64,000 nt of DNA from Alcanivorax sp. 1008 (GTDB lineage Bacteria; Pseudomonadota; Gammaproteobacteria; Pseudomonadales; Alcanivoracaceae): contig NZ_JAFMPS010000003.1 of NCBI RefSeq assembly GCF_020667895.1, forward strand, positions 125,586 to 189,585, given 5' to 3'. Below are positions 1-64,000 of the stretch, piece after piece. Both the position numbers and the translations under genes were made by a program. A model generated the notes under the pieces. It did not search any database. It had not been told where the DNA came from and saw only the letters and a program-made list of their open reading frames with translations. Each line of letters opens with the position of its first letter. The first letter of the stretch is position 1.

Positions 1-14
1 TGAAAGACCGCAAG

Positions 15-2210
15 GTGCTGCGCAGGATCGACTATGCTGCCGCCCGCACATCGGTGCCAGGGATGCTCGCCGCTCTGATGGTGTTTTTCGTGCTCGGCAG
101 TGTTGGCCAGCTGTATCATGAGGAGCAGTCGCTGACTCTGGGTTTTGGCCTCGCAATTATCGTCACAGCGATCTATCGCATCTTCCTGATGGCTCGATTT
201 GATAGTCTTTATGGCGCAGCGCCGGGGCGCTGGCGGCGACTCTTTGGCTTTGGTTTGCTGGCTCATGCACTGGTCTGGGGGCTGCTGTTAGCCGTTATAG
301 TGGTTCTGGATGGAACCTCCTTTAACTTTCTGCTGGTGGTGGTCTATGCCATCGGCGTTGCTACCGCATTGAGCACATCCTGGATGGCGGCGCTGAGGAT
401 TCGGCAGAGCTACGCCATTTTGATGCTGGCGCCGGGTATCGCAGCATTACTGTCGTTAAAAAATGTTGAGGGGCTGGTTCTGGCTGCGTTGTTGGCCGTC
501 TACCTGCTGTATCTTTCCCGTCTTTATCGCGAGCAGTATCTGGCTTTCTGGCATGGCCTGAACCGAGAGCGGCGTGCGCCTGTGGAAGCGACTCAGCCAG
601 TGAAGCTTGCCTCTAACCAGATCCAGCTTAGTCTGGTTTACCGGCTTGCCCATGAAATCCGCACGCCCATGAACTCAATTATGGGGATGCTCTCCCTGAT
701 GCGCGAGACGCGCATGGATGACGAGCAGCTTGAGTACCATTTGCACGCCACCCAATCGGGCAACCTGCTGTTAACCCTGATTGATGATGTGCTGGATTAC
801 AGTCGTGTATTGACTCGTCGAATCACCCTGAATCCGGACTGGTTTGATTTGCGCACTGCTCTGGAGGAAAGTCTGGATGCCTATGGTGCCGCGGCACAGC
901 ACGATGGCCTGGAGCTGTCTTGCGTGGTCGATCATTATTTGCCAGAGCGGCTACGCGGCGACCGCGAGCGGCTTATGCAAATCATTAATAATCTGATTAG
1001 CAATGCGATCAAGTTCAGTGAGCAAGGTGAGATCTGTGTCGAGATCAGCTTCTCTGCACTGTCAGATCAGGATGGCATGCTCAAGGTGTCCGTTACAGAC
1101 CAGGGTGCGGGTATGGAACCGGCCACCTTGGCAGGCTTGTTTCATGATGAAGCGCTTGAGGAAGGTGAGGATCTCTTTTCTGCCCGTCGTACCGGCTTTG
1201 GTTTGCTGGTGTGTAAAGGCCTGGTTGAGGCCATGGGGGGAAGTATCGATGCCACTAGCGAGCCGGGCAAAGGCAGTCGTTTCTCGTTCAATGCCAAAGT
1301 CGGCATGCAACCCGATATGCAAAGCCGGGACAAGCTACGTACTGTGATGGCCGGCCAGTCTGTGCTGATTGCCGGTGCTGCGACTGGCAGTGTTGCCGCC
1401 CTGACCGAGGAAATTGAAGCGCTGGATGTGAACTGCGTGAGTGCCAATGATTATGATCATGCTTTGCAAGCGCTGCGCGGAGGTCTGCGCGAGCACACCA
1501 GCTTCTCTGTGCTGCTAGTTGATACCTTTGTGCGCCGTGATTCCGCTCTGAATCTGGCTCGCACGGTGCTGGACGACCCCAAGCTGGCTGCCATGCGAGT
1601 CATACTGCTTACCACACTGGCGGAACGCGGCGATCATTCCGTTCAGCAGCTCAAGGGTAAATCTCCGCGTCTTGATGTGTTGGTGAAGCCAGTTCATAGA
1701 CGTACATTGCGTGAATCTCTGCGCAGTCTTTTTGACCTGGAAAGCACTCGGCCCACGGAAGACAGACGGGTTGCCAGTGAGCCTGACAAAGCTCAGCGAA
1801 AGCGCTGGCGCCTGCTATTGGTAGAGGATAATGAAATCAACCAGATTGTTACCCGAGGCATGCTCGACAAGCTTGGCTATCAGGTGAAAACGGTCGGTGA
1901 TGGCAGAGCCGCGTTGACCCTGTTAGAGCGTGAATCCTTTGACCTGATTCTGATGGACTGCATGATGCCAGAGGTGGATGGATTTGAGACTACGCGTATT
2001 ATTCGAGCGCGCGAGGAAGGCACGGAGCTTCATGTTCCAATCGTGGCGATGACTGCTAATACTATGGAGGGCGTGGAGGCGCACTGCCTCGCTGCCGGTA
2101 TGGATGATTACATGGCTAAACCGGTGCATCTTGAAGACCTGGAGATCATTCTCAGCCATTGGCTGCGAAATGATGAAGTTGACCCCTCAGAAGAAGAGAA
2201 CACGCCATGA
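15..2210 (+). CDS. Membrane-bound hybrid sensor histidine kinase
   Basis: Signal-transducing histidine kinase of the inner membrane. About six hydrophobic segments fill residues 17-170. The HisKA box LAHEIRTPMNSIMG puts the phospho-accepting His near 213, the N-box NNLISNAIKF is near 325-334, and a GFGLLVCKGL G-box follows. A C-terminal receiver has its acceptor Asp near 648 (LILMDCMMPEVDG) and a conserved Lys in MAKPV. Between kinase and receiver, residues about 450-570 look like a second, weaker receiver (LLVDTF, VLVKPVH). No HPt domain is visible, so an external HPt partner is expected. The first codon is GTG at 15, but the frame is open to the window edge, so the real start may lie outside. 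The downstream gene overlaps by ATGA. The family is clear; the signal and target are unknown. Confidence 0.88.
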   Translation: MLRRIDYAAARTSVPGMLAALMVFFVLGSVGQLYHEEQSLTLGFGLAIIVTAIYRIFLMARFDSLYGAAPGRWRRLFGFGLLAHALVWGLLLAVIVVLDGTSFNFLLVVVYAIGVATALSTSWMAALRIRQSYAILMLAPGIAALLSLKNVEGLVLAALLAVYLLYLSRLYREQYLAFWHGLNRERRAPVEATQPVKLASNQIQLSLVYRLAHEIRTPMNSIMGMLSLMRETRMDDEQLEYHLHATQSGNLLLTLIDDVLDYSRVLTRRITLNPDWFDLRTALEESLDAYGAAAQHDGLELSCVVDHYLPERLRGDRERLMQIINNLISNAIKFSEQGEICVEISFSALSDQDGMLKVSVTDQGAGMEPATLAGLFHDEALEEGEDLFSARRTGFGLLVCKGLVEAMGGSIDATSEPGKGSRFSFNAKVGMQPDMQSRDKLRTVMAGQSVLIAGAATGSVAALTEEIEALDVNCVSANDYDHALQALRGGLREHTSFSVLLVDTFVRRDSALNLARTVLDDPKLAAMRVILLTTLAERGDHSVQQLKGKSPRLDVLVKPVHRRTLRESLRSLFDLESTRPTEDRRVASEPDKAQRKRWRLLLVEDNEINQIVTRGMLDKLGYQVKTVGDGRAALTLLERESFDLILMDCMMPEVDGFETTRIIRAREEGTELHVPIVAMTANTMEGVEAHCLAAGMDDYMAKPVHLEDLEIILSHWLRNDEVDPSEEENTP

Positions 2211-2878
2211 GTCGTCGTGCTGTTGTGCTGGGCGCCACCGGATTAGTGGGTGGTTTGCTATTAAATCGGCTGCTGCAGCGTGATGAGTGGCAGCAGATTA
2301 CCGTGCTTGGCCGCCGGCCGCCGGAATTGACGCATCCAAAGATCCGCTTTGTGCAGGCGAATTTTGACCAGATGGAGGATTATCTGGCGGAGTTTTCCGT
2401 TGATGATGTTTTCTGCTGTCTCGGTACGACCCTGCGCCAGGCCGGTTCAAAAGAGGCTTTTATCCGAGTCGATCTGGATTACTGCGTGGCTGCTGCAGAG
2501 CAGGCCAAGTCTGGTGGTGCCACCCGGTTTATTATGGTTTCAGCGGTGAATGCCAATCCCCGTGCTCTAGCATTCTATGCCCGTACCAAAGGGCTGGCAG
2601 AGCAGCAGATCATAGACAAGAAGATTCCGCTCACATTTTTTATGCAGCCATCGCTGCTTAAGGGTGCGCGCAACGAATTTCGTTTTGGTGAGCAGTTTGG
2701 GCTTAAAGCCATGGGCGTGCTTATGCCGCTGGTAAACTGGACGAAAGCGGACTGGCTGCCCGTTGAGGCCCAGACAGTGGCGGATGCCATGGTGGCCGCT
2801 GCACTGAGTGATGCCGCAGCAGGCGTGTATCGTTTGCGCTACGCCAAGCTGCAAAAATATGCCCAACAACTGAGGTGA
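2207..2878 (+). CDS. NAD(P)-binding Rossmann (SDR/TIP30-like) protein
   Basis: Small 223-residue Rossmann-fold protein of the atypical short-chain dehydrogenase group (HTATIP2/TIP30- and YbjT-like). The N-terminal VLGATGLVGG is the dinucleotide-binding Gly motif. FCCLGTTLRQAGS and a YARTKGLAEQ segment (Tyr-x3-Lys type) match the rest of the fold. Its ATG overlaps the stop of the upstream kinase (ATGA), which suggests translational coupling, and rraA follows 3 bp later, so the three genes form one transcription unit. The substrate is unknown. Such proteins are often annotated as oxidoreductases or epimerases without biochemical support. Confidence 0.8.
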   Translation: MSRRAVVLGATGLVGGLLLNRLLQRDEWQQITVLGRRPPELTHPKIRFVQANFDQMEDYLAEFSVDDVFCCLGTTLRQAGSKEAFIRVDLDYCVAAAEQAKSGGATRFIMVSAVNANPRALAFYARTKGLAEQQIIDKKIPLTFFMQPSLLKGARNEFRFGEQFGLKAMGVLMPLVNWTKADWLPVEAQTVADAMVAAALSDAAAGVYRLRYAKLQKYAQQLR

Positions 2879-2881
2879 TCT

Positions 2882-3364
2882 GTGAGCTTTGTAACCTGTG
2901 ATATCTGTGACGCTAATGAAGACAAAGTCCGTGTGCTTAGCGGATTACAGTGGCACAGCTATGGGGGGCGTAATGCTTTTCACGGCGAGGCGGTTACCGT
3001 CAAATGCTTCGAGGATAACTCGCGCGTCAAGGAAACTCTGGCCACCGATGGTCAAGGCAAGGTGCTGGTGGTTGATGGTGGCGGCTCCCTGCGCATGGCT
3101 TTGATTGGCGACATGATTGGTGAAAGCGCGGTCAAGAATGGATGGAGTGGAGTACTGATCTATGGCGCTTGCCGCGATGTGGACGAGCTCAGAAAACTTG
3201 ATCTTGGCGTAGTGACGCTTGGCTGTGTGCCGTTAAAATCTGTGCGGCGAGGTGAGGGGCAACTGAATATCGACATTACTTTTGGGGGTGTGACTATCCA
3301 GCCTGGTGATCATGTATACGTGGATAATAATGGCGTAGTGGTGTCCAGCGAGAAGCTGCTCTAA
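2882..3364 (+). CDS. rraA: RraA family protein, regulator of RNase E activity
   Basis: A 160-residue protein matching RraA in length and sequence. Its core includes [38 protein letters not shown] and [15 protein letters not shown]. In E. coli RraA binds RNase E and inhibits mRNA decay. Related proteins in this fold act as 4-hydroxy-4-methyl-2-oxoglutarate aldolase, so an aldolase role cannot be excluded. Translation starts at GTG, 3 bp after the upstream stop. Its TAA (3362-3364) overlaps the TAG of convergent mtnC (3361-3363), so the two genes end on top of each other with no terminator between. Confidence 0.9.
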
Positions 3365-4035
3365 AAGGAAATCTCTGCAAAAGACCGCACGCACTTGTGG
3401 CTGCTTGCCGGCTTCTTACCATCCCGGTCAAGCAGCACAGTCTGCAAGCCGGCCTGCCGGGCGGCATTCAATTCACCTTCGATATCCGATAGAAATACAA
3501 TCTCCCCGGCCGGCAGGGTAATAGCCTCTGCAATTCTGCGGTATGACTCGGCTTCCTGCTTCATGCCCGTAGTGGTGTCAAAATAGCCACTGAACAGAGG
3601 CGTTAGATTTCCCGCATCACTGAAGCCGAAAAATAGCTTCTGTGCGGCAATCGAGCCTGATGAATATACATACAATGGCAGGCCGGCAGCGTGCCAGCGG
3701 CGCAGGGCAGGGGCGGTGTCCGGGTAAAGGTGGGCGGTATAGGCACCGGACTGGTACCCGTCTTTCCAGATCATTCCTTGCAGGGCTTTCAAAGGTGTCG
3801 CTTTGCGATCCTCGCGAATCCACTGTTGCAGAATACGATTGGCTTGTTCGGCGGTCGCCACTTCGAGGCCAGTATCAGTGGCCAGTGCATGAATTTGCTC
3901 TTGCACGGCCGGCTCGCCCCAGTGTTCTCGCAGAAAGGTTGCCATGTGCTCTGCTGCGTAGGGAAACAGGACCTCTTTGACGAAAGAGATGCTGCTGGTG
4001 GTGCCTTCAATGTCAGTGACAACCGCCTTGACCAT
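3361..4035 (-). CDS. mtnC: Enolase-phosphatase E1 (methionine salvage)
   Basis: HAD-family enzyme that enolizes 2,3-diketo-5-methylthiopentyl-1-phosphate and removes its phosphate to give the acireductone. The start was set at 4035 ([15 protein letters not shown]), where the catalytic Asp-x-Glu pair lies at residues 8-10. The frame is open further upstream, but that part only overlaps mtnD. The resulting 224 residues fit the family. [12 protein letters not shown] and [16 protein letters not shown] are HAD motifs II and III. A GGAGA ribosome-binding site lies in the end of mtnD, 4 bp upstream. Last gene of the mtnA-B-D-C series. Confidence 0.94.
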
Positions 4036-4039
4036 GGAC

Positions 4040-4585
4040 TCAGTTCTCCAGGCGTGGGAAGCGGCTGGCGATATCAGAGCCGGTGAAATTAGCAACCCAG
4101 CCTTCCGGGTTGTTGAATAAACGGATGGCAATAAAGTAAGGGTTCGGACCCATATCGAACCAATGTGGTGTGTTGGCTGGTACGGAAATAAGGTCCCCTT
4201 GTTCGCATAGCACTTCATAGACTTTATTGCCGATATGCAGGCTGAACAGACCGCTGCCGGCAACAAAGAAACGCACTTCATCCTCGCTATGACGATGCTC
4301 GTCTAGAAACTTCTTGCGCAGTTCTGCCTTTTGCGGATGATCACTGTTCAAACTGACCACGTCGACCGTCTGATAGCCCTGTTCGGCAATCAGACGGTCG
4401 ATATCCGCGCGGTAGGCGGCAATGACTTTCTCCTGACTATCACCTGGCGCGACGCTGGCATCGGTCTGCCACTGTTCAAAACGCACACCCGCTTCATTGA
4501 GCAAGCGGCTGATCTCGCTGTGCTCACTGCTCTCCAGAATGGGGTTGCTGGCATCCTTGTCGTGACAAATGCGAATTTCGCTCAT
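4040..4585 (-). CDS. mtnD: Acireductone dioxygenase
   Basis: Cupin metalloenzyme of 181 residues that oxidizes acireductone to the 2-keto acid precursor of methionine. With Fe it gives formate and 4-methylthio-2-oxobutyrate; with Ni it gives an off-pathway product. The metal ligands are visible: His97, His99 and Glu103 in [12 protein letters not shown] and His141 in [11 protein letters not shown]. It lies between mtnB (11 bp upstream) and mtnC (4 bp downstream) in the same orientation, so it belongs to the salvage operon. The start ATG at 4585 is preceded by GAGGAGATTACC, a good ribosome-binding site. Confidence 0.95.
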
Positions 4586-4596
4586 TGGTAATCTCC

Positions 4597-5232
4597 TCAG
4601 CCGCCGATCTTGCGGCGTTCCAGTTCAACGGCCAATAGCACTTCCAGTGCTTCTATCTGGCGGAAGCAGGTGGTCATGTCTTTTGCCCAGGTATATATGC
4701 CGTGGCCGCGGATCAGATAGGCGTAGCGGATGCGACCATTCGCCATGGCAGCATCGACATCGCGGGCCAGAGCATCAATATCCTGAGTGTTGTCGAAAAT
4801 CGGAATAACAAGCTCGGTATCGTGACTGGTTACCCCGTCCAGTGCTTTCAAAAGTTCGTAGCCGCTGAGTACCAGCTCACTGCGTTCTGGCCAGTGCATG
4901 GTCAGCACGGTGCTGGCCAGACTGTGGGTGTGTAGCACCGCACCGATATTGGTGAAACGGCGGTATATCTGGGTGTGCAGGCCAGTCTCCGCAGAGGGTT
5001 TGCCGTTGCTCGCTGGCGTGCCTTGCATATCCACAACCATGACATCGGCTTCGTTCAGCGTTCCTTTGTCCTTGCCGGAAACGGTCACTGCACAATAGTC
5101 CGCATTGAGACGCATGGAGTAGTTGGAGCTGGTGGCCGGGGACCAACCATGCTCATAGAGGCGCTGGCTGATGGCCGCGATGTTACGTGCAGCTTCACGA
5201 AAAAGTGTCGGGGACCAGGGACGTGCAATCAT
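4597..5232 (-). CDS. mtnB: Methylthioribulose-1-phosphate dehydratase
   Basis: Class II aldolase/adducin-family enzyme of 211 residues that dehydrates 5-methylthioribulose-1-phosphate. The zinc-binding His pair is in VLHTHSLAST (His101, His103), with another candidate ligand in RGHGIYTWA. ATSSNYSMR and VSGKDKG are family-typical phosphate-binding segments. Its start codon shares one base with the mtnA stop (TGATG), so it is translationally coupled. Product of MtnA in, substrate of MtnC out. Confidence 0.94.
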   Translation of the reverse strand: MIARPWSPTLFREAARNIAAISQRLYEHGWSPATSSNYSMRLNADYCAVTVSGKDKGTLNEADVMVVDMQGTPASNGKPSAETGLHTQIYRRFTNIGAVLHTHSLASTVLTMHWPERSELVLSGYELLKALDGVTSHDTELVIPIFDNTQDIDALARDVDAAMANGRIRYAYLIRGHGIYTWAKDMTTCFRQIEALEVLLAVELERRKIGG

Positions 5233-6275
5233 CAGCGCGGGTTTCCTGCCGAGGCCAGATGGGCGGCCATTTTATCAGTGTCGGGCTGCTCAATCACGCC
5301 GTGCTCGGTGACGATGGCGCTGATTAGTTCCGCTGGAGTGACATCGAAGGCCGGGTTGAATACAGGCACATTCTCCGGGGCAACCTGCACGCCATGAATG
5401 CTGCGCACTTCGGCCGCGCTACGTTGTTCAATTTCGATAGCGTCACCACAGGCCAGTTGTGGGTCAATGGTGGATAGCGGCGCAGCAACAATAAACGGGA
5501 TGCCATGGTGGCGCGCCAGTACGGCAAGGTTGTAGGTGCCGATTTTGTTGGCGGTGTCGCCATTGGCTGTGATGCGATCGGCGCCGACGATTACCGCACC
5601 AATGCCGCCGCCCTTAAAGACATGTCCTGCCGCACTGTCGACCACCAGTGTTACCGGAATATTATCTTGCAGCAGTTCCCAGCTGGTCAGTCGGGCGCCC
5701 TGCATCCATGGCCGGGTCTCACCAGCGACTACGCCGGTGATCCGTTGCGCAGCCCAGGCTGAGCGAATAATGCCCAGTGCAGTGCCATGGCCGCCGGTGG
5801 CTAGTGCGCCAGTATTGCAGTGTGTGTAGACCTGCTTGTCGGGGGGCAGCATTGCGACGCCATGTTGCGCCAGACGATGGTTCATATCCCGGTCGTCCTG
5901 ATGAATTTGTACTGCCTCCGCGCTGAGTTGTTCGATCAGGGGCTCTCCCTGCAGCTGGCAGGCAGCCTGCATTCTCTGTAGGGCCCAGAACAAATTAACG
6001 GCCGTTGGCCGGCTTGCAGCGAGAACATCAAAGGCTGGCTGAAGGTTGCTCAGGCTGGCCTCACTGCCCAGTATGCGAGCGGCCAGCACCACACCATAGG
6101 CGGCGGTGATGCCGATGGCGGGAGCGCCACGAACTACCATATCGCGAATGGCATGGGCGGTGTCTTCAGCATTTTCATAACTGAGCCAGCGACTTTCCAG
6201 CGGCAGGGCTCGCTGATCGAGCAGCTCAAGGCGATCGCCGTGCCAGCGGATCGCCGGACTTTCAATAATGGCCAT
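5232..6275 (-). CDS. mtnA: Methylthioribose-1-phosphate isomerase
   Basis: A 347-residue aldose-ketose isomerase related to eIF2B subunits. It converts 5-methylthioribose-1-phosphate to the ribulose form, the first step of this branch of methionine salvage. Family signatures are RGAPAIGITAAYGV, THCNTGALATGGHGTALG (catalytic Cys) and VGADRITANGDTANKIGTY (catalytic Asp). First enzyme gene of the mtn set. A PGPGW membrane-protein gene ends 8 bp upstream and probably shares its mRNA. No mtnP or mtnK is seen in the window, so the entry step must be encoded elsewhere. Confidence 0.95.
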   Translation of the reverse strand: MAIIESPAIRWHGDRLELLDQRALPLESRWLSYENAEDTAHAIRDMVVRGAPAIGITAAYGVVLAARILGSEASLSNLQPAFDVLAASRPTAVNLFWALQRMQAACQLQGEPLIEQLSAEAVQIHQDDRDMNHRLAQHGVAMLPPDKQVYTHCNTGALATGGHGTALGIIRSAWAAQRITGVVAGETRPWMQGARLTSWELLQDNIPVTLVVDSAAGHVFKGGGIGAVIVGADRITANGDTANKIGTYNLAVLARHHGIPFIVAAPLSTIDPQLACGDAIEIEQRSAAEVRSIHGVQVAPENVPVFNPAFDVTPAELISAIVTEHGVIEQPDTDKMAAHLASAGNPR

Positions 6276-6283
6276 GAAGATTC

Positions 6284-6718
6284 CTAGTGACGGTGGTCTG
6301 GGTCGTCCGGGTGAATGATTGGGCTGCGATGGTAGCGCTGTCTGATCCAGTTCGCAGCCTTGAAAACGGTTTGCCGGCGAATGATGGACCGCTCCAGCCT
6401 GTATTTGCCCGGAAAAGTGCTGACGGCGAGGGCGATCAGGATAGTCAGCAGCCCCTGACCGGGCAGCACCAGCATCAGCAAGCCAGAGACGAAAAGGATC
6501 GTGGCGACAGTATTACGTGCCATCCAGATCGCCCAGCCAAGCGGGCTCCGGTCCGGTGCCGGCTTGGCCCGGCTGACAAAATATTCAGCAGGCATGCGCA
6601 GTATCAGCCACGGAATCGCGATGGTGGAGGCAATCGCCATAACGGTGCCGATTGCCGTGAGCAGGGGTAGCCACGGCTGCAGAGAGTGGTAGAGCGATTC
6701 CAGAAATGCCAAGTCCAA
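6284..6718 (-). CDS. PGPGW-family small membrane protein
   Basis: A 144-residue protein with about three membrane segments: residues 18-40, a hydrophobic stretch near 66-90, and VLPGQGLLTILIALAVSTFP around 85-100. The Pro-Gly-x-Gly motif followed by a basic tail is typical of the PGPGW group (putative transmembrane proteins of unknown function). It precedes mtnA by 8 bp on the same strand. Function unknown; nothing links it to methionine salvage except position. Confidence 0.7.
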   Translation of the reverse strand: MDLAFLESLYHSLQPWLPLLTAIGTVMAIASTIAIPWLILRMPAEYFVSRAKPAPDRSPLGWAIWMARNTVATILFVSGLLMLVLPGQGLLTILIALAVSTFPGKYRLERSIIRRQTVFKAANWIRQRYHRSPIIHPDDPDHRH

Positions 6719-6842
6719 TTTACTCCTCGTCAGGTTCTGACTCTGGCGACCTGATCGCCTGCCGATGATGTCATCCCTTTACCTGTATCCTTTCGGGTAT
6801 GATTTCGCGCCAATATCACAAGCTAGTCCAGAGTTTGCCAGT

Positions 6843-7502
6843 ATGACTGTTTATGTTGCATTTCCTGCGTCAGATAAGCTTCATCGCAACACCGTTGCCC
6901 TGCTTGAGGCTGTGGCCAACAATCCTGGTGTGATTCACCAGCAGTTGATCACAGAAATCAGTGAGGACTTCATTAGTGAAGTGCTAGAGGCCTTTTTCGA
7001 TGGTCCGGTGAAGTCCCTGAACGTGCAAGGCAGTATGGCCAGTGTCATGAATGGGGTCATATCTATTATTGGCAAGGCATCACGGGCCCTTGTGCATAAG
7101 GTGTTTCACAAGGTCTCTACGGATGAGCAGCGGGCTCTGGCGGACCAGTTCAGCGGTATTCAGGTGATCTATGAAGGTAAGCCCTGGTGTGGCTTTCCGC
7201 TTGACCCTGAGGTTGCCAACGAAGCGGCGCTGATGTTCGAGTCATTCCGTAAGGGCAGTGGTGAAGAGGCTCATCTTATACACATCATGGGCCTATTTGC
7301 CGATGGCGCCATCGAACATTTTTTTGACCGCACCATGGGGCTGGTTAAAACCGGTGCTATTACTCGTGGTCTGGTTGGCGCGGGAAGGGCAACCATCCAC
7401 AAGGCGGCCCATTCGGCCATGCAGAAGAGCCTGCCGGGGCTGCATCCCAAGGTACGACAGCCAGTATTAAACTACTTTGAAAGTATGCTGATCGAGGTCT
7501 AG
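6843..7502 (+). CDS. Conserved protein of unknown function
   Basis: Not recognized. I prefer the start at 6843 (MTVYVAFPASDKL, 219 residues). The frame is open from 6765, but the extra 26 codons overlie a TATGAT -10-like box at 6798-6803 and read poorly. No signal peptide is present. There is a weakly hydrophobic Gly/Ala-rich helix around TGAITRGLVGAGRA and a cluster of His residues (HKVFHKV, HLIHIMG, HKAAHSAMQ). It may be soluble or peripherally membrane-bound. It is followed 4 bp later by the PilZ-like gene, suggesting a two-gene unit ending at the terminator near 7914. Confidence 0.6.
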   Translation: MTVYVAFPASDKLHRNTVALLEAVANNPGVIHQQLITEISEDFISEVLEAFFDGPVKSLNVQGSMASVMNGVISIIGKASRALVHKVFHKVSTDEQRALADQFSGIQVIYEGKPWCGFPLDPEVANEAALMFESFRKGSGEEAHLIHIMGLFADGAIEHFFDRTMGLVKTGAITRGLVGAGRATIHKAAHSAMQKSLPGLHPKVRQPVLNYFESMLIEV

Positions 7503-7506
7503 TGAC

Positions 7507-7902
7507 ATGAGTAGCCGTCAGGGAACGATGAGTAATCGGCGCAAGCTGGCACGTATCACTACACGGATGCCGGCCCGTGTCCGCAAGGTGTCCGGTTGGT
7601 GGCGGCGTGGTAGTCAGGGTGAGTGCCAAGTAATGGACTACAACCGCTTTGGTGCCGGGCTGCTGCTAGCCCGTGCTTTGCCAGTGGGTAGCCGTCTGCT
7701 GCTTGACCTGAATGCGGGTCACTTCGTTTTGCGCCGCCTGCCCGCCGAAGTGGTCAGCTGCGTCCGTGATGGCCGCAGTTATCGGGTGGGGGTTCGGTTT
7801 TACCGCAATCTGGGGGAGCTGGCTTCGGGGCAGGCGAGTGCGTCGCTGACACTTCTCTACGGGCTGGAAGAAAGCCTGACACCGCCACCAGTGACAGGCT
7901 GA
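7507..7902 (+). CDS. PilZ-domain-like protein, possible c-di-GMP receptor
   Basis: A 131-residue protein resembling a single PilZ domain. RKLAR fits the RxxxR loop, DYNRFGAGL fits D/NxSxxG with Ser replaced by Asn, and SYRVGVRFYR is the typical closing strand. PilZ proteins bind cyclic di-GMP or act as adaptors in motility and biofilm control. The Ser-to-Asn change may weaken ligand binding. The basic N-terminus (RRKLARITTRMPARVRK) is unusual. A strong terminator follows immediately. Confidence 0.6.
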   Translation: MSSRQGTMSNRRKLARITTRMPARVRKVSGWWRRGSQGECQVMDYNRFGAGLLLARALPVGSRLLLDLNAGHFVLRRLPAEVVSCVRDGRSYRVGVRFYRNLGELASGQASASLTLLYGLEESLTPPPVTG

Positions 7903-7911
7903 GGCACAGCA

Positions 7912-7943
7912 AAAAGGGGCGCTTGAGGCGCCCCTTTTATTTT
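7912..7943 (+). terminator. Rho-independent terminator after the PilZ-like gene
   Basis: The inverted repeat AAAAGGGGCGC / GCGCCCCTTTT with a short TTGAG loop, followed by ATTTT, lies just after the plus-strand stop at 7902. Flanking A and T runs let it also serve the convergent AlgP-like gene ending at 7976. Confidence 0.85.
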
Positions 7944-7975
7944 GCAGAACTACTCTTTGTGAAGAGCTCTGCTGA

Positions 7976-8569
7976 CTACGCCTTCTTGCTGGCAGCAGCC
8001 TTTTTCGCCGGCGCTTTTTTGGCAGCGGCTTTCTTTGGTGCGGCTTTTGCCTTGGCGGCAGCTTTCGGTGCAGCCTTTACCTTTGGTGCTGCAGCTTTCT
8101 TCGCCGGGGCCTTTTTGGCGGGAGCCTTTTTAGCTGCCGGGGTCACTTTCTTCTGGATCTGCTTGGCGCGTTTCTCCAGATCTTTTTCGTACTTGGAAAT
8201 CCAGCCCGCCAGGCTATGAGCCTGCTTGGCAGTGGCTTTCAGTACCTTGACTTCGGTTTCCAGCAGCGCCTTGCGAGCTTCAGATTCCTTGGCTCGGTCA
8301 AAGGCTTCGTCGGCAGCTTTCTTCAGCTTGTCGACTTGCTTGTTGACGGCGCCAGAGGCCTTCTCGCGGTATTCGCTTTGCAGCTCCTCCAGTTTGGAGA
8401 GGTTTTCTTTCTGCTTGCTCAGCTCTTCGCGAACCCGTTCCCGGGCCACTTCAAGCTGTTTCTCCAGTGCGGCAACCTGCTTTTGACGTTCGTCGTCAAA
8501 ACGGTTGGCCAGCTTGCGGATCTGATCCTGCAGTTCGCTTACCTGGTCTTTCACTTTTTTTGCGGCCAT
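7976..8569 (-). CDS. AlgP-like Lys/Ala/Pro-rich coiled-coil protein
   Basis: A 197-residue, very basic protein. Residues 1-120 form a heptad-rich coiled coil (QVAALEKQLEVARERVREEL). The tail from about 138 is made of short KKAPAKKA-type repeats like eukaryotic histone H1 and Pseudomonas AlgP/AlgR3 or PhaF tails. Such tails bind DNA non-specifically. AlgP was linked to alginate gene control in P. aeruginosa; PhaF binds PHA granules. The N-terminal part does not clearly match a phasin, so AlgP-like is the safer label. The low-complexity tail makes it prone to in-frame length changes. Confidence 0.65.
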   Translation of the reverse strand: MAAKKVKDQVSELQDQIRKLANRFDDERQKQVAALEKQLEVARERVREELSKQKENLSKLEELQSEYREKASGAVNKQVDKLKKAADEAFDRAKESEARKALLETEVKVLKATAKQAHSLAGWISKYEKDLEKRAKQIQKKVTPAAKKAPAKKAPAKKAAAPKVKAAPKAAAKAKAAPKKAAAKKAPAKKAAASKKA

Positions 8570-8690
8570 GGAAGGCTCCCTATTGCCTTGGGTTACGGGT
8601 CAAGTCGGGATTACTATAGGCCAGCGACGAAGTAGCGAGAACAGTTTTTGCCAGATCGTCCGACGATTTTGTGTACAGGAGCGAGATGAC

Positions 8691-9596
8691 ATGCCGGTAA
8701 CCTTCGATGGCAAGCTGGTGGTCGCGATCAGTTCGCGGGCGCTGTTCAATCTTGAAGAGAGTCATCGCATCTACGAGGCGGAGGGTCTGGCGGCTTATCA
8801 CGAATACCAGATTGCCCATGAGGAAGACGTTCTTGAGCCGGGAGATGCCTTTCCCCTGGTGCGTAAGCTGCTGGGTATTAATCAGCGCCTGTCAGGGGAG
8901 CCACGGGTTGAAGTGATTCTGTTGTCGCGAAACAGCTCCGATACGGGTCTGCGGGTGTTTAATTCTATTCAGCATTATGGCTTGCCGATCAGCCGAGCCG
9001 CTTTTGCCGGTGGAGCCAGTCCCCATCGTTACGTGTCAGCCTTTGGTGCCCACCTGTTCCTGTCTACTGACTATGAAGACGTTATGGGTGCTCTGGATGC
9101 CGGTTTCGCCGCGGCGACTATTTTGCCCGGTGGTAAGGCAGGAGAGGGGGACGAGCTGCGTATCGCCTTTGACGGTGATGCGGTGCTGTTCTCGGATGAA
9201 TCGGAGAGGATCTTTCAGGAGTCCGGTCTGCAGGCATTTACCGAGAACGAGCAGCGCTCGGCTCGCCAGCCTTTGCACGGAGGTCCGTTCAAGGGCTTTC
9301 TGGCCGCCCTGCACAATCTGCAGAGTGAGTTTGCCCCGGGTGAATGTCCCATCAGGACGGCACTGGTGACGGCCCGCTCGGCGCCGGCCCATGAGCGGGT
9401 AGTGCGGACCTTGCGCGAATGGAATATCCGTATTGATGAAAGCCTGTTTCTGGGCGGGCTGGATAAAGGTGTGTTCCTGAAAGCATTTGGCGCGGATGTG
9501 TTTTTTGATGATCAGCAGGGGCACTGTGAGTCCGCAAGACAGCATGTGCCGGCCGGTCATGTGCCCCATGGGATAAGCAATCAAGGCCGCCGCTAG
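8691..9596 (+). CDS. Cytosolic 5'-nucleotidase (NT5C1-like)
   Basis: A 301-residue protein of the 5'-nucleotidase family otherwise known from animal cytosolic 5'-nucleotidase I, which dephosphorylates nucleoside monophosphates. Typical segments are LVVAISSRALFNLEES, EVILLSRNSSDTGLRVFNSI, AFDGDAVLFSDESERIF and a GGLDKGVFLKAFGADVFFDD end with the HAD-like acidic pair. The start at 8691 was chosen for the AGGAG site 9 bp upstream; the frame is open to 8568 but the extension overlaps the divergent gene. It stands alone, 90 bp before cysB. Confidence 0.82.
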   Translation: MPVTFDGKLVVAISSRALFNLEESHRIYEAEGLAAYHEYQIAHEEDVLEPGDAFPLVRKLLGINQRLSGEPRVEVILLSRNSSDTGLRVFNSIQHYGLPISRAAFAGGASPHRYVSAFGAHLFLSTDYEDVMGALDAGFAAATILPGGKAGEGDELRIAFDGDAVLFSDESERIFQESGLQAFTENEQRSARQPLHGGPFKGFLAALHNLQSEFAPGECPIRTALVTARSAPAHERVVRTLREWNIRIDESLFLGGLDKGVFLKAFGADVFFDDQQGHCESARQHVPAGHVPHGISNQGRR

Positions 9597-9656
9597 GCCA
9601 TCTTTTAACAGTCTTTTCTCTATGCTGACAGAGTATAGCCGGCTGTGTTCTTATAA

Positions 9657-10661
<1,005 letters not shown>

Positions 10662-10669
10662 CGCATCGC

Positions 10670-12244
10670 TTACTTGCCACGCCACTGTACTCCGTAAAGG
10701 TCGTGGCGGCGGTCGCGCAGGTTCTTGACTGTGCCGCTGTTACGGGCCAGTTCCAGACTTTCGGGGCGAAGATCGGCAAATAGCACCATCTCCACATTTG
10801 GTGTCGAGTCCGCCGCAATGCCGTCTCTGGCAAAAGGGAAGTCACAGGGGGTCAAAATGGCGCTCTGGGCATACTGGATGTCCATGTTATGCACCTTGGG
10901 CAGGTTTCCTACGTTGCCGGCCATGACTACATATATCTGGTTTTCGACGGCTCTGGCCTGGCAGCAGTAGCGCACACGCAGGTAGCTCTGCCGCTCGTCG
11001 GTGCAAAATGGAACGAACAAGATGCGTATGCCTTGATCGACCAGGTGGCGGGCAAGCTCGGGAAATTCCGAGTCGTAACAGATTAGTACGCCAATTGGCC
11101 CACAATCAGTATCAATGGCGGTAAGCGTGTCACCACCACGAATATTCCACCAGTATGACTCGTTTGGAGTCGGGTGTATTTTTGCCTGAGTGTGCACCGT
11201 GCCATCCCGAAGAAAAATATAAGCAACGTTCTGAACGCTGCCATCGTCCATAAGGGTGGGGTGTGAGCCGGCAATGATATTGATATTAAAGCGGATCGAG
11301 AGCTCTCGGAATGTCTCGCAGAATCTGGGGGTATACTGGCTCAGCGCTTCGATGGCGGCGGAGGGGCCAAGTTCGTCTTGTTCTACGGACAGCAGTTGTA
11401 GGGCAAATAGCTCGGGGAACACTACAAAGTCTCCCTTGTAGTTTGCTACTACGTCCACAAAGTAAGTTACGATTTCGACAAACTCGTCAAAGCTCTTCAA
11501 GCCACGTTGCATGTATTGCACCGCGCCCACCCGAATACTGTCTGGCACGCGGGCGCCGTATTTTTTCTGTCGTTGAGCGCTATTAATGCTCGAAACCTTG
11601 GGGTTTTGCCAAGTAAGGTGAATACCGTAACCGAGTGATTCCCTGTCGGCGTCGAGGTATGAGGAAATGATGCCATGTACGCGGAAGCCATTGTGAAGCT
11701 GGAATGATAGTACCGGGTCACGTTGCTGGCCGGCAACGATGTGGTCAACATACTCTTGTACGCTGGCAAAGCGTTTTATCCGTTTTGCCAAGGACGGGAG
11801 TCTACCAACGAAAACCACTCCTTTAAGGCCTAAATCCTGACATAGTTGCTTGCGAGCATTATACAGGCGCTGGCCGATCCGGTAGCCCCGTACGTCCGGG
11901 TCGACACAGACCTCCATGCCGTAAAGCCAGTCGCCTTCAGGGTCATGCCGTGAGGCATAGCCATTGCCGGTTATGCTCGCCCAATCATGCTCCTTTAGAG
12001 CAACATCCTCTGCGACTCGGAAGGTGGCACAGTAGCCAACAACATGTTCTCCGAGAACAGCGACAAACTGTCCTTGTGGGAAACTGTGCATTTGTCCCTG
12101 AAGTGGCCCCGAAGAGTAGCCGTGCATTCCGGTCCCCGCATAGGCCTTGCTACTAAGCTGCATCAGCTGCGGAATGTCGTCTCGGGTGGCCTGACGGATA
12201 AACAGACGCTTTGAAGCGTCTTGGAATGTACTGTGTGTTGCCAT
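10670..12244 (-). CDS. GNAT acetyltransferase fused to a carbon-nitrogen hydrolase
   Basis: A 524-residue two-domain protein. Residues about 10-190 form a GNAT N-acetyltransferase domain (RLFIRQATRDDIPQLM; acetyl-CoA loop VDPDVRGYRIGQRLYNARK). Residues about 230-500 form a nitrilase/amidase domain with the Glu-Lys-Cys triad visible in VVFPELFA, AKIHPTPNE and VLICYDSEFPE. The fusion exists as a known but uncharacterized bacterial family; the substrate is unknown. Start at 12244 (MATHSTFQ), with an alternative three codons earlier. It converges on cysB with an 8-bp gap and diverges from thrH. Confidence 0.88.
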   Translation of the reverse strand: MATHSTFQDASKRLFIRQATRDDIPQLMQLSSKAYAGTGMHGYSSGPLQGQMHSFPQGQFVAVLGEHVVGYCATFRVAEDVALKEHDWASITGNGYASRHDPEGDWLYGMEVCVDPDVRGYRIGQRLYNARKQLCQDLGLKGVVFVGRLPSLAKRIKRFASVQEYVDHIVAGQQRDPVLSFQLHNGFRVHGIISSYLDADRESLGYGIHLTWQNPKVSSINSAQRQKKYGARVPDSIRVGAVQYMQRGLKSFDEFVEIVTYFVDVVANYKGDFVVFPELFALQLLSVEQDELGPSAAIEALSQYTPRFCETFRELSIRFNINIIAGSHPTLMDDGSVQNVAYIFLRDGTVHTQAKIHPTPNESYWWNIRGGDTLTAIDTDCGPIGVLICYDSEFPELARHLVDQGIRILFVPFCTDERQSYLRVRYCCQARAVENQIYVVMAGNVGNLPKVHNMDIQYAQSAILTPCDFPFARDGIAADSTPNVEMVLFADLRPESLELARNSGTVKNLRDRRHDLYGVQWRGK

Positions 12245-12402
12245 GGCCCGCATCCTCTCAATGCTCTTCGGTCAGAGGCCTGCATGATGCGCCCTGCGAA
12301 AACACCGCTGCAAGCTATAACCGGGCTGGCCCCGCTGGAGCCATTGCCAATCGCCTTCAGGACAGGGAAAATGCCGCCTTATTCGTTTCTGGGGGGTGTG
12401 CT

Positions 12403-13020
12403 GTGGAAATCGTCTGTCTTGATCTGGAAGGGGTGTTGGTGCCGGAAATCTGGATCAACTTTGCCGAGCGAACCGGTATTGATGAGCTGCGTGCTACTAC
12501 CCGGGATATTCCTGATTACGACGTGCTGATGAAGCAGCGTCTGCGCATTCTCGATGAGCATGGCTATGGTCTGCCGGACATCCAGAAAGTTATTGATGAG
12601 ATGGGCCCGATTCCGGGGGCGGCAGAGTTTGTTGATTGGTTGCGCGAGCATTTTCAGGTAATCATTCTATCTGACACCTTTTACGAGTTCGCCAAGCCGC
12701 TAATGCGCCAGCTCGGCTGGCCCACATTGTTCTGTCACAAGCTGGAAGTGAATGAGCAGGGCAGAATTACCGATTACAAACTGCGCCAGAAGGATCCCAA
12801 GCGCATGTCTGTTAAGGCTCTGCACGGCCTCGAGTATCGGGTGATTGCGGCGGGGGATTCGTATAACGACACCACCATGTTGGCTGAGGCCGATGTGGGC
12901 ATCCTGTTTCATGCACCACAGAACGTGATTGATGAGTTCCCGCAGTTCACTGCGGTACATACCTATGATGATCTGAAACAGGAGATCATCAAGGCCAGTG
13001 TGCGCGATATTCCAGCCTGA
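12403..13020 (+). CDS. thrH: ThrH phosphoserine phosphatase / homoserine phosphotransferase
   Basis: HAD-family enzyme of 205 residues from a GTG start at 12403, which has a GGGGGG ribosome-binding site just upstream. The frame is open upstream to 12211 but that part overlaps the divergent gene and does not match the family. The motifs are CLDLEGVLVPE (catalytic Asp), ILSDTFYEF and AAGDSYNDTTML. In P. aeruginosa ThrH dephosphorylates phosphoserine and can transfer the phosphate to homoserine, bypassing ThrB. Monocistronic, ending before a GC-rich hairpin. Confidence 0.92.
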   Translation: MEIVCLDLEGVLVPEIWINFAERTGIDELRATTRDIPDYDVLMKQRLRILDEHGYGLPDIQKVIDEMGPIPGAAEFVDWLREHFQVIILSDTFYEFAKPLMRQLGWPTLFCHKLEVNEQGRITDYKLRQKDPKRMSVKALHGLEYRVIAAGDSYNDTTMLAEADVGILFHAPQNVIDEFPQFTAVHTYDDLKQEIIKASVRDIPA

Positions 13021-13055
13021 CTTTCTCTGTAAAGCCCTTTGTAATGCCACTTGCT

Positions 13056-13077
13056 GCGGGCGTCCTCTGACGCCCGC
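13056..13077. terminator. Candidate hairpin terminator between convergent genes
   Basis: Nine-base inverted repeat GCGGGCGTC / GACGCCCGC with a CTCT loop between the thrH stop (13020) and the end of the minus-strand surface-protein gene (13083). The following plus-strand T run is weak (TTGTGTT), so termination efficiency is uncertain. Confidence 0.55.
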
Positions 13078-13082
13078 TTGTG

Positions 13083-16000
13083 TTACTGCTGCAGCTGTAG
13101 TGAATACTCCAGGCGGAAGCCACCGTTGGGTGGCATTACGCCATCAAATAGCACCCGGAAGTGGGTCACGTTTGCATCATATCCCGGCGGTGCGCCGCCA
13201 CCTTCAGATACCGGTGTATATAACCAGCTCAGGCCGCCATCCTCAGAGTACTCGATGACATCGATGCTCAGCCCAGAAGAGATATAGGGTGCTGGCGCAT
13301 CAAAAAACTGAATGCTGCCCACAAGAAAATTGGTAAATTGGGGTAGCTGGTCGGTGACCGCCACACCTACCGCATCGCCAGTGCCCAGCACGTGAGTGTT
13401 GCTGACCAGCACCTGGTAATCAATGTCTTCGCCCGGTGAAGCAGATCCAGTGCTGAACAGCGAGGCAGATGCAGTGCTGGCCAGCTTGGATACCGCTAAC
13501 AGTGGCGGGTCGGTCAATTCAATGCTGGCCGCATTGTAATGGGTCACCGTACCCTCGGTTCCTTCGTTGGCCCGCACCCTGAGTGTAAATGGCCCGTCCT
13601 GCCAGTCCGCGGGTAGCGGCACGGCGTATTCAAACACCTTGGTATTGCCAGCTTGGCTGATCACCGCAGTTTGCCCATGGGGCCCACTGACCGGGTTATT
13701 CAGTGCATCAAACACTTCAACAATGCTGTCGTTATTGATATCGGCAAAGCCGAACGGGTCCGTTACCGTGCTACGCACATACACGGTGGCTGACTCCACC
13801 ATGCGGCTGATCAAGTTCCCGGCAGGACTGGCATCATCATAGATCTCGACACTATCCACGTTGATAACAGTGGATGCATCCACTTCCACTCTGGACGGCA
13901 GGTTGTCCGGTGAAGTACATAAGGTGCCGGCGCCATTAGAGCTGAAGTCCAGCGTGCGAAAATTATTGCCACTTGCCATATCCACTTGTAAACGCAGTCC
14001 CGCGCCGGAAGGTATCGTTGTTGGGCCGGTATGATTGACAGTGAAAACAAGCCACTGCCAATCTGTTCCTGCGAGGCTTTGAGTTGCTGGAGTGGCGCCG
14101 ATAATTGCATTAGTGTCGGATCGACGTACCGTGACTCCCACGGTGCGAGCGAGATCTGTGCGGGTGCCGGACTTTCTGACGCATAGATGCACGGCCATGT
14201 CGCCATTAATCACCAGGTCGTCGGAGAGTGCCGGACTAAGGTCCAGGTTCATCAGGTTGTTGCGATTGATTGGCGGCGTGGCATTGATATCGGTGGTCGG
14301 CACGGTACGTTGCAAGGTGCCGGTGGTGGCCGTTGCCGGATAGGCATACAGCCGCTTGTTGCCACTGACCGAGGCACCGTAAATCGTATCGCTCAAGGTG
14401 CTGCTGTTGTTGCTGCTGTCGCCATCCACGTTGCCATTGCCTGTTGCCAGGGTGACAGTGGCAGTATTGTCAACGTTCTGACTGCCGCTACCTACCGCGC
14501 CAACATCAACATCAATGAATAAGTCCGGCAGGCTGGCGCCGTTGGCCAGCGGGCCTGCATGGCTGCAGCTGATCGTTTGTGCCGGTGATTCGCTGCAGCT
14601 CCAGCCGGTGCCAGTAAAGCCTGTGTAGCTGAAGCGACTGTCCAGCACGTCGACTACTTCAATACTATTCAGCGTGGCATCAGGGCCGTTATTGCTAACC
14701 TGAATGCGGAACTGCGCTGGCTGGCTGGCTAATAGCAGGCCACTGCTACGCGTCTTGCTGATGGTCAGGTCAGAGCGGACGGCACAGTCGGAACCCGGGC
14801 TGACGCCATCAATATCATCGGGGTTGGTATCCGGTGTGCCACTGCCTAGTTCGCCGCCGCTGGGTGTGGCGCCGAAATAATTGCCCGGAGTAATGGTGTA
14901 GCCACTCGGGCCCTGGGTGGTATTGATTACAGCGCTGAAGCTGTCGTTGATAAACACCACGCCACCGCCGCCGCCGCCGCCGGGGCCGTGTGCAACGCCA
15001 CCGGGGTCCGCGTTGCCGCCGGCGCCACCCTCTGCATTGATGGTCAGGGTGCCGGTTTGGCCGTTAGCCAGTACTAAAGCCGAGCCGCCCGCACCACCGC
15101 CGCCACCGCCATCGTTGACAGGGTTGGGAGTGGTGCCGTCGCCACCATTCACGTTGATCACGCCGTTGCCGGCCAGATCATTGGCACGGATTAATACTAT
15201 GCCACCACCGACTCCTCCGTGGGGTGGAGGGCTGTCGCCGTTGTTGCCCGTGGCTGCGCCACCGCCGCCGCCCATGACCAAACGGTTGGGCAGGGCAGGA
15301 AACGCAGTGCCGCCATAGCCGCCCACCGGCAGGTTGCTGTTCCAGGAGTTACCGCCTCGGGCCCCGGCGCCGCCATTACCGCCGCCCCCGCCGCCGGAGT
15401 TTTCGTCGTTATTGCTGGGGCGGCCATCAGTGCCACCTCCGCCCGCATTGCCTGGGGCTCCTCTGGCATAGGAGCCGTTCGGATAGCCTTCTACACCAGT
15501 GTCAATTCGCGTGCCGCTGCCGGTGTAAACATAGCGAGGGGTGCCGGCAATACCTTCGCCTTTGGAGCCATGGGCACCATTGACCGTGTTGCTTGATGTG
15601 TTGCGAAAGTCGGTATTGGCAGCGCCGCCCCGGCCAGTGTGTCGAAAGCCGCCGCCGCCGCGGAAACCAGCGGCGCTCATATTGATGCTAAAGCCGTTAA
15701 AATCCAGTGTATTGGCTACGTCCAGTGGCAGCACACCGCCTGTTTCACCATTCCATGCCGGCGCAGAGATGTTGCCGGTTAAGGTAAGGTTGTCATACTG
15801 CGGTACACGGATTACCTGATAACGACTTTGCCCTATAGTGCCACTGGCGTTGGCCCGTACGTAACCATTTATTAGCGGGCTGTTAAGAGTAATCGTACCG
15901 CCGCCGACGGAGGCAACACCGGCATATTCGTAGCGTCCGGCCGTGAAGTTGCTATCGTTCAGCCAGCCAGATGCGTCGCCACCAGCAACCCCATCACCGT

Positions 16001-16277
16001 AGCTGTCAGTGTTGGCCGAGTTAATCCCGGCGCCCTGCATCTGAATGACCAGGACCATATCGCCGGCAGCAAGTCCGACCGTCGTTGTCAGGGAAATGCT
16101 GGTGGAGCCTGCGCCTACACTGCCAGTGGGCTGATAAAAACGTAGTGGCCCCGGAGTGCCGGCTTCCTCTGCACTACCTTCGTCCCCCGGGTCGGCTTCA
16201 CATTGCAAAGCCGCCATAGCCTGCGAGGAAAAAAGCAGGGCTATTGTGAGAAGCAATGTTTTGCGTAGAAGGTTCAC
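13083..16277 (-). CDS. Exported glycine-rich protein with DUF11-type repeats
   Basis: A 1064-residue protein with a Sec signal peptide (MNLLRKTLLLTIALLFSSQAMA, cleaved near 22). Residues about 200-460 are extremely Gly-rich and contain three repeats of a hydrophobic strand plus a Gly loop (for example GGGIVLIRANDLAGNGVINV and GGSALVLANGQTGTLTINA). Residues about 505-630 are a DUF11 conserved-repeat domain (SDLTISKTRSSGLL, VSNNGPDATLNSIEVVDVLD), a beta-sandwich with unclear region to about 870, and the C-terminus a second DUF11-like end (VTDQLPQFTNFLVGSIQF). Probably surface-exposed or secreted. It is the last gene of the minus-strand cluster, 102 bp after the giant OmpA-like gene. Function unknown; an adhesin or matrix role is inference. 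Confidence 0.75.
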   Translation of the reverse strand: MNLLRKTLLLTIALLFSSQAMAALQCEADPGDEGSAEEAGTPGPLRFYQPTGSVGAGSTSISLTTTVGLAAGDMVLVIQMQGAGINSANTDSYGDGVAGGDASGWLNDSNFTAGRYEYAGVASVGGGTITLNSPLINGYVRANASGTIGQSRYQVIRVPQYDNLTLTGNISAPAWNGETGGVLPLDVANTLDFNGFSINMSAAGFRGGGGFRHTGRGGAANTDFRNTSSNTVNGAHGSKGEGIAGTPRYVYTGSGTRIDTGVEGYPNGSYARGAPGNAGGGGTDGRPSNNDENSGGGGGGNGGAGARGGNSWNSNLPVGGYGGTAFPALPNRLVMGGGGGAATGNNGDSPPPHGGVGGGIVLIRANDLAGNGVINVNGGDGTTPNPVNDGGGGGGAGGSALVLANGQTGTLTINAEGGAGGNADPGGVAHGPGGGGGGGVVFINDSFSAVINTTQGPSGYTITPGNYFGATPSGGELGSGTPDTNPDDIDGVSPGSDCAVRSDLTISKTRSSGLLLASQPAQFRIQVSNNGPDATLNSIEVVDVLDSRFSYTGFTGTGWSCSESPAQTISCSHAGPLANGASLPDLFIDVDVGAVGSGSQNVDNTATVTLATGNGNVDGDSSNNSSTLSDTIYGASVSGNKRLYAYPATATTGTLQRTVPTTDINATPPINRNNLMNLDLSPALSDDLVINGDMAVHLCVRKSGTRTDLARTVGVTVRRSDTNAIIGATPATQSLAGTDWQWLVFTVNHTGPTTIPSGAGLRLQVDMASGNNFRTLDFSSNGAGTLCTSPDNLPSRVEVDASTVINVDSVEIYDDASPAGNLISRMVESATVYVRSTVTDPFGFADINNDSIVEVFDALNNPVSGPHGQTAVISQAGNTKVFEYAVPLPADWQDGPFTLRVRANEGTEGTVTHYNAASIELTDPPLLAVSKLASTASASLFSTGSASPGEDIDYQVLVSNTHVLGTGDAVGVAVTDQLPQFTNFLVGSIQFFDAPAPYISSGLSIDVIEYSEDGGLSWLYTPVSEGGGAPPGYDANVTHFRVLFDGVMPPNGGFRLEYSLQLQQ

Positions 16278-16310
16278 AGCTTAGTCCACCGTTTCATCTT
16301 TGTGCAGGTC

Positions 16311-16368
16311 AGAAGAGCCACTTTTTGGCAGTAAAGGCATTCGCATACAAGAGAGTGCTGGCTCTTCT
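16311..16368. repeat. Inverted repeat in the gap between two surface-protein genes
   Basis: AGAAGAGCCA (16311-16320) is repeated inverted as TGGCTCTTCT (16359-16368), with 38 bases between, inside the 102-bp gap separating the 1064- and 1807-residue genes. It could form an intercistronic hairpin or be an operator; no poly-U tract follows. Confidence 0.45.
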
Positions 16369-16379
16369 GGCATCAGGCA

Positions 16380-19300
16380 TTACTCTGTCTCCGTCACACT
16401 ATTCTTGAAGCGCTTGGCGCTGCTTTGATCAAACTTGATGCGGAAGTCCAGCACGATGCCTTGAACACGGCCTTGAGCACCGCTGAAGTCATCATCATAG
16501 AATCCGCGGAAGTTGTACCCAAGGCTGATCCACACATCACGAATCGGGCTGTAGCCAGCCATCAGGCCAAAGGAGTTCATGCGCACATTGCTGTTGTAAC
16601 TGGCCAGAGTACTGCCACGGACGCCAACGTCCCAACGGGGGGTAATGTCATAACGGTATTCGCCACCGATCAAGTCGGTGTAACCCGTGAAGCGCTGGCT
16701 ATCGATAGTGTCGCCCACATATCGGGCACCGTACTGAAGGGATACCTGATGGCGCTCCTGCGCAACAAAGTTCAGGTGGGTGTTGTTGATCAGGCGATGA
16801 CCATAGCGAGAGCCAAAGGCATCCCGTTGCTCGTCGTATACAACACGGCTGCGATTCAGCCAGAACCAGCTCTCGGAAAGGGGGCGACGGACATAGCTGA
16901 AGTCCAGCTCAGAGGAGCGCAGGATATCGCCAGTGCGGAACTTCTGGTCAAAGTGTAGTGCGCGGCCAGCAACCGTGTTGGTTTCATCAAGACGGTGCTG
17001 GAAACCCGACAGCAGGTTCCACTTGTCATCATTAACCGCATGGCGATATTCGACCCGGTTGGTCCACTGCCAGCTGGCATCCTGATAGCCGAGGCCGCCG
17101 GAGATAGCAGTGTAGTCGTTGCCATCGGTGCCGCTGGCAGGGGCGCGATCAGGATCAAAGGAGTCCACCGGGTTGCCGTCGACAAGTGTTTGGGCGCGGT
17201 CAAAGCCTATATCCGCGGTCCAGTACTGGGAAAGCTCAATAGTCTGGAACAGCCCTGCATGGGCCATCATGCGAGGACCATACTCATCCATGCTACGGCT
17301 AACCGATGTGCTTGCCGTCGCACCGCGCCATGGTGTGGCGCGGGCGCCTACGCGACTATCCTGAGTGCGCTGTTCATGGCTCCAGGTGAACTCCTGGTTG
17401 GCGAACAGGGACACTCGGTCAGTCAGGCGGTAATCACTGCCCAGCATCAGGCGGGAGGGATAGTCAGACTCGTCTGAACCGCTATTGATGCTGGTTTCAC
17501 CCGTTGCGGACAGGGTCAGGCGCTTGTCCAACAGGTCTTTTTGGCCACCGGCAATAAGTTGCTGGCTTTCAAAAATACCGCCATTGGTTACGCTTTCCAC
17601 ATGGCGTGCACCGGCGAATGCCTGCCAGTCCGGCTGCTGGTATTCCACCCGGCCTTCGACAAGATCACGTCGGTTGCCTGTATCAGGAACCTGCTGGCGG
17701 CTGGCATCAGCGCTTACGGCGACATCTTCATTAATGCGGTAGCGGATGCCTGCTTGAATGTTGCGGGAGTCCTCATCACTTGGTGACTGCTGGGTAAGCC
17801 CGAAACCATCATCGGTTTGGTCAATGCGTACACGGGTATCTACTTGCTCCGAGGTGTACTGGTGCTCAAGCAGCCAAGCCTGATCATTGCTGCTGCCCGG
17901 TTGCAGATCCTGTCGTGTTCCGGCCAACTCCGCCTTAATGGTGTGCTGCTCGGTGGGCTTCCAGACCACGTCTGCGCCGATAAGTGAACCGGGTGCAGCC
18001 AGAGTATCGTCATTAACGGCGGTTATGCCGACAGTCAGACTTTCATCTTCATTGAACACAGTGGCGCGGCCGCCGGCCACGGTTTTTTCTGCGCCGACTT
18101 CCACTTCGTAGGTCACCACAATGCTAAGTGGATTGAACGATGCATCTTGAACGGGGATCGGCTGGCGGAAGAACATGGTGCCGTCAGCGCTGTCCAGGCT
18201 GTAGTCGATAAAGCGGGTCATGGGCGTGCTGCTGATCACTTCATTGGTGAAGCGGTCGCGGACTTCGACGGTGACTGTTTCGCTACCCGGCACAATCGGA
18301 GCGCGGCTCAGCCGGTACAGGCCCGAGGTGCCGTCCGGCTCAATATCATCGCGGATAAAGCCTTGAGAGCTGTCCGCAACAAAGCCCAGTGCGCTGACAT
18401 TACGGCCACGCCATTCAGCTTTGGCACCGGTTAATACTCTTTGATAGCGCCCTAGCTCGGTGACGGTCAGACCGGTGTCGTAGTCACCGAAGAGAGCATA
18501 AAAATCACGCTTTTCCATTCGCACATAAAGTTTTTTACTGGATGGAGCATCGTGGGTGCGCTGTGCGTCATCGCCGTAAAGCACATACCAGCGCTGGGGG
18601 TCGATGGCTTGGTTCAAGGGGCGACCTTCCGGTACACGACGAGTGTCCAGCGCGGCGGTCAGCAGCCATTCTCCGGCAACCGTGCCGCGAGCAAAAAAGG
18701 CCATTTCACCGTCGACATAGGCATGTTTATCTGGCGAACCCAGATTTTGCATATTGCCGCTTAGCGTATTGTAGCCGACGGTTCCCTCGGCAAAGCCCAC
18801 CAGAATCCATTCACGCAAATCCGGTGATACAGCAACAGTGAGCTCATCAGAAACCACTCGTCCATCAGTCAGACGCAGCCGGTAGGTGCCTGCGGTGCTG
18901 ACCGGCGCAAAGCGAGCAATGCCATTCTGGTCCACCACAACCACGTCGCCACGGTCTTCCAGCGGGCTGGTGGTTTGGCTGTAATTGAGCGGCCGCAGGC
19001 TGCCACTGACAATACGCAGTTCAGTTTGCGCCTGTAGTGGTTGATCAAAGGCGTCGAACAAGTTGAGTTTCAGTTGAACCGGGGTTAAACCGTCTGCCAC
19101 ATTCTCGATGCTGTCGCCGCTGCGGATGCTTTTTAGTTCGCCACTGCGGCGCAGAGTTACCTTCTCACGGAAGCGTACGACGCCAAATCCGCCCTTGCCT
19201 TGCAGCTCAAAGTTATGTTCGCCGACACTATCAATCTCTACACCAACCCAGGTGTAAACCACGGTTTTGGTTGCTTCGTCAGCGATTCGTGAGCCGATGC

Positions 19301-21803
19301 GGGCATCTGAAACTTCCACGCCATCAAGCAGCAGCTTGGGTGTCAGTCGATCATCAAGACGGGCAGTGACACTGACGACGGGGTGAATAACCATCATCCC
19401 GTCAGTCAGGTTCAGAAAGCCTTTCTTGGCTTCCGCATCAGCCGAATCGTTGCGTTCGCTGGCTCGGTCGCGGTTCAGGCCGCTGTCGGCCACAACGGTG
19501 GCCAAGGTGGCATTGGACACCTGCTGCTGGGTAAAGAAGCGCACGGTGACACGGCGATTAAGCGCGCGGCCATCCGCTGTGTCGTTATCTGCAACGGGCT
19601 CATCCGGGCCTTTGCCGACAATGGTGATTTGCTCCAACGGAATGAGCAGTAGCTCTGACAGGTATCCTGCTACTGCACGTGCTCTTGCTTCTGAAAGCGC
19701 ATAGTTATCATTGATCACACGACCAGCACGGGGAACGATGCGCTGGCTATCTGTGTGACCATAAACCTCCAGGCGTAAACCTGGTTTGCCGCGCAGCGTA
19801 TCCGCCGCATTGCTTATATCTAAACGGTCACGCTCTGATAAGCCTGCGGACATGCTGGCGAAGCGGGGGCGCAGAACCAGCTCGTTGTCCTTCATCTGCG
19901 CGCCGGTGACTCTGACACTGTTTTGAGACGATACTGAAAAACGTTTGTTGTCCGGCGTGGTGCCAAAGGTGTTAAAGAGAATGCTTTGTTCCACGGTGTC
20001 ACGGGTGTTCGGATCCACGGCAAGATCCATTTCAAGAGTGTGGCGCCAGAAATAACCTTCGACGGGAAACTGGAACTCATAAAAGTTGTCGCGCTTGATC
20101 GGGTCCGAGATGGGCTTGCCGTCGAAGCGGATGCTGCCGGGTACCGGAGTCAAAGTATGCGGAAGAAACAGGTGCGTGGTGACATTGGTGAAAAGCGTTT
20201 CACCATTGCCAATTGGCAGGGTGATACGCGCCACACCATCTTCCAGGCGAGTGGTGAGTTGCTGCTGTAACTGAGCATCCAGTGCCGGACGTACGTTGAT
20301 GTACCAGTTCTCCCGCCACAGTGTGCCGCCCTGAACATTAACGAAACGGGAACTGGGGTTGCCAGCCTGCCGGGTGTTGTCATGGCATTGGCTCAGCGTA
20401 TGGCGTGGTCCCAACGTAATGGTGTCCAGCTGCAGGACATGGGTGCCTGGGGTGACGCCTTCAATATGCCAGCGACCATGCTTGTCGGTGATGACACTGG
20501 TGCCATCCTCCATATAAATGCGTACGCCTTCGAGGCCAGGAGCATCCTGCTCACCACAGGATCCGGCAATAACACGGCCCATCAGGAAAGCGCGATCGTT
20601 GAAGAATGGCCGCTCCACCAAAACCTCTGCTTTGGCCATGTTTGATCGCATGATGCCTGCCGTTGCTTGAGCCAGGTTGGCGGCACGTCCGGCACGGGCG
20701 GCCACTGTGACCTCAGTAACGTAGCGAACAGTTCGGCTGGCTCCTGGAGCGATATTGCCGACATCAATAGTGAGCTGGCTGCCGCTTGGATCAATTGCTG
20801 GGTCGGCCACTGCAATGCCATCAATGCGCAGCGAACCTGGCTGATAGCGAAAGCCTGCCGGCAGGGAGTCGATGACCTGTGTGCTCAGGGCCGGAGCGAT
20901 AGAGATGTTCTCTACATTGACATCGTAGGCGAGGAAGTCACCAGTCATCACCGCGCCGCGCTGGCTGGTCTTGGTTACGAACAGGTCCGTGTCTGGCAAA
21001 GGCGCAGCGCTGGTGGTGCTGCGACGTTCTGCCTGAATGCTGCCCAGTACCAGTGGGTCAACAAACCAGGGCGCGCCAGCAGTCAGACTGTCTGCAACAT
21101 CTCCATTGTTATCGTAGCGAATCTCCACGGTACTGTCCGGTGGGATAACGATAGGGCTGCCGGGGATATTGGGCTGCAGGTAGCCCACATAAACATTGCT
21201 GTTGGTGGCTGTTTCTACTAGCGCGATGGTGTAGCTGTCGCCGCTGCTGATATCAATAGTCACGCCGATAAAGCGCCGACCATCAGGGCGAGTTGCAATG
21301 GCGGTCGGTGGCAAAATCGGGGTGTTCGCAACAATAAAAATTGGCTCCCGGCCCTCGTAAAAGTCGCTGGGAGCAAGAGGGATAGAGCTGTTCAAGGGCA
21401 GCGGGGTGCCCGCGTCATCGATAGGCGCCGGAAGCGCGCCAAGCAATGAGGGTGTGCCAGACAGGCTATCCGGGGAGGCAAAGTTGCCTTGCCATACTTG
21501 GTAAGAGTCAGGGGCGCCTGGGTCGTAGCGATAAAGACCAATACTCTCATAACGCAACACTTCTACGTTTGCGGTGGCGGGCACCACCGAGCCGGACCAG
21601 CTTAACTCTGCTGGTGGCTGAGTAACCACCAGTGCCGCGCTGGAAAAACCGCTAAGCAATAGCAGTAGCAGAGCGACACAGGGCATGCTCTGGCGCTGCC
21701 AGCCTTTCAGGCGTGGCAGGGACAGAGCGAGCCACACAGCGACGAAAACCCCACTGGCAAATGCCAGTGGGGTTTTCTCACTGAGGATAAAGCTCCGTTT
21801 CAT
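16380..21803 (-). CDS. Giant composite surface protein: DUF11, CnaB-like, OmpA-like and beta-rich C-terminal domains
   Basis: Up to 1807 residues. A hydrophobic export signal lies near residues 40-57 (MPCVALLLLLLSGFSSA). Then come a beta-rich region, a DUF11 domain about 270-385 (TDLFVTKTSQRG), a CnaB/carboxypeptidase-regulatory-like fold about 408-455 (GLEGVRIYMEDGTSVITDKH), and an OmpA C-terminal peptidoglycan-binding domain about 626-755 (EVYGHTDSQR, NYALSEARARAV). From about 1000 to 1795 alternating beta-strand sequence rich in Tyr, Arg and Asp suggests a large outer-membrane barrel, ending in VLDFRIKF plus a 14-residue polar tail. The start is doubtful: a terminator-like hairpin lies in codons 10-20, so GTG 21737 or ATG 21686 may be the true start. 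Probably anchors to peptidoglycan and spans the outer membrane; transport or scaffold function is inference. Confidence 0.75.
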   Translation of the reverse strand: MKRSFILSEKTPLAFASGVFVAVWLALSLPRLKGWQRQSMPCVALLLLLLSGFSSAALVVTQPPAELSWSGSVVPATANVEVLRYESIGLYRYDPGAPDSYQVWQGNFASPDSLSGTPSLLGALPAPIDDAGTPLPLNSSIPLAPSDFYEGREPIFIVANTPILPPTAIATRPDGRRFIGVTIDISSGDSYTIALVETATNSNVYVGYLQPNIPGSPIVIPPDSTVEIRYDNNGDVADSLTAGAPWFVDPLVLGSIQAERRSTTSAAPLPDTDLFVTKTSQRGAVMTGDFLAYDVNVENISIAPALSTQVIDSLPAGFRYQPGSLRIDGIAVADPAIDPSGSQLTIDVGNIAPGASRTVRYVTEVTVAARAGRAANLAQATAGIMRSNMAKAEVLVERPFFNDRAFLMGRVIAGSCGEQDAPGLEGVRIYMEDGTSVITDKHGRWHIEGVTPGTHVLQLDTITLGPRHTLSQCHDNTRQAGNPSSRFVNVQGGTLWRENWYINVRPALDAQLQQQLTTRLEDGVARITLPIGNGETLFTNVTTHLFLPHTLTPVPGSIRFDGKPISDPIKRDNFYEFQFPVEGYFWRHTLEMDLAVDPNTRDTVEQSILFNTFGTTPDNKRFSVSSQNSVRVTGAQMKDNELVLRPRFASMSAGLSERDRLDISNAADTLRGKPGLRLEVYGHTDSQRIVPRAGRVINDNYALSEARARAVAGYLSELLLIPLEQITIVGKGPDEPVADNDTADGRALNRRVTVRFFTQQQVSNATLATVVADSGLNRDRASERNDSADAEAKKGFLNLTDGMMVIHPVVSVTARLDDRLTPKLLLDGVEVSDARIGSRIADEATKTVVYTWVGVEIDSVGEHNFELQGKGGFGVVRFREKVTLRRSGELKSIRSGDSIENVADGLTPVQLKLNLFDAFDQPLQAQTELRIVSGSLRPLNYSQTTSPLEDRGDVVVVDQNGIARFAPVSTAGTYRLRLTDGRVVSDELTVAVSPDLREWILVGFAEGTVGYNTLSGNMQNLGSPDKHAYVDGEMAFFARGTVAGEWLLTAALDTRRVPEGRPLNQAIDPQRWYVLYGDDAQRTHDAPSSKKLYVRMEKRDFYALFGDYDTGLTVTELGRYQRVLTGAKAEWRGRNVSALGFVADSSQGFIRDDIEPDGTSGLYRLSRAPIVPGSETVTVEVRDRFTNEVISSTPMTRFIDYSLDSADGTMFFRQPIPVQDASFNPLSIVVTYEVEVGAEKTVAGGRATVFNEDESLTVGITAVNDDTLAAPGSLIGADVVWKPTEQHTIKAELAGTRQDLQPGSSNDQAWLLEHQYTSEQVDTRVRIDQTDDGFGLTQQSPSDEDSRNIQAGIRYRINEDVAVSADASRQQVPDTGNRRDLVEGRVEYQQPDWQAFAGARHVESVTNGGIFESQQLIAGGQKDLLDKRLTLSATGETSINSGSDESDYPSRLMLGSDYRLTDRVSLFANQEFTWSHEQRTQDSRVGARATPWRGATASTSVSRSMDEYGPRMMAHAGLFQTIELSQYWTADIGFDRAQTLVDGNPVDSFDPDRAPASGTDGNDYTAISGGLGYQDASWQWTNRVEYRHAVNDDKWNLLSGFQHRLDETNTVAGRALHFDQKFRTGDILRSSELDFSYVRRPLSESWFWLNRSRVVYDEQRDAFGSRYGHRLINNTHLNFVAQERHQVSLQYGARYVGDTIDSQRFTGYTDLIGGEYRYDITPRWDVGVRGSTLASYNSNVRMNSFGLMAGYSPIRDVWISLGYNFRGFYDDDFSGAQGRVQGIVLDFRIKFDQSSAKRFKNSVTETE
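21745..21776 (-). terminator. Perfect 15-bp hairpin with T run, inside the 5' end of the giant gene
   Basis: AAAACCCCACTGGCA (21745-21759) and TGCCAGTGGGGTTTT (21762-21776) are perfectly complementary around a 2-base centre. Read on the minus strand this is a GC-rich stem followed by TTTTC, 38 bases after the stop of the upstream 375-residue gene: a classical intrinsic terminator. It is overlapped by the longest reading of the 1807-residue gene. Confidence 0.75.
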
Positions 21804-21813
21804 CCGGGTTCCG

Positions 21814-22941
21814 TTACTGCACGGTGACCTGGAACGTCACTACGGCAGTTTCACCGTCAATGATTTCCCCCGGACCGCCGGTAGCACTGTTGACTTGCAA
21901 GCCACCAACAAGAGGGGAGTTCGGGCCAACGTCTGCCACCGGGGCGCCGTTCAGCGTGGTGCTGTTAGGAACATACGCGGTGAACTCCGGGATGCTGTCG
22001 GAGATGGTTGCGCCGGTGATGGTTTCAGTAGGAATGGTGCCTGCAGTCAGACGATACTCGAGCACATCGCCGGTGCGTGCAGTTACGCCGCTAGTGGCGA
22101 AGGCGCCGCCATCAGTTACGTTACGTACTTCCTTGATCAGGGTTGCGTCACCTGACAATACGGTCACGGTGCCGCCACCGATATCGTCAAAGGTGACTAC
22201 GTCACCCGGGCCACCAGGGCCAGGAGCCGCTGCGGTACCGTCAATTACGATTTCGTGCTCACCTGGAGTGCCCGGGGTAAGCGGACTGCCTGCGTCCAGC
22301 TCGACGGTGAAGGTCTGTACTTCACCTACCTGAGTGCCGACCGGTACATTGCCTGCGATGATTGCCGGAGCAGATGCCTGAGGCGTCAGAGCCACAGCGG
22401 TCGGAGTCTCAGGCGTGGTGGTGTTGCCAGTTGTCGATGCCGGGGTACCCGGGGTGACAGAGCCGACGGTGTACAGATAGTCCGTACCACCAATGTTGAT
22501 CCGCACGGTATCACCCGGAATCAGATTGTCCTCAGAGCCAGCAGCAATGAAGATCGTGCCCGCTTGTGAAGGCCGTGAGGTAATAGACCCTGCCAGAGTA
22601 ACCTGAGGCGGAGTGATGGTTAGCGACGACGGAGCACCAACGTCTGTGTCATTCGTGCTTACCGTGAGGTCATAGATGTCACTGCCGTTGCTGTTACCGA
22701 TAATGGTGTAGTTAACCGTTACCGAGTCACCAGCATTGGCGGTTACCGTTTCCGAAGTGATGGTCGGTGCGGCACCGATGGTGCGCACTTCAACATCCAC
22801 GGAGGCAGTAACCTGTTGCCCGGTGCCAAACGTCATGGTGGCAGCGTTATGAATGGTAGCACCGCCACCGGTGGTGGCGAGAGCGTGGCCAGTTGTAGAC
22901 AGCGCAGCCAATGCCACCAGTCCTGTAAGTAATTTTTTCAT
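21814..22941 (-). CDS. Exported DUF11-type repeat protein
   Basis: A 375-residue protein with a Sec signal peptide (MKKLLTGLVALAALSTTGHALA, cleavage after ALA at 22). The mature N-terminus (GGATIHNAATMTF, VDVEVRTIGAAPTITSETVT) matches the layout of the neighbouring 408-residue protein, indicating paralogy. Two Ig-like beta domains follow, ending in a DUF11 module (TISDSIPEFTAYVPNSTTLN) and the C-terminal strand VVTFQVTVQ. Rich in Thr, Gly and Val, almost no Cys or Lys: typical of an extracellular beta-sandwich protein. A ribosome-binding site AAGGATG precedes the ATG. No catalytic motif seen. Confidence 0.72.
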   Translation of the reverse strand: MKKLLTGLVALAALSTTGHALATTGGGATIHNAATMTFGTGQQVTASVDVEVRTIGAAPTITSETVTANAGDSVTVNYTIIGNSNGSDIYDLTVSTNDTDVGAPSSLTITPPQVTLAGSITSRPSQAGTIFIAAGSEDNLIPGDTVRINIGGTDYLYTVGSVTPGTPASTTGNTTTPETPTAVALTPQASAPAIIAGNVPVGTQVGEVQTFTVELDAGSPLTPGTPGEHEIVIDGTAAAPGPGGPGDVVTFDDIGGGTVTVLSGDATLIKEVRNVTDGGAFATSGVTARTGDVLEYRLTAGTIPTETITGATISDSIPEFTAYVPNSTTLNGAPVADVGPNSPLVGGLQVNSATGGPGEIIDGETAVVTFQVTVQ

Positions 22942-22966
22942 ATCAATTCATCCTTTGTTGAAACTT

Positions 22967-22997
22967 CCGGTGACCGGCGAGGACGCCCGGTCACCGG
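22967..22997. repeat. Intercistronic hairpin between the 408- and 375-residue genes
   Basis: CCGGTGACCGG (22967-22977) and CCGGTCACCGG (22987-22997) form an 11-bp perfect stem with a 9-base loop in the 64-bp gap. No U run follows on the minus strand, so it may be an mRNA-stabilizing or processing hairpin rather than a terminator. Confidence 0.6.
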
Positions 22998-23005
22998 GGG
23001 TTCCG

Positions 23006-24232
23006 TCAGTCAATGGTGACCTGGAAGATCACATGGCTTATTTCCGTGGCGAGCAGCGTGCCGCCATCCCCATTGCCTGCACCACCAGTGGTATCGTCGC
23101 CACCCGCGCCTGCGTAGACGTAGACGGTTCCGTTGCCGGTAGTATCCAGTTCGGCAGCATCGCCATCATCTGCGGTTTCATCCTGAGCGACGAAGGTGCC
23201 GTCACCTGGGTCAAGCTCGATGGAAGAAGCAACAAAAGTTGTGAACTGCGGAATCGGATCCGAAACCACGATGTTGTTCGCGGTACCTGCACCAGCGGCC
23301 CTATTATCGATAACAATCAGGTACTGCATGGTGTCGCCCGGATTTCCGGTAACGCCCGAGGAGTAGTAATCAACGCCATCAACAGTGATGTCGGCCGCAA
23401 CCGGGTTGAAGGTGGTGAGCGGGGTGGCGTTGCGCACATACTTGGTCACGGTGAGTACAGGGCGGCGCACGGTGATTACAGTGGCAGTAAGTTGCGTGCC
23501 GGATACCGCTCCATCAAAGTCGGATGTGGCAGTCGACAGAATAGAGTGGGTGCCGGATGTACCCGCAGTAATCGTATCCGTGGTGATATCCACAGTTACA
23601 GTGTCACGTTGACCGATTGTTGTGCCGTAGATGAAGCCATTGGTAGTGCCCGCGGTCAGCGTAATGGTGACCGTGTTAGTGGCAGCGCCTGTGGTTTCAT
23701 CGATACTGTCAATAACGGCAACTTCGGCTGTGCCAGTCGGGTCAATGACAATGGTGTCGCCCACTGCCAGGCCGTTGACGATGCCGTCATCTGTGCCATC
23801 AAAGGGTACGATGATATCGGTGTCAGTGGCAGAAATTGCGCTGGCCACGGTTGTTGCACCAAGATCAATGCTGGGATCATCACCGACCGCGTCAGCATCC
23901 ATATTTGTACGTGTGTCTGCGGAGGTGAAGTTGTAGGTGTCAGGACCGTTGGCTGTGCTGGTAACGGTGTATACCAGACTGACCACGGTGTCTTCGGTGG
24001 TTGGGTCCACGTCTGCCGGTGATGATACCAGCGGTATAGAGGCAACCAGATTTACATCAATCTCAACACTAGCCGTTTCTGCTGGCTGTGCATTATCCGC
24101 AGCATCGCTGTAGTTCACCGTTACCGTATTGGTAATAGTGGTGTTTGCCGCCGTGGCAAAAGCCAGGCTGGGGATTAACGCTGCACTAGCAAGTAATGCG
24201 CTCCCCCCCAATAGTTTCTGTAAATGTTTCAT
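23006..24232 (-). CDS. Exported DUF11-type repeat protein with poly-G tract in its signal peptide
   Basis: A 408-residue protein with signal peptide MKHLQKLLGGSALLASAALI, cleaved after AFA near 26. The mature N-terminus (ANTTITNTVTVNYSDAADNA, VSLVYTVTSTANGPDTYNFT) parallels the 375-residue neighbour. The C-terminal DUF11 module contains VVSDPIPQFTTFVASSIEL and ends in VIFQVTID. It is very Asp/Thr-rich and acidic, so calcium binding between beta domains is possible but not shown. Codons 9-11 contain a run of seven G (24203-24209 as C on the plus strand), where slippage would disrupt the signal peptide. GAGGA upstream of the ATG is the ribosome-binding site. Confidence 0.72.
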   Translation of the reverse strand: MKHLQKLLGGSALLASAALIPSLAFATAANTTITNTVTVNYSDAADNAQPAETASVEIDVNLVASIPLVSSPADVDPTTEDTVVSLVYTVTSTANGPDTYNFTSADTRTNMDADAVGDDPSIDLGATTVASAISATDTDIIVPFDGTDDGIVNGLAVGDTIVIDPTGTAEVAVIDSIDETTGAATNTVTITLTAGTTNGFIYGTTIGQRDTVTVDITTDTITAGTSGTHSILSTATSDFDGAVSGTQLTATVITVRRPVLTVTKYVRNATPLTTFNPVAADITVDGVDYYSSGVTGNPGDTMQYLIVIDNRAAGAGTANNIVVSDPIPQFTTFVASSIELDPGDGTFVAQDETADDGDAAELDTTGNGTVYVYAGAGGDDTTGGAGNGDGGTLLATEISHVIFQVTID

Positions 24233-24272
24233 TTTTTTATCCTCAGTGTTTGCACCCCGGTTTGGTGATGCG

Positions 24273-24342
24273 CATCAGGCCTGCTGGAGTGCGAAGGCGG
24301 CCTGATGTTTCTGCTAACTCGGTAAAAACCATGTTTTTACCG
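24273..24342. repeat. Two consecutive inverted repeats between the first two cluster genes
   Basis: CATCAGGCC (24273-24281) pairs with GGCCTGATG (24299-24307). Next to it CGGTAAAAAC (24320-24329) pairs with GTTTTTACCG (24333-24342). Both lie in the 131-bp gap between the 166-residue gene and the 408-residue gene. They may be partial terminators that set expression ratios, or operators. Confidence 0.5.
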
Positions 24343-24363
24343 GGTTTGCAAAAAACGTTTTAA

Positions 24364-24864
24364 TTACTGCACGACTACAGAAAACCCGCTGCTTCCCTGA
24401 GCACCTGCGCCGACTTCTTCAATAATCCAGCGAATGGCGTTGTACTGTTCTGGAGAGGCTTGGCGATCTTCCGGCTGACCATTCGTGCCAGTGACTTGAT
24501 AGGTCAGGTTGCTGGCTTTTTTGAATGTTTTACCGCCGTCAATGGAGAAAAGAATCTCGCTGTTTTCCCCCCAGGCGCTGTTTGCCTGATAGGAAGTTGC
24601 TTCCGGCACCGGGTTATCAAGTCGCACATTGCGAGCAGCTTCATCGCCCGTATTGCTGTAGTTGATGGTGTAGAACAGGACGTCACCCGGCACGGTATCG
24701 GTGGCCGCTATGCGGCGAGTGACTTGCTGGCCATTTTCATCCACTTCTACAACGTCTTTCTCGGCGGAGATTTGTAGTGAAATCTGTGGTGCTGCCATCG
24801 CTATCATGCTGGCGGCGGTTAGGCCGAAGGCAAGCAAAGTATTGCGAATCATACTCATCATCAT
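24364..24864 (-). CDS. Small exported DUF11-domain protein
   Basis: A 166-residue protein with a signal peptide ending ASMIAMA (about 24 residues). The rest is a single DUF11-like beta-sandwich: VPGDVLFYTINYSNTGDEAA is the family start, RLDNPVPEATSYQANSAWG the shared core, and FSIDGGKTF resembles the EDGGLSW segment in the 1064-residue protein. It ends GSSGFSVVVQ, the same kind of C-terminal strand as its neighbours. First gene of the minus-strand cluster; AAAGGAGAGACACA precedes a run of three ATG codons, so its start may be 24864, 24861 or 24858. Closest to the putative regulated promoter region 24960-25050. Confidence 0.75.
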   Translation of the reverse strand: MMMSMIRNTLLAFGLTAASMIAMAAPQISLQISAEKDVVEVDENGQQVTRRIAATDTVPGDVLFYTINYSNTGDEAARNVRLDNPVPEATSYQANSAWGENSEILFSIDGGKTFKKASNLTYQVTGTNGQPEDRQASPEQYNAIRWIIEEVGAGAQGSSGFSVVVQ

Positions 24865-24971
24865 TGTGTCTCTCCTTTGATATTTATTGGTCCAGAGCCG
24901 TCTCCGGACTCCCGGCTAGTGGTTCCTGACCCTCAGCATGAGCTGCCTGCAGGAGTGCCATCAGCTGGTTT

Positions 24972-24987
24972 TGTGACACAGATCACT
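24972..24987. promoter_or_regulatory. CRP/Vfr-like palindrome upstream of the surface-protein cluster
   Basis: TGTGACACAGATCACT fits TGTGA-N6-TCACA at 9 of 10 defined positions. It lies about 110 bp before the first cluster gene, in a 208-bp gap, next to a TAAAAT -10-like box on the minus strand. Suggests cAMP-receptor-protein control. Site seen by eye only. Confidence 0.5.
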
Positions 24988-25018
24988 GATATTTTAGTGG
25001 TATCAGCATGCATATGTC

Positions 25019-25047
25019 CTGAACGCGCCATGAACAAGATATGAACA
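25019..25047. promoter_or_regulatory. 11-bp-spaced direct repeats, candidate OmpR-family binding site
   Basis: ATGAACA occurs at 25030-25036 and 25041-25047, with a third partial copy CTGAACG at 25019-25025. The 7-base unit plus 4-base spacer gives exactly the 11-bp period of PhoB-type boxes. It sits just past the end of the response-regulator gene and about 155-185 bp before the first surface-protein gene on the same strand. Confidence 0.5.
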
Positions 25048-25072
25048 TCTGTGGTTCTTGAGTGCTTGATGA

Positions 25073-25792
25073 TCATGTATCCATGCCTACAAAGCGGTAC
25101 CCGGCACCAGCCACCGTCTCAATGAGAGGGCCGGGCACGCCAGCGGCCTCCAGCTTTTTGCGCAAGCGGTAAATCAGCACCGTGACGGTCTCCTCGCTGG
25201 TGGTTTCCATTGGCGAGGACATGGCCCGGGCCAGCTGGCGCCGGTTACATAGACTGCCTTTTGCCTGAATCAGTTCTCTTAGCAGGTCCCGCTCACTGCG
25301 GGTCAGGCTTACCATTGCACCTTGGGGGCCGGTAACCCGGTATTGGCTGGGCTGCAGGTGCCACTCGCCGAAGCTCAGTGATGATGTCGCCTGAGTGGCT
25401 CCGGCGGCCCTGCGGGAGTTTTGTCTACGCAGAAAGTTGCGGATCCGGAACTCCAGCTCGCGAGCGTTAAATGGTTTGACGATATAGTCGTCTGCCCCGG
25501 CTTCCAGTGCTTCCAGCCGGCTATGCTCATCGCAGCGACCCGATACCACAAACACCGCGGTATCACCCGCGGCGGCCAGCTCTTTTAGAAGGGCTAATCC
25601 ATCACCGTCGGGCAGATTGAGGTCCAGCAGCAACAAGTCGAACTTCTCGGTGGTGGACAAGGCTCGGAAACTGGCAAGATCGGCGGCCTCTAGCACCTGA
25701 TAGTGCATCAGGGATAGAAAGTCTCTGAGTACGGCACGCAGGGCCGCGTCATCTTCCAGAACCAGAACCCGGTATGCTGGCGTCGCATTCAT
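25073..25792 (-). CDS. OmpR/PhoB-family response regulator
   Basis: A 239-residue two-domain regulator. The receiver holds the acidic pair EDD (13-15), acceptor Asp57 in LLLLDLNLPDGDG, and the Lys in IVKPFNAREL. The C-terminal winged helix (about 140-238) has SLTRSERDLLRELI and the DNA-contacting segment EETVTVLIYRLRKKLEAAG, ending in VAGAGYRFVG. Its ATG overlaps the stop of the upstream kinase by four bases, so they are a coupled pair. The next genes downstream on the same strand are the surface proteins, the obvious candidate targets. Its specific target is inferred, not known. Confidence 0.92.
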   Translation of the reverse strand: MNATPAYRVLVLEDDAALRAVLRDFLSLMHYQVLEAADLASFRALSTTEKFDLLLLDLNLPDGDGLALLKELAAAGDTAVFVVSGRCDEHSRLEALEAGADDYIVKPFNARELEFRIRNFLRRQNSRRAAGATQATSSLSFGEWHLQPSQYRVTGPQGAMVSLTRSERDLLRELIQAKGSLCNRRQLARAMSSPMETTSEETVTVLIYRLRKKLEAAGVPGPLIETVAGAGYRFVGMDT

Positions 25793-27906
25793 GGTCGGGC
25801 CTCCGCGCTTTGTGCCGGTGGCGGGAATGACAGGTTAAAGATCGTTCCGGCACCGGGAGTGCTGTGGATCGTCAAGGTCGCATTGTGGATGCGCACAATT
25901 CGATCAACGATATAAAGGCCCAGTCCCATTCCGGGCACACCGGTGGCAGTGTCGGCGCGGAAATATTTGTCCAGCACCTGGCTGAGCTCTTCTTTACTCA
26001 TGCCGCATCCCTCGTCACTGATTTGTATAACTATTGAATAATCTGGGCGCTGCTCGGCAATGACATGAACAGATGAGTTTTTTGCGGAGTATTTCACCGC
26101 GTTGTCAATAATATTGTTGAGCATGGTGAGCAGTAGGTCGTAGTCGCCCTGTATGTAAATGTGTTCATCGCATACAACAGAGAAGCTCCGGTTCCCGGAG
26201 GAGATCATTTCTCCGTAGCTGATGCTGTTGTGTAGTAATTCGCTGATTTGAATGAATCTCGCATTTTTGCGCCACTCTGCGCTATCAAGTTTGTCTTCGC
26301 GTAGCGCCTGGTTGATTACGGCAGCCATTCTTTCGCTGGCGTGTTGTATTCTTTCGCAGTTGGTTGTGGCATGAACTTCCGGTGTGCGTGGGTCGCTGGC
26401 AATAAGGTCACTGGCCATCTGGATGACGGACAGCGGGGTGCGGAACTCGTGAGCCACCATGCGTAGAAACTGCCTTTGCTCCAGTGCTGCCTTCTTTTCT
26501 GCATCAAGAGCAACGGAGAGGCGAGAATATGTTTTCTCCAGATCAATGGATTTTTGTTTGCTTATCTTTAACTGTTGTTCAAGACTTTGATTGACCTGGT
26601 CCAGTTCAAATGTCCTCTGGCTGACCAGGTTTTCCAAAAGTTTCTCAGAGTGCCGTATGCTTGCCAGTGCGGATTCTCCAGCGCTTCGCATGGTTTTTTC
26701 CAGCTGAACATATTTGGTCGCCAGGGTGATAAACATTATTCCTATATGGCTCAGAACAATGATTATGAAGTTATTTTCTGAAAGTATATTTGGACCCGAT
26801 AGGCCAAAAACCCAGGCAAAGCGGATAATCAAGCCAGTCGCAACAACGCCAAATGCGCTGGCGTATATGTAGGCGACGAGGCCGATTTCTTTGCGCAGAA
26901 AAAGAGTGGCAATAGGAATGGCTATAAATATTGCAGCGAAAATCATCCAGTAAAATGGGATGCTTATGTTGTAGAGCCCAAACATCATGGGGATGATGCC
27001 GATGATCGCGGCTGCAGATGAACTGAAAATCAATGCTTTATTGATTTTTGGATGATAAATCTTCAGGTCCGTGATTTTACTGAATAGAATCACCAGAGTT
27101 ACCAAGCCTGCAGCCTGGAAGACAACTTGAAGCCACTCCAGATGCAGTGGCGTCGCCGGCGCTACGATAAAATGGATAATGCCTTCAATTTGAGCAATAA
27201 GAAGTGTGTATGACAGTGCGTATAGCAGGAAATACAGGTATACGGATTGCCTTAGGAAGGTAAGAAAAAGCAGGCTCAAAGCGCATACTAGGACTCCGGC
27301 GCTAAGCAAAGCCCCATAGAGAAACATGGCGCTGGCAGATTGGACAGCGAATGTATCGCTTTTCCACAGTGTCAGGTTCGCAGCGATGCTGCTGGTGCTT
27401 CGTAACTTGACGTAGAACGTTACCGGTCCTTCATTCAGGTGAGGCAGTTGATAAAGGGAGTGGCGCCAGGGGATGACTCGTTGCTGCCACGGTTCTCTGT
27501 CACCCTGAATGCCAAGATCCTGAACCTTGCCGTTGTGCACGCTGAATAGCCTGACGTGGTCGAGGAACGAAGGGGATACACCGAGCAGTCTCGGGACGTG
27601 CTCGATTTCTTGAGATACCGCGGTGAAGCGGATCCATATGGTGTCGCTTGTGTAGCCAAAGCTTGGCTGTCCTGCCGCATCAGTGAACAGGCCCTGACGA
27701 TCACTAAGGATAATGTCATCAATGTTCATTTGCCCGCCACTGTCACGATACCAGGCCATACTCCCGGACAGTGACTGGTATGGCTGATCGTCGAGTACCA
27801 GTGTGGTTGCTGGCGACCATGACGAAGCCAGTAGCATCCAGATAAACATCAGTGCGCCTGCAAGACTCCTTGCAAGCGGGCGGGTGTTATCCAGAGGTCT
27901 CGCCAT
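25789..27906 (-). CDS. 7TMR-DISM sensor histidine kinase
   Basis: About 705 residues from ATG 27906 (MARPLDNTRPLARSLAGALM); the frame is open 25 codons further upstream. A signal anchor is followed by a periplasmic 7TMR-DISMED2-like domain (about 30-160; GLFTDAAGQPSFGYTSDTIW). Then come seven membrane helices (about 175-385; 7TMR-DISM), a coiled-coil linker, HisKA (MVAHEFRTPLSVIQ, His near 484) and HATPase (NNIIDNAVKYS, GMGLGLYIVDRIV). DISMED2 domains are thought to bind carbohydrates or other small ligands outside the inner membrane. It forms a two-component pair with the overlapping response-regulator gene. The signal is unknown; a polysaccharide-derived cue would suit a surface or matrix programme. 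Confidence 0.9.
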   Translation of the reverse strand: MARPLDNTRPLARSLAGALMFIWMLLASSWSPATTLVLDDQPYQSLSGSMAWYRDSGGQMNIDDIILSDRQGLFTDAAGQPSFGYTSDTIWIRFTAVSQEIEHVPRLLGVSPSFLDHVRLFSVHNGKVQDLGIQGDREPWQQRVIPWRHSLYQLPHLNEGPVTFYVKLRSTSSIAANLTLWKSDTFAVQSASAMFLYGALLSAGVLVCALSLLFLTFLRQSVYLYFLLYALSYTLLIAQIEGIIHFIVAPATPLHLEWLQVVFQAAGLVTLVILFSKITDLKIYHPKINKALIFSSSAAAIIGIIPMMFGLYNISIPFYWMIFAAIFIAIPIATLFLRKEIGLVAYIYASAFGVVATGLIIRFAWVFGLSGPNILSENNFIIIVLSHIGIMFITLATKYVQLEKTMRSAGESALASIRHSEKLLENLVSQRTFELDQVNQSLEQQLKISKQKSIDLEKTYSRLSVALDAEKKAALEQRQFLRMVAHEFRTPLSVIQMASDLIASDPRTPEVHATTNCERIQHASERMAAVINQALREDKLDSAEWRKNARFIQISELLHNSISYGEMISSGNRSFSVVCDEHIYIQGDYDLLLTMLNNIIDNAVKYSAKNSSVHVIAEQRPDYSIVIQISDEGCGMSKEELSQVLDKYFRADTATGVPGMGLGLYIVDRIVRIHNATLTIHSTPGAGTIFNLSFPPPAQSAEARP

Positions 27907-28144
27907 ATCAGTTTCCGGGCATGTGTTGCAGTCTGTTAACTCAAGAACCATGCCAACATTAGATTGAAGCCAGAATGCCACATCATTCTTCTGGCATTTT
28001 CATTTTAGTTCAATAAATTCAAATGGTTGGGGGGTTATTCGGTGGGTTGATGAATTGCATGGATATTCACACAGGAAGGGTCAAAAAGGTGAGTTGTGCG
28101 TACTGCGTCACATTATGACAGGTCGCAGTGTTTTTCAGGTGAAT

Positions 28145-28176
28145 ACCAACAAGGGGCCCGCAGGCCCCTTGTTGGT
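28145..28176 (-). terminator. Candidate terminator downstream of mdh
   Basis: A 14-bp perfect stem, ACCAACAAGGGGCC (28145-28158) / GGCCCCTTGTTGGT (28163-28176), with loop CGCA, 30 bases after the mdh stop on the minus strand. The following minus-strand bases (ATTCACC) are not a strong T run. Confidence 0.6.
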
Positions 28177-28206
28177 GTTACCGCTCTGGCACAGCCGGAG
28201 GGAGTA

Positions 28207-29187
28207 TTACGGCAGCAGGTGCTGCACCGCATCACGCTCTTCCGCCAGCTCTTGCTCGGTAGCTTTCATACGCTCGCGGGAGAACTCATTGACTTCCAGG
28301 CCCTGGACGATCTCCCAGTCGCCGTTCTTGCAAACGCACGGGAAAGAGTAGATCAGGCCCTTCTGGATACCGTAGGAGCCATCGCTGTAGATGCCCATAG
28401 AGACCCAGTCGCCATCGGTGGTGCCCAGCGCCCAGCTGCGCATATGGTCTACTGCAGCGTTGGCGGCGGAGGCTGCCGAAGAAGCGCCGCGAGCCTTGAT
28501 AATGGCGGCGCCACGTTGCTGTACTTCTGGAATGTAGGTATCGGCATACCAGCTCGCGTCGACCTGATCTACGGCTACCTTACCGTCCACAACACAGTGG
28601 TGCAGGTCCGGATACTGGGTGCTGGAGTGGTTGCCCCAGATGGTCATTTTGTGGATATCGTTGATGCTCTTGCCCAGTTTGGTTGCCAGCTGCGCCATGC
28701 CACGGTTGTGGTCGAGGCGGGTCATGGCGGTGAACTGGCGTGGGTTGATATCCGGCGCGTTACGCTGGGCAATCAGTGCATTGGTGTTGGCTGGGTTGCC
28801 GACTACCAGCACCTTAATGTTGCGGCTGGCTACTTCATTGATGGCTTTGCCCTGTACCGAGAAAATGGCTGCATTAGCCTCGAGCAGATCCTTGCGCTCC
28901 ATGCCGGGGCCGCGCGGACGGGCGCCGACCAGCAGGGCGTAGTCTGCATCTTTGAACGCTACTTTCGGGTCGTCGGTCTGAACAATGCCGGCGACCAGCG
29001 GGAATGCGCAATCTTCAAGCTCCATGGCCACGCCTTTCAGCGCTTCCAGAGCCGGAGTGATTTCCAGCAGCTGTAAAATCACCGGCTGGTCCGGGCCGAG
29101 CATGGAACCGGAGGCAATGCGGAACAACAGGGAATAGCTGATCTGGCCGGCGGCACCGGTAACGGCTACGCGAACGGGAGCTTTCAT
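28207..29187 (-). CDS. mdh: Malate dehydrogenase
   Basis: A 326-residue NAD-dependent malate dehydrogenase of the GTGAAGQI type (similar to Burkholderia and cytosolic eukaryotic enzymes) rather than the E. coli type. It interconverts malate and oxaloacetate in the TCA cycle. [19 protein letters not shown] binds [18 protein letters not shown] holds substrate-binding Arg residues, TRLDHNRG and [12 protein letters not shown] hold the Asp-His catalytic pair. CAAGGAGATCCTA precedes the ATG. Monocistronic, with a perfect TATAAT -10 box upstream and a hairpin downstream. Confidence 0.96.
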
Positions 29188-29267
29188 TAGGATCTCCTTG
29201 TGAAATCGCTTGTGGCGGTGGTGGATTCCTGACCGGCAGGGTGGCGCCGGTCGGTTAGGCGGGGCGC

Positions 29268-29296
29268 ATTATAAAGAAGCCGGGCGCGGATGGCAC
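29268..29296 (-). promoter_or_regulatory. Candidate sigma-70 promoter of mdh
   Basis: On the minus strand a perfect TATAAT (29268-29273) lies about 80 bases upstream of the mdh ATG. The -35 position at 17-bp spacing reads GTGCCA, only a partial match, so the -10 carries most of the support. Confidence 0.45.
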
Positions 29297-29335
29297 GGTT
29301 CGTTTGGTGGGGCCATCCTTCGTCTATCTGGTTTG

Positions 29336-30181
29336 TCAGGCGAGAGCCTTTTCGCCAGCTTCAAGAGTCTGGAAAATCAGGGTATTGATAGTCATAGGGC
29401 CGACGCCCCCGGGCACAGGTGTCCAGGCCTTCGCCCGGTCTTTGAGCGGGCCCAGCTCAATATCACCCACGCCACCGGGGTGGTAGCCCGCATCAACCAC
29501 GACGGCGCCGTCCTTGATCCATGCCGCCTTGATGAATTCCGGTTTGCCAACAGCGCCTACAACGATATCGGCGCGACGGATGTGCTCGGCCAGATCTGCG
29601 GTACGGCTATGGCAGATGGTGACCGTAGCGTTAGCGCCGAGCAGCATCATGGCCATGGGTTTGCCGAGGATGGCGCTGCGGCCGACCACCACGGCATGCT
29701 TGCCGGCCAGCTCAATATTGTGGTGCTCAAGAAGCCGCATAATGCCTTTCGGAGTGGCGCTGCCATAGGCGCGCTCGCCCATGCTCATTCTGCCAAAGCC
29801 GAGGCAGGTCACGCCGTCGACATCTTTTTCCAGCGCGATTGCATCAAAGCAGGCGCGTTCGTCGATCTGTTCTGGCACCGGGTGCTGGAGCAGAATGCCA
29901 TGCACATCCGGGTCGCTATTAAGCGAGTGAATAGCTGCCAGTAACTCCTCAGTGGTGGTGGACTCCGGTAGCTCAATCTTGCGTGAGCCAAGACCGACAC
30001 GCTGACATGCATTGCCCTTCATCTTTACATAGGTGGCAGAGGCGGGATCAGCGCCCACCAGAATGGTGGCAAGGATTGGCGTGCGCCCGTCACCCTGTGC
30101 TTTCAGCTTGTCCACCCGGATACGCATCTCGTTTTCAAACTGCTGGGCCAGGGTTTTACCGTCGAGAATCAGGGCAGTCAT
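29336..30181 (-). CDS. folD: Methylenetetrahydrofolate dehydrogenase/cyclohydrolase
   Basis: A 281-residue bifunctional enzyme of one-carbon metabolism that converts 5,10-methylene-THF to 10-formyl-THF with NADP. Start at ATG 30181 ([13 protein letters not shown]) with a CGGAG site upstream; the frame is open further but that part is not Fol[14 protein letters not shown] holds the catalytic Lys and Tyr; [27 protein letters not shown] and [14 protein letters not shown] are family signatures. It faces away from the tRNA-tig block. Confidence 0.96.
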
Positions 30182-30326
30182 GCGTACTCCGCAAATGGTC
30201 AGGTCAGGGAAGGGGCCGCACGCTCCGGTGCGGGCGCGATTTTCGCACGCTGCTGCCTTTGGCGCAAAAGCACACAACCTGTCGGTGCTTTTACGCGCAA
30301 TCATTTCCACTTGCGGGGCTTTTTCG

Positions 30327-30355
30327 TTGACGCTCCTCAGGGCCACGAGTAATAT
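30327..30355 (+). promoter_or_regulatory. Sigma-70 promoter of the tRNA operon
   Basis: TTGACG (30327-30332), a 17-base spacer and TAATAT (30350-30355) lie 25 bases before the first tRNA. The GC-rich stretch after the -10 resembles the discriminator of stringently controlled stable-RNA promoters. Confidence 0.7.
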
Positions 30356-30379
30356 GCCGCCTCGCTCGAGCAGCTAGCT

Positions 30380-30456
30380 CGGGGTGTAGCGCAGTCTGGT
30401 AGCGCGCCTGCTTTGGGAGCAGGATGTCGGGGGTTCGAATCCCTCCACCCCGACCA
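30380..30456 (+). tRNA. tRNA-Pro (TGG)
   Basis: A 77-base cloverleaf. Acceptor CGGGGTG pairs with CACCCCG, the anticodon loop holds TGG at 30414-30416, the T loop is TTCGAAT and the CCA end is encoded. First of three tRNAs in a row between folD and tig. Confidence 0.96.
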
Positions 30457-30486
30457 TCCTTCTGGATGGGTAATGTGACGGAATAT

Positions 30487-30563
<77 letters not shown>

Positions 30564-30589
30564 TCCGTGTGCCGGCGGAAATTTTAGTG

Positions 30590-30665
30590 GTGGCTGTAGC
30601 TCAGTTGGTAGAGCCCCGGATTGTGATTCCGGTGGTCGCGGGTTCGAGCCCCGTCAGCCACCCCA
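30590..30665 (+). tRNA. tRNA-His (GTG)
   Basis: A 76-base cloverleaf. Acceptor GTGGCTG pairs with CAGCCAC, with the extra G-1 supplied by G at 30589. Anticodon GTG is at 30623-30625, the T loop is TTCGAGC and CCA is encoded. Last tRNA of the cluster; a terminator follows 10 bases later. Confidence 0.96.
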
Positions 30666-30675
30666 CTATATTAGG

Positions 30676-30698
30676 AACCCGCCAAGGCGGGTTTTTTT
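30676..30698 (+). terminator. Terminator of the tRNA operon
   Basis: AACCCGCC / GGCGGGTT stem with an AA centre followed by TTTTT, directly after tRNA-His. It separates tRNA transcription from tig. Confidence 0.9.
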
Positions 30699-30810
30699 AT
30701 GCTTGATAGGCAACCCGCCGCGGTTGATTTATAATCCGCCGCCTTCATGGAGTATCCCTGTTTTTGCGATGCTCCTCCACGAGTTTAAATGCATTTAAAA
30801 AGAGGAAGTT

Positions 30811-32121
30811 ATGCAGGTTTCCGTAGAAACAACTTCAGGTCTTGAGCGCCGTCTTACCGTGGCGGTGCCGGCCGAGCGTCTGGATTCTGCCGTTGAGCAG
30901 CGTCTGCTTGAAGCCCAGAAGAACCTGCGTATCGACGGTTTTCGTCCCGGCAAGGTGCCCATGCGTGAAGTTAAACGCCGGTTCGCCAGTGCCGTACGCA
31001 GCGAAGTGCTTAGCGACGTGATGCGTGACAGCTTCGTCAAGGCTGTAGAAGAGCAGAAGCTGGAGCCGGCCGGCATGCCGCGCTTTGAGGCGACCACCAA
31101 CGAGCCGGGCAAGGACCTGGAGTTCGTTGCCGTTTTCGATGTGTTCCCGGAGATCGCGTTGGCCAGCTTCGATGCCATCAGCGTTGAACGTCCGGTCGCC
31201 GAAGTGACCGATGCGGACCTGGATAACATGATTGATAATCTGCGCAAGCAGCGCGCCAGCTGGGAAGCGGCTGACAGAGCGGCGGAGCAGGGTGATCGTG
31301 TGAATATTGATTATGAAGGTTTCAAGGGTGATGAGGCCTTTGCTGGTGGGTCCGCCAAGGGCCAGAATCTGGTGCTGGGCTCTGGCTCCATGATCCCCGG
31401 CTTCGAAGATGGTCTGGTCGGCAGTAAAGCTGGTGACCAGAAGACCCTCGAATTGACTTTCCCGGAGGATTATCACGCTGAGGAGCTTAAGGGGCAGGCG
31501 GTAAAGTTTAACGTCACCGTGAATAAGGTCGAGGCGCAGAAGTTACCGGAAATAGACGAGGAGTTTATGAAAGGCTTTGGTGTGGAGGGTGGCGATATGG
31601 CCAAATTCCGTGCCGAAGTTAAGAAGAACATGGGGCGCGAGCTGACTAACGCTATTCGTGCCAACATCAAAGGTCAGGTTATGGATGCGCTGGTTGGCGC
31701 CCATAGCTTTGACGTGCCGGCAGCGCTGGTGAGCAATGAAATCCAGCGTATGCGTCAGCAGATGATGCAGCAGTTTGGTGGTGGCCAGCAGTTTGATGCC
31801 AGTATTTTGCCGGATGACCTGTTTCGCGAGCAGGCCGAGCGGGCGGTACGGCTGGGTCTGGTGGTTCGTCAAATTCTCGAGCAAAACCAGCTCAAGGCTG
31901 ATGCCGATAAGGTTCGTGCTCGGATTGAGGAAATCGCTGAGCAGTACGAAGAGCCGGCTGAGGTGGTCAAGTGGTTTTACGGCAACCGCCAGCAGCTTGA
32001 GCAAGTTGAGGGTGCGGTGCTTGAGGAGCAGGTGGTTGAACTGGTGTTGGCCTCTGCCAAGCAGAGCGATAAAGCCACTTCCTACGAGGACGTGGTTGCC
32101 AGCCAGCGTGCTCAGCGCTAA
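30811..32121 (+). CDS. tig: Trigger factor
   Basis: A 436-residue ribosome-bound chaperone and peptidyl-prolyl isomerase. The N-terminal ribosome-binding domain carries the signature FRPGKVPMREVKRRF (about 44-58). The FKBP-type PPIase domain (about 160-245) contains VNIDYEGFKGDEAF and LVLGSGSMIPGFEDGLVG. The long helical C-terminal arms run to the end. AAAGAGGAAGTT precedes the ATG. A TATAAT at 30730-30735 is a possible -10 box, with no good -35. It heads the tig-clpP-clpX-lon block, which also ends in its own terminator. Confidence 0.97.
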   Translation: MQVSVETTSGLERRLTVAVPAERLDSAVEQRLLEAQKNLRIDGFRPGKVPMREVKRRFASAVRSEVLSDVMRDSFVKAVEEQKLEPAGMPRFEATTNEPGKDLEFVAVFDVFPEIALASFDAISVERPVAEVTDADLDNMIDNLRKQRASWEAADRAAEQGDRVNIDYEGFKGDEAFAGGSAKGQNLVLGSGSMIPGFEDGLVGSKAGDQKTLELTFPEDYHAEELKGQAVKFNVTVNKVEAQKLPEIDEEFMKGFGVEGGDMAKFRAEVKKNMGRELTNAIRANIKGQVMDALVGAHSFDVPAALVSNEIQRMRQQMMQQFGGGQQFDASILPDDLFREQAERAVRLGLVVRQILEQNQLKADADKVRARIEEIAEQYEEPAEVVKWFYGNRQQLEQVEGAVLEEQVVELVLASAKQSDKATSYEDVVASQRAQR

Positions 32122-32147
32122 TCAATCTGGTTGCTTTTTGAGCGATT

Positions 32148-32175
32148 AAACGGGGCCCACGGGCCCCGTTTCTGT
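32148..32175 (+). terminator. Terminator after tig
   Basis: An 11-bp perfect stem, AAACGGGGCCC / GGGCCCCGTTT, with an AC centre and then CTGTTT, 27 bases after the tig stop. Confidence 0.8.
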
Positions 32176-32303
32176 TTATCGAGCATTTCCGGCTAATAAA
32201 GCAGCAGTCAGCAGGGTCTTCACGCCCCTTATATGGACGCACGTCGAAAGACCGACATAACATGGGTGCATAACAGGCCAGCTATACAACAAGGAACTGT
32301 CCG

Positions 32304-32960
32304 ATGATTGATTTCAGCCGTATCACCTCCATGACGCCAGAGATGAACAAGTTGATCGAGGATCCGACTCGCTCCTCTCTGGTGCCGATCGTGATAGAGC
32401 AGACCGCCCGTGGCGAGCGCTCCTTCGATATCTTTTCTCGCCTCCTCAAGGAGCGGGTAGTATTTATGGTGGGTCAGGTGGAAGATCACATGGCTAACCT
32501 GATTGTCGCGCAGATGCTGTGGCTGGAGTCGGAAAACCCAGATAAGGATATCCACTTCTACATCAATAGCCCCGGTGGCTCTGTGACGGCGGGCATGTCG
32601 ATTTATGACACCATGCAGTTCGTCAAGCCGGACATCTCTACCATGTGTCTTGGTCAGGCGGCCTCCATGGGCGCCTTCTTGCTGACTGCGGGTGCCAAGG
32701 GCAAACGTTATGTGCTGCCCAATGCGCGGGTAATGATTCACCAGCCATTGGGTGGTTTTCAGGGGCAAGCCTCGGATATCGAGATTCACGCCCGGGAAAT
32801 CCTCAAGATTCGCTCCCAGCTGAACGAGCTGCTGGCCCATCATACCGGCCAGCCTATTGAGGTGATTGAGCGGGATACCGATCGAGACAACTTCATGGGT
32901 GCCGAGGCGGCCAAGGAATACGGTTTGGTAGATCAGGTTCTATCCAGACGCCCGGTGTGA
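32304..32960 (+). CDS. clpP: ATP-dependent Clp protease proteolytic subunit
   Basis: A 218-residue serine peptidase that forms the double-heptamer chamber of ClpXP and ClpAP. The catalytic triad is visible: Ser in [10 protein letters not shown], His in VMIHQPLGG, Asp in [27 protein letters not shown] is the family core. A short N-terminal extension before [18 protein letters not shown] is probably a processed propeptide. AAGGAACTGTCCG precedes the ATG. clpX follows after 113 bp, and the two products work as one protease. Confidence 0.97.
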
Positions 32961-33073
32961 TGTGGGTGATTGGGTAAAATCTGAGCAAATAGAGGGGGCT
33001 TGGCAGTTCTGGGGTTGAAAAAACCGTATCCAGCCTGCATCTTGACCCTAATGACCAGAATTCGGGAGAGCTG

Positions 33074-34357
33074 ATGACCGATCATAGCAGCGGTAAAGAT
33101 GACGGTAAGTTGCTTTACTGCTCCTTCTGCGGCAAAAGCCAGCACGAGGTGCGCAAGCTAATTGCGGGCCCGTCGGTGTTTATCTGCGATGAATGCGTCG
33201 ACCTGTGTAACGACATCATTCGTGAAGAGGTGCAGGAAGACAGTGCTGATAGCGGAGCAGACAAGCTACCGCGTCCGCATGAGATAAAAGAGACACTCGA
33301 TGACTATGTGATTGGTCAAGAGCGCGCCAAAAAGGTGCTGGCGGTAGCGGTGTACAATCACTACAAACGGCTTCGTGGCGGCAACAAGACAAAAGAAGAC
33401 ATCGAGCTTGGCAAGAGTAACATTTTGCTGATTGGTCCCACTGGGTCTGGCAAAACGTTGCTCGCAGAAACCTTGGCCCGGTTGCTTAACGTACCGTTCA
33501 CCATTGCTGATGCCACCACCCTCACTGAGGCTGGTTATGTTGGCGAGGACGTTGAGAATATTATCCAGAAGTTGCTGCAAAAATGTGACTACGACGTTGA
33601 TAAGGCCCAACAGGGTATCGTGTATATCGACGAAATCGATAAGATTTCACGTAAGTCCGACAACCCTTCCATAACTCGTGACGTTTCTGGTGAGGGCGTG
33701 CAGCAAGCCCTGCTTAAGCTGATCGAAGGCACGGTGGCTTCGGTGCCACCCCAGGGGGGGCGCAAGCATCCCCAGCAGGAGTTTTTGCAGGTAGACACTT
33801 CAAATATTCTGTTTATCTGCGGGGGCGCTTTCGCAGGTCTGGAAAAGATTATTCAGGCGCGCTCTGAAAAAGGTGGCATTGGCTTCTCTGCGGAGGTCAA
33901 AAGCAAGGAGTTTGGTCGTACTGTTGGTCAGCTTTTTCAGGATGTTGAGCCGGAAGATCTGATCAAGTTTGGCCTTATCCCGGAGTTTATTGGTCGTCTT
34001 CCGGTTACGGCTACTCTGGAAGAACTGACTGAGGAAGCGCTGATCCAGATACTCACTGAGCCCCGTAACGCTCTGACCAAGCAGTACGGTCGGCTTTTTG
34101 AAATGGAAGCGGTGGAGTTGGATTTTCGTGAGGATGCCCTGCGCGAAGTGGCTAAAAGAGCCATGGAACGCAAGACCGGAGCTCGCGGCTTGAGGTCCAT
34201 ACTTGAAAATGTGCTTCTAGACACCATGTATCAGGTACCGTCGATGCAGGGTGTTGCCAAGGTCGTGATTGACTCGGCGACCATTCGCGGTGATTCGGAG
34301 CCGCTACTGATTTACAGCAATAGCGAAAAACCGGCATCCAAAGTGGCACCGGACTGA
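33074..34357 (+). CDS. clpX: ClpX unfoldase, ATPase subunit of ClpXP
   Basis: A 427-residue AAA+ unfoldase. The N-terminal zinc-binding domain has four Cys in [10 protein letters not shown] and [10 protein letters not shown]. Walker A is IGPTGSGKT, Walker [11 protein letters not shown], the pore loop lies near AGYVGEDVE, and the IGF loop that docks on ClpP is recognizable in KGGIGFSAE. It delivers substrates to ClpP, encoded just upstream. GGGAGAGCTG precedes the ATG. A strong terminator separates it from lon. Confidence 0.97.
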
Positions 34358-34359
34358 CT

Positions 34360-34391
34360 CTGAAAAAGGCCTGTAAAGGCCTTTTTCAGTC
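34360..34391 (+). terminator. Terminator after clpX
   Basis: A 12-bp perfect stem, CTGAAAAAGGCC (34360-34371) / GGCCTTTTTCAG (34378-34389), with loop TGTAAA. The T run lies in the right arm. Confidence 0.75.
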
Positions 34392-34426
34392 TTGGTCGGA
34401 GTAACTTTTTACCAGTGAGGCGAAAC

Positions 34427-36826
34427 GTGCTGAAAGAAATTCCGCTGCTGCCACTCAGAGACGTGGTTGTTTATCCGCATATGGTCATCCCGCTATTTGT
34501 TGGTCGGGCCAAATCCATTCGTGCTCTCGAGGACGCCATGGCTGGCGAGAAGCAGGTGTTGCTGGTTGCCCAGCGCAATGCCTCAGACGATGAGCCCACT
34601 CCTGAAGATATCCATTCGGTTGGTACTGTAGCCACTGTTTTGCAGATGCTTAAGCTGCCTGACGGCACGGTTAAAGTGCTGGTTGAGGGTGTCTCTCGTG
34701 CCACGGTGACCCACCTGATGATGGATGGGGCGAGTATCAGCGCCAGTATTGAAGAGCTGGATGAAATTACGCCAGATCTGGCTGAAGCCGATGCGCTGTC
34801 GAAGTCACTACTCGGTCAATTTGACGACTACGTAAAGATGTCGAAGAAGGTGGCACCAGAGATTGTCAGCTCAGTGACCAGCATTGATGAATTGGGACGT
34901 CTGGCGGATACCATTGCGGCCCACCTGCAGCTGAAGATTGAAGAGAAGCAGGACATTTTGCAGATGGCTAACATCCGTGAGCGGGTGGAGCACCTGATCG
35001 GTCTGATGGAAGGCGAACTCGATGTGTTGAAAGTCGAGAAGCGTATCCGTGGTCGGGTTAAAAAGCAGATGGAAAAGAGCCAGCGTGAGTACTACCTCAA
35101 CGAACAGATGAAGGCAATTCAGAAAGAGCTGGGTGATCTGGACGAAGGTGGTAGCGAGCTGGAAGAGTTGGAAAAACGCATTGGCGCAGCGGGCATGACT
35201 AAAGAGGCCCGGGAAAAAGCCAAGGCCGAGTTGAACAAGCTGAAGATGATGTCACCGATGTCAGCGGAAGCTACCGTCGTGCGCAGCTATCTTGATTGGA
35301 TGGTGAATGTGCCGTGGAAAAAGCGCAGCAAGATCAGTCATGACTTGGCGCGCGCCCAGCTGGTATTGGATCAGGATCACTATGGCCTGGAAGAGGTCAA
35401 GGACAGAATTCTCGAGTTTCTTGCGGTGCAGAGTCGGGTAGGAAAAGTTAAGGGGCCGGTGCTTTGTCTGGTAGGGCCTCCTGGCGTGGGTAAAACCTCC
35501 TTAGGTCAGTCTATTGCCAAAGCGACCAATCGTAAGTTTGTGCGCATGGCCGTGGGCGGGGTTCGTGACGAAGCAGAAATTCGTGGCCATCGCCGTACTT
35601 ATATCGGCTCTTTGCCGGGCAAGGTTGTGCAAAAGCTTGCCAAGGTCGGTGTCCGCAATCCGCTATTTCTGCTTGATGAAATCGACAAGATGGGCATGGA
35701 CCAGCGCGGAGATCCGGCGTCTGCATTGCTTGAGGTGCTTGATCCAGAGCAGAACAACACCTTCAACGATCATTATCTGGAAGTGGATTACGACCTTTCA
35801 GAGGTTTTGTTTATCTGTACTTCGAACTCGATGAATATTCCGGGGCCATTGCTTGACCGGATGGAAGTGATCCGTATTCCGGGCTACACCGAGGATGAAA
35901 AGGTCAACATTGCCCGCCAGTATCTGGTGCCCAAGCAGGTGGAGGCCAATGGCCTTAAGGGAGAGGAAGTCCAGTTTGATGATGACAGCCTGCGTCACAT
36001 CATTCGTCACTACACTCGTGAAGCCGGGGTGCGTGGTCTTGAGCGTGAGATCGCCAAGGTTTGCCGCAAGGTGGTTAAAGCCAATTTGCTGGCCGGATCT
36101 TCGGAGCCGGTCAAGGTGGAGGGGATTGCTATTGAGCAGTATCTCGGCGTGAGAAAGTACAGCTTCGGCCGAGCAGAGGAGGCGGATCAGGTTGGTCAGG
36201 TCACCGGACTTGCCTGGACCTCGGTGGGCGGTGAATTGTTGACAATCGAGGGTGTCTCCGTGCCGGGCAAGGGCCGAGTCACTAGCACCGGTTCGCTTGG
36301 CGATGTTATGCAGGAGTCTATTCAGGCTGCCTGGACCGTGGTCAAAAGCCGTGCTCGTACGCTTGGTATCCGGCGCCGTCAACTTGAGCGTAATGACTTC
36401 CACATCCATGTGCCGGAAGGTGCTACTCCGAAGGACGGGCCGAGCGCTGGTATTGCCATGTGTACCACCCTGGTATCCGTACTCACCGGCATTCCCGTTC
36501 GGGCTAATGTGGCCATGACCGGGGAGATAACCCTGCGTGGGCAGGTGCTGCCCATTGGGGGGTTAAAGGAAAAGTTGCTGGCAGCTCATCGTGGCGGCAT
36601 TGATACCGTCCTGATTCCTCAGGAGAACGAACGCGATCTAAAGGAAATTCCGGATAACATCAAGGCGTCACTGAAGATCATTCCAGTGAAATGGATTGAT
36701 CAGGTGCTTGAGGTAGCGCTGCAGCACATGCCGACACCTCTTAGCGAGGCAGAGGTGGAGGAGGAAATTGCTGCGGAAAACAGCAAAAGGCCGGAGGTCG
36801 ATGAAGACCGGGTTAGCACCCATTAA
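34427..36826 (+). CDS. lon: Lon ATP-dependent protease
   Basis: A 799-residue AAA+ serine protease for misfolded and regulatory proteins. The substrate-binding N-domain (LLPLRDVVVYPHMVIPLF) is followed by a coiled coil, the ATPase (Walker A GPPGVGKTS, Walker B FLLDEIDKM) and the protease domain with the Ser-Lys pair (PKDGPSAGIAM; GGLKEKLLAAHRGG). GTG 34427 was chosen because GAGG lies 6 bases upstream; GTG 34415 is in frame but its nearest GGAG is 13 bases away. It is read alone between two terminators. Confidence 0.96.
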   Translation: MLKEIPLLPLRDVVVYPHMVIPLFVGRAKSIRALEDAMAGEKQVLLVAQRNASDDEPTPEDIHSVGTVATVLQMLKLPDGTVKVLVEGVSRATVTHLMMDGASISASIEELDEITPDLAEADALSKSLLGQFDDYVKMSKKVAPEIVSSVTSIDELGRLADTIAAHLQLKIEEKQDILQMANIRERVEHLIGLMEGELDVLKVEKRIRGRVKKQMEKSQREYYLNEQMKAIQKELGDLDEGGSELEELEKRIGAAGMTKEAREKAKAELNKLKMMSPMSAEATVVRSYLDWMVNVPWKKRSKISHDLARAQLVLDQDHYGLEEVKDRILEFLAVQSRVGKVKGPVLCLVGPPGVGKTSLGQSIAKATNRKFVRMAVGGVRDEAEIRGHRRTYIGSLPGKVVQKLAKVGVRNPLFLLDEIDKMGMDQRGDPASALLEVLDPEQNNTFNDHYLEVDYDLSEVLFICTSNSMNIPGPLLDRMEVIRIPGYTEDEKVNIARQYLVPKQVEANGLKGEEVQFDDDSLRHIIRHYTREAGVRGLEREIAKVCRKVVKANLLAGSSEPVKVEGIAIEQYLGVRKYSFGRAEEADQVGQVTGLAWTSVGGELLTIEGVSVPGKGRVTSTGSLGDVMQESIQAAWTVVKSRARTLGIRRRQLERNDFHIHVPEGATPKDGPSAGIAMCTTLVSVLTGIPVRANVAMTGEITLRGQVLPIGGLKEKLLAAHRGGIDTVLIPQENERDLKEIPDNIKASLKIIPVKWIDQVLEVALQHMPTPLSEAEVEEEIAAENSKRPEVDEDRVSTH

Positions 36827-36846
36827 GGTTTCCATCAATAAAAAAA

Positions 36847-36875
36847 CAGGGGGCTTCTAGCCCCCTTTTTTTTTA
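36847..36875 (+). terminator. Terminator after lon
   Basis: GGGGGCT / AGCCCCC stem with a 3-base loop, preceded by A residues and followed by nine T, 20 bases after the lon stop. Confidence 0.9.
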
Positions 36876-37199
36876 TTTTTCCTGACTGCGTCGTTACGTT
36901 TGGTGTCACAGGTGAGATGTGGGCCGGGATGTCTGCTTTTTGATTTGCTCAAAAAAGCAGCGGATGAACCCAATGCGGTTTGGCTTTGGGCTTTTTTTTC
37001 CAAGGTGCGCTTTCGAAATAGTGTTTCGTAATCATAGGGTTCCGTGGTTATTTTCACCCTGTATGTAAAACCCGAGCAGAAAAAGCTGCAAATGGCCACG
37101 GATTCATACTTTACGCTGTGGCTGTGCTGCTATACTTCGCGCTGCCCGGTGCGTCGCTTTAGGCCAGTCAGGGCCAGTAAGGACGCGGGTTTTGCTTCC
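36876..37199. other. Long gap between lon and hupB with unexplained hairpins
   Basis: No convincing gene. CTGCTTTTTGA (36933-36943) pairs with TCAAAAAAGCAG (36949-36960) with one bulged A. Then CCCAA (36969-36973) pairs with TTGGG (36986-36990) before CTTTTTTTT. This could be a second terminator or the end of a short RNA. A TATACT box near 37131 could be an additional hupB promoter. Confidence 0.4.
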
Positions 37200-37228
37200 T
37201 TGACGGTACATGGGCCCGTTGGTATAAA
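37200..37228 (+). promoter_or_regulatory. Sigma-70 promoter of hupB
   Basis: TTGACG (37200-37205), a 17-base spacer and TATAAA (37223-37228), about 68 bases before the hupB start codon. Near-consensus, fitting a highly expressed gene. Confidence 0.75.
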
Positions 37229-37295
37229 GTCGCCTTGGTCAGGGAAAGAGAGCCAAACGCTCAACTAATTATCCGTATAAACAAAGGGGAACTTC

Positions 37296-37568
37296 GTGAA
37301 CAAATCCGAACTGATTGATGCTATTGCTGCTGCTGCTGATCTGTCCAAAGCAGATGCAGGTCGTGCTCTTGACGCTACCATTGAAGCAATCACTGGTGCG
37401 CTGAAGAAAGAAGAAACTGTGTCGCTGGTCGGCTTCGGTACCTTTCAGGTAAAAACCCGCTCTGCTCGTGAAGGTCGTAACCCGCAGACTGGTGCTACCA
37501 TTCAGATCGCTGAGGCGAAAGTACCGGGTTTCAAGGCCGGTAAAGCGCTCAAGGATGCAGTTAACTGA
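37296..37568 (+). CDS. hupB: DNA-binding protein HU-beta
   Basis: A 90-residue nucleoid protein, full length for the family. [20 protein letters not shown] is the HU N-terminus; [20 protein letters not shown] forms the start of the DNA-binding arm with its invariant GRNP, and [15 protein letters not shown] is the C-terminal helix. It bends and compacts DNA as a dimer. The start is GTG with AAAGGGGAAC upstream. A tRNA-like relic begins 11 bases after its stop and is probably on the same transcript. Confidence 0.97.
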
Positions 37569-37579
37569 GTGCATGAGAC

Positions 37580-37654
37580 GGAGCGGTAGTTCAGGCACTT
37601 ACAGTCGGCCTGGCACGCTGGGGTCCTCGGGTTTGAGTCCCGTCCGCTCCGCCA
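37580..37654 (+). pseudogene. Degenerate tRNA-Asp-like relic
   Basis: This stretch of 75 bases looks like bacterial tRNA-Asp. Acceptor GGAGCGG (37580-37586) pairs perfectly with CCGCTCC (37644-37650), followed by G and an encoded CCA; TAGTTCAG and GAGTCCCGTCC are also kept. The D arm has lost its GG pair and stem, the T loop reads TTTGAGT instead of TTCGAGT, one T-stem pair is mismatched, and the anticodon loop CTGGCAC carries GGC where tRNA-Asp has GTC. It is probably non-functional, or folds only as a 3'-end signal. Confidence 0.6.
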
Positions 37655-37655
37655 T

Positions 37656-37692
37656 CGAAAAAGCGTATCCAGAGGATGCGCTTTTTTGTTTT
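37656..37692 (+). terminator. Terminator after the tRNA-like relic
   Basis: AAAAAGCGTATCC and GGATGCGCTTTTT form a 13-bp stem with one G-T pair and loop AGA, then TG and more T. It ends the hupB transcript before ppiD. Confidence 0.85.
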
Positions 37693-37752
37693 TACGGTAG
37701 TCAGTCCGGCATATCAGTTCAGGCATGAACTGGTTGTCAGTGGAGAAAACGG

Positions 37753-39678
37753 ATGCAGTCTTTCAGAAAGTTCATTCGTGGTCCGGTGGGCATGGTCCTG
37801 TTGGTCCTTTTTGTTGTGCCATTCATCATTACTGGTTTCTACGGGTACTTTGAGTCCAGCGGCAGTGCTGACGTTGTGGCAGAAGTTGAGGGCGTTCCGA
37901 TCTATGGCCGTCAGGTTAATGAGCGTGTCCAGCAAATGCGCCAGCAGGTACGTCAGCAAAGCCCGGATGTTGACCCTCGGCTACTGGACAGCTTTATCAA
38001 TGCAGAGATGGTGCTCGAAGGGCTGATCTCCAACGAACTGATTGCTCTGGAAGCACGCCGGGCAGACATGGCCGTGTCCGAAGATATGGCGGCTCGGATG
38101 GTTTACGAGGTGCCTCAGTTTCGTGATGAGAACGGCCAGTTTTCGCCGGACATGTTCGAGCGCTTTGTTCGCTCTCAGGGCATGACCCAGCGTTCCTTTA
38201 TAAGCAACTTGCGCCGTGAGCTGGTGCTGAATCAAGCGCGTAGCGGTATTCAGGATACCGACTTTGCCTTGCCGGCGGAGGTCAGTGAGCAACGCAGGTT
38301 GGCCGAGCAACGCCGTGATATACGCTATCTCCGCAAGAGTGTTGCCGAGGTGGGCGCCGGGCACGATGCTACCGACCAGGAAATTAGCGACTGGTATGAG
38401 GCTAATCAGGCTAGCTTCCTTAGCCCGGAGGCTCTGCGTTTGCAGTATCTGGTAGTGGATCCGGCGCAGGTGGATGACTCCACTGAGGTGAGCGAAGAGC
38501 AGATTGCGGCGGAGTATGAAGTGCGTCGTGCGGCTATGGAGCAGGTTGCAGCCCGAGCCGAGCGTCGCAATGCTGCGCACCTGCTGGTCAGCATCAACGA
38601 CGAGCGCAACGAAGCGCAAGCCCAACAGCGAATTTCCAGCTTGCAGGACCGTTTGAATATGGGCGAGGACTTTGCCGCGCTAGCGAAAGAGGCTTCTGAT
38701 GATATTTCTACGGCTGCCGCAGGTGGTGATCTTGGCCCAGTGGGTCGGGGTGATCTGCCAGAGTCCATGGAGCAGGCTTTGTTCGCTTTGGAAGAAGGCG
38801 AGGTATCACAACCGGTGCGCACCGACTCTGGCTATCATCTGGTTAAGCTGAGTTCTGTGCGAACCCGGGATTTGCCAGCCATGGAAGACAGTCGTGAGGA
38901 TATTATCCGCGACCTGCACCGTCGCGCTGCAGAGATGAAAGCCGTTGAGATGGCCGACCGCCTTGAGGAGCTGGCATTTGAGCACAGCGATTTACAGACG
39001 CCAGCCGCGGAGCTGGGTCTAGAGATTCAGACCACTGACTGGCTGACTCTGGCTAGTCCCACGGGGCTGTTGGCTGAGGCAGAGGTGCGTGAAGCCGTGG
39101 TTTCTCCCGCACTGCGCGACCAGCGCCTGAATAGCGAGCTGATCCAGCTGGCCGATGGTCGCTCTTTGGTGGTGCGTATTGATGACATAAGGCCAGCCGC
39201 ACCAATGCCGATTGCTGAGGTTAGCGATCGAATTCGAGCCGCTATTCAGCGCGAAAAAGCATTGGCAGACATTGATGGCCTGACGGAATCTGCCCGTCAG
39301 GCGGTTGCAGAAGGTAAGGGTCTGGATGCCCTCGCTGAGCTGGTGGGCGCTCAGGTAGTCGAGCAGAAAGATCTACAACGTACCAACGTTGAGCCCTCTG
39401 CCGAGGTCGTTAGAGCTGCATTTCGAGCTCCTAGACCGGCCCAGGACGATACCAAGATTGATGTGATGCGTCTTGCCAATGGTGACTTGATAGCGATAGC
39501 GGTGGTTGCTGTGCGCGATGGAGGTGTCGAGCTGGATGAGACTCAGCAGGCCATGGCATTGGCAGAGCTTGGTGCGGTGGAGGGGAGCCGGAGCTTGCGC
39601 CATGCACTGGCATTGCTGCGTGATACTTCGAGCATCGATGTCTATGAAAGTCGTCTTAATCCGGCACAGCTGGATTAA
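37753..39678 (+). CDS. ppiD: PpiD, membrane-anchored periplasmic folding factor
   Basis: A 641-residue protein with a single N-terminal membrane anchor (VGMVLLVLFVVPFIITGFYG, about 12-32) and a large periplasmic part. A SurA-like N-domain (about 35-180) is followed by a parvulin domain around 265-365 (AAHLLVSINDERNEAQ, GGDLGPVGRGDLPESMEQAL) and a second, weaker C-terminal domain. PpiD works near the SecYEG exit on newly exported proteins. TCAGTGGAGAAAACGG upstream holds the ribosome-binding site. Its neighbours fit the conserved tig-clp-lon-hup-ppiD order. Confidence 0.95.
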   Translation: MQSFRKFIRGPVGMVLLVLFVVPFIITGFYGYFESSGSADVVAEVEGVPIYGRQVNERVQQMRQQVRQQSPDVDPRLLDSFINAEMVLEGLISNELIALEARRADMAVSEDMAARMVYEVPQFRDENGQFSPDMFERFVRSQGMTQRSFISNLRRELVLNQARSGIQDTDFALPAEVSEQRRLAEQRRDIRYLRKSVAEVGAGHDATDQEISDWYEANQASFLSPEALRLQYLVVDPAQVDDSTEVSEEQIAAEYEVRRAAMEQVAARAERRNAAHLLVSINDERNEAQAQQRISSLQDRLNMGEDFAALAKEASDDISTAAAGGDLGPVGRGDLPESMEQALFALEEGEVSQPVRTDSGYHLVKLSSVRTRDLPAMEDSREDIIRDLHRRAAEMKAVEMADRLEELAFEHSDLQTPAAELGLEIQTTDWLTLASPTGLLAEAEVREAVVSPALRDQRLNSELIQLADGRSLVVRIDDIRPAAPMPIAEVSDRIRAAIQREKALADIDGLTESARQAVAEGKGLDALAELVGAQVVEQKDLQRTNVEPSAEVVRAAFRAPRPAQDDTKIDVMRLANGDLIAIAVVAVRDGGVELDETQQAMALAELGAVEGSRSLRHALALLRDTSSIDVYESRLNPAQLD

Positions 39679-39689
39679 TGCTGGAAGAT

Positions 39690-39728
39690 AGTAATAAAAA
39701 AGCCGGCTATGCCGGCTTTTTTATTACT
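39690..39728. terminator. Bidirectional terminator between ppiD and fabI
   Basis: An 18-bp perfect inverted repeat (39690-39707 and 39711-39728) with core AAAAAAGCCGGC / GCCGGCTTTTTT and loop TAT. T runs on both strands serve convergent ppiD (ends 39678) and fabI (ends 39753). Confidence 0.92.
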
Positions 39729-39752
39729 CAGTATCGGTTGCTTGAATCCTTA

Positions 39753-40547
39753 TTAGTCTTCCGGCAGCGCCATGGCAGAGGTGTTGGCGCCGGCATCCAC
39801 GTACATGATTTCACCAGTAATACCGGATGCCAGATCGGAGCACAAAAATGCTGCTGCATTACCGACTTCTTCAATGGTCACGTTGCGACGCAGGGGAGCT
39901 TTGGCGGCATTGTGATCCAGCATTGCGCGAAACTTCTTGATGCCTGAGGCGGCCAGAGTACGAATTGGGCCTGCAGAAATTGCGTTAACACGGATGCCTT
40001 CCGGGCCGACGCTGGCGGCCAGGTAGCGTACCGAGGCCTCCAGGCTTGCCTTGGCCAGACCCATCACATTGTAGTTTGGCACGGTCTGCCTGGATGCGTG
40101 ATAAGTCAGCGTTAACAGGCTGCCGTTGCGACCCTTCATCATTTCTCGACCGGCCTTGGCCAGTGCGACAAAGCTATAGCTGGAAATATCGTGAGCGATG
40201 CGGAAGCCCTCTCGGGTTGTTACATCGATATAGTTACCATCAAGCTCATAGCCCGGGGCAAAGCCAACCGCGTGGATAATGCCATCAAGACCGTCCCAGT
40301 GCTTCTTCAGTTCGACAAACACGGCGTCAATTTCTGCATCACTCACTACGTCGCATGGAAAACATAGTTCTTCCCGGCTGCCGTAGGCCTGGGCAGCCTT
40401 GATGACTCGCGACTTGAGTTTGTCATTCTGGTAGGTGAAAGCCAGTTCAGCGCCCTCGCGGTGCATCGCTTCGGCTATGCCGGTGGCGATAGAGCGGTCG
40501 CTGGCAACGCCAACGATGAGGTAGCGCTTGCCTGTCAGAAAACCCAT
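39753..40547 (-). CDS. fabI: Enoyl-[acyl-carrier-protein] reductase (NADH)
   Basis: A 264-residue SDR-type enoyl-ACP reductase, last step of each fatty-acid elongation cycle and the target of triclosan-type inhibitors. [20 protein letters not shown] is the typical N-terminus with the Gly-rich NAD site; the catalytic Tyr-x6-Lys is in [37 protein letters not shown] follows. The segment LTYHASR, where many FabI have LTYLGA, is slightly divergent. Monocistronic, GGGAGATCACC before the ATG. Confidence 0.96.
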
Positions 40548-40631
40548 GGTGATCTCCCTTGATCCTGATATTAGCGCCCAAGTATAGGCAGTTAGCGGGG
40601 CTTCGCCAGTGGCGGGATGTAAGCAATCCTG

Positions 40632-42227
40632 TTAAATCTGCCTGAGGCGTTCATCGAAGGCCGCGTCAAGCAGCATCCGGGTGTAGTCCTGCGAGGGGGT
40701 GGCGAAAACCTGCTCGGTGGGGCCTGACTCAACAACATGGCCATGACGCATAACAATCAAATGATGACTGATGCTGCGCACGACCTTCAGGTCGTGGCTG
40801 ATAAACACATAGCTCAAGTTGTAGCGGCGCTGCAGGTCACGCAGAAGCTCCAGCACCTGATGCTGGATACTACGGTCCAGTGCAGAGGTAGGCTCGTCCA
40901 GAATTAGCAGCTCTGGCCTCAGAATCAGGGCCCGGGCGATGGCGATACGCTGGCGTTGACCACCGGAGAATTCATGCGGGTAGCGATGACGGGCTAGTGG
41001 GTCAAGGCCAACTTCCTGAAGAATCTCGGCTACTCTCTGATCCCGCTCACTGCGCCCCATTTCGCGGGCATGCACGGTAAGGCCTTCAGCGATGATCTGG
41101 CCAATAGTCATGCGCGGATTGAGTGTTGCCCAAGGGTCTTGAAATACTACCTGCATGCGTTTGCGCAGTGGCGTGAGAGCCCGGCCGCGTAGCTCATTTA
41201 ACTGAGTGGTACCCAGTCGGATGCTGCCACGACTGTCAAGAAGTCGCAGTATGGCTAACGCGAGAGTGGATTTGCCTGAGCCAGACTCGCCGACGATGCC
41301 AAGAGTCTCGCCCTGGCGTAGTTTGAAATCCACGTTATCCACGGCGTGGAACCAATCGTGCCGTCCCCAGCTGCGTTTCTGTTTAAACCACACACAGACC
41401 TCTTCGCCTTGTAGATGCATGGGCTTGTCCGTATCTGCACTTGGTGCTATGCCATGAGGTTCAGAGCTTAGCAGCTGCTGTGTGTATGGGTGCTGTGGCG
41501 CGGCGAGCACCTCTCGGGTGATGCCAGACTCGACAATTTTTCCGCGGTTCATCACTGCCATATCTTCAGCATAACGCGCCACCACGCCGAGATCGTGAGT
41601 GATCAGTAGTACGGCCAGATTCATATCCCGCTGCAGCTCTTTGAGTAGATCAAGGATGCCTTGCTGAACAGTGACATCCAGCGCGGTGGTGGGCTCATCG
41701 GCAATCAGCACAGACGGATTGTTGGCCAGCGCTATGGCAATCATGACCCTTTGGCGCTGACCGCCGGAAAGCTGATGAGGGTAACGGCCAAGCATTCTTT
41801 CTGGTTCCGGGAGTTGTACTCTCTGGAGTAACTCAAGACTGCGTTGGCGAGCTTGTTGGTCTGACAAAGCCTGGTGTATCTGCAGGCTCTCTGCCAACTG
41901 CCGCGCGACGGTATGCAGGGGGTTCAGCGCCGACAGAGGTTCCTGAAAAATAATTCCTATACGGTGGCCTCGTAGAGCGCGTAAACGTAGCGTCGAAGCT
42001 CGGCTAATGTCCTCGCCATCAAGCAGTATGCTTTCTACTTGGTAATGAGCTTGCGGGGGGAGAAGCTGTGGCACTGACAGGGCAGTCAGAGATTTTCCGG
42101 AGCCTGACTCTCCCACCAGAGCAAGCATTCTCCCCGCCTGTAGCGCAATGCTGACGTCGTCCACGGCGGGAGCATCTTGCCCGGGAAAGTTTATGGTTAG
42201 GTGATTGATTGCCAGACGCGCGGTCAT
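40632..42227 (-). CDS. yejF: Peptide ABC transporter ATPase with two nucleotide-binding domains
   Basis: A 531-residue fused ATPase. Two complete cassettes are visible: Walker A GESGSGKSLT and GESGSGKSTL, signatures LSGGQRQRV and FSGGQRQRI, Walker B VLIADEPT and LLILDEPTSALD. It energizes the YejB-YejE channel. Pseudomonas homologs (nppD) import peptidyl nucleosides; Rhizobiales homologs import muropeptides. Its start overlaps the end of yejE by four bases. Last gene of the operon. Confidence 0.93.
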   Translation of the reverse strand: MTARLAINHLTINFPGQDAPAVDDVSIALQAGRMLALVGESGSGKSLTALSVPQLLPPQAHYQVESILLDGEDISRASTLRLRALRGHRIGIIFQEPLSALNPLHTVARQLAESLQIHQALSDQQARQRSLELLQRVQLPEPERMLGRYPHQLSGGQRQRVMIAIALANNPSVLIADEPTTALDVTVQQGILDLLKELQRDMNLAVLLITHDLGVVARYAEDMAVMNRGKIVESGITREVLAAPQHPYTQQLLSSEPHGIAPSADTDKPMHLQGEEVCVWFKQKRSWGRHDWFHAVDNVDFKLRQGETLGIVGESGSGKSTLALAILRLLDSRGSIRLGTTQLNELRGRALTPLRKRMQVVFQDPWATLNPRMTIGQIIAEGLTVHAREMGRSERDQRVAEILQEVGLDPLARHRYPHEFSGGQRQRIAIARALILRPELLILDEPTSALDRSIQHQVLELLRDLQRRYNLSYVFISHDLKVVRSISHHLIVMRHGHVVESGPTEQVFATPSQDYTRMLLDAAFDERLRQI

Positions 42228-43252
42228 TGCAGGTACTTCCTCGGGTCAAAAGCATCCCGCACGGCTTCACCAATAAAAATAAGTAGTGACAGCATAAAAG
42301 CGAGCGACACAAATGCACTGATACCTAGCCAGGGGGCATGCAGATTAGCCTTGCCTTGGCCAAGTAATTCTCCCATCGAGGGTGAGCCGGGCGGCAAACC
42401 AAAACCGATAAAATCCAGTGACGTTAGGGTGACAATTGAACCGTTAAGAATGAATGGCATAAAGGTAAGGGTGGCAACCATCGCGTTGGGCAGAATGTGG
42501 CGAAACATGATCATTCGATCGGACACACCCAAGGCCCGGGCCGCGCGCACATAATCCAGGTTACGGCCGCGAAGAAACTCGGCTCGTACCAGATCAACCA
42601 GTGCCATCCAGGAAAAGAGCAGCATTATTGCCAGTAGCCACCAGAATCCGGGTTTTACAAAGCTGGACAGAATAATAAGTAGATACAGTGTGGGCATGCT
42701 TGACCAGATCTCTAGAAAACGCTGTCCGGTTAGATCAACCCAGCCACCATAATAACCCTGCAGCGCGCCGACAATGACACCAATAATACTGCTGGCAATG
42801 GTTAGTAGTAGGCCGAAAAAAAGCGATATACGCAGCCCGTATATGATCCTCGCCAGAACGTCCCTGCCTTGATCATCGGTGCCCAGCCAGTTCTCTGCTG
42901 ACGGTGGTGCTGGTGACGGCACGGAGAGGTCGTAATTAATGGTGTTGTAGCTGAAGCGGATCAGAGGCCAAAGCATCCAGCCATCTTGCTCAATCAGGTC
43001 GCTGACAAAGGGATCCCGATAATTGGCCTCGGTTTCAAACATGCCGCCAAATTCCGTTTCCGGGTAAGCAAACAGTATTGGAGAATAGAGTTCTCCCTGA
43101 AAGCTGAGCAGAATGGGCTTGTCGTTTGCGATAATCTCTGCTGCGCTGCAGATCATGAATAGCAGCATGAAAATCCACAATGACCAATAGCCGCGACGAT
43201 TGCTGCGGAACGCCTGCCACTGCCGCTGACTAACCGGGTTCTTTAGTAGCAT
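42224..43252 (-). CDS. yejE: Peptide ABC transporter permease
   Basis: A 342-residue inner-membrane permease of the DppC/OppC type. An N-terminal helix (LWIFMLLFMICSAAEIIAND) is followed by a periplasmic insertion of about 100 residues, the hallmark of YejE, then five helices with the EAA-type coupling loop near RAARALGVSDRMIMFRHIL. GTDDQGRDVLARIIYGLRIS is the OppC signature. One base overlaps yejB. Confidence 0.93.
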   Translation of the reverse strand: MLLKNPVSQRQWQAFRSNRRGYWSLWIFMLLFMICSAAEIIANDKPILLSFQGELYSPILFAYPETEFGGMFETEANYRDPFVSDLIEQDGWMLWPLIRFSYNTINYDLSVPSPAPPSAENWLGTDDQGRDVLARIIYGLRISLFFGLLLTIASSIIGVIVGALQGYYGGWVDLTGQRFLEIWSSMPTLYLLIILSSFVKPGFWWLLAIMLLFSWMALVDLVRAEFLRGRNLDYVRAARALGVSDRMIMFRHILPNAMVATLTFMPFILNGSIVTLTSLDFIGFGLPPGSPSMGELLGQGKANLHAPWLGISAFVSLAFMLSLLIFIGEAVRDAFDPRKYLQ

Positions 43253-44358
43253 CAGAACTCCCGTCGATCAAAGTCGATACGTGGGTCGACCAGCACATAG
43301 GTAAGATCACTGATCAGCTTCAGTAGCAAGCCGAGCAGCGTAAATATAAACAAGGTGCCGAATACCACCGGGTAGTCACGGTTAATTACGGATTCAAACC
43401 CAAGCAGACCAAGCCCTTCCAGAGAAAAGATGTACTCGATCAGCAATACCCCGGTAAAGAACATGCCCACGAAGGCTGCAGGAAAGCCGGCGATGATAAT
43501 CAGCATGGCGTTACGGAATACATGCCGGTAAAGCACCTGGTTTTCACTCAGGCCTTTGGCCATGGCGGTTTGAACGTACAGCTTGCTGATCTCATCAAGA
43601 AACGAATTTTTGGTGAGCATGGTTAAGGTGGCAAAGTTGCCGATCACAATAGCGATAGTAGGCAGGGTGATATGCCACAGGTAGTCGGTGATCTTTCCCA
43701 GCCAAGATAGCTCCTGCCAGTTGTCTGAAGTCAGCCCACGCAGTGGAAACCAGTCTAGATAGCTGCCTCCGGCGAACAACACAATCAGCAAAATCGCGAA
43801 CAGGAAGCTGGGGATGGCATAGCCCACAATAATCGCACTGCTGCTCCAGACATCAAATGGGGTGCCATGCCTGACGGCCTTGCGGATACCTAGCGGGATT
43901 GAGATCAGGTAGGTGATCAAGGTGCTCCACAGACCAAGGGAGATAGATACGGGAAGGCGCTCAACGATTAGCTCGGTTACAGGGCGGCCACGGTAGTAGG
44001 AGTCACCAAACTCGAAGCTGGCATAATTCTTCAGCATTAGTACAAAGCGTTCCAGAGGCGGCTTGTCAAAGCCGTATAAGGCTTCTATCCGAGCGATCAG
44101 CTCAGGAGGCAACCCCTGTGATCCGCGATAGCCACTTGAGTCGCTTGCTGAGCCACCGCTCGAGCCGCCACTCTGAATCATGTCGGCGCTGGTGCCGGCG
44201 AACTGGCCAGTGGCGGAGGTATGCATGCCTTTCAGTTCGGCCACCATGCGCTCAACGGGGCCGCCGGGGGCGGCCTGCACAATGACAAAGTTAAGCACCA
44301 GAATGCCAAACAGGGTGGGCACAATAAGCGCCAGGCGGCGCAGCACATACCAGCTCAT
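43252..44358 (-). CDS. yejB: Peptide ABC transporter permease
   Basis: A 368-residue DppB/OppB-type permease. Start ATG 44358 ([18 protein letters not shown]) shares one base with the stop of the upstream binding-protein gene (TGATG); an in-frame ATG at 44376 is less likely. Six helices; the EAA loop is near [21 protein letters not shown] Ser/Gly-rich stretch after residue 55 ([14 protein letters not shown]) is a periplasmic insertion. Forms the channel with YejE. Confidence 0.92.
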
Positions 44359-46133
44359 CAGGGTTTCTGCCACCATGCATCAATCGGCAAACCATAGGGC
44401 GGGTTCACCTGTGGCCTCGCCAGGGTGCTGCGATATGCTACCCGGAAGCGATTTACATGCCAGTTTGGTACGACGTAGTGGCCCCACTGCAGTACCCGAT
44501 CTAATGCCCGACAGGCCACCACCAGTTGCTCACGACTCTGAGCGCGGATGATCTGCTCTACCAATGCGTCCACAGCCGGGTTTTTAAGACCGATGCGGTT
44601 GCGCGAGTCTGACATGTCTGCTGCAGATGAGTGCCAAAAGTCACGCTGCTCATTGCCTGGCGAGTTGGACTGTGGGAACACTGCAATAATCATGTCGTAG
44701 TCAAATTTACGTACTCGCTCCAGATACTGGGTCGGATCGATCCGGCGCACATTTGCATCAATGCCAAGGGCTTTCAGGTTGCGGGAAAAGGGCAGAGCGA
44801 CGCGTTCAAAAGCGCCACTATCCAACAGGATCTCGAAGCGTACCAAGGTGCCATTTGGCGTTTTCAGTTGATTTTTCTCGATCGTGTAGCCCGCAGTCTG
44901 GAGCAGATGCTGGGCACGTTGCAGGTTTTCTCTTGGGCGTCCTGAGCCATCGGTTTTCGGTGGCTGGTATTCCTTGTCAAATACTTCCTTTGGAAGCTGC
45001 TTGCGAAATGGCTCAAGCAGTTCCAGCTCTGCTGCGGAAGGCAGTCCAGTGGCGGCCATCTCAGAGTTCTGAAAAAAACTCCGCGTGCGCGTGTACTGGC
45101 CATGAAACAGGTTCTGGTTAGACCATTCGAAATCCATGGCCAGGCCGATAGCTTCGCGAAGGGTTCGATCAGTGAACAGCTCGCGGCGCTGATTCATAAC
45201 GAAGCCTTGCATGCCGCTTGGCAGACTATGAGGGATTTCTTCGAGAATGATCTCCTTGCGCGTCAGCGCCGGGCTGGTGTACCCCGATGCCCAGTCCTTG
45301 GCGCTGCGCTCCAGTCGCCAGTCATAGGCACCCCCTTTAAATGCTTCCAGCGATACGGTTTCGTCCAGAAAGTATTCGAACGAGACATGATCGAAATTAT
45401 ATTGGCCACGATTCACCGGCAGATCTTTAGCCCAGTAATTGTCACGACGTTGATATACAACTCGGCGGCCTGGTTGAAAACTTTCGACTTCGTACGGGCC
45501 ACTGCCGATAGGTACTTGCAGAGACGGTTTGCTGAAATCGTGGTCCTTCCAGTGATGCTTGGGTAGCACCGGCATCTGGCCAACAATAAGTGGCAACTCC
45601 TTATTTTCGCGAGTTCGAAAGTGGAAGCGCACGCTATGGTTGTCAATGGCTTCGACTCGTTCCACGTCACCATAATAGTAGGCATAGAATGGCGAGCCCT
45701 TATCGGTCAGTAGATTGAAAGAAAACACCACGTCCTCGGAGGTGACAGCCACGCCGTCTGCAAAACGTGCTTCCGGGTGAAGGTGATAGGTGACGTATGA
45801 GCGATCCGCTGCCAACTCAATAGTCTTTGCCAGAAGCCCATATTGGGTAAAGGGCTCATCCTGACTGGGAGTGGTCAAGGTGTCATATAGATAGCCCGTG
45901 CCTGCTGCCGGGTTTCCCTGTGGAATAAACGGGTTAAAGCTGTCGAAGGTGCCAATGACATGGCGGCGCAGAGTGCCACCCTTAGGGGCATTTGCATTGA
46001 CGTAGTCAAAGTGACTGAAGTTAACACCGTATTTCGGCTCGCCATGCATTGCTATAGCGTGCTTGCCGGGAGAGGCGTGAGCAGAAGTAGCCAAGGCAAA
46101 AAGTATTGGAGCAAGCAATATGGATTTCAGCAT
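44358..46133 (-). CDS. yejA: Periplasmic peptide-binding protein (YejA/NppA2 type)
   Basis: A 591-residue family 5 solute-binding protein with signal peptide [20 protein letters not shown]. The mature part has the family start [17 protein letters not shown] and the segment [20 protein letters not shown]. YejA-type proteins bind peptides, peptidyl antibiotics or muropeptides. By synteny it corresponds to the NppA2 gene of P. aeruginosa. It is the second of two tandem binding-protein genes feeding one transporter. Confidence 0.92.
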
Positions 46134-46151
46134 CAGAACTTCCTGTTATGG

Positions 46152-48005
46152 TTATTGCGAGCGTTCTGCTTCGGTCATCCACCAGGTTTCGGTGCCAAGG
46201 ACATAAGGCGTGGCGGAGGCCGGTCGTTTAAAAAGATCCCACCAGGCTAGCCGATGTCGGCCCAGATACCAGTGCGGAATCGTATAGTGGCGCCACAGCA
46301 GCACCCGGTCCAGTGCGCGCAGTGCCGCCCGGTAGTCATCCAGTGTGGAGGCAGACAGTACCTTGCCGACCAGGCCATCAATCACCGGGTCCTGGATGCC
46401 AGCGTAATTACGCCCGCCATTCATGTCAGCGCTGGAGGAGTGCAGATATTCAATGAGCTCCACGCCAGGGAAAGTGTTCTGCGGCAAAACAAAAAGGGTG
46501 ACATCAAAATCAAACTGATCAAGTCTCTGCTTGAAAGAGGCTGGGTCAATGGAGCGATAACTGGCGTCAACGCCAAGCGCCTCCAGGTTTCTCAGCCAAG
46601 GCTGGATAACCCGGTCCATGCCCGGGCTATGGTAATTAAGGATTTCCAGTGACAGCGCTTCGCCTGTTTCCCCGTGCACCAGCTTTTTGTCTCGTATCAG
46701 GTAGCCCGCCTTATTGAACAGGGCCATCGCTAGCTGCATATGGCGGCGATCCCGTCCGGAGCCGTCACTGACAGGCAGGGAAAAGGGTTCGCTAAACAGC
46801 TTTTCCGGTAATTGCTGCCGAAATGGCTCCAGCAGGGCAAGCTCGGCCCCGGAAGGCACGCCGCTGGCGCTGTGCTCGCTGTTTGGGAACCAGCTCAATT
46901 GGCGCTGATAGGCGCCATTGAAAATATTCCGGTTGGTCCATTCGTAATCAAATAGCAGGCCGAGGGCCTGGCGAATATCCGGGTTGTTGAATGGTGTGCG
47001 GCGTTGGTTAAAGAAAAATGCCTGAGTTCCCTGGGCGATACGGTGAGGGATTTCAGCGCGCTTGACCCGGCCATCGCGTACCGCGGGGAAATCGTAGGCG
47101 GTGGCCCAGTGCTTGGCAATGTAGTCGAGGTGAATGTCGTAACGGCCGGTTTTGAAGGCTTCGAAGGCGACCTCTGCATCGCGGTAGAAATCTATAATTA
47201 CTTGATCAAAATTGTAGCGACCGCGATTTACTGGCAGGTCGCGCCCCCAATAGCCTGGGTCCCTCTGCAGGGTAATCTGTCTCCCCGGCTGGATACCGGC
47301 GACTCGGTAGGGCCCACTAATAACCGGGGGTGTGAGTGTCGGTTTGCTGAAGTCTTTGTCCTGCCAATAGTGTTTTGGCAGGACCGGAAGTTGGCCGGCG
47401 ATCAGTGGCAGCATGCGCCGATGCTCACCGGTAAAATGGAAGCGCACCTGATGAGAGTTGATGATGCTGACCTTGTCGATCTGCTGATAACGCAGGGCAT
47501 AGCGTGGGTGGCCTTGATCACGCAGCAGGTTGAAGGAAAACAGCACGTCATCAGCGGTAATTGGCGTGCCGTCCTGAAAGCGGGCTTCGTCACGTAGCTT
47601 GAATGTGCACTGGTTCAATTGGGGGTCGCAGTTGATGGATTCTGAAATAAGGCCATAGGCGGCACCTGCTTCATCTCCGACGCTGTTATGTGCGTCAGCG
47701 CCCATCAATAGGGTGTCGGTCATTTCCAGAAAGCCGAAGACATAGGCGCCGGGTGTGTTGGCGGGGCTACGTCCTGCGAGGATGTAGGGGTTGATACTGT
47801 CGAAATCACCACTGCCAAGCAGCTTCAGGGTGCCGCCCTTGGGGGCACTTGGATTGACGTAGTCAAAATGATGGAAATCGGCGGAGTATTTTAGCACTCC
47901 AAAAGGGTGGTAGCCGTGCTGTGGAGCTGCGCTGCAAACCATGGCGCCGGCGGTCAGTAGAGCGCCAGCACCAAGACGTCCAATAGCCCATCGACTAGGG
48001 CGCAT
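46152..48005 (-). CDS. Second periplasmic peptide-binding protein (YejA/NppA1 type)
   Basis: A 617-residue family 5 binding protein, clearly paralogous to the next gene (HFDYVNPSAPKGGTLKL; RFQDGTPITADDVLFSFNLL). Signal peptide RWAIGRLGAGALLTAGAMVCSA. Start ATG 48005 overlaps the end of mltD by 11 bases; an in-frame ATG at 48020 is possible. Corresponds to NppA1 by position next to mltD. Two binding proteins may widen the ligand range of the shared permease. Confidence 0.9.
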   Translation of the reverse strand: MRPSRWAIGRLGAGALLTAGAMVCSAAPQHGYHPFGVLKYSADFHHFDYVNPSAPKGGTLKLLGSGDFDSINPYILAGRSPANTPGAYVFGFLEMTDTLLMGADAHNSVGDEAGAAYGLISESINCDPQLNQCTFKLRDEARFQDGTPITADDVLFSFNLLRDQGHPRYALRYQQIDKVSIINSHQVRFHFTGEHRRMLPLIAGQLPVLPKHYWQDKDFSKPTLTPPVISGPYRVAGIQPGRQITLQRDPGYWGRDLPVNRGRYNFDQVIIDFYRDAEVAFEAFKTGRYDIHLDYIAKHWATAYDFPAVRDGRVKRAEIPHRIAQGTQAFFFNQRRTPFNNPDIRQALGLLFDYEWTNRNIFNGAYQRQLSWFPNSEHSASGVPSGAELALLEPFRQQLPEKLFSEPFSLPVSDGSGRDRRHMQLAMALFNKAGYLIRDKKLVHGETGEALSLEILNYHSPGMDRVIQPWLRNLEALGVDASYRSIDPASFKQRLDQFDFDVTLFVLPQNTFPGVELIEYLHSSSADMNGGRNYAGIQDPVIDGLVGKVLSASTLDDYRAALRALDRVLLWRHYTIPHWYLGRHRLAWWDLFKRPASATPYVLGTETWWMTEAERSQ

Positions 48006-49605
48006 AGCGAACATCCACATACAGCGTTAGTTGCTGACCGGGCCGCAGGTAGCGGCTGGTGTTAAGTTTATTCCAGCTGGCAATCTGGCCGACGGACACG
48101 TTAAAACGGTTCGCGATTCGGTGCAGGGAGTCACCTCGTCGAACGGAGTAGTTGACCCGACGGACCATCTCCGGGCGATCCACAGAGGGCGCAGTTACGG
48201 TGGTGTTTGACTTGCTCCAGATCACCAGTTTTCGGCCAACGCTCAGCGTGTCTCCCGGAGCCATGCCGTTCCATTTGGCCAGCTCTTTAGTGCCCACGTT
48301 ATGGCGGCGGGAAATTGTCCACAGGCTGTCGCCACTTTGTACCCGATACTCTATCTTACTGCGCCCCGCAGGCGCTTGATTCTGCTTTGCTTCAAGGCGG
48401 TTGTCGGCACTGAGCCGATAGGCGTCGGCGCTCGCGGCGGGCTGGGGGATAAGCAACTGGCGTCCGGCAACGATGATGTTGCTGCGCAGGTTGTTGCTTT
48501 GCCGCAAGGCATCAATAGTGGTGTTGAACCGCTTGGCAATGCCTCCCAATGTATCACCCGAAGCGATTGTATACTGCTGCCAACGGAGCCGTTGCTCGGC
48601 CGGCAGCGAGGCCAGCTTTTGCTCCAGCTCGCTGGCCCGGGAATACGGGACTAGCAAGCGGTGCGGGCCGGCTGGTGGAGTACTCCAGCGACTATAGCCG
48701 GCGTTAAGGTAATAAATTTCCTTAACGTCGGTGCCACTCATGTCAGCCGCTAATTGCAGGTCCAGTTGGCCGCCGGTGTCGACTACCGCGAAGTAGGGTG
48801 CATTGGCTATCGGCTGCAAGGTCACTCCGTAGCGTTCCGGGTCGCGAACAATCTGGCTGATAGCAATCAGTTTGGGAACATAAGCGCGGGTCTCTTTGGG
48901 TAGCTGCAGGTTCCAGTAATCTGTTGGGCGTTGTTGCTGTTGATTGCGGCGAATGGCCTTTGAGACGGTGCCGCCGCCGGAATTGTAGGCGGCCAGTGCC
49001 AGCTCCCAGTCACCGTCAAAACGTTTCGCGAGTCTGGAAAGATACTCAAGTGCTGCGTCGGTTGATGACAGAATGTCGCGCCTTCCGTCATACCAGTAAT
49101 CCTGATGCAGGCCAAAGGCTTTGCCAGTAGAGGGAATGAACTGCCAGGGCCCGGAGGCGCGGCCATGGGAATAGGCAAACGGGTCAAAGGCACTTTCCAC
49201 CACTGGCAGCAGGGCCATCTCCAGTGGAACCTGTTTGGCTTCGGCGCGCTCGACAATATGGTAGAGGTAGCGCTGTGCCCGGGTGGTCACTCTCTCAATA
49301 TATTGAGGATTGCGGATTAGCCAATTGCGCTCGGCAGTAATGCGAGCATTATCAATGTCCAGATTGAGGCTGAAGCCGCTACGCAATCGCTGCCAAAGGT
49401 CTGAGCCAGTTACCGGCAGGCTTTCAGGTCGGGCTTCTGGCCAGTCCGTATCACCGCACAGCAGAGCAATATTTCCCTCTTCAGAGGCAGCCGCCAACAT
49501 CGGCCCGAACTCGTCCAGAGGATCGTAATCACTGATGGAAGGCGCTCGCGAGGCACAGCCCTGAACGATCAGTATTACGCTGATTGTGGCAAGAATTTTT
49601 TTCAT
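47995..49605 (-). CDS. mltD: Membrane-bound lytic murein transglycosylase D
   Basis: A 536-residue lipoprotein. The lipobox IVQGC gives the acylated Cys at about residue 16 from ATG 49605. The SLT domain contains the catalytic Glu in PVVESAFDPFAYSHGRASGP and the AYNSGGGTVSKAI motif. Three LysM repeats follow (YTIASGDTLGGIAKRF, YRVQSGDSLWTISRRH, YSVRRGDSLHRIANRF). It cuts glycan strands to release anhydro-muropeptides. It overlaps the binding-protein gene downstream, tying wall turnover to peptide uptake. Confidence 0.95.
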   Translation of the reverse strand: MKKILATISVILIVQGCASRAPSISDYDPLDEFGPMLAAASEEGNIALLCGDTDWPEARPESLPVTGSDLWQRLRSGFSLNLDIDNARITAERNWLIRNPQYIERVTTRAQRYLYHIVERAEAKQVPLEMALLPVVESAFDPFAYSHGRASGPWQFIPSTGKAFGLHQDYWYDGRRDILSSTDAALEYLSRLAKRFDGDWELALAAYNSGGGTVSKAIRRNQQQQRPTDYWNLQLPKETRAYVPKLIAISQIVRDPERYGVTLQPIANAPYFAVVDTGGQLDLQLAADMSGTDVKEIYYLNAGYSRWSTPPAGPHRLLVPYSRASELEQKLASLPAEQRLRWQQYTIASGDTLGGIAKRFNTTIDALRQSNNLRSNIIVAGRQLLIPQPAASADAYRLSADNRLEAKQNQAPAGRSKIEYRVQSGDSLWTISRRHNVGTKELAKWNGMAPGDTLSVGRKLVIWSKSNTTVTAPSVDRPEMVRRVNYSVRRGDSLHRIANRFNVSVGQIASWNKLNTSRYLRPGQQLTLYVDVRYAP

Positions 49606-49665
49606 CACAGTAAAAAGGTTACTCACATCGGGAGAATAGAAGGCCATTGAGCGGCCAGCAAGGTA

Positions 49666-50442
49666 TCAGAAATGGTCTTTCTTTGTCCGTAATGCTGTAA
49701 AGACCGAAAGTCGGTCAGTCGGTTCCGTAGAGCCGTCGTTTAAGGCTGCCTGAAGGTCGGCTTCATGGCAGCGTAGAAAAAGGTTACTGCGCAACTCCTC
49801 GGCAAGAGTGGAGGGCAGGCTGGGTTGATCCGCGTCCCGCAATGCGGACACCTGCTGCTGCCGTCGGATCAGTGCCGGATCGCTCGGCAGAATGCTGCGG
49901 GCGAAGGCCAGGTTGGAGGTCGTATATTCATGGGTGCAGTAGATCAGGGTTTGCTCGGGCAGTTCGCTGAGTCGGTCCAGCGAGGCCAGCATCTGTGCTG
50001 GACTGCCCTCGAACAGCCTGCCGCAGCCGCCGCTGAACAGGGTGTCACCGCAGAAAAGCAGCGGTTTATCAGGCTGCACGGTGTAATAGGCAACGTGGCC
50101 AAGGGTGTGCCCGGGGACAGCGATCACATCGAGGCGGATTGACGGTTCCGTCAGGATGACTTGATCGCCGTCGTCGACCGCCATGGTTACGCCGCGGATG
50201 GATTCCTGCTTCGGGCCGTACACTGGCACCGGCCAGCATTCAGTCAGGGCGTCTATGCCAGCGGTATGATCAGGGTGGTGGTGTGTAATCAAAATGGCTC
50301 GCAGGGTAACGCCGAGCCGGTCGAGCGCTGCCATCACGGGCGCTGCATCGCCTGGGTCGACCACCACGCCGTTACCGGCCGAATCATGGATCAGCCAGAT
50401 ATAGTTATCTTGAAATGCAGGAATAGCGATTACAGATAGCAT
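49666..50442 (-). CDS. gloB: Hydroxyacylglutathione hydrolase (glyoxalase II)
   Basis: A 258-residue metallo-beta-lactamase-fold enzyme that hydrolyses S-lactoylglutathione in methylglyoxal detoxification. The binuclear metal site is visible in ITHHHPDHTAG, further ligands in VPGHTLGHVAYY, LFCGDTLFSGGCGRLFEG and YCTHEYT. First gene of the minus-strand series to mltD and yej, 60 bp upstream of mltD; diverges from the methyltransferase gene. Confidence 0.95.
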   Translation of the reverse strand: MLSVIAIPAFQDNYIWLIHDSAGNGVVVDPGDAAPVMAALDRLGVTLRAILITHHHPDHTAGIDALTECWPVPVYGPKQESIRGVTMAVDDGDQVILTEPSIRLDVIAVPGHTLGHVAYYTVQPDKPLLFCGDTLFSGGCGRLFEGSPAQMLASLDRLSELPEQTLIYCTHEYTTSNLAFARSILPSDPALIRRQQQVSALRDADQPSLPSTLAEELRSNLFLRCHEADLQAALNDGSTEPTDRLSVFTALRTKKDHF

Positions 50443-50513
50443 CGGGGCGGGAACAGATCAGCAAGCCTTGATAGACTGTCACCATATCATCTGCCTGAGG
50501 CGACGCAAACCGT

Positions 50514-51314
50514 ATGGATCTGCCGCGACTGCTACGCTCACCGTTCCGTCGGCCACCACCGGATACCGACCGGGCATTTGCTGACTGGCTTGCCTCGGAT
50601 GCAGGGCAGGCTATGCTGGCCGAGCAGCGTCATCTACTGGATGACATTTTGGTGCGTATGATTGGTTATCATGCGGTGCAGTGTGGTGTTGGCTGCGCCG
50701 AGCCCCTGCTCGAAGCGACTCGAATCCGGCGCCAGCACTATGTTGGCCGCCCCGGTGACCAGGGCATTACTATCGCTGCTGACCCAGCCTGCCTGCCATT
50801 GGCCAATCACAGTGTTGATTTGGTGCTTTTACACCACAGTCTGGACTTTGAGGCCAATCCACATGAGGTACTGCGGGAGGTCACACGAACACTGATCCCT
50901 GGTGGGGCTCTGGTGCTCATCGGTTTCAATCCATTCAGCATCTGGGGGCTGACCCGCTTGTTCAGACTGGGCTCGAAGCACCTGCCATGGCTGGCCAGGT
51001 TTTTGCCTGCCCAGCGCGTGCACGACTGGCTTGGAGTGCTGGGGCTGGAGCTTGAGGGCTACGAAAGCGCTCATTATGCTTTGCCTCTGGGGGCTTCCGG
51101 ACGCCAGCGTTTTTCCATGATTGAGCAAATGGGTCGGCGTTTCTGGCCGCGCCGGGGTGCCTTCTACATCCTCGTAGCCCGCAAACGGGCGGCCATGATC
51201 AGGCCGGTACGGCCTCGCTTTGCTTTGCCGGAGCGCTCTCCGCAGGTTATTCCAGTGCCTCTGGCACATTGGCAGCGTCGGGGAAGGCGAGACCCGCAAG
51301 GACCTGAACATTGA
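50514..51314 (+). CDS. SAM-dependent methyltransferase
   Basis: A 266-residue class I methyltransferase of the group found between gloB and rnhA in pseudomonads. Motifs around [20 protein letters not shown] and [20 protein letters not shown] correspond to motifs II-III of the fold; the usual Gly-rich motif I is weak (GCAEPLLEA). Substrate unknown. Its stop overlaps the rnhA start codon region by four bases, so the two are coupled, and dnaQ follows with the same overlap. Confidence 0.8.
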
Positions 51315-51769
51315 AGAAAATAGAGATATATACCGATGGAGCGTGCCGAGGTAATCCCGGGCCAGGCGGCTGGGGGGCATTGCTGCGTTATGGTGACCAC
51401 CAGCGTGAACTATTCGGTGGTGAGGCGGATACCACTAACAACCGGATGGAGCTGACTGCCGCAATTCGTGCTTTGCAAGCGTTGAAAGAGCCCTGTGAAG
51501 TCGATTTGACCACTGATTCCGAGTATGTCCGCAAGGGTATTAGTGAATGGCTGCCAGCCTGGAAGGCAAGGAACTGGCGGACCAGTGATCGAAAGCCAGT
51601 AAAAAACGCTGATCTGTGGAAGCTGCTGGAGCAGGCTGCAGCGCCCCATTTGGTGCGCTGGCACTGGGTCAAGGGGCATAGCGGTCACGAGGAGAATGAG
51701 CTGGCTGACCAGCTGGCCAATCGTGGCATTGACAGCCTCAAGGAATTGCCGGAGGGACAGCCCGAATGA
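51311..51769 (+). CDS. rnhA: Ribonuclease HI
   Basis: A 152-residue enzyme that cleaves RNA in RNA-DNA hybrids. The four acidic catalytic residues are visible: Asp in [17 protein letters not shown], Glu in [12 protein letters not shown], Asp in [11 protein letters not shown], Asp in ENELADQLA, plus the His of [10 protein letters not shown]. The likely start is TTG at 51311 inside the end of the methyltransferase gene. Co-transcribed with dnaQ, as in many gammaproteobacteria. Confidence 0.95.
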
Positions 51770-52476
51770 GACAGATTGTCCTCGATACTGAGACCACTGG
51801 TCTCGAGACCAGTGAAGGCCACCGGATTATCGAGATTGGCTGTGTGGAAATTATTGGCCGACGATGTACTGGTCGGGTGCTGCACTATTATCTCAATCCT
51901 CAGCGTGACAGTGATCAGGCAGCACTGGATGTGCATGGTCTGACTTCAGAGTTCCTGGCAGATAAGCCACTATTCTCTGCGGTGGTAGAAGATTTTATTC
52001 AGTTTGTCGACGGGGCGGAGCTGGTTATTCATAACGCGCCCTTTGATATAGGGTTTCTTGACCACGAGCTGCGTTTGCTTGGCGGGCAGTGGGGTGTGTT
52101 GAGTCAGCGTTGTCAGGTTCTTGATACGCTGGTTATGGCCCGGCAGATGTATCCGGGGCAACGCGTCAGCCTCGATGCGCTGTGTCGCCGTTTCGGAATC
52201 GATAACTCAAACCGAGAACTGCACGGTGCATTGCTGGATGCGCGTCTGCTGGCCGAGGTGTACCTGACCATGACTGGTGGTCAGGTTGGTCTTTCTCTTG
52301 ACGGTGAAAGCAGTAGCGGTGGTGCCGAAGTGGAAGCTATTCGGCGACTGCCACAGGGCCGGCCAGCACTGCTGGTACAGGCGGCGGGCGTAGAAGAGCT
52401 GGCGCGCCATGAAAGTCGGTTGGATCACCTGGATAGCAAGCTGGAGGGCGGCAGTCTGTGGCGTCGTGGCCCGTGA
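51766..52476 (+). CDS. dnaQ: DNA polymerase III epsilon subunit (3'-5' proofreading exonuclease)
   Basis: A 236-residue DEDDh exonuclease. Exo I is [12 protein letters not shown], Exo [18 protein letters not shown], Exo [18 protein letters not shown] with the catalytic His. The C-terminal tail should bind the polymerase alpha subunit. ATG overlaps the rnhA stop by four bases. A 235-bp gap follows before fimL. Confidence 0.95.
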
Positions 52477-52711
52477 GTCAGGCTGACTGACTGCCACCGC
52501 CATATTGTGTTCGACTTGGCAAAACTCTTTTTTTTCAGTTGGTTGGCGGTAAAAGTTGACGGATTCTTTAACATCGTGCGACAGTTGCTGGCATTGTTAG
52601 ACAGAAGCTTGGACAGTGTTATGAGATGCCTGTATCCCTCAGGGAACGGTGCCGGATAGCTCAACCCGCAGCTGATAAACGCTGATAAGAACATAAGATT
52701 GCGGAGAAGCC

Positions 52712-54403
52712 ATGGTTGCGATGACCAACAGTACCTCGCTGACCTTCCTCAAGGAGGAGATTGATAGCACCTTGGCGGAGGCAGGTCGCTCTCTGGAGGC
52801 TTGGGCTGCTGATTCTTCCCGGACACAGGAGCTTGATGTCTGTGCGGAGAGCTTTCACCAGTTGAGAGGGATCTTTCAGGTTCTGGAGTTGCCAGCGGCA
52901 ACTCTGACTGCCACCGAGATGGAGCAGGTCGTACGCAAAATGCAGGAGCAGGGCTCCGGGGGTAACCTTCTTGGCGAGGCTTTAGGCCAGTCGCTACTGC
53001 TGTTGGGCCGTTATCTCGAATATGTTCAGCTGAAAAATCGGCCTTTGCCGGAAGTTATGGTGGGTGGTTTGAATGAGCTGCGTCGCGCAGCTGGCAAGCC
53101 GCTAATTCAAGAGAGCCACTTTTTTGCTGTGGATCTGGCACGCGACCGCTATCCAGTACCGACCGCAGCACCCCCCCCGGTGGCGGAGTTGAGTCGTCTC
53201 GGTCGCCGCCTTCGGCACATGTATCAGGTTGGATTGTTAGGTGTGCTGCGTGGTCAAAACAGCATTATTAATCTGAAGCTGATGGCCCGTGCCTTGAGCC
53301 GTATTGATAGACTGTGCGGCTCTGCTGCTATCGGTCGCTTGTGGTGGATCGGCAGGGCAATGCTGGAGGCGTTGATCGCCGACCAAATGGCGATTACGCC
53401 AGCGCGTAAGGCGTTGCTGGCTCAGTATGATAGACAGATAAAAAAGCTCATCCAGGAGGGGGAGCGGGCACTGGCTGCTGACGCGCCGCTGCTGCTGATC
53501 AAGGAAAGTATTTTTGTCGCTTCGTTATGCAGTCATTCCTCAGGGGTTATAGGCGAGGTCAAACAGGCTTTTGAGTTGCGCTCGGGCATTACTGATGCGG
53601 AGCTGCAGGCAGAGATTGCATTGATGGCCAGCGGCAGTGGCTCTGTCGCCAGAAGTGTTGCCGAGTCACTTAAGGAAGAGCTGAATGACGTCAAGCAGAC
53701 CCTTGATATGGCGGCTCAGGGTGTTGCCGATATCGACTACCGTGAGGTTGCTGACGGGCTTGCGCGGATCGGCGGTACGCTGCTGATGGTCAACCTGGGC
53801 AATGAGTCCAAGCAAATCAAGTCGAGGGCCGATAGCGTTCGTGGTTGGCCTGCGGACTTTGATATTGAATCGCCGGCTTTTGTCGAGCTGGTTGATGATT
53901 TGATCTCCGCTGAGAATGCTGTGGCTGAGCTGGAACACAGCCTCACGCCTGCCGACGAGGTTAACCGTGAGGCAGGTAATCAGCGTATTTCTCGCTATCA
54001 GCTAGATGATGCCCGGCGTACGGTGGTGTCTGAGTGTCGTTCCGGTCTGGCACTGGCCAAGCGGGCGGTCGCTTCCTTCCTTGAGTCAGAGTGGGATCGG
54101 ATGCACTTGGCTAATTTGCCCGGCATTCTGGGTGGCGTATCCGGCGGCCTCATGTTTCTTGATCTGGGCCGGGCGAAAGCGGTGATGGATGCCTGTCGTG
54201 CCTATATCGAGCAAAGACTACTTGCCGCCGGCGGCGGCTCGCCGGAGCGGGAGCACATGGATACGCTGGCGGATGCTATTACCAGCGTGGATTACTATCT
54301 GGAGAGTATGGAAGAGCACAAGCCCATTGGTGAGTCAGTGCTTGAGGTTGCAGAGGTGAGCATGGAAGAACTCGGTTTTCCGGTTATCCGGCCGGTCGGT
54401 TAA
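52712..54403 (+). CDS. fimL: FimL, HPt-like regulator of type IV pili and cAMP signalling
   Basis: A 563-residue, mostly helical protein with the length and context of Pseudomonas FimL, which is related to the N-terminal part of ChpA and promotes CyaB/cAMP-dependent twitching and virulence genes. An HPt-like helix reads SFHQLRGIFQVLEL, with His49 where an HPt phospho-acceptor would be; similar helices recur downstream. No enzymatic motif. A run of eight C (53171-53178) encodes part of APPPV and could slip. GGAGAAGCC precedes ATG 52712; ATG 52721 is also possible. The gap 52477-52711 has a TTGACG box at 52556 but no clear -10. Confidence 0.85.
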   Translation: MVAMTNSTSLTFLKEEIDSTLAEAGRSLEAWAADSSRTQELDVCAESFHQLRGIFQVLELPAATLTATEMEQVVRKMQEQGSGGNLLGEALGQSLLLLGRYLEYVQLKNRPLPEVMVGGLNELRRAAGKPLIQESHFFAVDLARDRYPVPTAAPPPVAELSRLGRRLRHMYQVGLLGVLRGQNSIINLKLMARALSRIDRLCGSAAIGRLWWIGRAMLEALIADQMAITPARKALLAQYDRQIKKLIQEGERALAADAPLLLIKESIFVASLCSHSSGVIGEVKQAFELRSGITDAELQAEIALMASGSGSVARSVAESLKEELNDVKQTLDMAAQGVADIDYREVADGLARIGGTLLMVNLGNESKQIKSRADSVRGWPADFDIESPAFVELVDDLISAENAVAELEHSLTPADEVNREAGNQRISRYQLDDARRTVVSECRSGLALAKRAVASFLESEWDRMHLANLPGILGGVSGGLMFLDLGRAKAVMDACRAYIEQRLLAAGGGSPEREHMDTLADAITSVDYYLESMEEHKPIGESVLEVAEVSMEELGFPVIRPVG

Positions 54404-54407
54404 ACCG

Positions 54408-55229
54408 ATGCCGGTGGATATCGAGTTTGGCCCAGCCCCGGCCCAGTTTGAAGCAGAGCTACGTTTGTTCGTTTTTCATCAGGGCAGGGTGCTGATCAAT
54501 GAGGAAGGTAGTGGAGCTTTGCTGCCATCACTACGTGCCGGCATGGCGCGCATGCTATTCCCTGGTGAGCAGATATATCTGGGGTGCCTGGATGGGCAGC
54601 ATTGTTGCGCGGTTAGTCTGGAGGATGATACCGATCCCCCGCAGGGCTTTTTCCCGGAGGAGCTGCGTCGACTGATTCATCTGCTGCCGCAAGGTGACTT
54701 CATGCTGGCCTCCAGGGCAATGCAGTTATTTGCCTGGAGACGAGATCATCGCTTTTGTAGTCGCTGCGGGGCCGTCACCATGGCCCATAACAGAGACATG
54801 GCCATGGTCTGCCCAGCGTGCCAATACACTCAGTATCCGCGTATAACTCCTTGCATAATCACCCTTGTCACCAAGGGTGATGAGATCTTGCTCGCCCATG
54901 GTGCTCGCTTTCCCGAGGGGCTGTTTAGTTGTCTGGCTGGCTTTATGGAGCCGGGCGAGGACGCCGAGCATGCGGTGCGCCGGGAGGTCCGAGAGGAAAC
55001 CGGCTTGCGGGTCGGTAAGTTGCGTTATCATGGTAGCCAGTCATGGCCTTTTCCCCACTCTTTAATGTTGGCCTTTCATGCCGACTATGAGGGTGGTGAT
55101 CTGGTGCCAGATGGCGTCGAAATTATCGAGGCGGGTTGGTTTTCCAGAGATAACCTGCCAAGAGTACCTCCGCCGGGAAGTATTTCCAGATCATTGATTG
55201 ACGACTGGATACAGCGTGGCGGGGTATGA
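54408..55229 (+). CDS. nudC: NAD(+) diphosphatase / NAD-capped RNA decapping hydrolase
   Basis: A 273-residue Nudix enzyme that removes the NAD cap from RNA and hydrolyses NADH. Zinc is bound by CSRCGAV and CPACQY near residues 120-145. The Nudix box GFMEPGEDAEHAVRREVREE follows, and the NudC-specific SQPWPFPxS motif reads SQSWPFPHSLM. It starts 4 bp after the fimL stop, so they are probably co-transcribed. Confidence 0.94.
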   Translation: MPVDIEFGPAPAQFEAELRLFVFHQGRVLINEEGSGALLPSLRAGMARMLFPGEQIYLGCLDGQHCCAVSLEDDTDPPQGFFPEELRRLIHLLPQGDFMLASRAMQLFAWRRDHRFCSRCGAVTMAHNRDMAMVCPACQYTQYPRITPCIITLVTKGDEILLAHGARFPEGLFSCLAGFMEPGEDAEHAVRREVREETGLRVGKLRYHGSQSWPFPHSLMLAFHADYEGGDLVPDGVEIIEAGWFSRDNLPRVPPPGSISRSLIDDWIQRGGV

Positions 55230-55249
55230 ATTAACCAGAGGATGCCGGC

Positions 55250-55897
55250 ATGGGGTTCGATACTGCACCGTTATTGATCATTAGCTTTTGCCTGGTGATA
55301 GTCATCGCCGGCAGCATTGTTCTGCTCAGGACCGAGTGGCTGCTACAGTGGCTCAGGGGTACTGCGGGGCTGCTGTTGATCGGGTTGGCGGTGTACTTTT
55401 CTTTATTTTCTCTGAATTTGTTCAGCTATAAGCAGTTGTCTCGAGAGGAGCCTCTGGTGACTGTCAGCTTTCGGGAGCTAGGGCCTCAGAGCTATGCAGC
55501 TACACTGGCCCAGCCTGGCGGTGACAATGTGGACTATCAGTTAAGTGGTGATCTTTGGAGGGTGGATGCAAGGGTTATTCGCTGGAAAGGCTTTTTTGCC
55601 CTGCTGGGATTTCAGTCCGGTTATCAACTGGATCGTGTTCAGGGGCGCTACTTGACGCTTGAAGATGAGCGCAACAAAGATGCCAGTGAGTATCAAATCA
55701 CCCGCCCGGCAGTTGGTTTTGATGTATGGCAGAACGCCCGTACGGGTTGGAGCATGATGCTTCATGCGGATTATGCCAGCGGTGCCCCCATGCCAATGGC
55801 GGATGGTGCGATTTACGAGGTTACTTTGGGCAATGGTGGATTAATTGCGCGGCCGCTTAATGAAGCGGCACAAGGTGCGTTAAAACGCTGGGAATGA
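55250..55897 (+). CDS. Conserved two-helix membrane protein of unknown function
   Basis: A 215-residue protein with two N-terminal membrane helices (about 8-26 and 36-56) and a soluble beta-rich domain of about 150 residues (VTVSFRELGPQSYAATLAQP, IRWKGFFALLGFQSGYQLDR). Homologs are often labelled multidrug transporter, but two helices cannot support that. It is followed by a terminator and sohB. Function unknown. Confidence 0.7.
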   Translation: MGFDTAPLLIISFCLVIVIAGSIVLLRTEWLLQWLRGTAGLLLIGLAVYFSLFSLNLFSYKQLSREEPLVTVSFRELGPQSYAATLAQPGGDNVDYQLSGDLWRVDARVIRWKGFFALLGFQSGYQLDRVQGRYLTLEDERNKDASEYQITRPAVGFDVWQNARTGWSMMLHADYASGAPMPMADGAIYEVTLGNGGLIARPLNEAAQGALKRWE

Positions 55898-55909
55898 TTT
55901 TTCTCTGAT

Positions 55910-55934
55910 AGCGGCGCTCCGGTGCCGCTTTTTT
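55910..55934 (+). terminator. Terminator after the two-helix membrane protein
   Basis: AGCGGCGC / GTGCCGCT stem with one G-T pair and loop TCCG, then TTTTTT. It closes the fimL-nudC unit before sohB. Confidence 0.85.
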
Positions 55935-55955
55935 ATTAATTAACAGGAGTCGGCA

Positions 55956-57005
55956 GTGCTGGATTTAGTTGTTGAGTACGGCATGTTTCTCGCGAAGATT
56001 GCTACTGTGGTAATCGCTTTGCTGTTTGTTATCAGCGGTATTGCCACCATGGCTGCCCGTAATCGGCATCAGAATGATGATGGCTATCTCAAGGTTCGTC
56101 ACTTGAATCAGGAGATTGACAATCTGCGGGATGGCTTGCGCCATGAGATTATGACGGAAGCGGAAAGCAAAGCTGAGTTAAAACGTAAGAAGAAAGATGA
56201 GAAGACAAAGCGTCGCGCGGAAAAGAAGATGCCCGCCGCGAAAAGCGCTCGATCACGGCTTTTTGTTCTGGATTTTGATGGTGATGTGCAGGCTAGCGGG
56301 GTGGACAACCTGCGTCGGGAAATTTCTGCTGTGCTACAGGTCGCCGAAGCAAATGATGAGGTGGTTATCCGTCTGGAAAGTCCTGGCGGACTGGTTCATA
56401 GCTACGGGCTCGCCGCGTCCCAGTTACGCCGGGTAACCTCACAAGGAGTTCATCTGACGGTTTGCGTGGATCAAGTGGCGGCAAGTGGCGGCTATATGAT
56501 GGCGTGTATCGCAGAGAAAATTATTGCGGCTCCTTTTGCGGTTGTGGGCTCCATTGGCGTTGTCGCGCAAATTCCCAACTTTCATCGTTTGCTTAAGAAA
56601 AACGATATTGATGTCGAGCTTCTGACGGCCGGTGAGTACAAGCGCACCCTGACCATGTTTGGTCAGAATACTGACAGTGATCGCGCTAAATTTCAGGAAG
56701 AGCTGGAAGACACCCATGTTTTGTTCAAGGATTTTGTTCGTGACAATCGTCGAGGTCTGGAAATCAGCAAGGTAGCCACCGGTGAGCACTGGTATGGTAT
56801 TCGTGCCTTGGAACTTGGTCTCATTGATGAGCTGGCTACTAGCGATGAATATCTGCAGCGCCGTAGTAAGGATGCAGAGGTGTTCGAGATTAGTTGGCAG
56901 GTGAAACGCAATCTGGCTGAACGCCTCGGTTTGGGAGCTGAAGGGGCCATGATAAGGGTGCTGGAGCACCTGTTTCATCGAGGCAGCAATCGTCTGCTCA
57001 AGTAA
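55956..57005 (+). CDS. sohB: SohB, inner-membrane S49 peptidase
   Basis: A 349-residue member of the SppA family. One membrane helix (about 10-32), a basic coiled linker rich in Lys and Glu, then the protease domain: VASGGYMMACIAEKI holds the catalytic Ser, EYKRTLTMFGQN the Lys. It probably cleaves membrane-embedded peptides or misfolded exported proteins. The length and order match E. coli SohB. ACAGGAGTCGG precedes the start. Confidence 0.93.
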   Translation: MLDLVVEYGMFLAKIATVVIALLFVISGIATMAARNRHQNDDGYLKVRHLNQEIDNLRDGLRHEIMTEAESKAELKRKKKDEKTKRRAEKKMPAAKSARSRLFVLDFDGDVQASGVDNLRREISAVLQVAEANDEVVIRLESPGGLVHSYGLAASQLRRVTSQGVHLTVCVDQVAASGGYMMACIAEKIIAAPFAVVGSIGVVAQIPNFHRLLKKNDIDVELLTAGEYKRTLTMFGQNTDSDRAKFQEELEDTHVLFKDFVRDNRRGLEISKVATGEHWYGIRALELGLIDELATSDEYLQRRSKDAEVFEISWQVKRNLAERLGLGAEGAMIRVLEHLFHRGSNRLLK

Positions 57006-57020
57006 AGTCGGGGAGAGGCT

Positions 57021-58019
57021 ATGAATCAGTTATTCCGAGCGCTGCGCAGTGATAGGAGCGAGCAAGGTTTCGATGTTTCGATAGTCGATAGAAATGTTGC
57101 TGACCTGCCAGAAGGGGATGTGCTGATTCGAGTCGAGTGGTCGTCTCTGAACTATAAGGACGCACTGTCAGCCACCGGCAAGCCGGGAGTAACCCGCCAA
57201 TACCCGCACACCCCTGGCGTGGACGCCGCCGGCGTGGTTGTCAGTGCCAATGATGGTCCCTGGAAGGCCGGTGATAAGGTGATCGTCACCGGCTATGACC
57301 TTGGCATGAACACTGACGGTGGCTACGGCGAATATATTCGCGTGCCGGCGGACTGGGTGGTCAAGTTACCTCAGGAAATGAGCTGCCGCGATGCCATGCT
57401 GCTGGGCACCGCTGGGCTGACTGCGGCGCTATGTGTAGAAAGTCTTCTGGATACTGGTCTGTCACCGGATCACGGCGAGGTGCTGGTGACCGGTGCCTCC
57501 GGTGGCGTTGGTGCCATTGCTGTGGCGCTGCTGGCACAGCTCGGGTTCAACGTAGTGGCAGGCACAGGCAAGGCTGACGCAGAGGACTGGCTAAAGCAGC
57601 TCGGTGCCTCCTCGCTAGTTGGCCGGGAAGAGCTTCAGGCCGGTGTTGCCAAGGCATTGCTCAAGCCGCGCTGGGCCGGGGTTGTCGATACTGTCGGTGG
57701 GGATATCCTGATGAACGCCCTGAAGACCCTTCGCTATGGAGCCAGTGCCACCTGTTGTGGCATGGCGGCCTCCGGCGAACTGCACGGTACCGTATTTCCG
57801 TTCATTTTGCGGGGCATCAATTTGCTCGGGGTGGACAGTGTTGAGCTACCGTTAGATATCAAGCAGCAGGTTTGGGAGGTGCTCGCCAGCGAATGGCGCC
57901 TTGAAAAATCAGAGCAGCTGCTGGCTGCAGAAGTGTCGCTAATGGAGTTGGTGGATTGGTTTCCACGCATCCTCGCCGGTCAGGTGCGCGGTCGTGTGCT
58001 GGTAAGGGTTGCGAGCTGA
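57021..58019 (+). CDS. acuI: AcuI/YhdH-type NADPH-dependent enoyl reductase
   Basis: A 332-residue zinc-independent medium-chain dehydrogenase of the YhdH/AcuI family; characterized members reduce acrylyl-CoA to propionyl-CoA. SSLNYKDALSATGKPGVTRQ is the family signature, VLVTGASGGVGAIAVALLAQ the dinucleotide site, and VDTVGGDILMNALKTLRYG follows. GGGGAGAGGCT precedes the ATG. It overlaps zntB by one base (TGATG). Exact substrate unproven, so the symbol is by family. Confidence 0.85.
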   Translation: MNQLFRALRSDRSEQGFDVSIVDRNVADLPEGDVLIRVEWSSLNYKDALSATGKPGVTRQYPHTPGVDAAGVVVSANDGPWKAGDKVIVTGYDLGMNTDGGYGEYIRVPADWVVKLPQEMSCRDAMLLGTAGLTAALCVESLLDTGLSPDHGEVLVTGASGGVGAIAVALLAQLGFNVVAGTGKADAEDWLKQLGASSLVGREELQAGVAKALLKPRWAGVVDTVGGDILMNALKTLRYGASATCCGMAASGELHGTVFPFILRGINLLGVDSVELPLDIKQQVWEVLASEWRLEKSEQLLAAEVSLMELVDWFPRILAGQVRGRVLVRVAS

Positions 58020-58987
58020 TGCAGCATGGCCTTGTGCATGCTCTGTTGCTAGACGGCCAGGGCGGTGCCCGGCAGGTTGACTGGCCCGAGGTGGAGGCAT
58101 GGCGGGCGGACCAGGGGGTGCTCTGGCTGCATTTTGATTACACCATGCCGCAAACCCGTGAATGGCTGCTGCTGCATAGCGGCCTGCCGGAGGCGGCAGT
58201 GGAGGCATTGCTGACCTTGGAAACCCGTCCCCGGGTGACGACACTGGCCGACGCCCATCTGATCAACCTTCGCGGCGTTAATCTGACTCCTGGTGCACAG
58301 CCGGAAGATATGATCGCCATCCGTCTGTGGCTGGACAGTAGTCGCATCATTAGTACCCAGCGACGCAGCCTGAAAGCGGTCAGCGATCTCCTTGAGGCAT
58401 TGCAGAATGGTATGGGGCCAGAGTCGGCCCAGGCCTTGTTGGCAGAACTACTGGATCGCCTGACCTGGCATTTCGAGGACGTCATCGCCAGCGTTGAAGA
58501 ACGCGTATCTCAGCTCGAGGAGGTCAGCGCGAGCTCGCAAGGCTCAGCAGCGCTGGGCGGCATAGCAGAGCTGCGCCGTCAGGCAATCAGTCTGAGACGC
58601 TATCTTAGCCCCCAGCGTGAGGCCATGGCTCGCCTGCTGGCGGATACCGGAGGGTGGTTAAGCGAGTCGGACCGGCTGGTAATTCGCGAGGCTGCCGACC
58701 GTTTGCAGCGCCTTTTGGAAGACATTGATCTGGCGCGGGAACATGCCACCATCGCTCAGGAAGACCTGCAGAGCCGGCTTTCTGATCGGCTTGGCCGAAG
58801 AATGTATGTGCTGGCGGTTATCACCTGCCTGTTTCTGCCTTTGACCTTTATTACAGGCCTGTTTGGGGTCAATCTCGGCGGTATTCCCGGCGCTCAGGAT
58901 GACTTTGGCTTTACTGCGTTTTTCTTGCTGACACTGGGGTTCGGGCTGGTTCTGACCTTGCTGCTGCGTTGGCGCCACTGGCTGTGA
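58019..58987 (+). CDS. zntB: ZntB/CorA-family divalent cation transporter
   Basis: A 322-residue CorA-superfamily protein with a large cytoplasmic domain, a long helix ([20 protein letters not shown]) and two C-terminal membrane helices. The pore motif reads [11 protein letters not shown], the ZntB version of the CorA GMN signature. ZntB moves zinc, probably inward with protons. Start ATG 58019 shares its A with the acuI stop codon; the longer frame from 57956 lies inside acuI. Confidence 0.92.
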
Positions 58988-59117
58988 TCAGCCGCGACCA
59001 TCTTGGGCGAGAAAATCTGTCTCGCTTTCGGTAGAATCCCGCCTTCATCTCGATCCACTCGGATACCTGTTCCGGCAATCCCGGCCCACCGGTCGGCTCA
59101 GTAAGGGGAGCACTACC

Positions 59118-61490
59118 TTGGCGAACTATGTAGTCTGGTTTGAAAACCTTGGCAAAGGTGATGTCGATACCGTGGGTGGCAAGAATGCCTCTCTCGGAGA
59201 GATGATCAGCAACCTGTCTGCTGCCGGCGTTTCGGTACCGGGAGGCTTTGCCACCACGGCTGAAGCGTTCCGGGACTTCCTTGATACCAATGGTCTGACC
59301 AAGAAGATCAACGACGCCTTGCTGGCGCTGAATGTCGATGACGTCGTAGCGCTGGCGAAAACCGGCGCGGAGATCCGTAGCTGGGTAGTCGAGGCTCCTT
59401 TCCAGCCAGAACTGGAACAGGCGATCAGGGATGGCTACGAAAAGATTGGTGCAGGTAATGCAGAAATGGCTGTGGCGGTGCGATCTTCCGCAACAGCTGA
59501 GGATTTGCCGGATGCTTCGTTTGCAGGCCAGCAAGAAACCTTTCTGAATATTCGCGGCATTGATCATGTTCTGCACGCAGTCAAGGAGGTGTTTGCCTCT
59601 TTGTTCAATGACCGGGCGATCAGTTACCGGGTTCATCAGGGCTTCGAGCATGCTCATGTGGCCCTTTCCGCTGGCATCCAGCGCATGGTGCGCTCTGAGA
59701 CTGGCGCTGCCGGGGTTATGTTCACGCTGGACACCGAGTCGGGCTTCCGTGATGTAGTGTTCCTGACCGCTTCTTATGGTCTCGGTGAAATGGTTGTTCA
59801 GGGTGCAGTGAACCCGGACGAATTCTATGTTCATAAGGAAACTTTGTTGAACAAGCGTCCTGCTGTGCTACGCCGCACCCTTGGCAGCAAGCTTCAAAAA
59901 ATGGTGTATGCGGAAACTGGTGCAACCGGTAAATCGGTTGAGACCGTGGCCGTGGATGCTGCAGAGCGAGATCGCTTTTGCTTGACCGATGCCCAGATTG
60001 AAGAGCTGGCGCGTCAGGCTATCGAGATTGAAAAGCACTACGGTGCACCTATGGATATCGAGTGGGCGCTGGATGGTGATGATGGCAAGCTTTACATCGT
60101 TCAGGCTCGCCCGGAAACGGTCAAGAGTCGTTCCGATGTTTCGGTTATGGAGCGTTACCTGCTTAAGCAAAAAGGCAAAGTGCTGGTAGAGGGCAGGGCG
60201 ATTGGCCAGCGTATTGGTGCTGGCGTGGTGCGTATCGTCTCCAGTATTCGTGAAATGGACAAGGTTAAGGACGGTGACGTACTGGTAACCGACATGACTG
60301 ACCCGGATTGGGAGCCAGTGATGAAGCGTGCTGCAGCGATTGTTACCAATCGCGGTGGGCGTACCTGTCATGCGGCGATTATTGCCCGTGAACTGGGAGT
60401 ACCGGCAATTGTTGGCTGTGGTGATGCCACAGAGATTCTACAGGAAGGGCAGGCGGTAACTGTTTCTTGCTCTGAGGGCGATACAGGCCGTATTTATGAG
60501 GGACAGCTTGCTTTTGACGTGCAGCGCAATTCTGTTGAGTCTATGCCCAAGCTGCCGTTCAAGATCATGATGAATGTTGGTAATCCTGACCGTGCTTTTG
60601 ATTTTGCCTCATTACCCAATCAGGGCGTTGGCCTTGCCCGCCTGGAATTTATTATTAACCGGATGATCGGTGTACACCCCAAGGCATTGCTTAACTACGA
60701 CAGCATCCCCCGCGATATCCAGCAGACCATCGATAAGCGAATTGCTGGCTATGCTGGACCGGTAGATTTCTATGTTGAGAAGTTGGTGGAGGGTGTCAGC
60801 ACGCTGGCAGCGGCCTTCTTCCCGGAGAAGGTGATTGTTCGCCTGTCTGATTTCAAATCGAACGAATACGCTAACCTGATCGGTGGCAAGCTTTATGAGC
60901 CACATGAGGAAAATCCGATGCTGGGTTTCCGGGGGGCGTCTCGCTACATTAGTGAAAACTTCCGCGATTGCTTTGAGCTTGAGTGCCGGGCAATGAAGAA
61001 AGTTCGAGACGAGATGGGCTTTAGCAACGTTGAGGTGATGGTGCCATTCGTGCGCACTGTTGGCGAAGCTGAGCAGGTCATCGAGTTGTTGTCGAAGAAT
61101 GGCTTGCGTCGGGGCGAGAATGGTTTGCGCGTGATTATGATGTGCGAATTGCCCACCAATGCGCTGCTGGCGGATGACTTTATCCAGCACTTTGATGGCT
61201 TCTCGATTGGCTCGAATGATCTTACTCAGCTAACGCTTGGGCTGGATCGTGATTCTGGTATTGTCAGTCATCTGTTTGATGAGCGTGATCCGGCGGTTAA
61301 GCGCTTGCTCAGTATGGCGATTCAGGCCTGCAATAAGGCTGGTAAGTACATCGGTATTTGTGGTCAGGGGCCAAGCGATCACCCGGATCTGGCTCAATGG
61401 TTGATGGAGCAGGGCATCGATTCCGTTTCGCTGAATCCTGACTCGGTATTGGATACCTGGTTTTATCTGGCTCAGCACCACGGCCAGTAA
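59118..61490 (+). CDS. ppsA: Phosphoenolpyruvate synthase
   Basis: A 790-residue enzyme converting pyruvate and ATP to PEP, AMP and phosphate, needed for growth on C2-C3 acids and fatty-acid products. The N-terminal ATP-grasp region ([36 protein letters not shown]), the phospho-His domain with His418 in [15 protein letters not shown], and the PEP-binding barrel ending in [16 protein letters not shown] are all present. Start is TTG at 59118 with AAGGGGAG 7 bases upstream. No ppsR regulator lies in the 130-bp gap upstream. Confidence 0.95.
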
Positions 61491-61502
61491 AGCCTACTGG
61501 AG

Positions 61503-61528
61503 ACGCCCACTTCGGTGGGCGTTTTTTT
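61503..61528 (+). terminator. Terminator after ppsA
   Basis: ACGCCCAC / GTGGGCGT stem with a stable TTCG tetraloop followed by TTTTTT, 12 bases after the ppsA stop. Confidence 0.93.
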
Positions 61529-61569
61529 GTAGGCTGTTATTGTCTTGTTACTGCCATGGGGATGGTCTG

Positions 61570-61872
61570 ATGGCATTTCACAGGCTGGTTCGACTGGATC
61601 AGTTGTATGACGGGTTTCGTCAGTCCTTTCGTATCGAGCGCGAGGATGTCCTGCTTCTGCAGCGTGATGGCAGGGTGTTTCTCATTGAGGGACGTTGTCC
61701 GCATCAGGGGTTTTCTCTGGCGCAAGGCTCATTGCACGGAGAAAGGATTATTTGTCCGCGGCATGGCTTTGCTTTCCATATTGAGCATGGTGACTGCTTC
61801 CAGGCGCCTTCATGTCGTTTGAAGACCTGGCTGCCAGCGTATGATGGGAATTATCTCGGCGTTGAGATATGA
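61570..61872 (+). CDS. Stand-alone Rieske [2Fe-2S] protein
   Basis: A 100-residue soluble protein with the two Rieske motifs CPHQG and CPRHGF, 18 residues apart, which ligate a [2Fe-2S] cluster through two Cys and two His. It is the size of a dioxygenase ferredoxin or of the NirD subunit of nitrite reductase. Its position near the convergent sulfite reductase genes suggests electron transfer in sulfur or nitrogen reduction, but this is inference. ATG 61570 has GGGGA upstream; a TTG at 61540 would add ten residues. Confidence 0.8.
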   Translation: MAFHRLVRLDQLYDGFRQSFRIEREDVLLLQRDGRVFLIEGRCPHQGFSLAQGSLHGERIICPRHGFAFHIEHGDCFQAPSCRLKTWLPAYDGNYLGVEI

Positions 61873-61913
61873 GAGCCCGTAGTGGCTGGCCTCCCTGTTG
61901 ATAGTGGTAAGGG

Positions 61914-62411
61914 TTACTCTGGCTGCCGTCGGTAAATTGGTCGCGGATCGCGGGCGTCGGCTTGGTAGGTGACGGTGAAGTCGTTCAGGCCTTTTAGTGC
62001 TTCGCTGGCGTCTTTGTCGGCGCGAATGTCAAATGCATTGAAGCCGCAGCGCCACATATAGAACAGCTGGTCTTGCAGTACATCGCCAACCGCACGAATC
62101 TCACCTTGATAACCATAGCGTGTGCGCAGCTCGCGGGCGTAGGAGTAGCCGCGACCGTCAGCAAACACCGGGAAGTCGATAGCGATCATTGGTAGATCAG
62201 CAAGATCACCGGCAAGCTCGGCTGGTTCTTGACCGGGTTTCAGGCAGACAGCGACTTTACCGTTATGGTTCTTCAGCGCTTCTTTTTGTTCCAGCCAGCA
62301 ACTTAGCGATACGATAATGTCGCCATTTGCAGGAATGCCTTCGGCATCTTCCGGGGTTACCCGTACCCAGCTGTTTTCGCACAGCGCGCCGTCTTTAATT
62401 AGCTGGGCCAT
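61914..62411 (-). CDS. DUF934 protein linked to sulfite reductase
   Basis: A 165-residue protein of the DUF934 family, usually encoded directly after cysI in pseudomonads. ADLPMIAIDFPVFADGRGYS and RTRYGYQGEIRAVGDVLQDQ are the conserved core; VLQDQLFYMWRCGFNAF contains a conserved Cys. Start ATG 62411 overlaps the end of the sulfite reductase gene by 17 bases, so the two are coupled. A helper role in sulfite reduction is assumed from context; the biochemical function is unknown. Confidence 0.82.
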   Translation of the reverse strand: MAQLIKDGALCENSWVRVTPEDAEGIPANGDIIVSLSCWLEQKEALKNHNGKVAVCLKPGQEPAELAGDLADLPMIAIDFPVFADGRGYSYARELRTRYGYQGEIRAVGDVLQDQLFYMWRCGFNAFDIRADKDASEALKGLNDFTVTYQADARDPRPIYRRQPE

Positions 62412-64000
62412 AAATGCGCTCCTTAAAGGGTTCCATGCCAACACGCTCATAGGTGTCGATAAACAGCTCGCCATCGTGACGCAGCTCTACATACAGGTTG
62501 ACGATTTTCTCAACAACGTCTGCGACTTCATCTGACTCAAAAGATGGTCCCATTTTGTCGCCGATGCGCGAGACCTTATCGCCACGACCTCCGAGGGTAA
62601 TTTGATAGTACTCGCGACCCTTTTTGTCGACGCCGAGAATGCCGATATGACCGATGTGGTGGTGGCCACATGCATTCATGCACCCGGAAATATTGATATC
62701 CAGTTCGCCCAGATCGTGCAGGTAGTCCATGTCTTCAAAGCGATGCTGAATTGCTTCTGCAATTGGAATCGACTTCGCGTTGGCCAGAGAGCAGTAATCA
62801 CCGCCTGGACAGGCAACAATATCAGTGAGCAACTTGAGGTTTGGCGTCGCCAGACCCATAGACTCCAGTGCCTGCCAAAGATCAAAGAGCTCATCCTGGC
62901 GCACATCTGCCAGAACCATGTTCTGTTGATGGGTTGTGCGCACCTCACCAAAGCTGTAACGGTCGGCAAGATCGGCCACCACATCAAGCTGCTCATCAGT
63001 GATGTCACCGGGGACACGGCCGGTTTTCTTCAGGGTCAGGGTTACTGCCCGATAGCCAGCTTGTTTGTGAGCCCGGGTATTGGTGTGATACCAGCGGCTA
63101 AATGCCTTGTCGCTACTCAGTGCCTGCGAAAGAGCCTGTGGCAGGTCTGTCAGGGAGCTGTAGGCAGGTGCCGGGAAACTGGCACGCATGCGCTCGATCT
63201 CATGCTCAGTGAGAGTTATAGGACCATCTTTAAGTTCGGCAAACTCACGCTCGGTCAGCTCACGGAATTTGTCGCGCCCCATGGCTTTGACAATGATCTT
63301 GATGCGCGCCTTGTATTTGTTATCGCGGATACCGTACTTGTTATAGACCCGCAGAACTGCCTCCAGATAGGCGAGCAGGTATTTGGGCTCGATAAACTCG
63401 CCGATAACTTCGCCTGTCATCGGTGTTCGGCCAAGGCCGCCGCCTGCCCAGATCTGGAAGCCCGTTTCGTCTTGGCCATTTTCGACGATCTGCACGCCGA
63501 TATCGTGTACGCCGATCAGAGCAGGGTCTTCATCCGGCACAGCGTTGACAGCAATCTTGAATTTGCGCGGCAGGTAGGCAAACTCGGGGTTAAACGTTGA
63601 CCATTGACGAATCAGCTCACACCATGGCCGCGGATCATCAATCTCTTTTGCATTGACCCCGGCAAATTCATCGGTGGTGGTGTTGCGGATGCAGTTGCCG
63701 CTGGTCTGGATGGCATGCATCTGCACGCTGGCGAGCGCTTCAAGAATATCCGGTACGTCCTGCAGCTCAGGCCAGTTGAACTGGATGTTCTGACGGGTGC
63801 TGACATGGCAGTAGCCTTTGTCCCAGGTGCGGCAGATGTGGGCAAGCATACGTAGCTGTGCGCTGGCCATCATGCCGTAGGGCACGGCAACGCGGAGCAT
63901 CGGCGCATAGCGCTGCACGTAGAGGCCATTTTGCAGGCGCAGGGGACGGTATTCCTCTTCGGCCAACTTGCCGTCCAGGTAGCGTTGCGTTTGATCGCGG
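62395..64000 (-). CDS. cysI: Sulfite reductase hemoprotein subunit, 5' end outside the window
   Basis: Partial gene: 535 codons to the window edge, with the frame still open at 64000, so about 15-20 N-terminal residues are missing. It is a siroheme/[4Fe-4S] reductase: the four cluster Cys are in VACPGGDYCSLA and ISGCMNACGHHHIG. Other landmarks are LRLQNGLYVQRYAPMLRVA, HVSTRQNIQFNW and SGNCIRNTTTDEFAGV. It reduces sulfite to sulfide for cysteine synthesis. The single-gene layout with DUF934 matches the Pseudomonas type, thought to use ferredoxin rather than CysJ. Likely under CysB control. Confidence 0.93.
   Translation of the reverse strand, partial: RDQTQRYLDGKLAEEEYRPLRLQNGLYVQRYAPMLRVAVPYGMMASAQLRMLAHICRTWDKGYCHVSTRQNIQFNWPELQDVPDILEALASVQMHAIQTSGNCIRNTTTDEFAGVNAKEIDDPRPWCELIRQWSTFNPEFAYLPRKFKIAVNAVPDEDPALIGVHDIGVQIVENGQDETGFQIWAGGGLGRTPMTGEVIGEFIEPKYLLAYLEAVLRVYNKYGIRDNKYKARIKIIVKAMGRDKFRELTEREFAELKDGPITLTEHEIERMRASFPAPAYSSLTDLPQALSQALSSDKAFSRWYHTNTRAHKQAGYRAVTLTLKKTGRVPGDITDEQLDVVADLADRYSFGEVRTTHQQNMVLADVRQDELFDLWQALESMGLATPNLKLLTDIVACPGGDYCSLANAKSIPIAEAIQHRFEDMDYLHDLGELDINISGCMNACGHHHIGHIGILGVDKKGREYYQITLGGRGDKVSRIGDKMGPSFESDEVADVVEKIVNLYVELRHDGELFIDTYERVGMEPFKERIYGPAN

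Follow-up and report, generated by a model that had tools for sequence, protein, structure and literature searches.

A conserved block of exported DUF11 proteins

The window, a 64,000-nucleotide stretch of the genome of Alcanivorax sp. 1008, contains five clustered genes for exported proteins of the DUF11 type, here called p166, p408, p375, p1807 and p1064 (Table 1). The genes are real, conserved and clustered, as claimed in an earlier note on this DNA: all lie on the minus strand, and every product exceeds the NCBIfam cut-off of 24 bits for TIGR01451 (p1064, 36.9; p408, 33.5; p1807, 32.5; p166, 28.4; p375, 26.2). The Pfam DUF11 family (PF01345) is weaker than TIGR01451, passing its cut-off in a protein scan only for p1064 and p1807 (residues 273–382 of the latter), with no match in p375 or p408, and a genome search with the same family recovered p408 but not p375. 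The AgmC-like, Gly-rich N terminus of p1064 scored 157.5 bits, below the family cut-off of 275. Intergenic gaps among the five genes are 131, 64, 10 and 102 bp, and 208 bp separate p166 from the regulator gene; terminator-like sites in the region were in no excess over shuffled sequence (11 versus a mean of 13.4). The sensor kinase and OmpR-type regulator do lie upstream on the same strand, as previously described, but the coordinate 27906 given for the kinase is an internal ATG and the open reading frame reaches 27981.

Table 1 Features of the DUF11 block and its surroundings
Feature	Coordinates	Strand	Description
p166, 166 aa	24364-24864	minus	Exported protein made of one truncated DUF11 domain, acceptor without donor; TIGR01451 28.4 bits
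p408, 408 aa	23006-24232	minus	Middle subunit, donor at N terminus and truncated acceptor at C terminus; Asn35, Lys264, Asp325
p375, 375 aa	21814-22941	minus	Middle subunit, donor at N terminus and truncated acceptor at C terminus; Asn32, Lys270, Asp315
p1807, 1807 aa	16380-21803	minus	Presumed base anchor: degenerate N-terminal donor without Asn, complete DUF11, OmpA, C-terminal barrel-like region
p1064, 1064 aa	13083-16277	minus	Acceptor-only presumed tip: Gly-rich AgmC-like N terminus, one complete DUF11 and a truncated one at the C terminus
OmpR-family response regulator, 239 aa	25073-25792	minus	Pfam Response_reg, Trans_reg_C; 4 bp overlap with kinase
7TMR-DISM sensor histidine kinase	25789-27981	minus	730 aa, or 655-670 aa from internal start; Pfam 7TMR-DISMED2, 7TMR-DISM_7TM, HisKA, HATPase_c
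p408 donor segment, residues 27-59	24056-24154	minus	Tail-profile match 8.8 bits, Asn at aligned position
p375 donor segment, residues 23-51	22789-22875	minus	Tail-profile match 11.6 bits, with Asn
Complete DUF11 domain of p1807, residues 270-405	20589-20996	minus	Reference domain; own profile 2-139/139, 161 bits
OmpA domain of p1807, residues 648-750	19554-19862	minus	Pfam, 49.8 bits, E 4.6e-13; OmpA-domain structures matched
Conserved barrel-like C-terminal region of p1807, residues 985-1807	16383-18851	minus	Alignment A4 (19 sequences), alternation pattern
GC-rich hairpin, terminator-like on plus strand	13056-13077		Directly past p1064 stop

The order p166–p408–p375–p1807 on one strand was kept in all ten loci uncut by a contig end (the window and L031–L039), and full-length p375 was present in exactly those 11 of 57 relatives with a close p1807 homologue, counting G007, in which p1807 is split over two contigs. 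One further genome (G052) carries a more distant anchor of 1,650 aa and gave no p375-profile match. This constancy of order and strand, together with the co-occurrence of p375 and p1807, indicates clustering beyond chance. The core genes travel together, which agrees with the previous proposal of a single functional unit. Homologues of the p1807 barrel-like region were found in 52 of 369 genomes of the class and 58 of 398 of the phylum, and a Novosphingobium plasmid (alphaproteobacterium) carries a related system, as judged by eye.

Other parts of the block are less constant. The composition expected earlier, small beta-sandwich subunits with a giant OmpA-type outer-membrane protein, holds, but membership of the Gly-rich p1064 varies: proteins with other N-terminal domains fill its position in other loci. 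Nor do the loci support the earlier idea of a dedicated two-component system: a regulator homologue (48–93% identical) adjoins p166 in six of the ten close loci, with the window counted among them, whereas the DISM kinase has a homologue at the cluster in only two (the window and L031). Given this loose link, we rejected the two-component system as a defining part of the block. In L044 and L045 the cluster is adjoined by a different DISM hybrid kinase.

Terminal DUF11 domains lack the strands that bear the isopeptide Asn

The DUF11 domain, also called CLIPPER, has a solved structure, 9IFR, from the Acinetobacter silvestris adhesin B9T28_05395, in which Lys715 is bonded to Asn806 with Asp748 (PMC12617251). 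Our profile A8 matched 9IFR with an E value of 1.5e-6, and the Lys, Asp and Asn positions correspond; counting the chain by hand from Lys715 places 806 at the Asn of VVNKVTA and the Asp one residue off the published 748.

Every exported subunit except the anchor has a C-terminal DUF11 domain that ends after about position 98 of 131, with the last strands absent; p166 terminates at the last strand of its truncated domain. Terminal DUF11 matches stopped at model positions 96–101 in 68 of 70 cases in the held-out set (60 loci) and 37 of 40 in the family set, versus 0 of 128 and 1 of 117 internal matches, respectively. The absent strands are those that bear the isopeptide Asn, and the terminal domains end before its position. 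This split-domain pattern, the source of the mechanism suggested below, was absent from the earlier note.

The cut domains of p408, p375 and the tip nevertheless retain both the isopeptide Lys and the catalytic Asp. Across truncated terminal domains other than p166, Lys was present in 117 of 122, Asp in 114 and both together in 113; these readings were taken from alignments, with the most Lys-rich column chosen as the Lys column, so that the alignment may favour Lys. Reading Lys by pattern or masked score proved too noisy and was replaced by the alignments, and ORFs cut at stretch ends, as well as one frame-split ORF in L052, were left out before Lys, Asp and donors were counted. In the held-out set, p166-like proteins excluded, Lys was found in 78 of 78 cut domains and Asp in 76 of 78. 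Complete reference domains have Lys (33/33), Asp (98%) and Asn (41/41) within one domain, unlike the terminal domains. The p166-like proteins retain Lys in only 19 of 49 cases, indicating that Lys is not conserved in this family and is dispensable for the truncated fold itself; the placement of their Asp is unsafe, because the position is filled mostly by Asn or Gly in one alignment and mostly by Asp in another.

N-terminal segments match the missing strands

Pieces matching the absent strands, Asn included, are found at the mature N termini of both middle subunits, p408 and p375, and in the same place in many homologous anchors. The p408 and p375 scores were reached by none of 200 shuffles each, and the p375 segment was also matched by a stricter first tail profile (E 1.5e-4). 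Built without softened weights, that first profile missed 11 of 11 p408 and 7 of 11 p375 homologues; the softer profile and its thresholds were chosen after these misses and then left unchanged for the held-out loci. There, 44 of 78 subunits had an N-terminal donor above 5 bits, all 44 with Asn, as did 28 of 38 anchors (27 with Asn, one with Ser), compared with 0 of 33 p166-like proteins and 0 of 500 other ORFs as controls. With the Asn column masked, donors were found in 24 of 78 subunits (all 24 with Asn), 12 of 38 anchors (11 Asn, one Ser) and 1 of 500 background ORFs.

The tail profile gave no donor match in any p166-like protein (0/49) or at the N terminus of p1064, and none, with Asn absent, in the p1807 of the window and eight other close anchors. 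Two donors (L041 p363 and L069 p340) have Ser in place of Asn, though their own acceptors retain Lys. Among the 60 held-out loci, 20 had neither half and four had an acceptor without a donor match; the 45 uncut loci had exactly one acceptor-only subunit in 20 cases, none in 21 and two in four. We excluded as members a third class of relatives (L046–L049 and L091), in which a DUF11 giant of about 4,400 aa lies beside a 1,700-aa OmpA/barrel protein, because both domain halves are absent there.

Effect of joining acceptors to donors on DUF11 scores

When acceptors in the held-out loci were fused with donors from their own locus, the DUF11 score rose by a median of 12.5 bits (n = 168), compared with +0.3 bits for other N termini (n = 1,560) and −0.7 bits for shuffled donors (n = 740). 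An independent joining test with the Pfam model was mixed overall across the window proteins. The p375 acceptor with the p408 donor gave a near-complete DUF11 match (20.6 bits, 12–113/114), and the p166 acceptor rose from 25.5 to 30.3 bits (4–113/114). There was no gain for the p408 acceptor with the p375 donor and none from the N terminus of the window anchor, and p375 with its own donor gained little in DUF11 score.

AlphaFold2, given one second sequence (from L051), produced no usable model, with pLDDT values of 39.4 for p375 and 42.0 for p166. When profiles were compared with the Protein Data Bank, p408 and the p1807 barrel-like region had no matches, and p375 only matches at E values of at least 0.66, which we took as chance.

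A candidate donor-strand fibre

On the evidence of these complementary halves, we consider it probable that the block encodes a donor-strand surface fibre built from split DUF11 (CLIPPER) domains, with a probable Lys–Asn weld between subunits. Each joint would arise when the N terminus of a subunit completes the C-terminal DUF11 domain of its neighbour and, as the acceptor retains Lys and Asp while the donor brings Asn, a Lys–Asn isopeptide bond would form between the chains with no need for a sortase. As an acceptor only, p1064 would be the tip, a place that counterparts carrying different binding domains would take elsewhere, and p1807 would be the base, fixed to the outer membrane through the barrel and to peptidoglycan through OmpA. 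The anchor donor lacks Asn in the window's own clade, so there the final joint to the base would not be covalent. More speculatively, p166 might cap donor strands reversibly or terminate the chain. Adhesion or biofilm formation is the likely use of such a fibre. Several results weigh against this reading: the failed structure predictions, the close anchors with neither donor match nor Asn, the misses of the first tail profile, the mixed Pfam joining test, the held-out loci lacking one or both halves, the varying number of acceptor-only subunits and the two donors with Ser.

A fibre whose split domains complement one another between subunits but form no isopeptide bond is unlikely. The loss of Asn, Lys or Asp in the window-clade anchors and a few tips and donors would fit it, implying that some joints can do without a covalent bond, but the joint presence of Lys and Asp in 113 of the 122 truncated non-p166 domains would be hard to explain without a bond. 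Lys drifts in p166-like proteins. It is quite improbable that the proteins are instead circularly permuted, with the N-terminal strand of p408 or p375 filling its own C-terminal domain and an intramolecular bond yielding monomeric adhesins. Donor and acceptor do share one chain in both proteins, and our analyses do not separate pairing in cis from pairing in trans; folding in cis, however, leaves unexplained why acceptor-only proteins (p1064 and its counterparts, and p166) and donor-only anchors coexist in the loci.

It is highly improbable that the barrel protein recognizes the cut DUF11 end as a C-terminal signal for sorting or secretion, with the N-terminal motif unrelated: nearly all proteins that partner the barrel protein do have the final strand at their extreme C terminus, where C-terminal sorting domains of other systems also lie, but the Asn-bearing N-terminal copies of the tail and the retained Lys and Asp would go unexplained. 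Independent DUF11 proteins forming a surface layer or loose matrix have a precedent in archaeal S-layers and aggregates (PMC12617251), but this reading has hardly any probability here, as the ordered logic of tip, middle and base points to a linear polymer; of the surface layer, fibre or matrix offered earlier, the fibre fits best.

We extend the donor-strand reading to a class of Gram-negative fibre that dispenses with both sortase and chaperone–usher machinery, in which natural split CLIPPER domains would join and weld, the base would unite the anchor and perhaps an exit pore in one chain, the tip would be freely swapped between lineages and p166 would be a reversible donor-strand cap. We judge this fuller proposal to be evenly balanced between right and wrong.

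Comparison with known systems

In chaperone–usher pili, an N-terminal donor strand fills the incomplete Ig-like domain of a neighbour, and the tip is acceptor-only. The proposed fibre would resemble them in both respects, and its sequence halves fit. It differs in that the window's genome (99.78% complete) gave no match to the usher family (PF00577; the control search found E. coli), that no PapD-type chaperone was found by Pfam among the proteins of the block, and that the donor consists of the last DUF11 strands with Asn. In sortase pili of Gram-positive bacteria, subunits are joined by isopeptide bonds, and there is a tip adhesin and a wall-bound base, as is proposed here. There an enzyme acts at a C-terminal motif, whereas here the bond is predicted inside a split domain, and the same genome has no sortase match (PF04203; the control was positive in 3 of 14 genomes). 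SpyTag/SpyCatcher and related pairs likewise link the two pieces of a divided isopeptide domain by a covalent bond, but were engineered by splitting natural domains, whereas the split described here is apparently natural and would build a polymer.

Closest in operation are the threads of Sulfolobus acidocaldarius (Saci_0406), a donor-strand fibre with an additional inter-subunit isopeptide bond made without sortase, which links Asn57 to the N-terminal Asp24 of the subunit two places along (PMC9715654). They differ in being archaeal, with no outer membrane, and DUF11 is not named in that paper; the proposed fibre would use an internal Asn with a Lys partner. The 9IFR domain belongs to the same family, but is whole within one fibrillar-adhesin chain, whereas here the domain is divided between two proteins. 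Likewise, the OmpA-anchored fibrillar adhesins to which its parent belongs hold adhesin, stalk and OmpA in a single chain, and here the adhesin-like part, the middle part and the OmpA part each have a gene of their own. For DUF11, the available part of PMC12617251 describes only intramolecular bonds; it also refers to an intermolecular isopeptide bond that is natural and autocatalytic and lies in a helical hairpin (citing Remaut, Sleutel and Sogues 2025). A literature text search, with bioRxiv preprints outside its scope, found no split DUF11 fibre. Separately, donor strand and DUF11 are named together in a paper on endospore appendages.

Donor-strand fibres and isopeptide bonds are already known; what we claim as new is the system and its naturally split domain, not the physical principle. 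If the proposal is correct, it would add a class of covalent pilus-like fibre for Gram-negative bacteria, spread across Gammaproteobacteria and at least one alphaproteobacterium, the carrier of the Novosphingobium plasmid. It would also provide natural tag-and-catcher pairs for protein engineering. Terminal DUF11 domains would gain a function, and the role of each gene as tip, middle or base would be predictable from its two ends.

The exported proteins form a conserved unit

On the minus strand the genes run in the order kinase, regulator, p166, p408, p375, p1807 and p1064, the five exported proteins being named by length in amino acids and all exceeding the cut-off of TIGR01451 (DUF11-type repeat). 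Pfam models identified one complete DUF11 each in p1807 and p1064, and an OmpA domain in p1807; the barrel-like region of p1807 contains, by a rough count, many alternating stretches. The genome carrying the window comprises 3.5 Mb in 115 contigs; of the named records, the one closest to it is L051, from a metagenome-assembled Alcanivoracaceae bacterium, with 97% identity in the anchor protein, p1807. The flanks of the block are ordinary, and a malate dehydrogenase gene also borders the cluster in four other loci (L031, L034, L036 and L037).

That the exported proteins form one unit, as the earlier note proposed, was borne out by comparison. A close p1807 homologue (44–97% identity) occurs in 11 of 57 relatives searched, in one case spread over two contigs, and full-length p375 was found in exactly these 11 and in none of the other relatives. 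The order and strand of p166-p408-p375-p1807 are constant in the 10 loci free of contig-end cuts. The fifth gene is variable: the position of p1064, or one nearby, is taken by proteins with other N-terminal domains, including Gly-rich, lectin-like (Laminin_G_3), P-domain and GEVED types. The proposed dedication of the two-component system to this block was not supported: among 10 close loci, the regulator adjoins p166 in 6, and a homologue of the DISM kinase is next to the cluster in 2. A hybrid kinase of the 7TMR-DISM sensor type, no close homologue of the window kinase, adjoins a related cluster in L044 and L045; this sensor type may recur alongside fibre genes.

Coordinates of features in the window and in compared loci
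Locus	Position	Feature
Window	9687-12253 and 28207-29187	Flanks: CysB regulator, nitrilase/GNAT protein, malate dehydrogenase
L040	2160-3296	p375 homologue
L044	14868-17504	Hybrid kinase
L045	3700-6336	Hybrid kinase
L092	9175-14409	Further window-genome protein, 1,744 aa

Terminal DUF11 domains lack the isopeptide Asn

We built a DUF11 profile of 131 positions from 41 complete domains of family loci. A profile of complete domains matched (E = 1.5e-6) the solved CLIPPER domain 9IFR, which has a Lys715–Asn806 bond with Asp748 (PMC12617251). Of the 41 domains, all 33 with a residue at the position of the isopeptide Lys have Lys there; Asp occurs in 98%, and Asn in all 41. The terminal DUF11 domains of p166, p375, p408, p1064 and their counterparts end at about position 98, at the end of the chain, and the part absent is the part bearing the isopeptide Asn. 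Of the terminal matches, 37 of 40 from family loci and 68 of 70 from held-out loci ended at positions 96–101; for internal matches the corresponding counts were 1 of 117 and 0 of 128. The 60 held-out regions were hand-picked, 40 from class matches (52 of 369 genomes) and 20 from phylum matches (58 of 398). In L092, an N-terminal-side DUF11-like stretch ends at position 101, mid-chain.

Terminal domains other than p166-like ones (n = 122) retain Lys in 117 cases and Asp in 114 (78 and 76 of 78, respectively, in held-out loci alone), whereas p166-like proteins with the same truncation have Lys in 19 of 49 (Fisher P = 1e-15, a value that is too small because the sequences are related). Lys is therefore not required for the cut fold, and seems to be retained for a partner.

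N-terminal segments resemble the absent strands

Residues 15–135 of each protein were scanned with a tail profile of DUF11 positions 99 onward, which was softened once a stricter version had missed p408 and frozen afterwards. The best tail match of the whole protein lies at the mature N terminus in 10 of 11 p408 and 10 of 11 p375 homologues, and family N-terminal matches were equalled by at most 4 of 200 shuffles, except for p375 of L040 (62 of 200). In this L040 homologue the acceptor Lys is replaced by Arg and the donor Asn by Ser, a single case that looks as though the two ends of the bond had been lost together.

Donors scoring above 5 bits were found in 44 of 78 held-out subunits, all with Asn, and in 28 of 38 held-out anchors (27 Asn, 1 Ser), with none in 33 held-out p166-like proteins or 500 other open reading frames. 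With the Asn column masked, they were found in 24 subunits (24 Asn), 12 anchors (11 Asn, 1 Ser) and 1 of the 500 other frames (Gln). Long tip-like proteins make up most of the subunits lacking a donor, and a small number of clear donors (L057, L097, L102 and L103) score under the threshold.

When terminal domains were fused to donors from their own loci, the DUF11 score rose by a median of 12.5 bits (168 joins; at least 5 bits in 90%), a gain partly built in because donors were chosen by the tail profile, compared with +0.3 bits for other N termini (n = 1,560) and −0.7 for shuffled donors (n = 740). As 129 of the 740 shuffled joins reached model position 120, match extent alone says little. 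Pfam models, which are independent of our profiles, gave a mixed outcome on window pieces, with clear completion of p375 or p166 by the p408 donor, no completion of p408 by the p375 donor and none with the window anchor. No usable structure model was obtained.

A putative donor-strand fibre and its spread

A tip with only an acceptor, middle subunits with donor and acceptor, and a base with only a donor would together make up a linear donor-strand fibre. The presumed base, p1807, has an OmpA domain and a barrel-like region. Because acceptors retain Lys and Asp while Asn comes in trans, the joint would be covalent and need no enzyme; the window genome gave no sortase or usher match. The base joint of the window clade would be non-covalent, since the donor of its anchors has no Asn. 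A p166 protein lies next to nearly every cluster of this kind, and may cap donors or terminate the chain.

The barrel family is broader than the fibre system: both halves occur in 36 of the 60 held-out loci, the acceptor alone in 4, and neither half in 20. Uncut loci (n = 45) contain exactly one acceptor-only subunit in 20 cases, two in 4 and none in 21; the tip is thus not always within the cluster. Loci L046–L049 and L091 pair a related barrel protein (about 1,700 aa) with an adjoining DUF11 giant (about 3,900–4,500 aa) that has a different conserved C terminus (TEVFWR-like); these loci have the barrel in common with fibre loci, and the split-domain pattern is absent.

A plasmid of Novosphingobium sp. 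THN1 (L116) carries, by eye, a two-half subunit, a p166-like protein, a donor-bearing anchor and a tip-like protein, with some frames broken. An anchor with a donor is also encoded on a mobilizable Acinetobacter haemolyticus plasmid (L115), where a transposase gene adjoins the cluster; the system may therefore pass from species to species.
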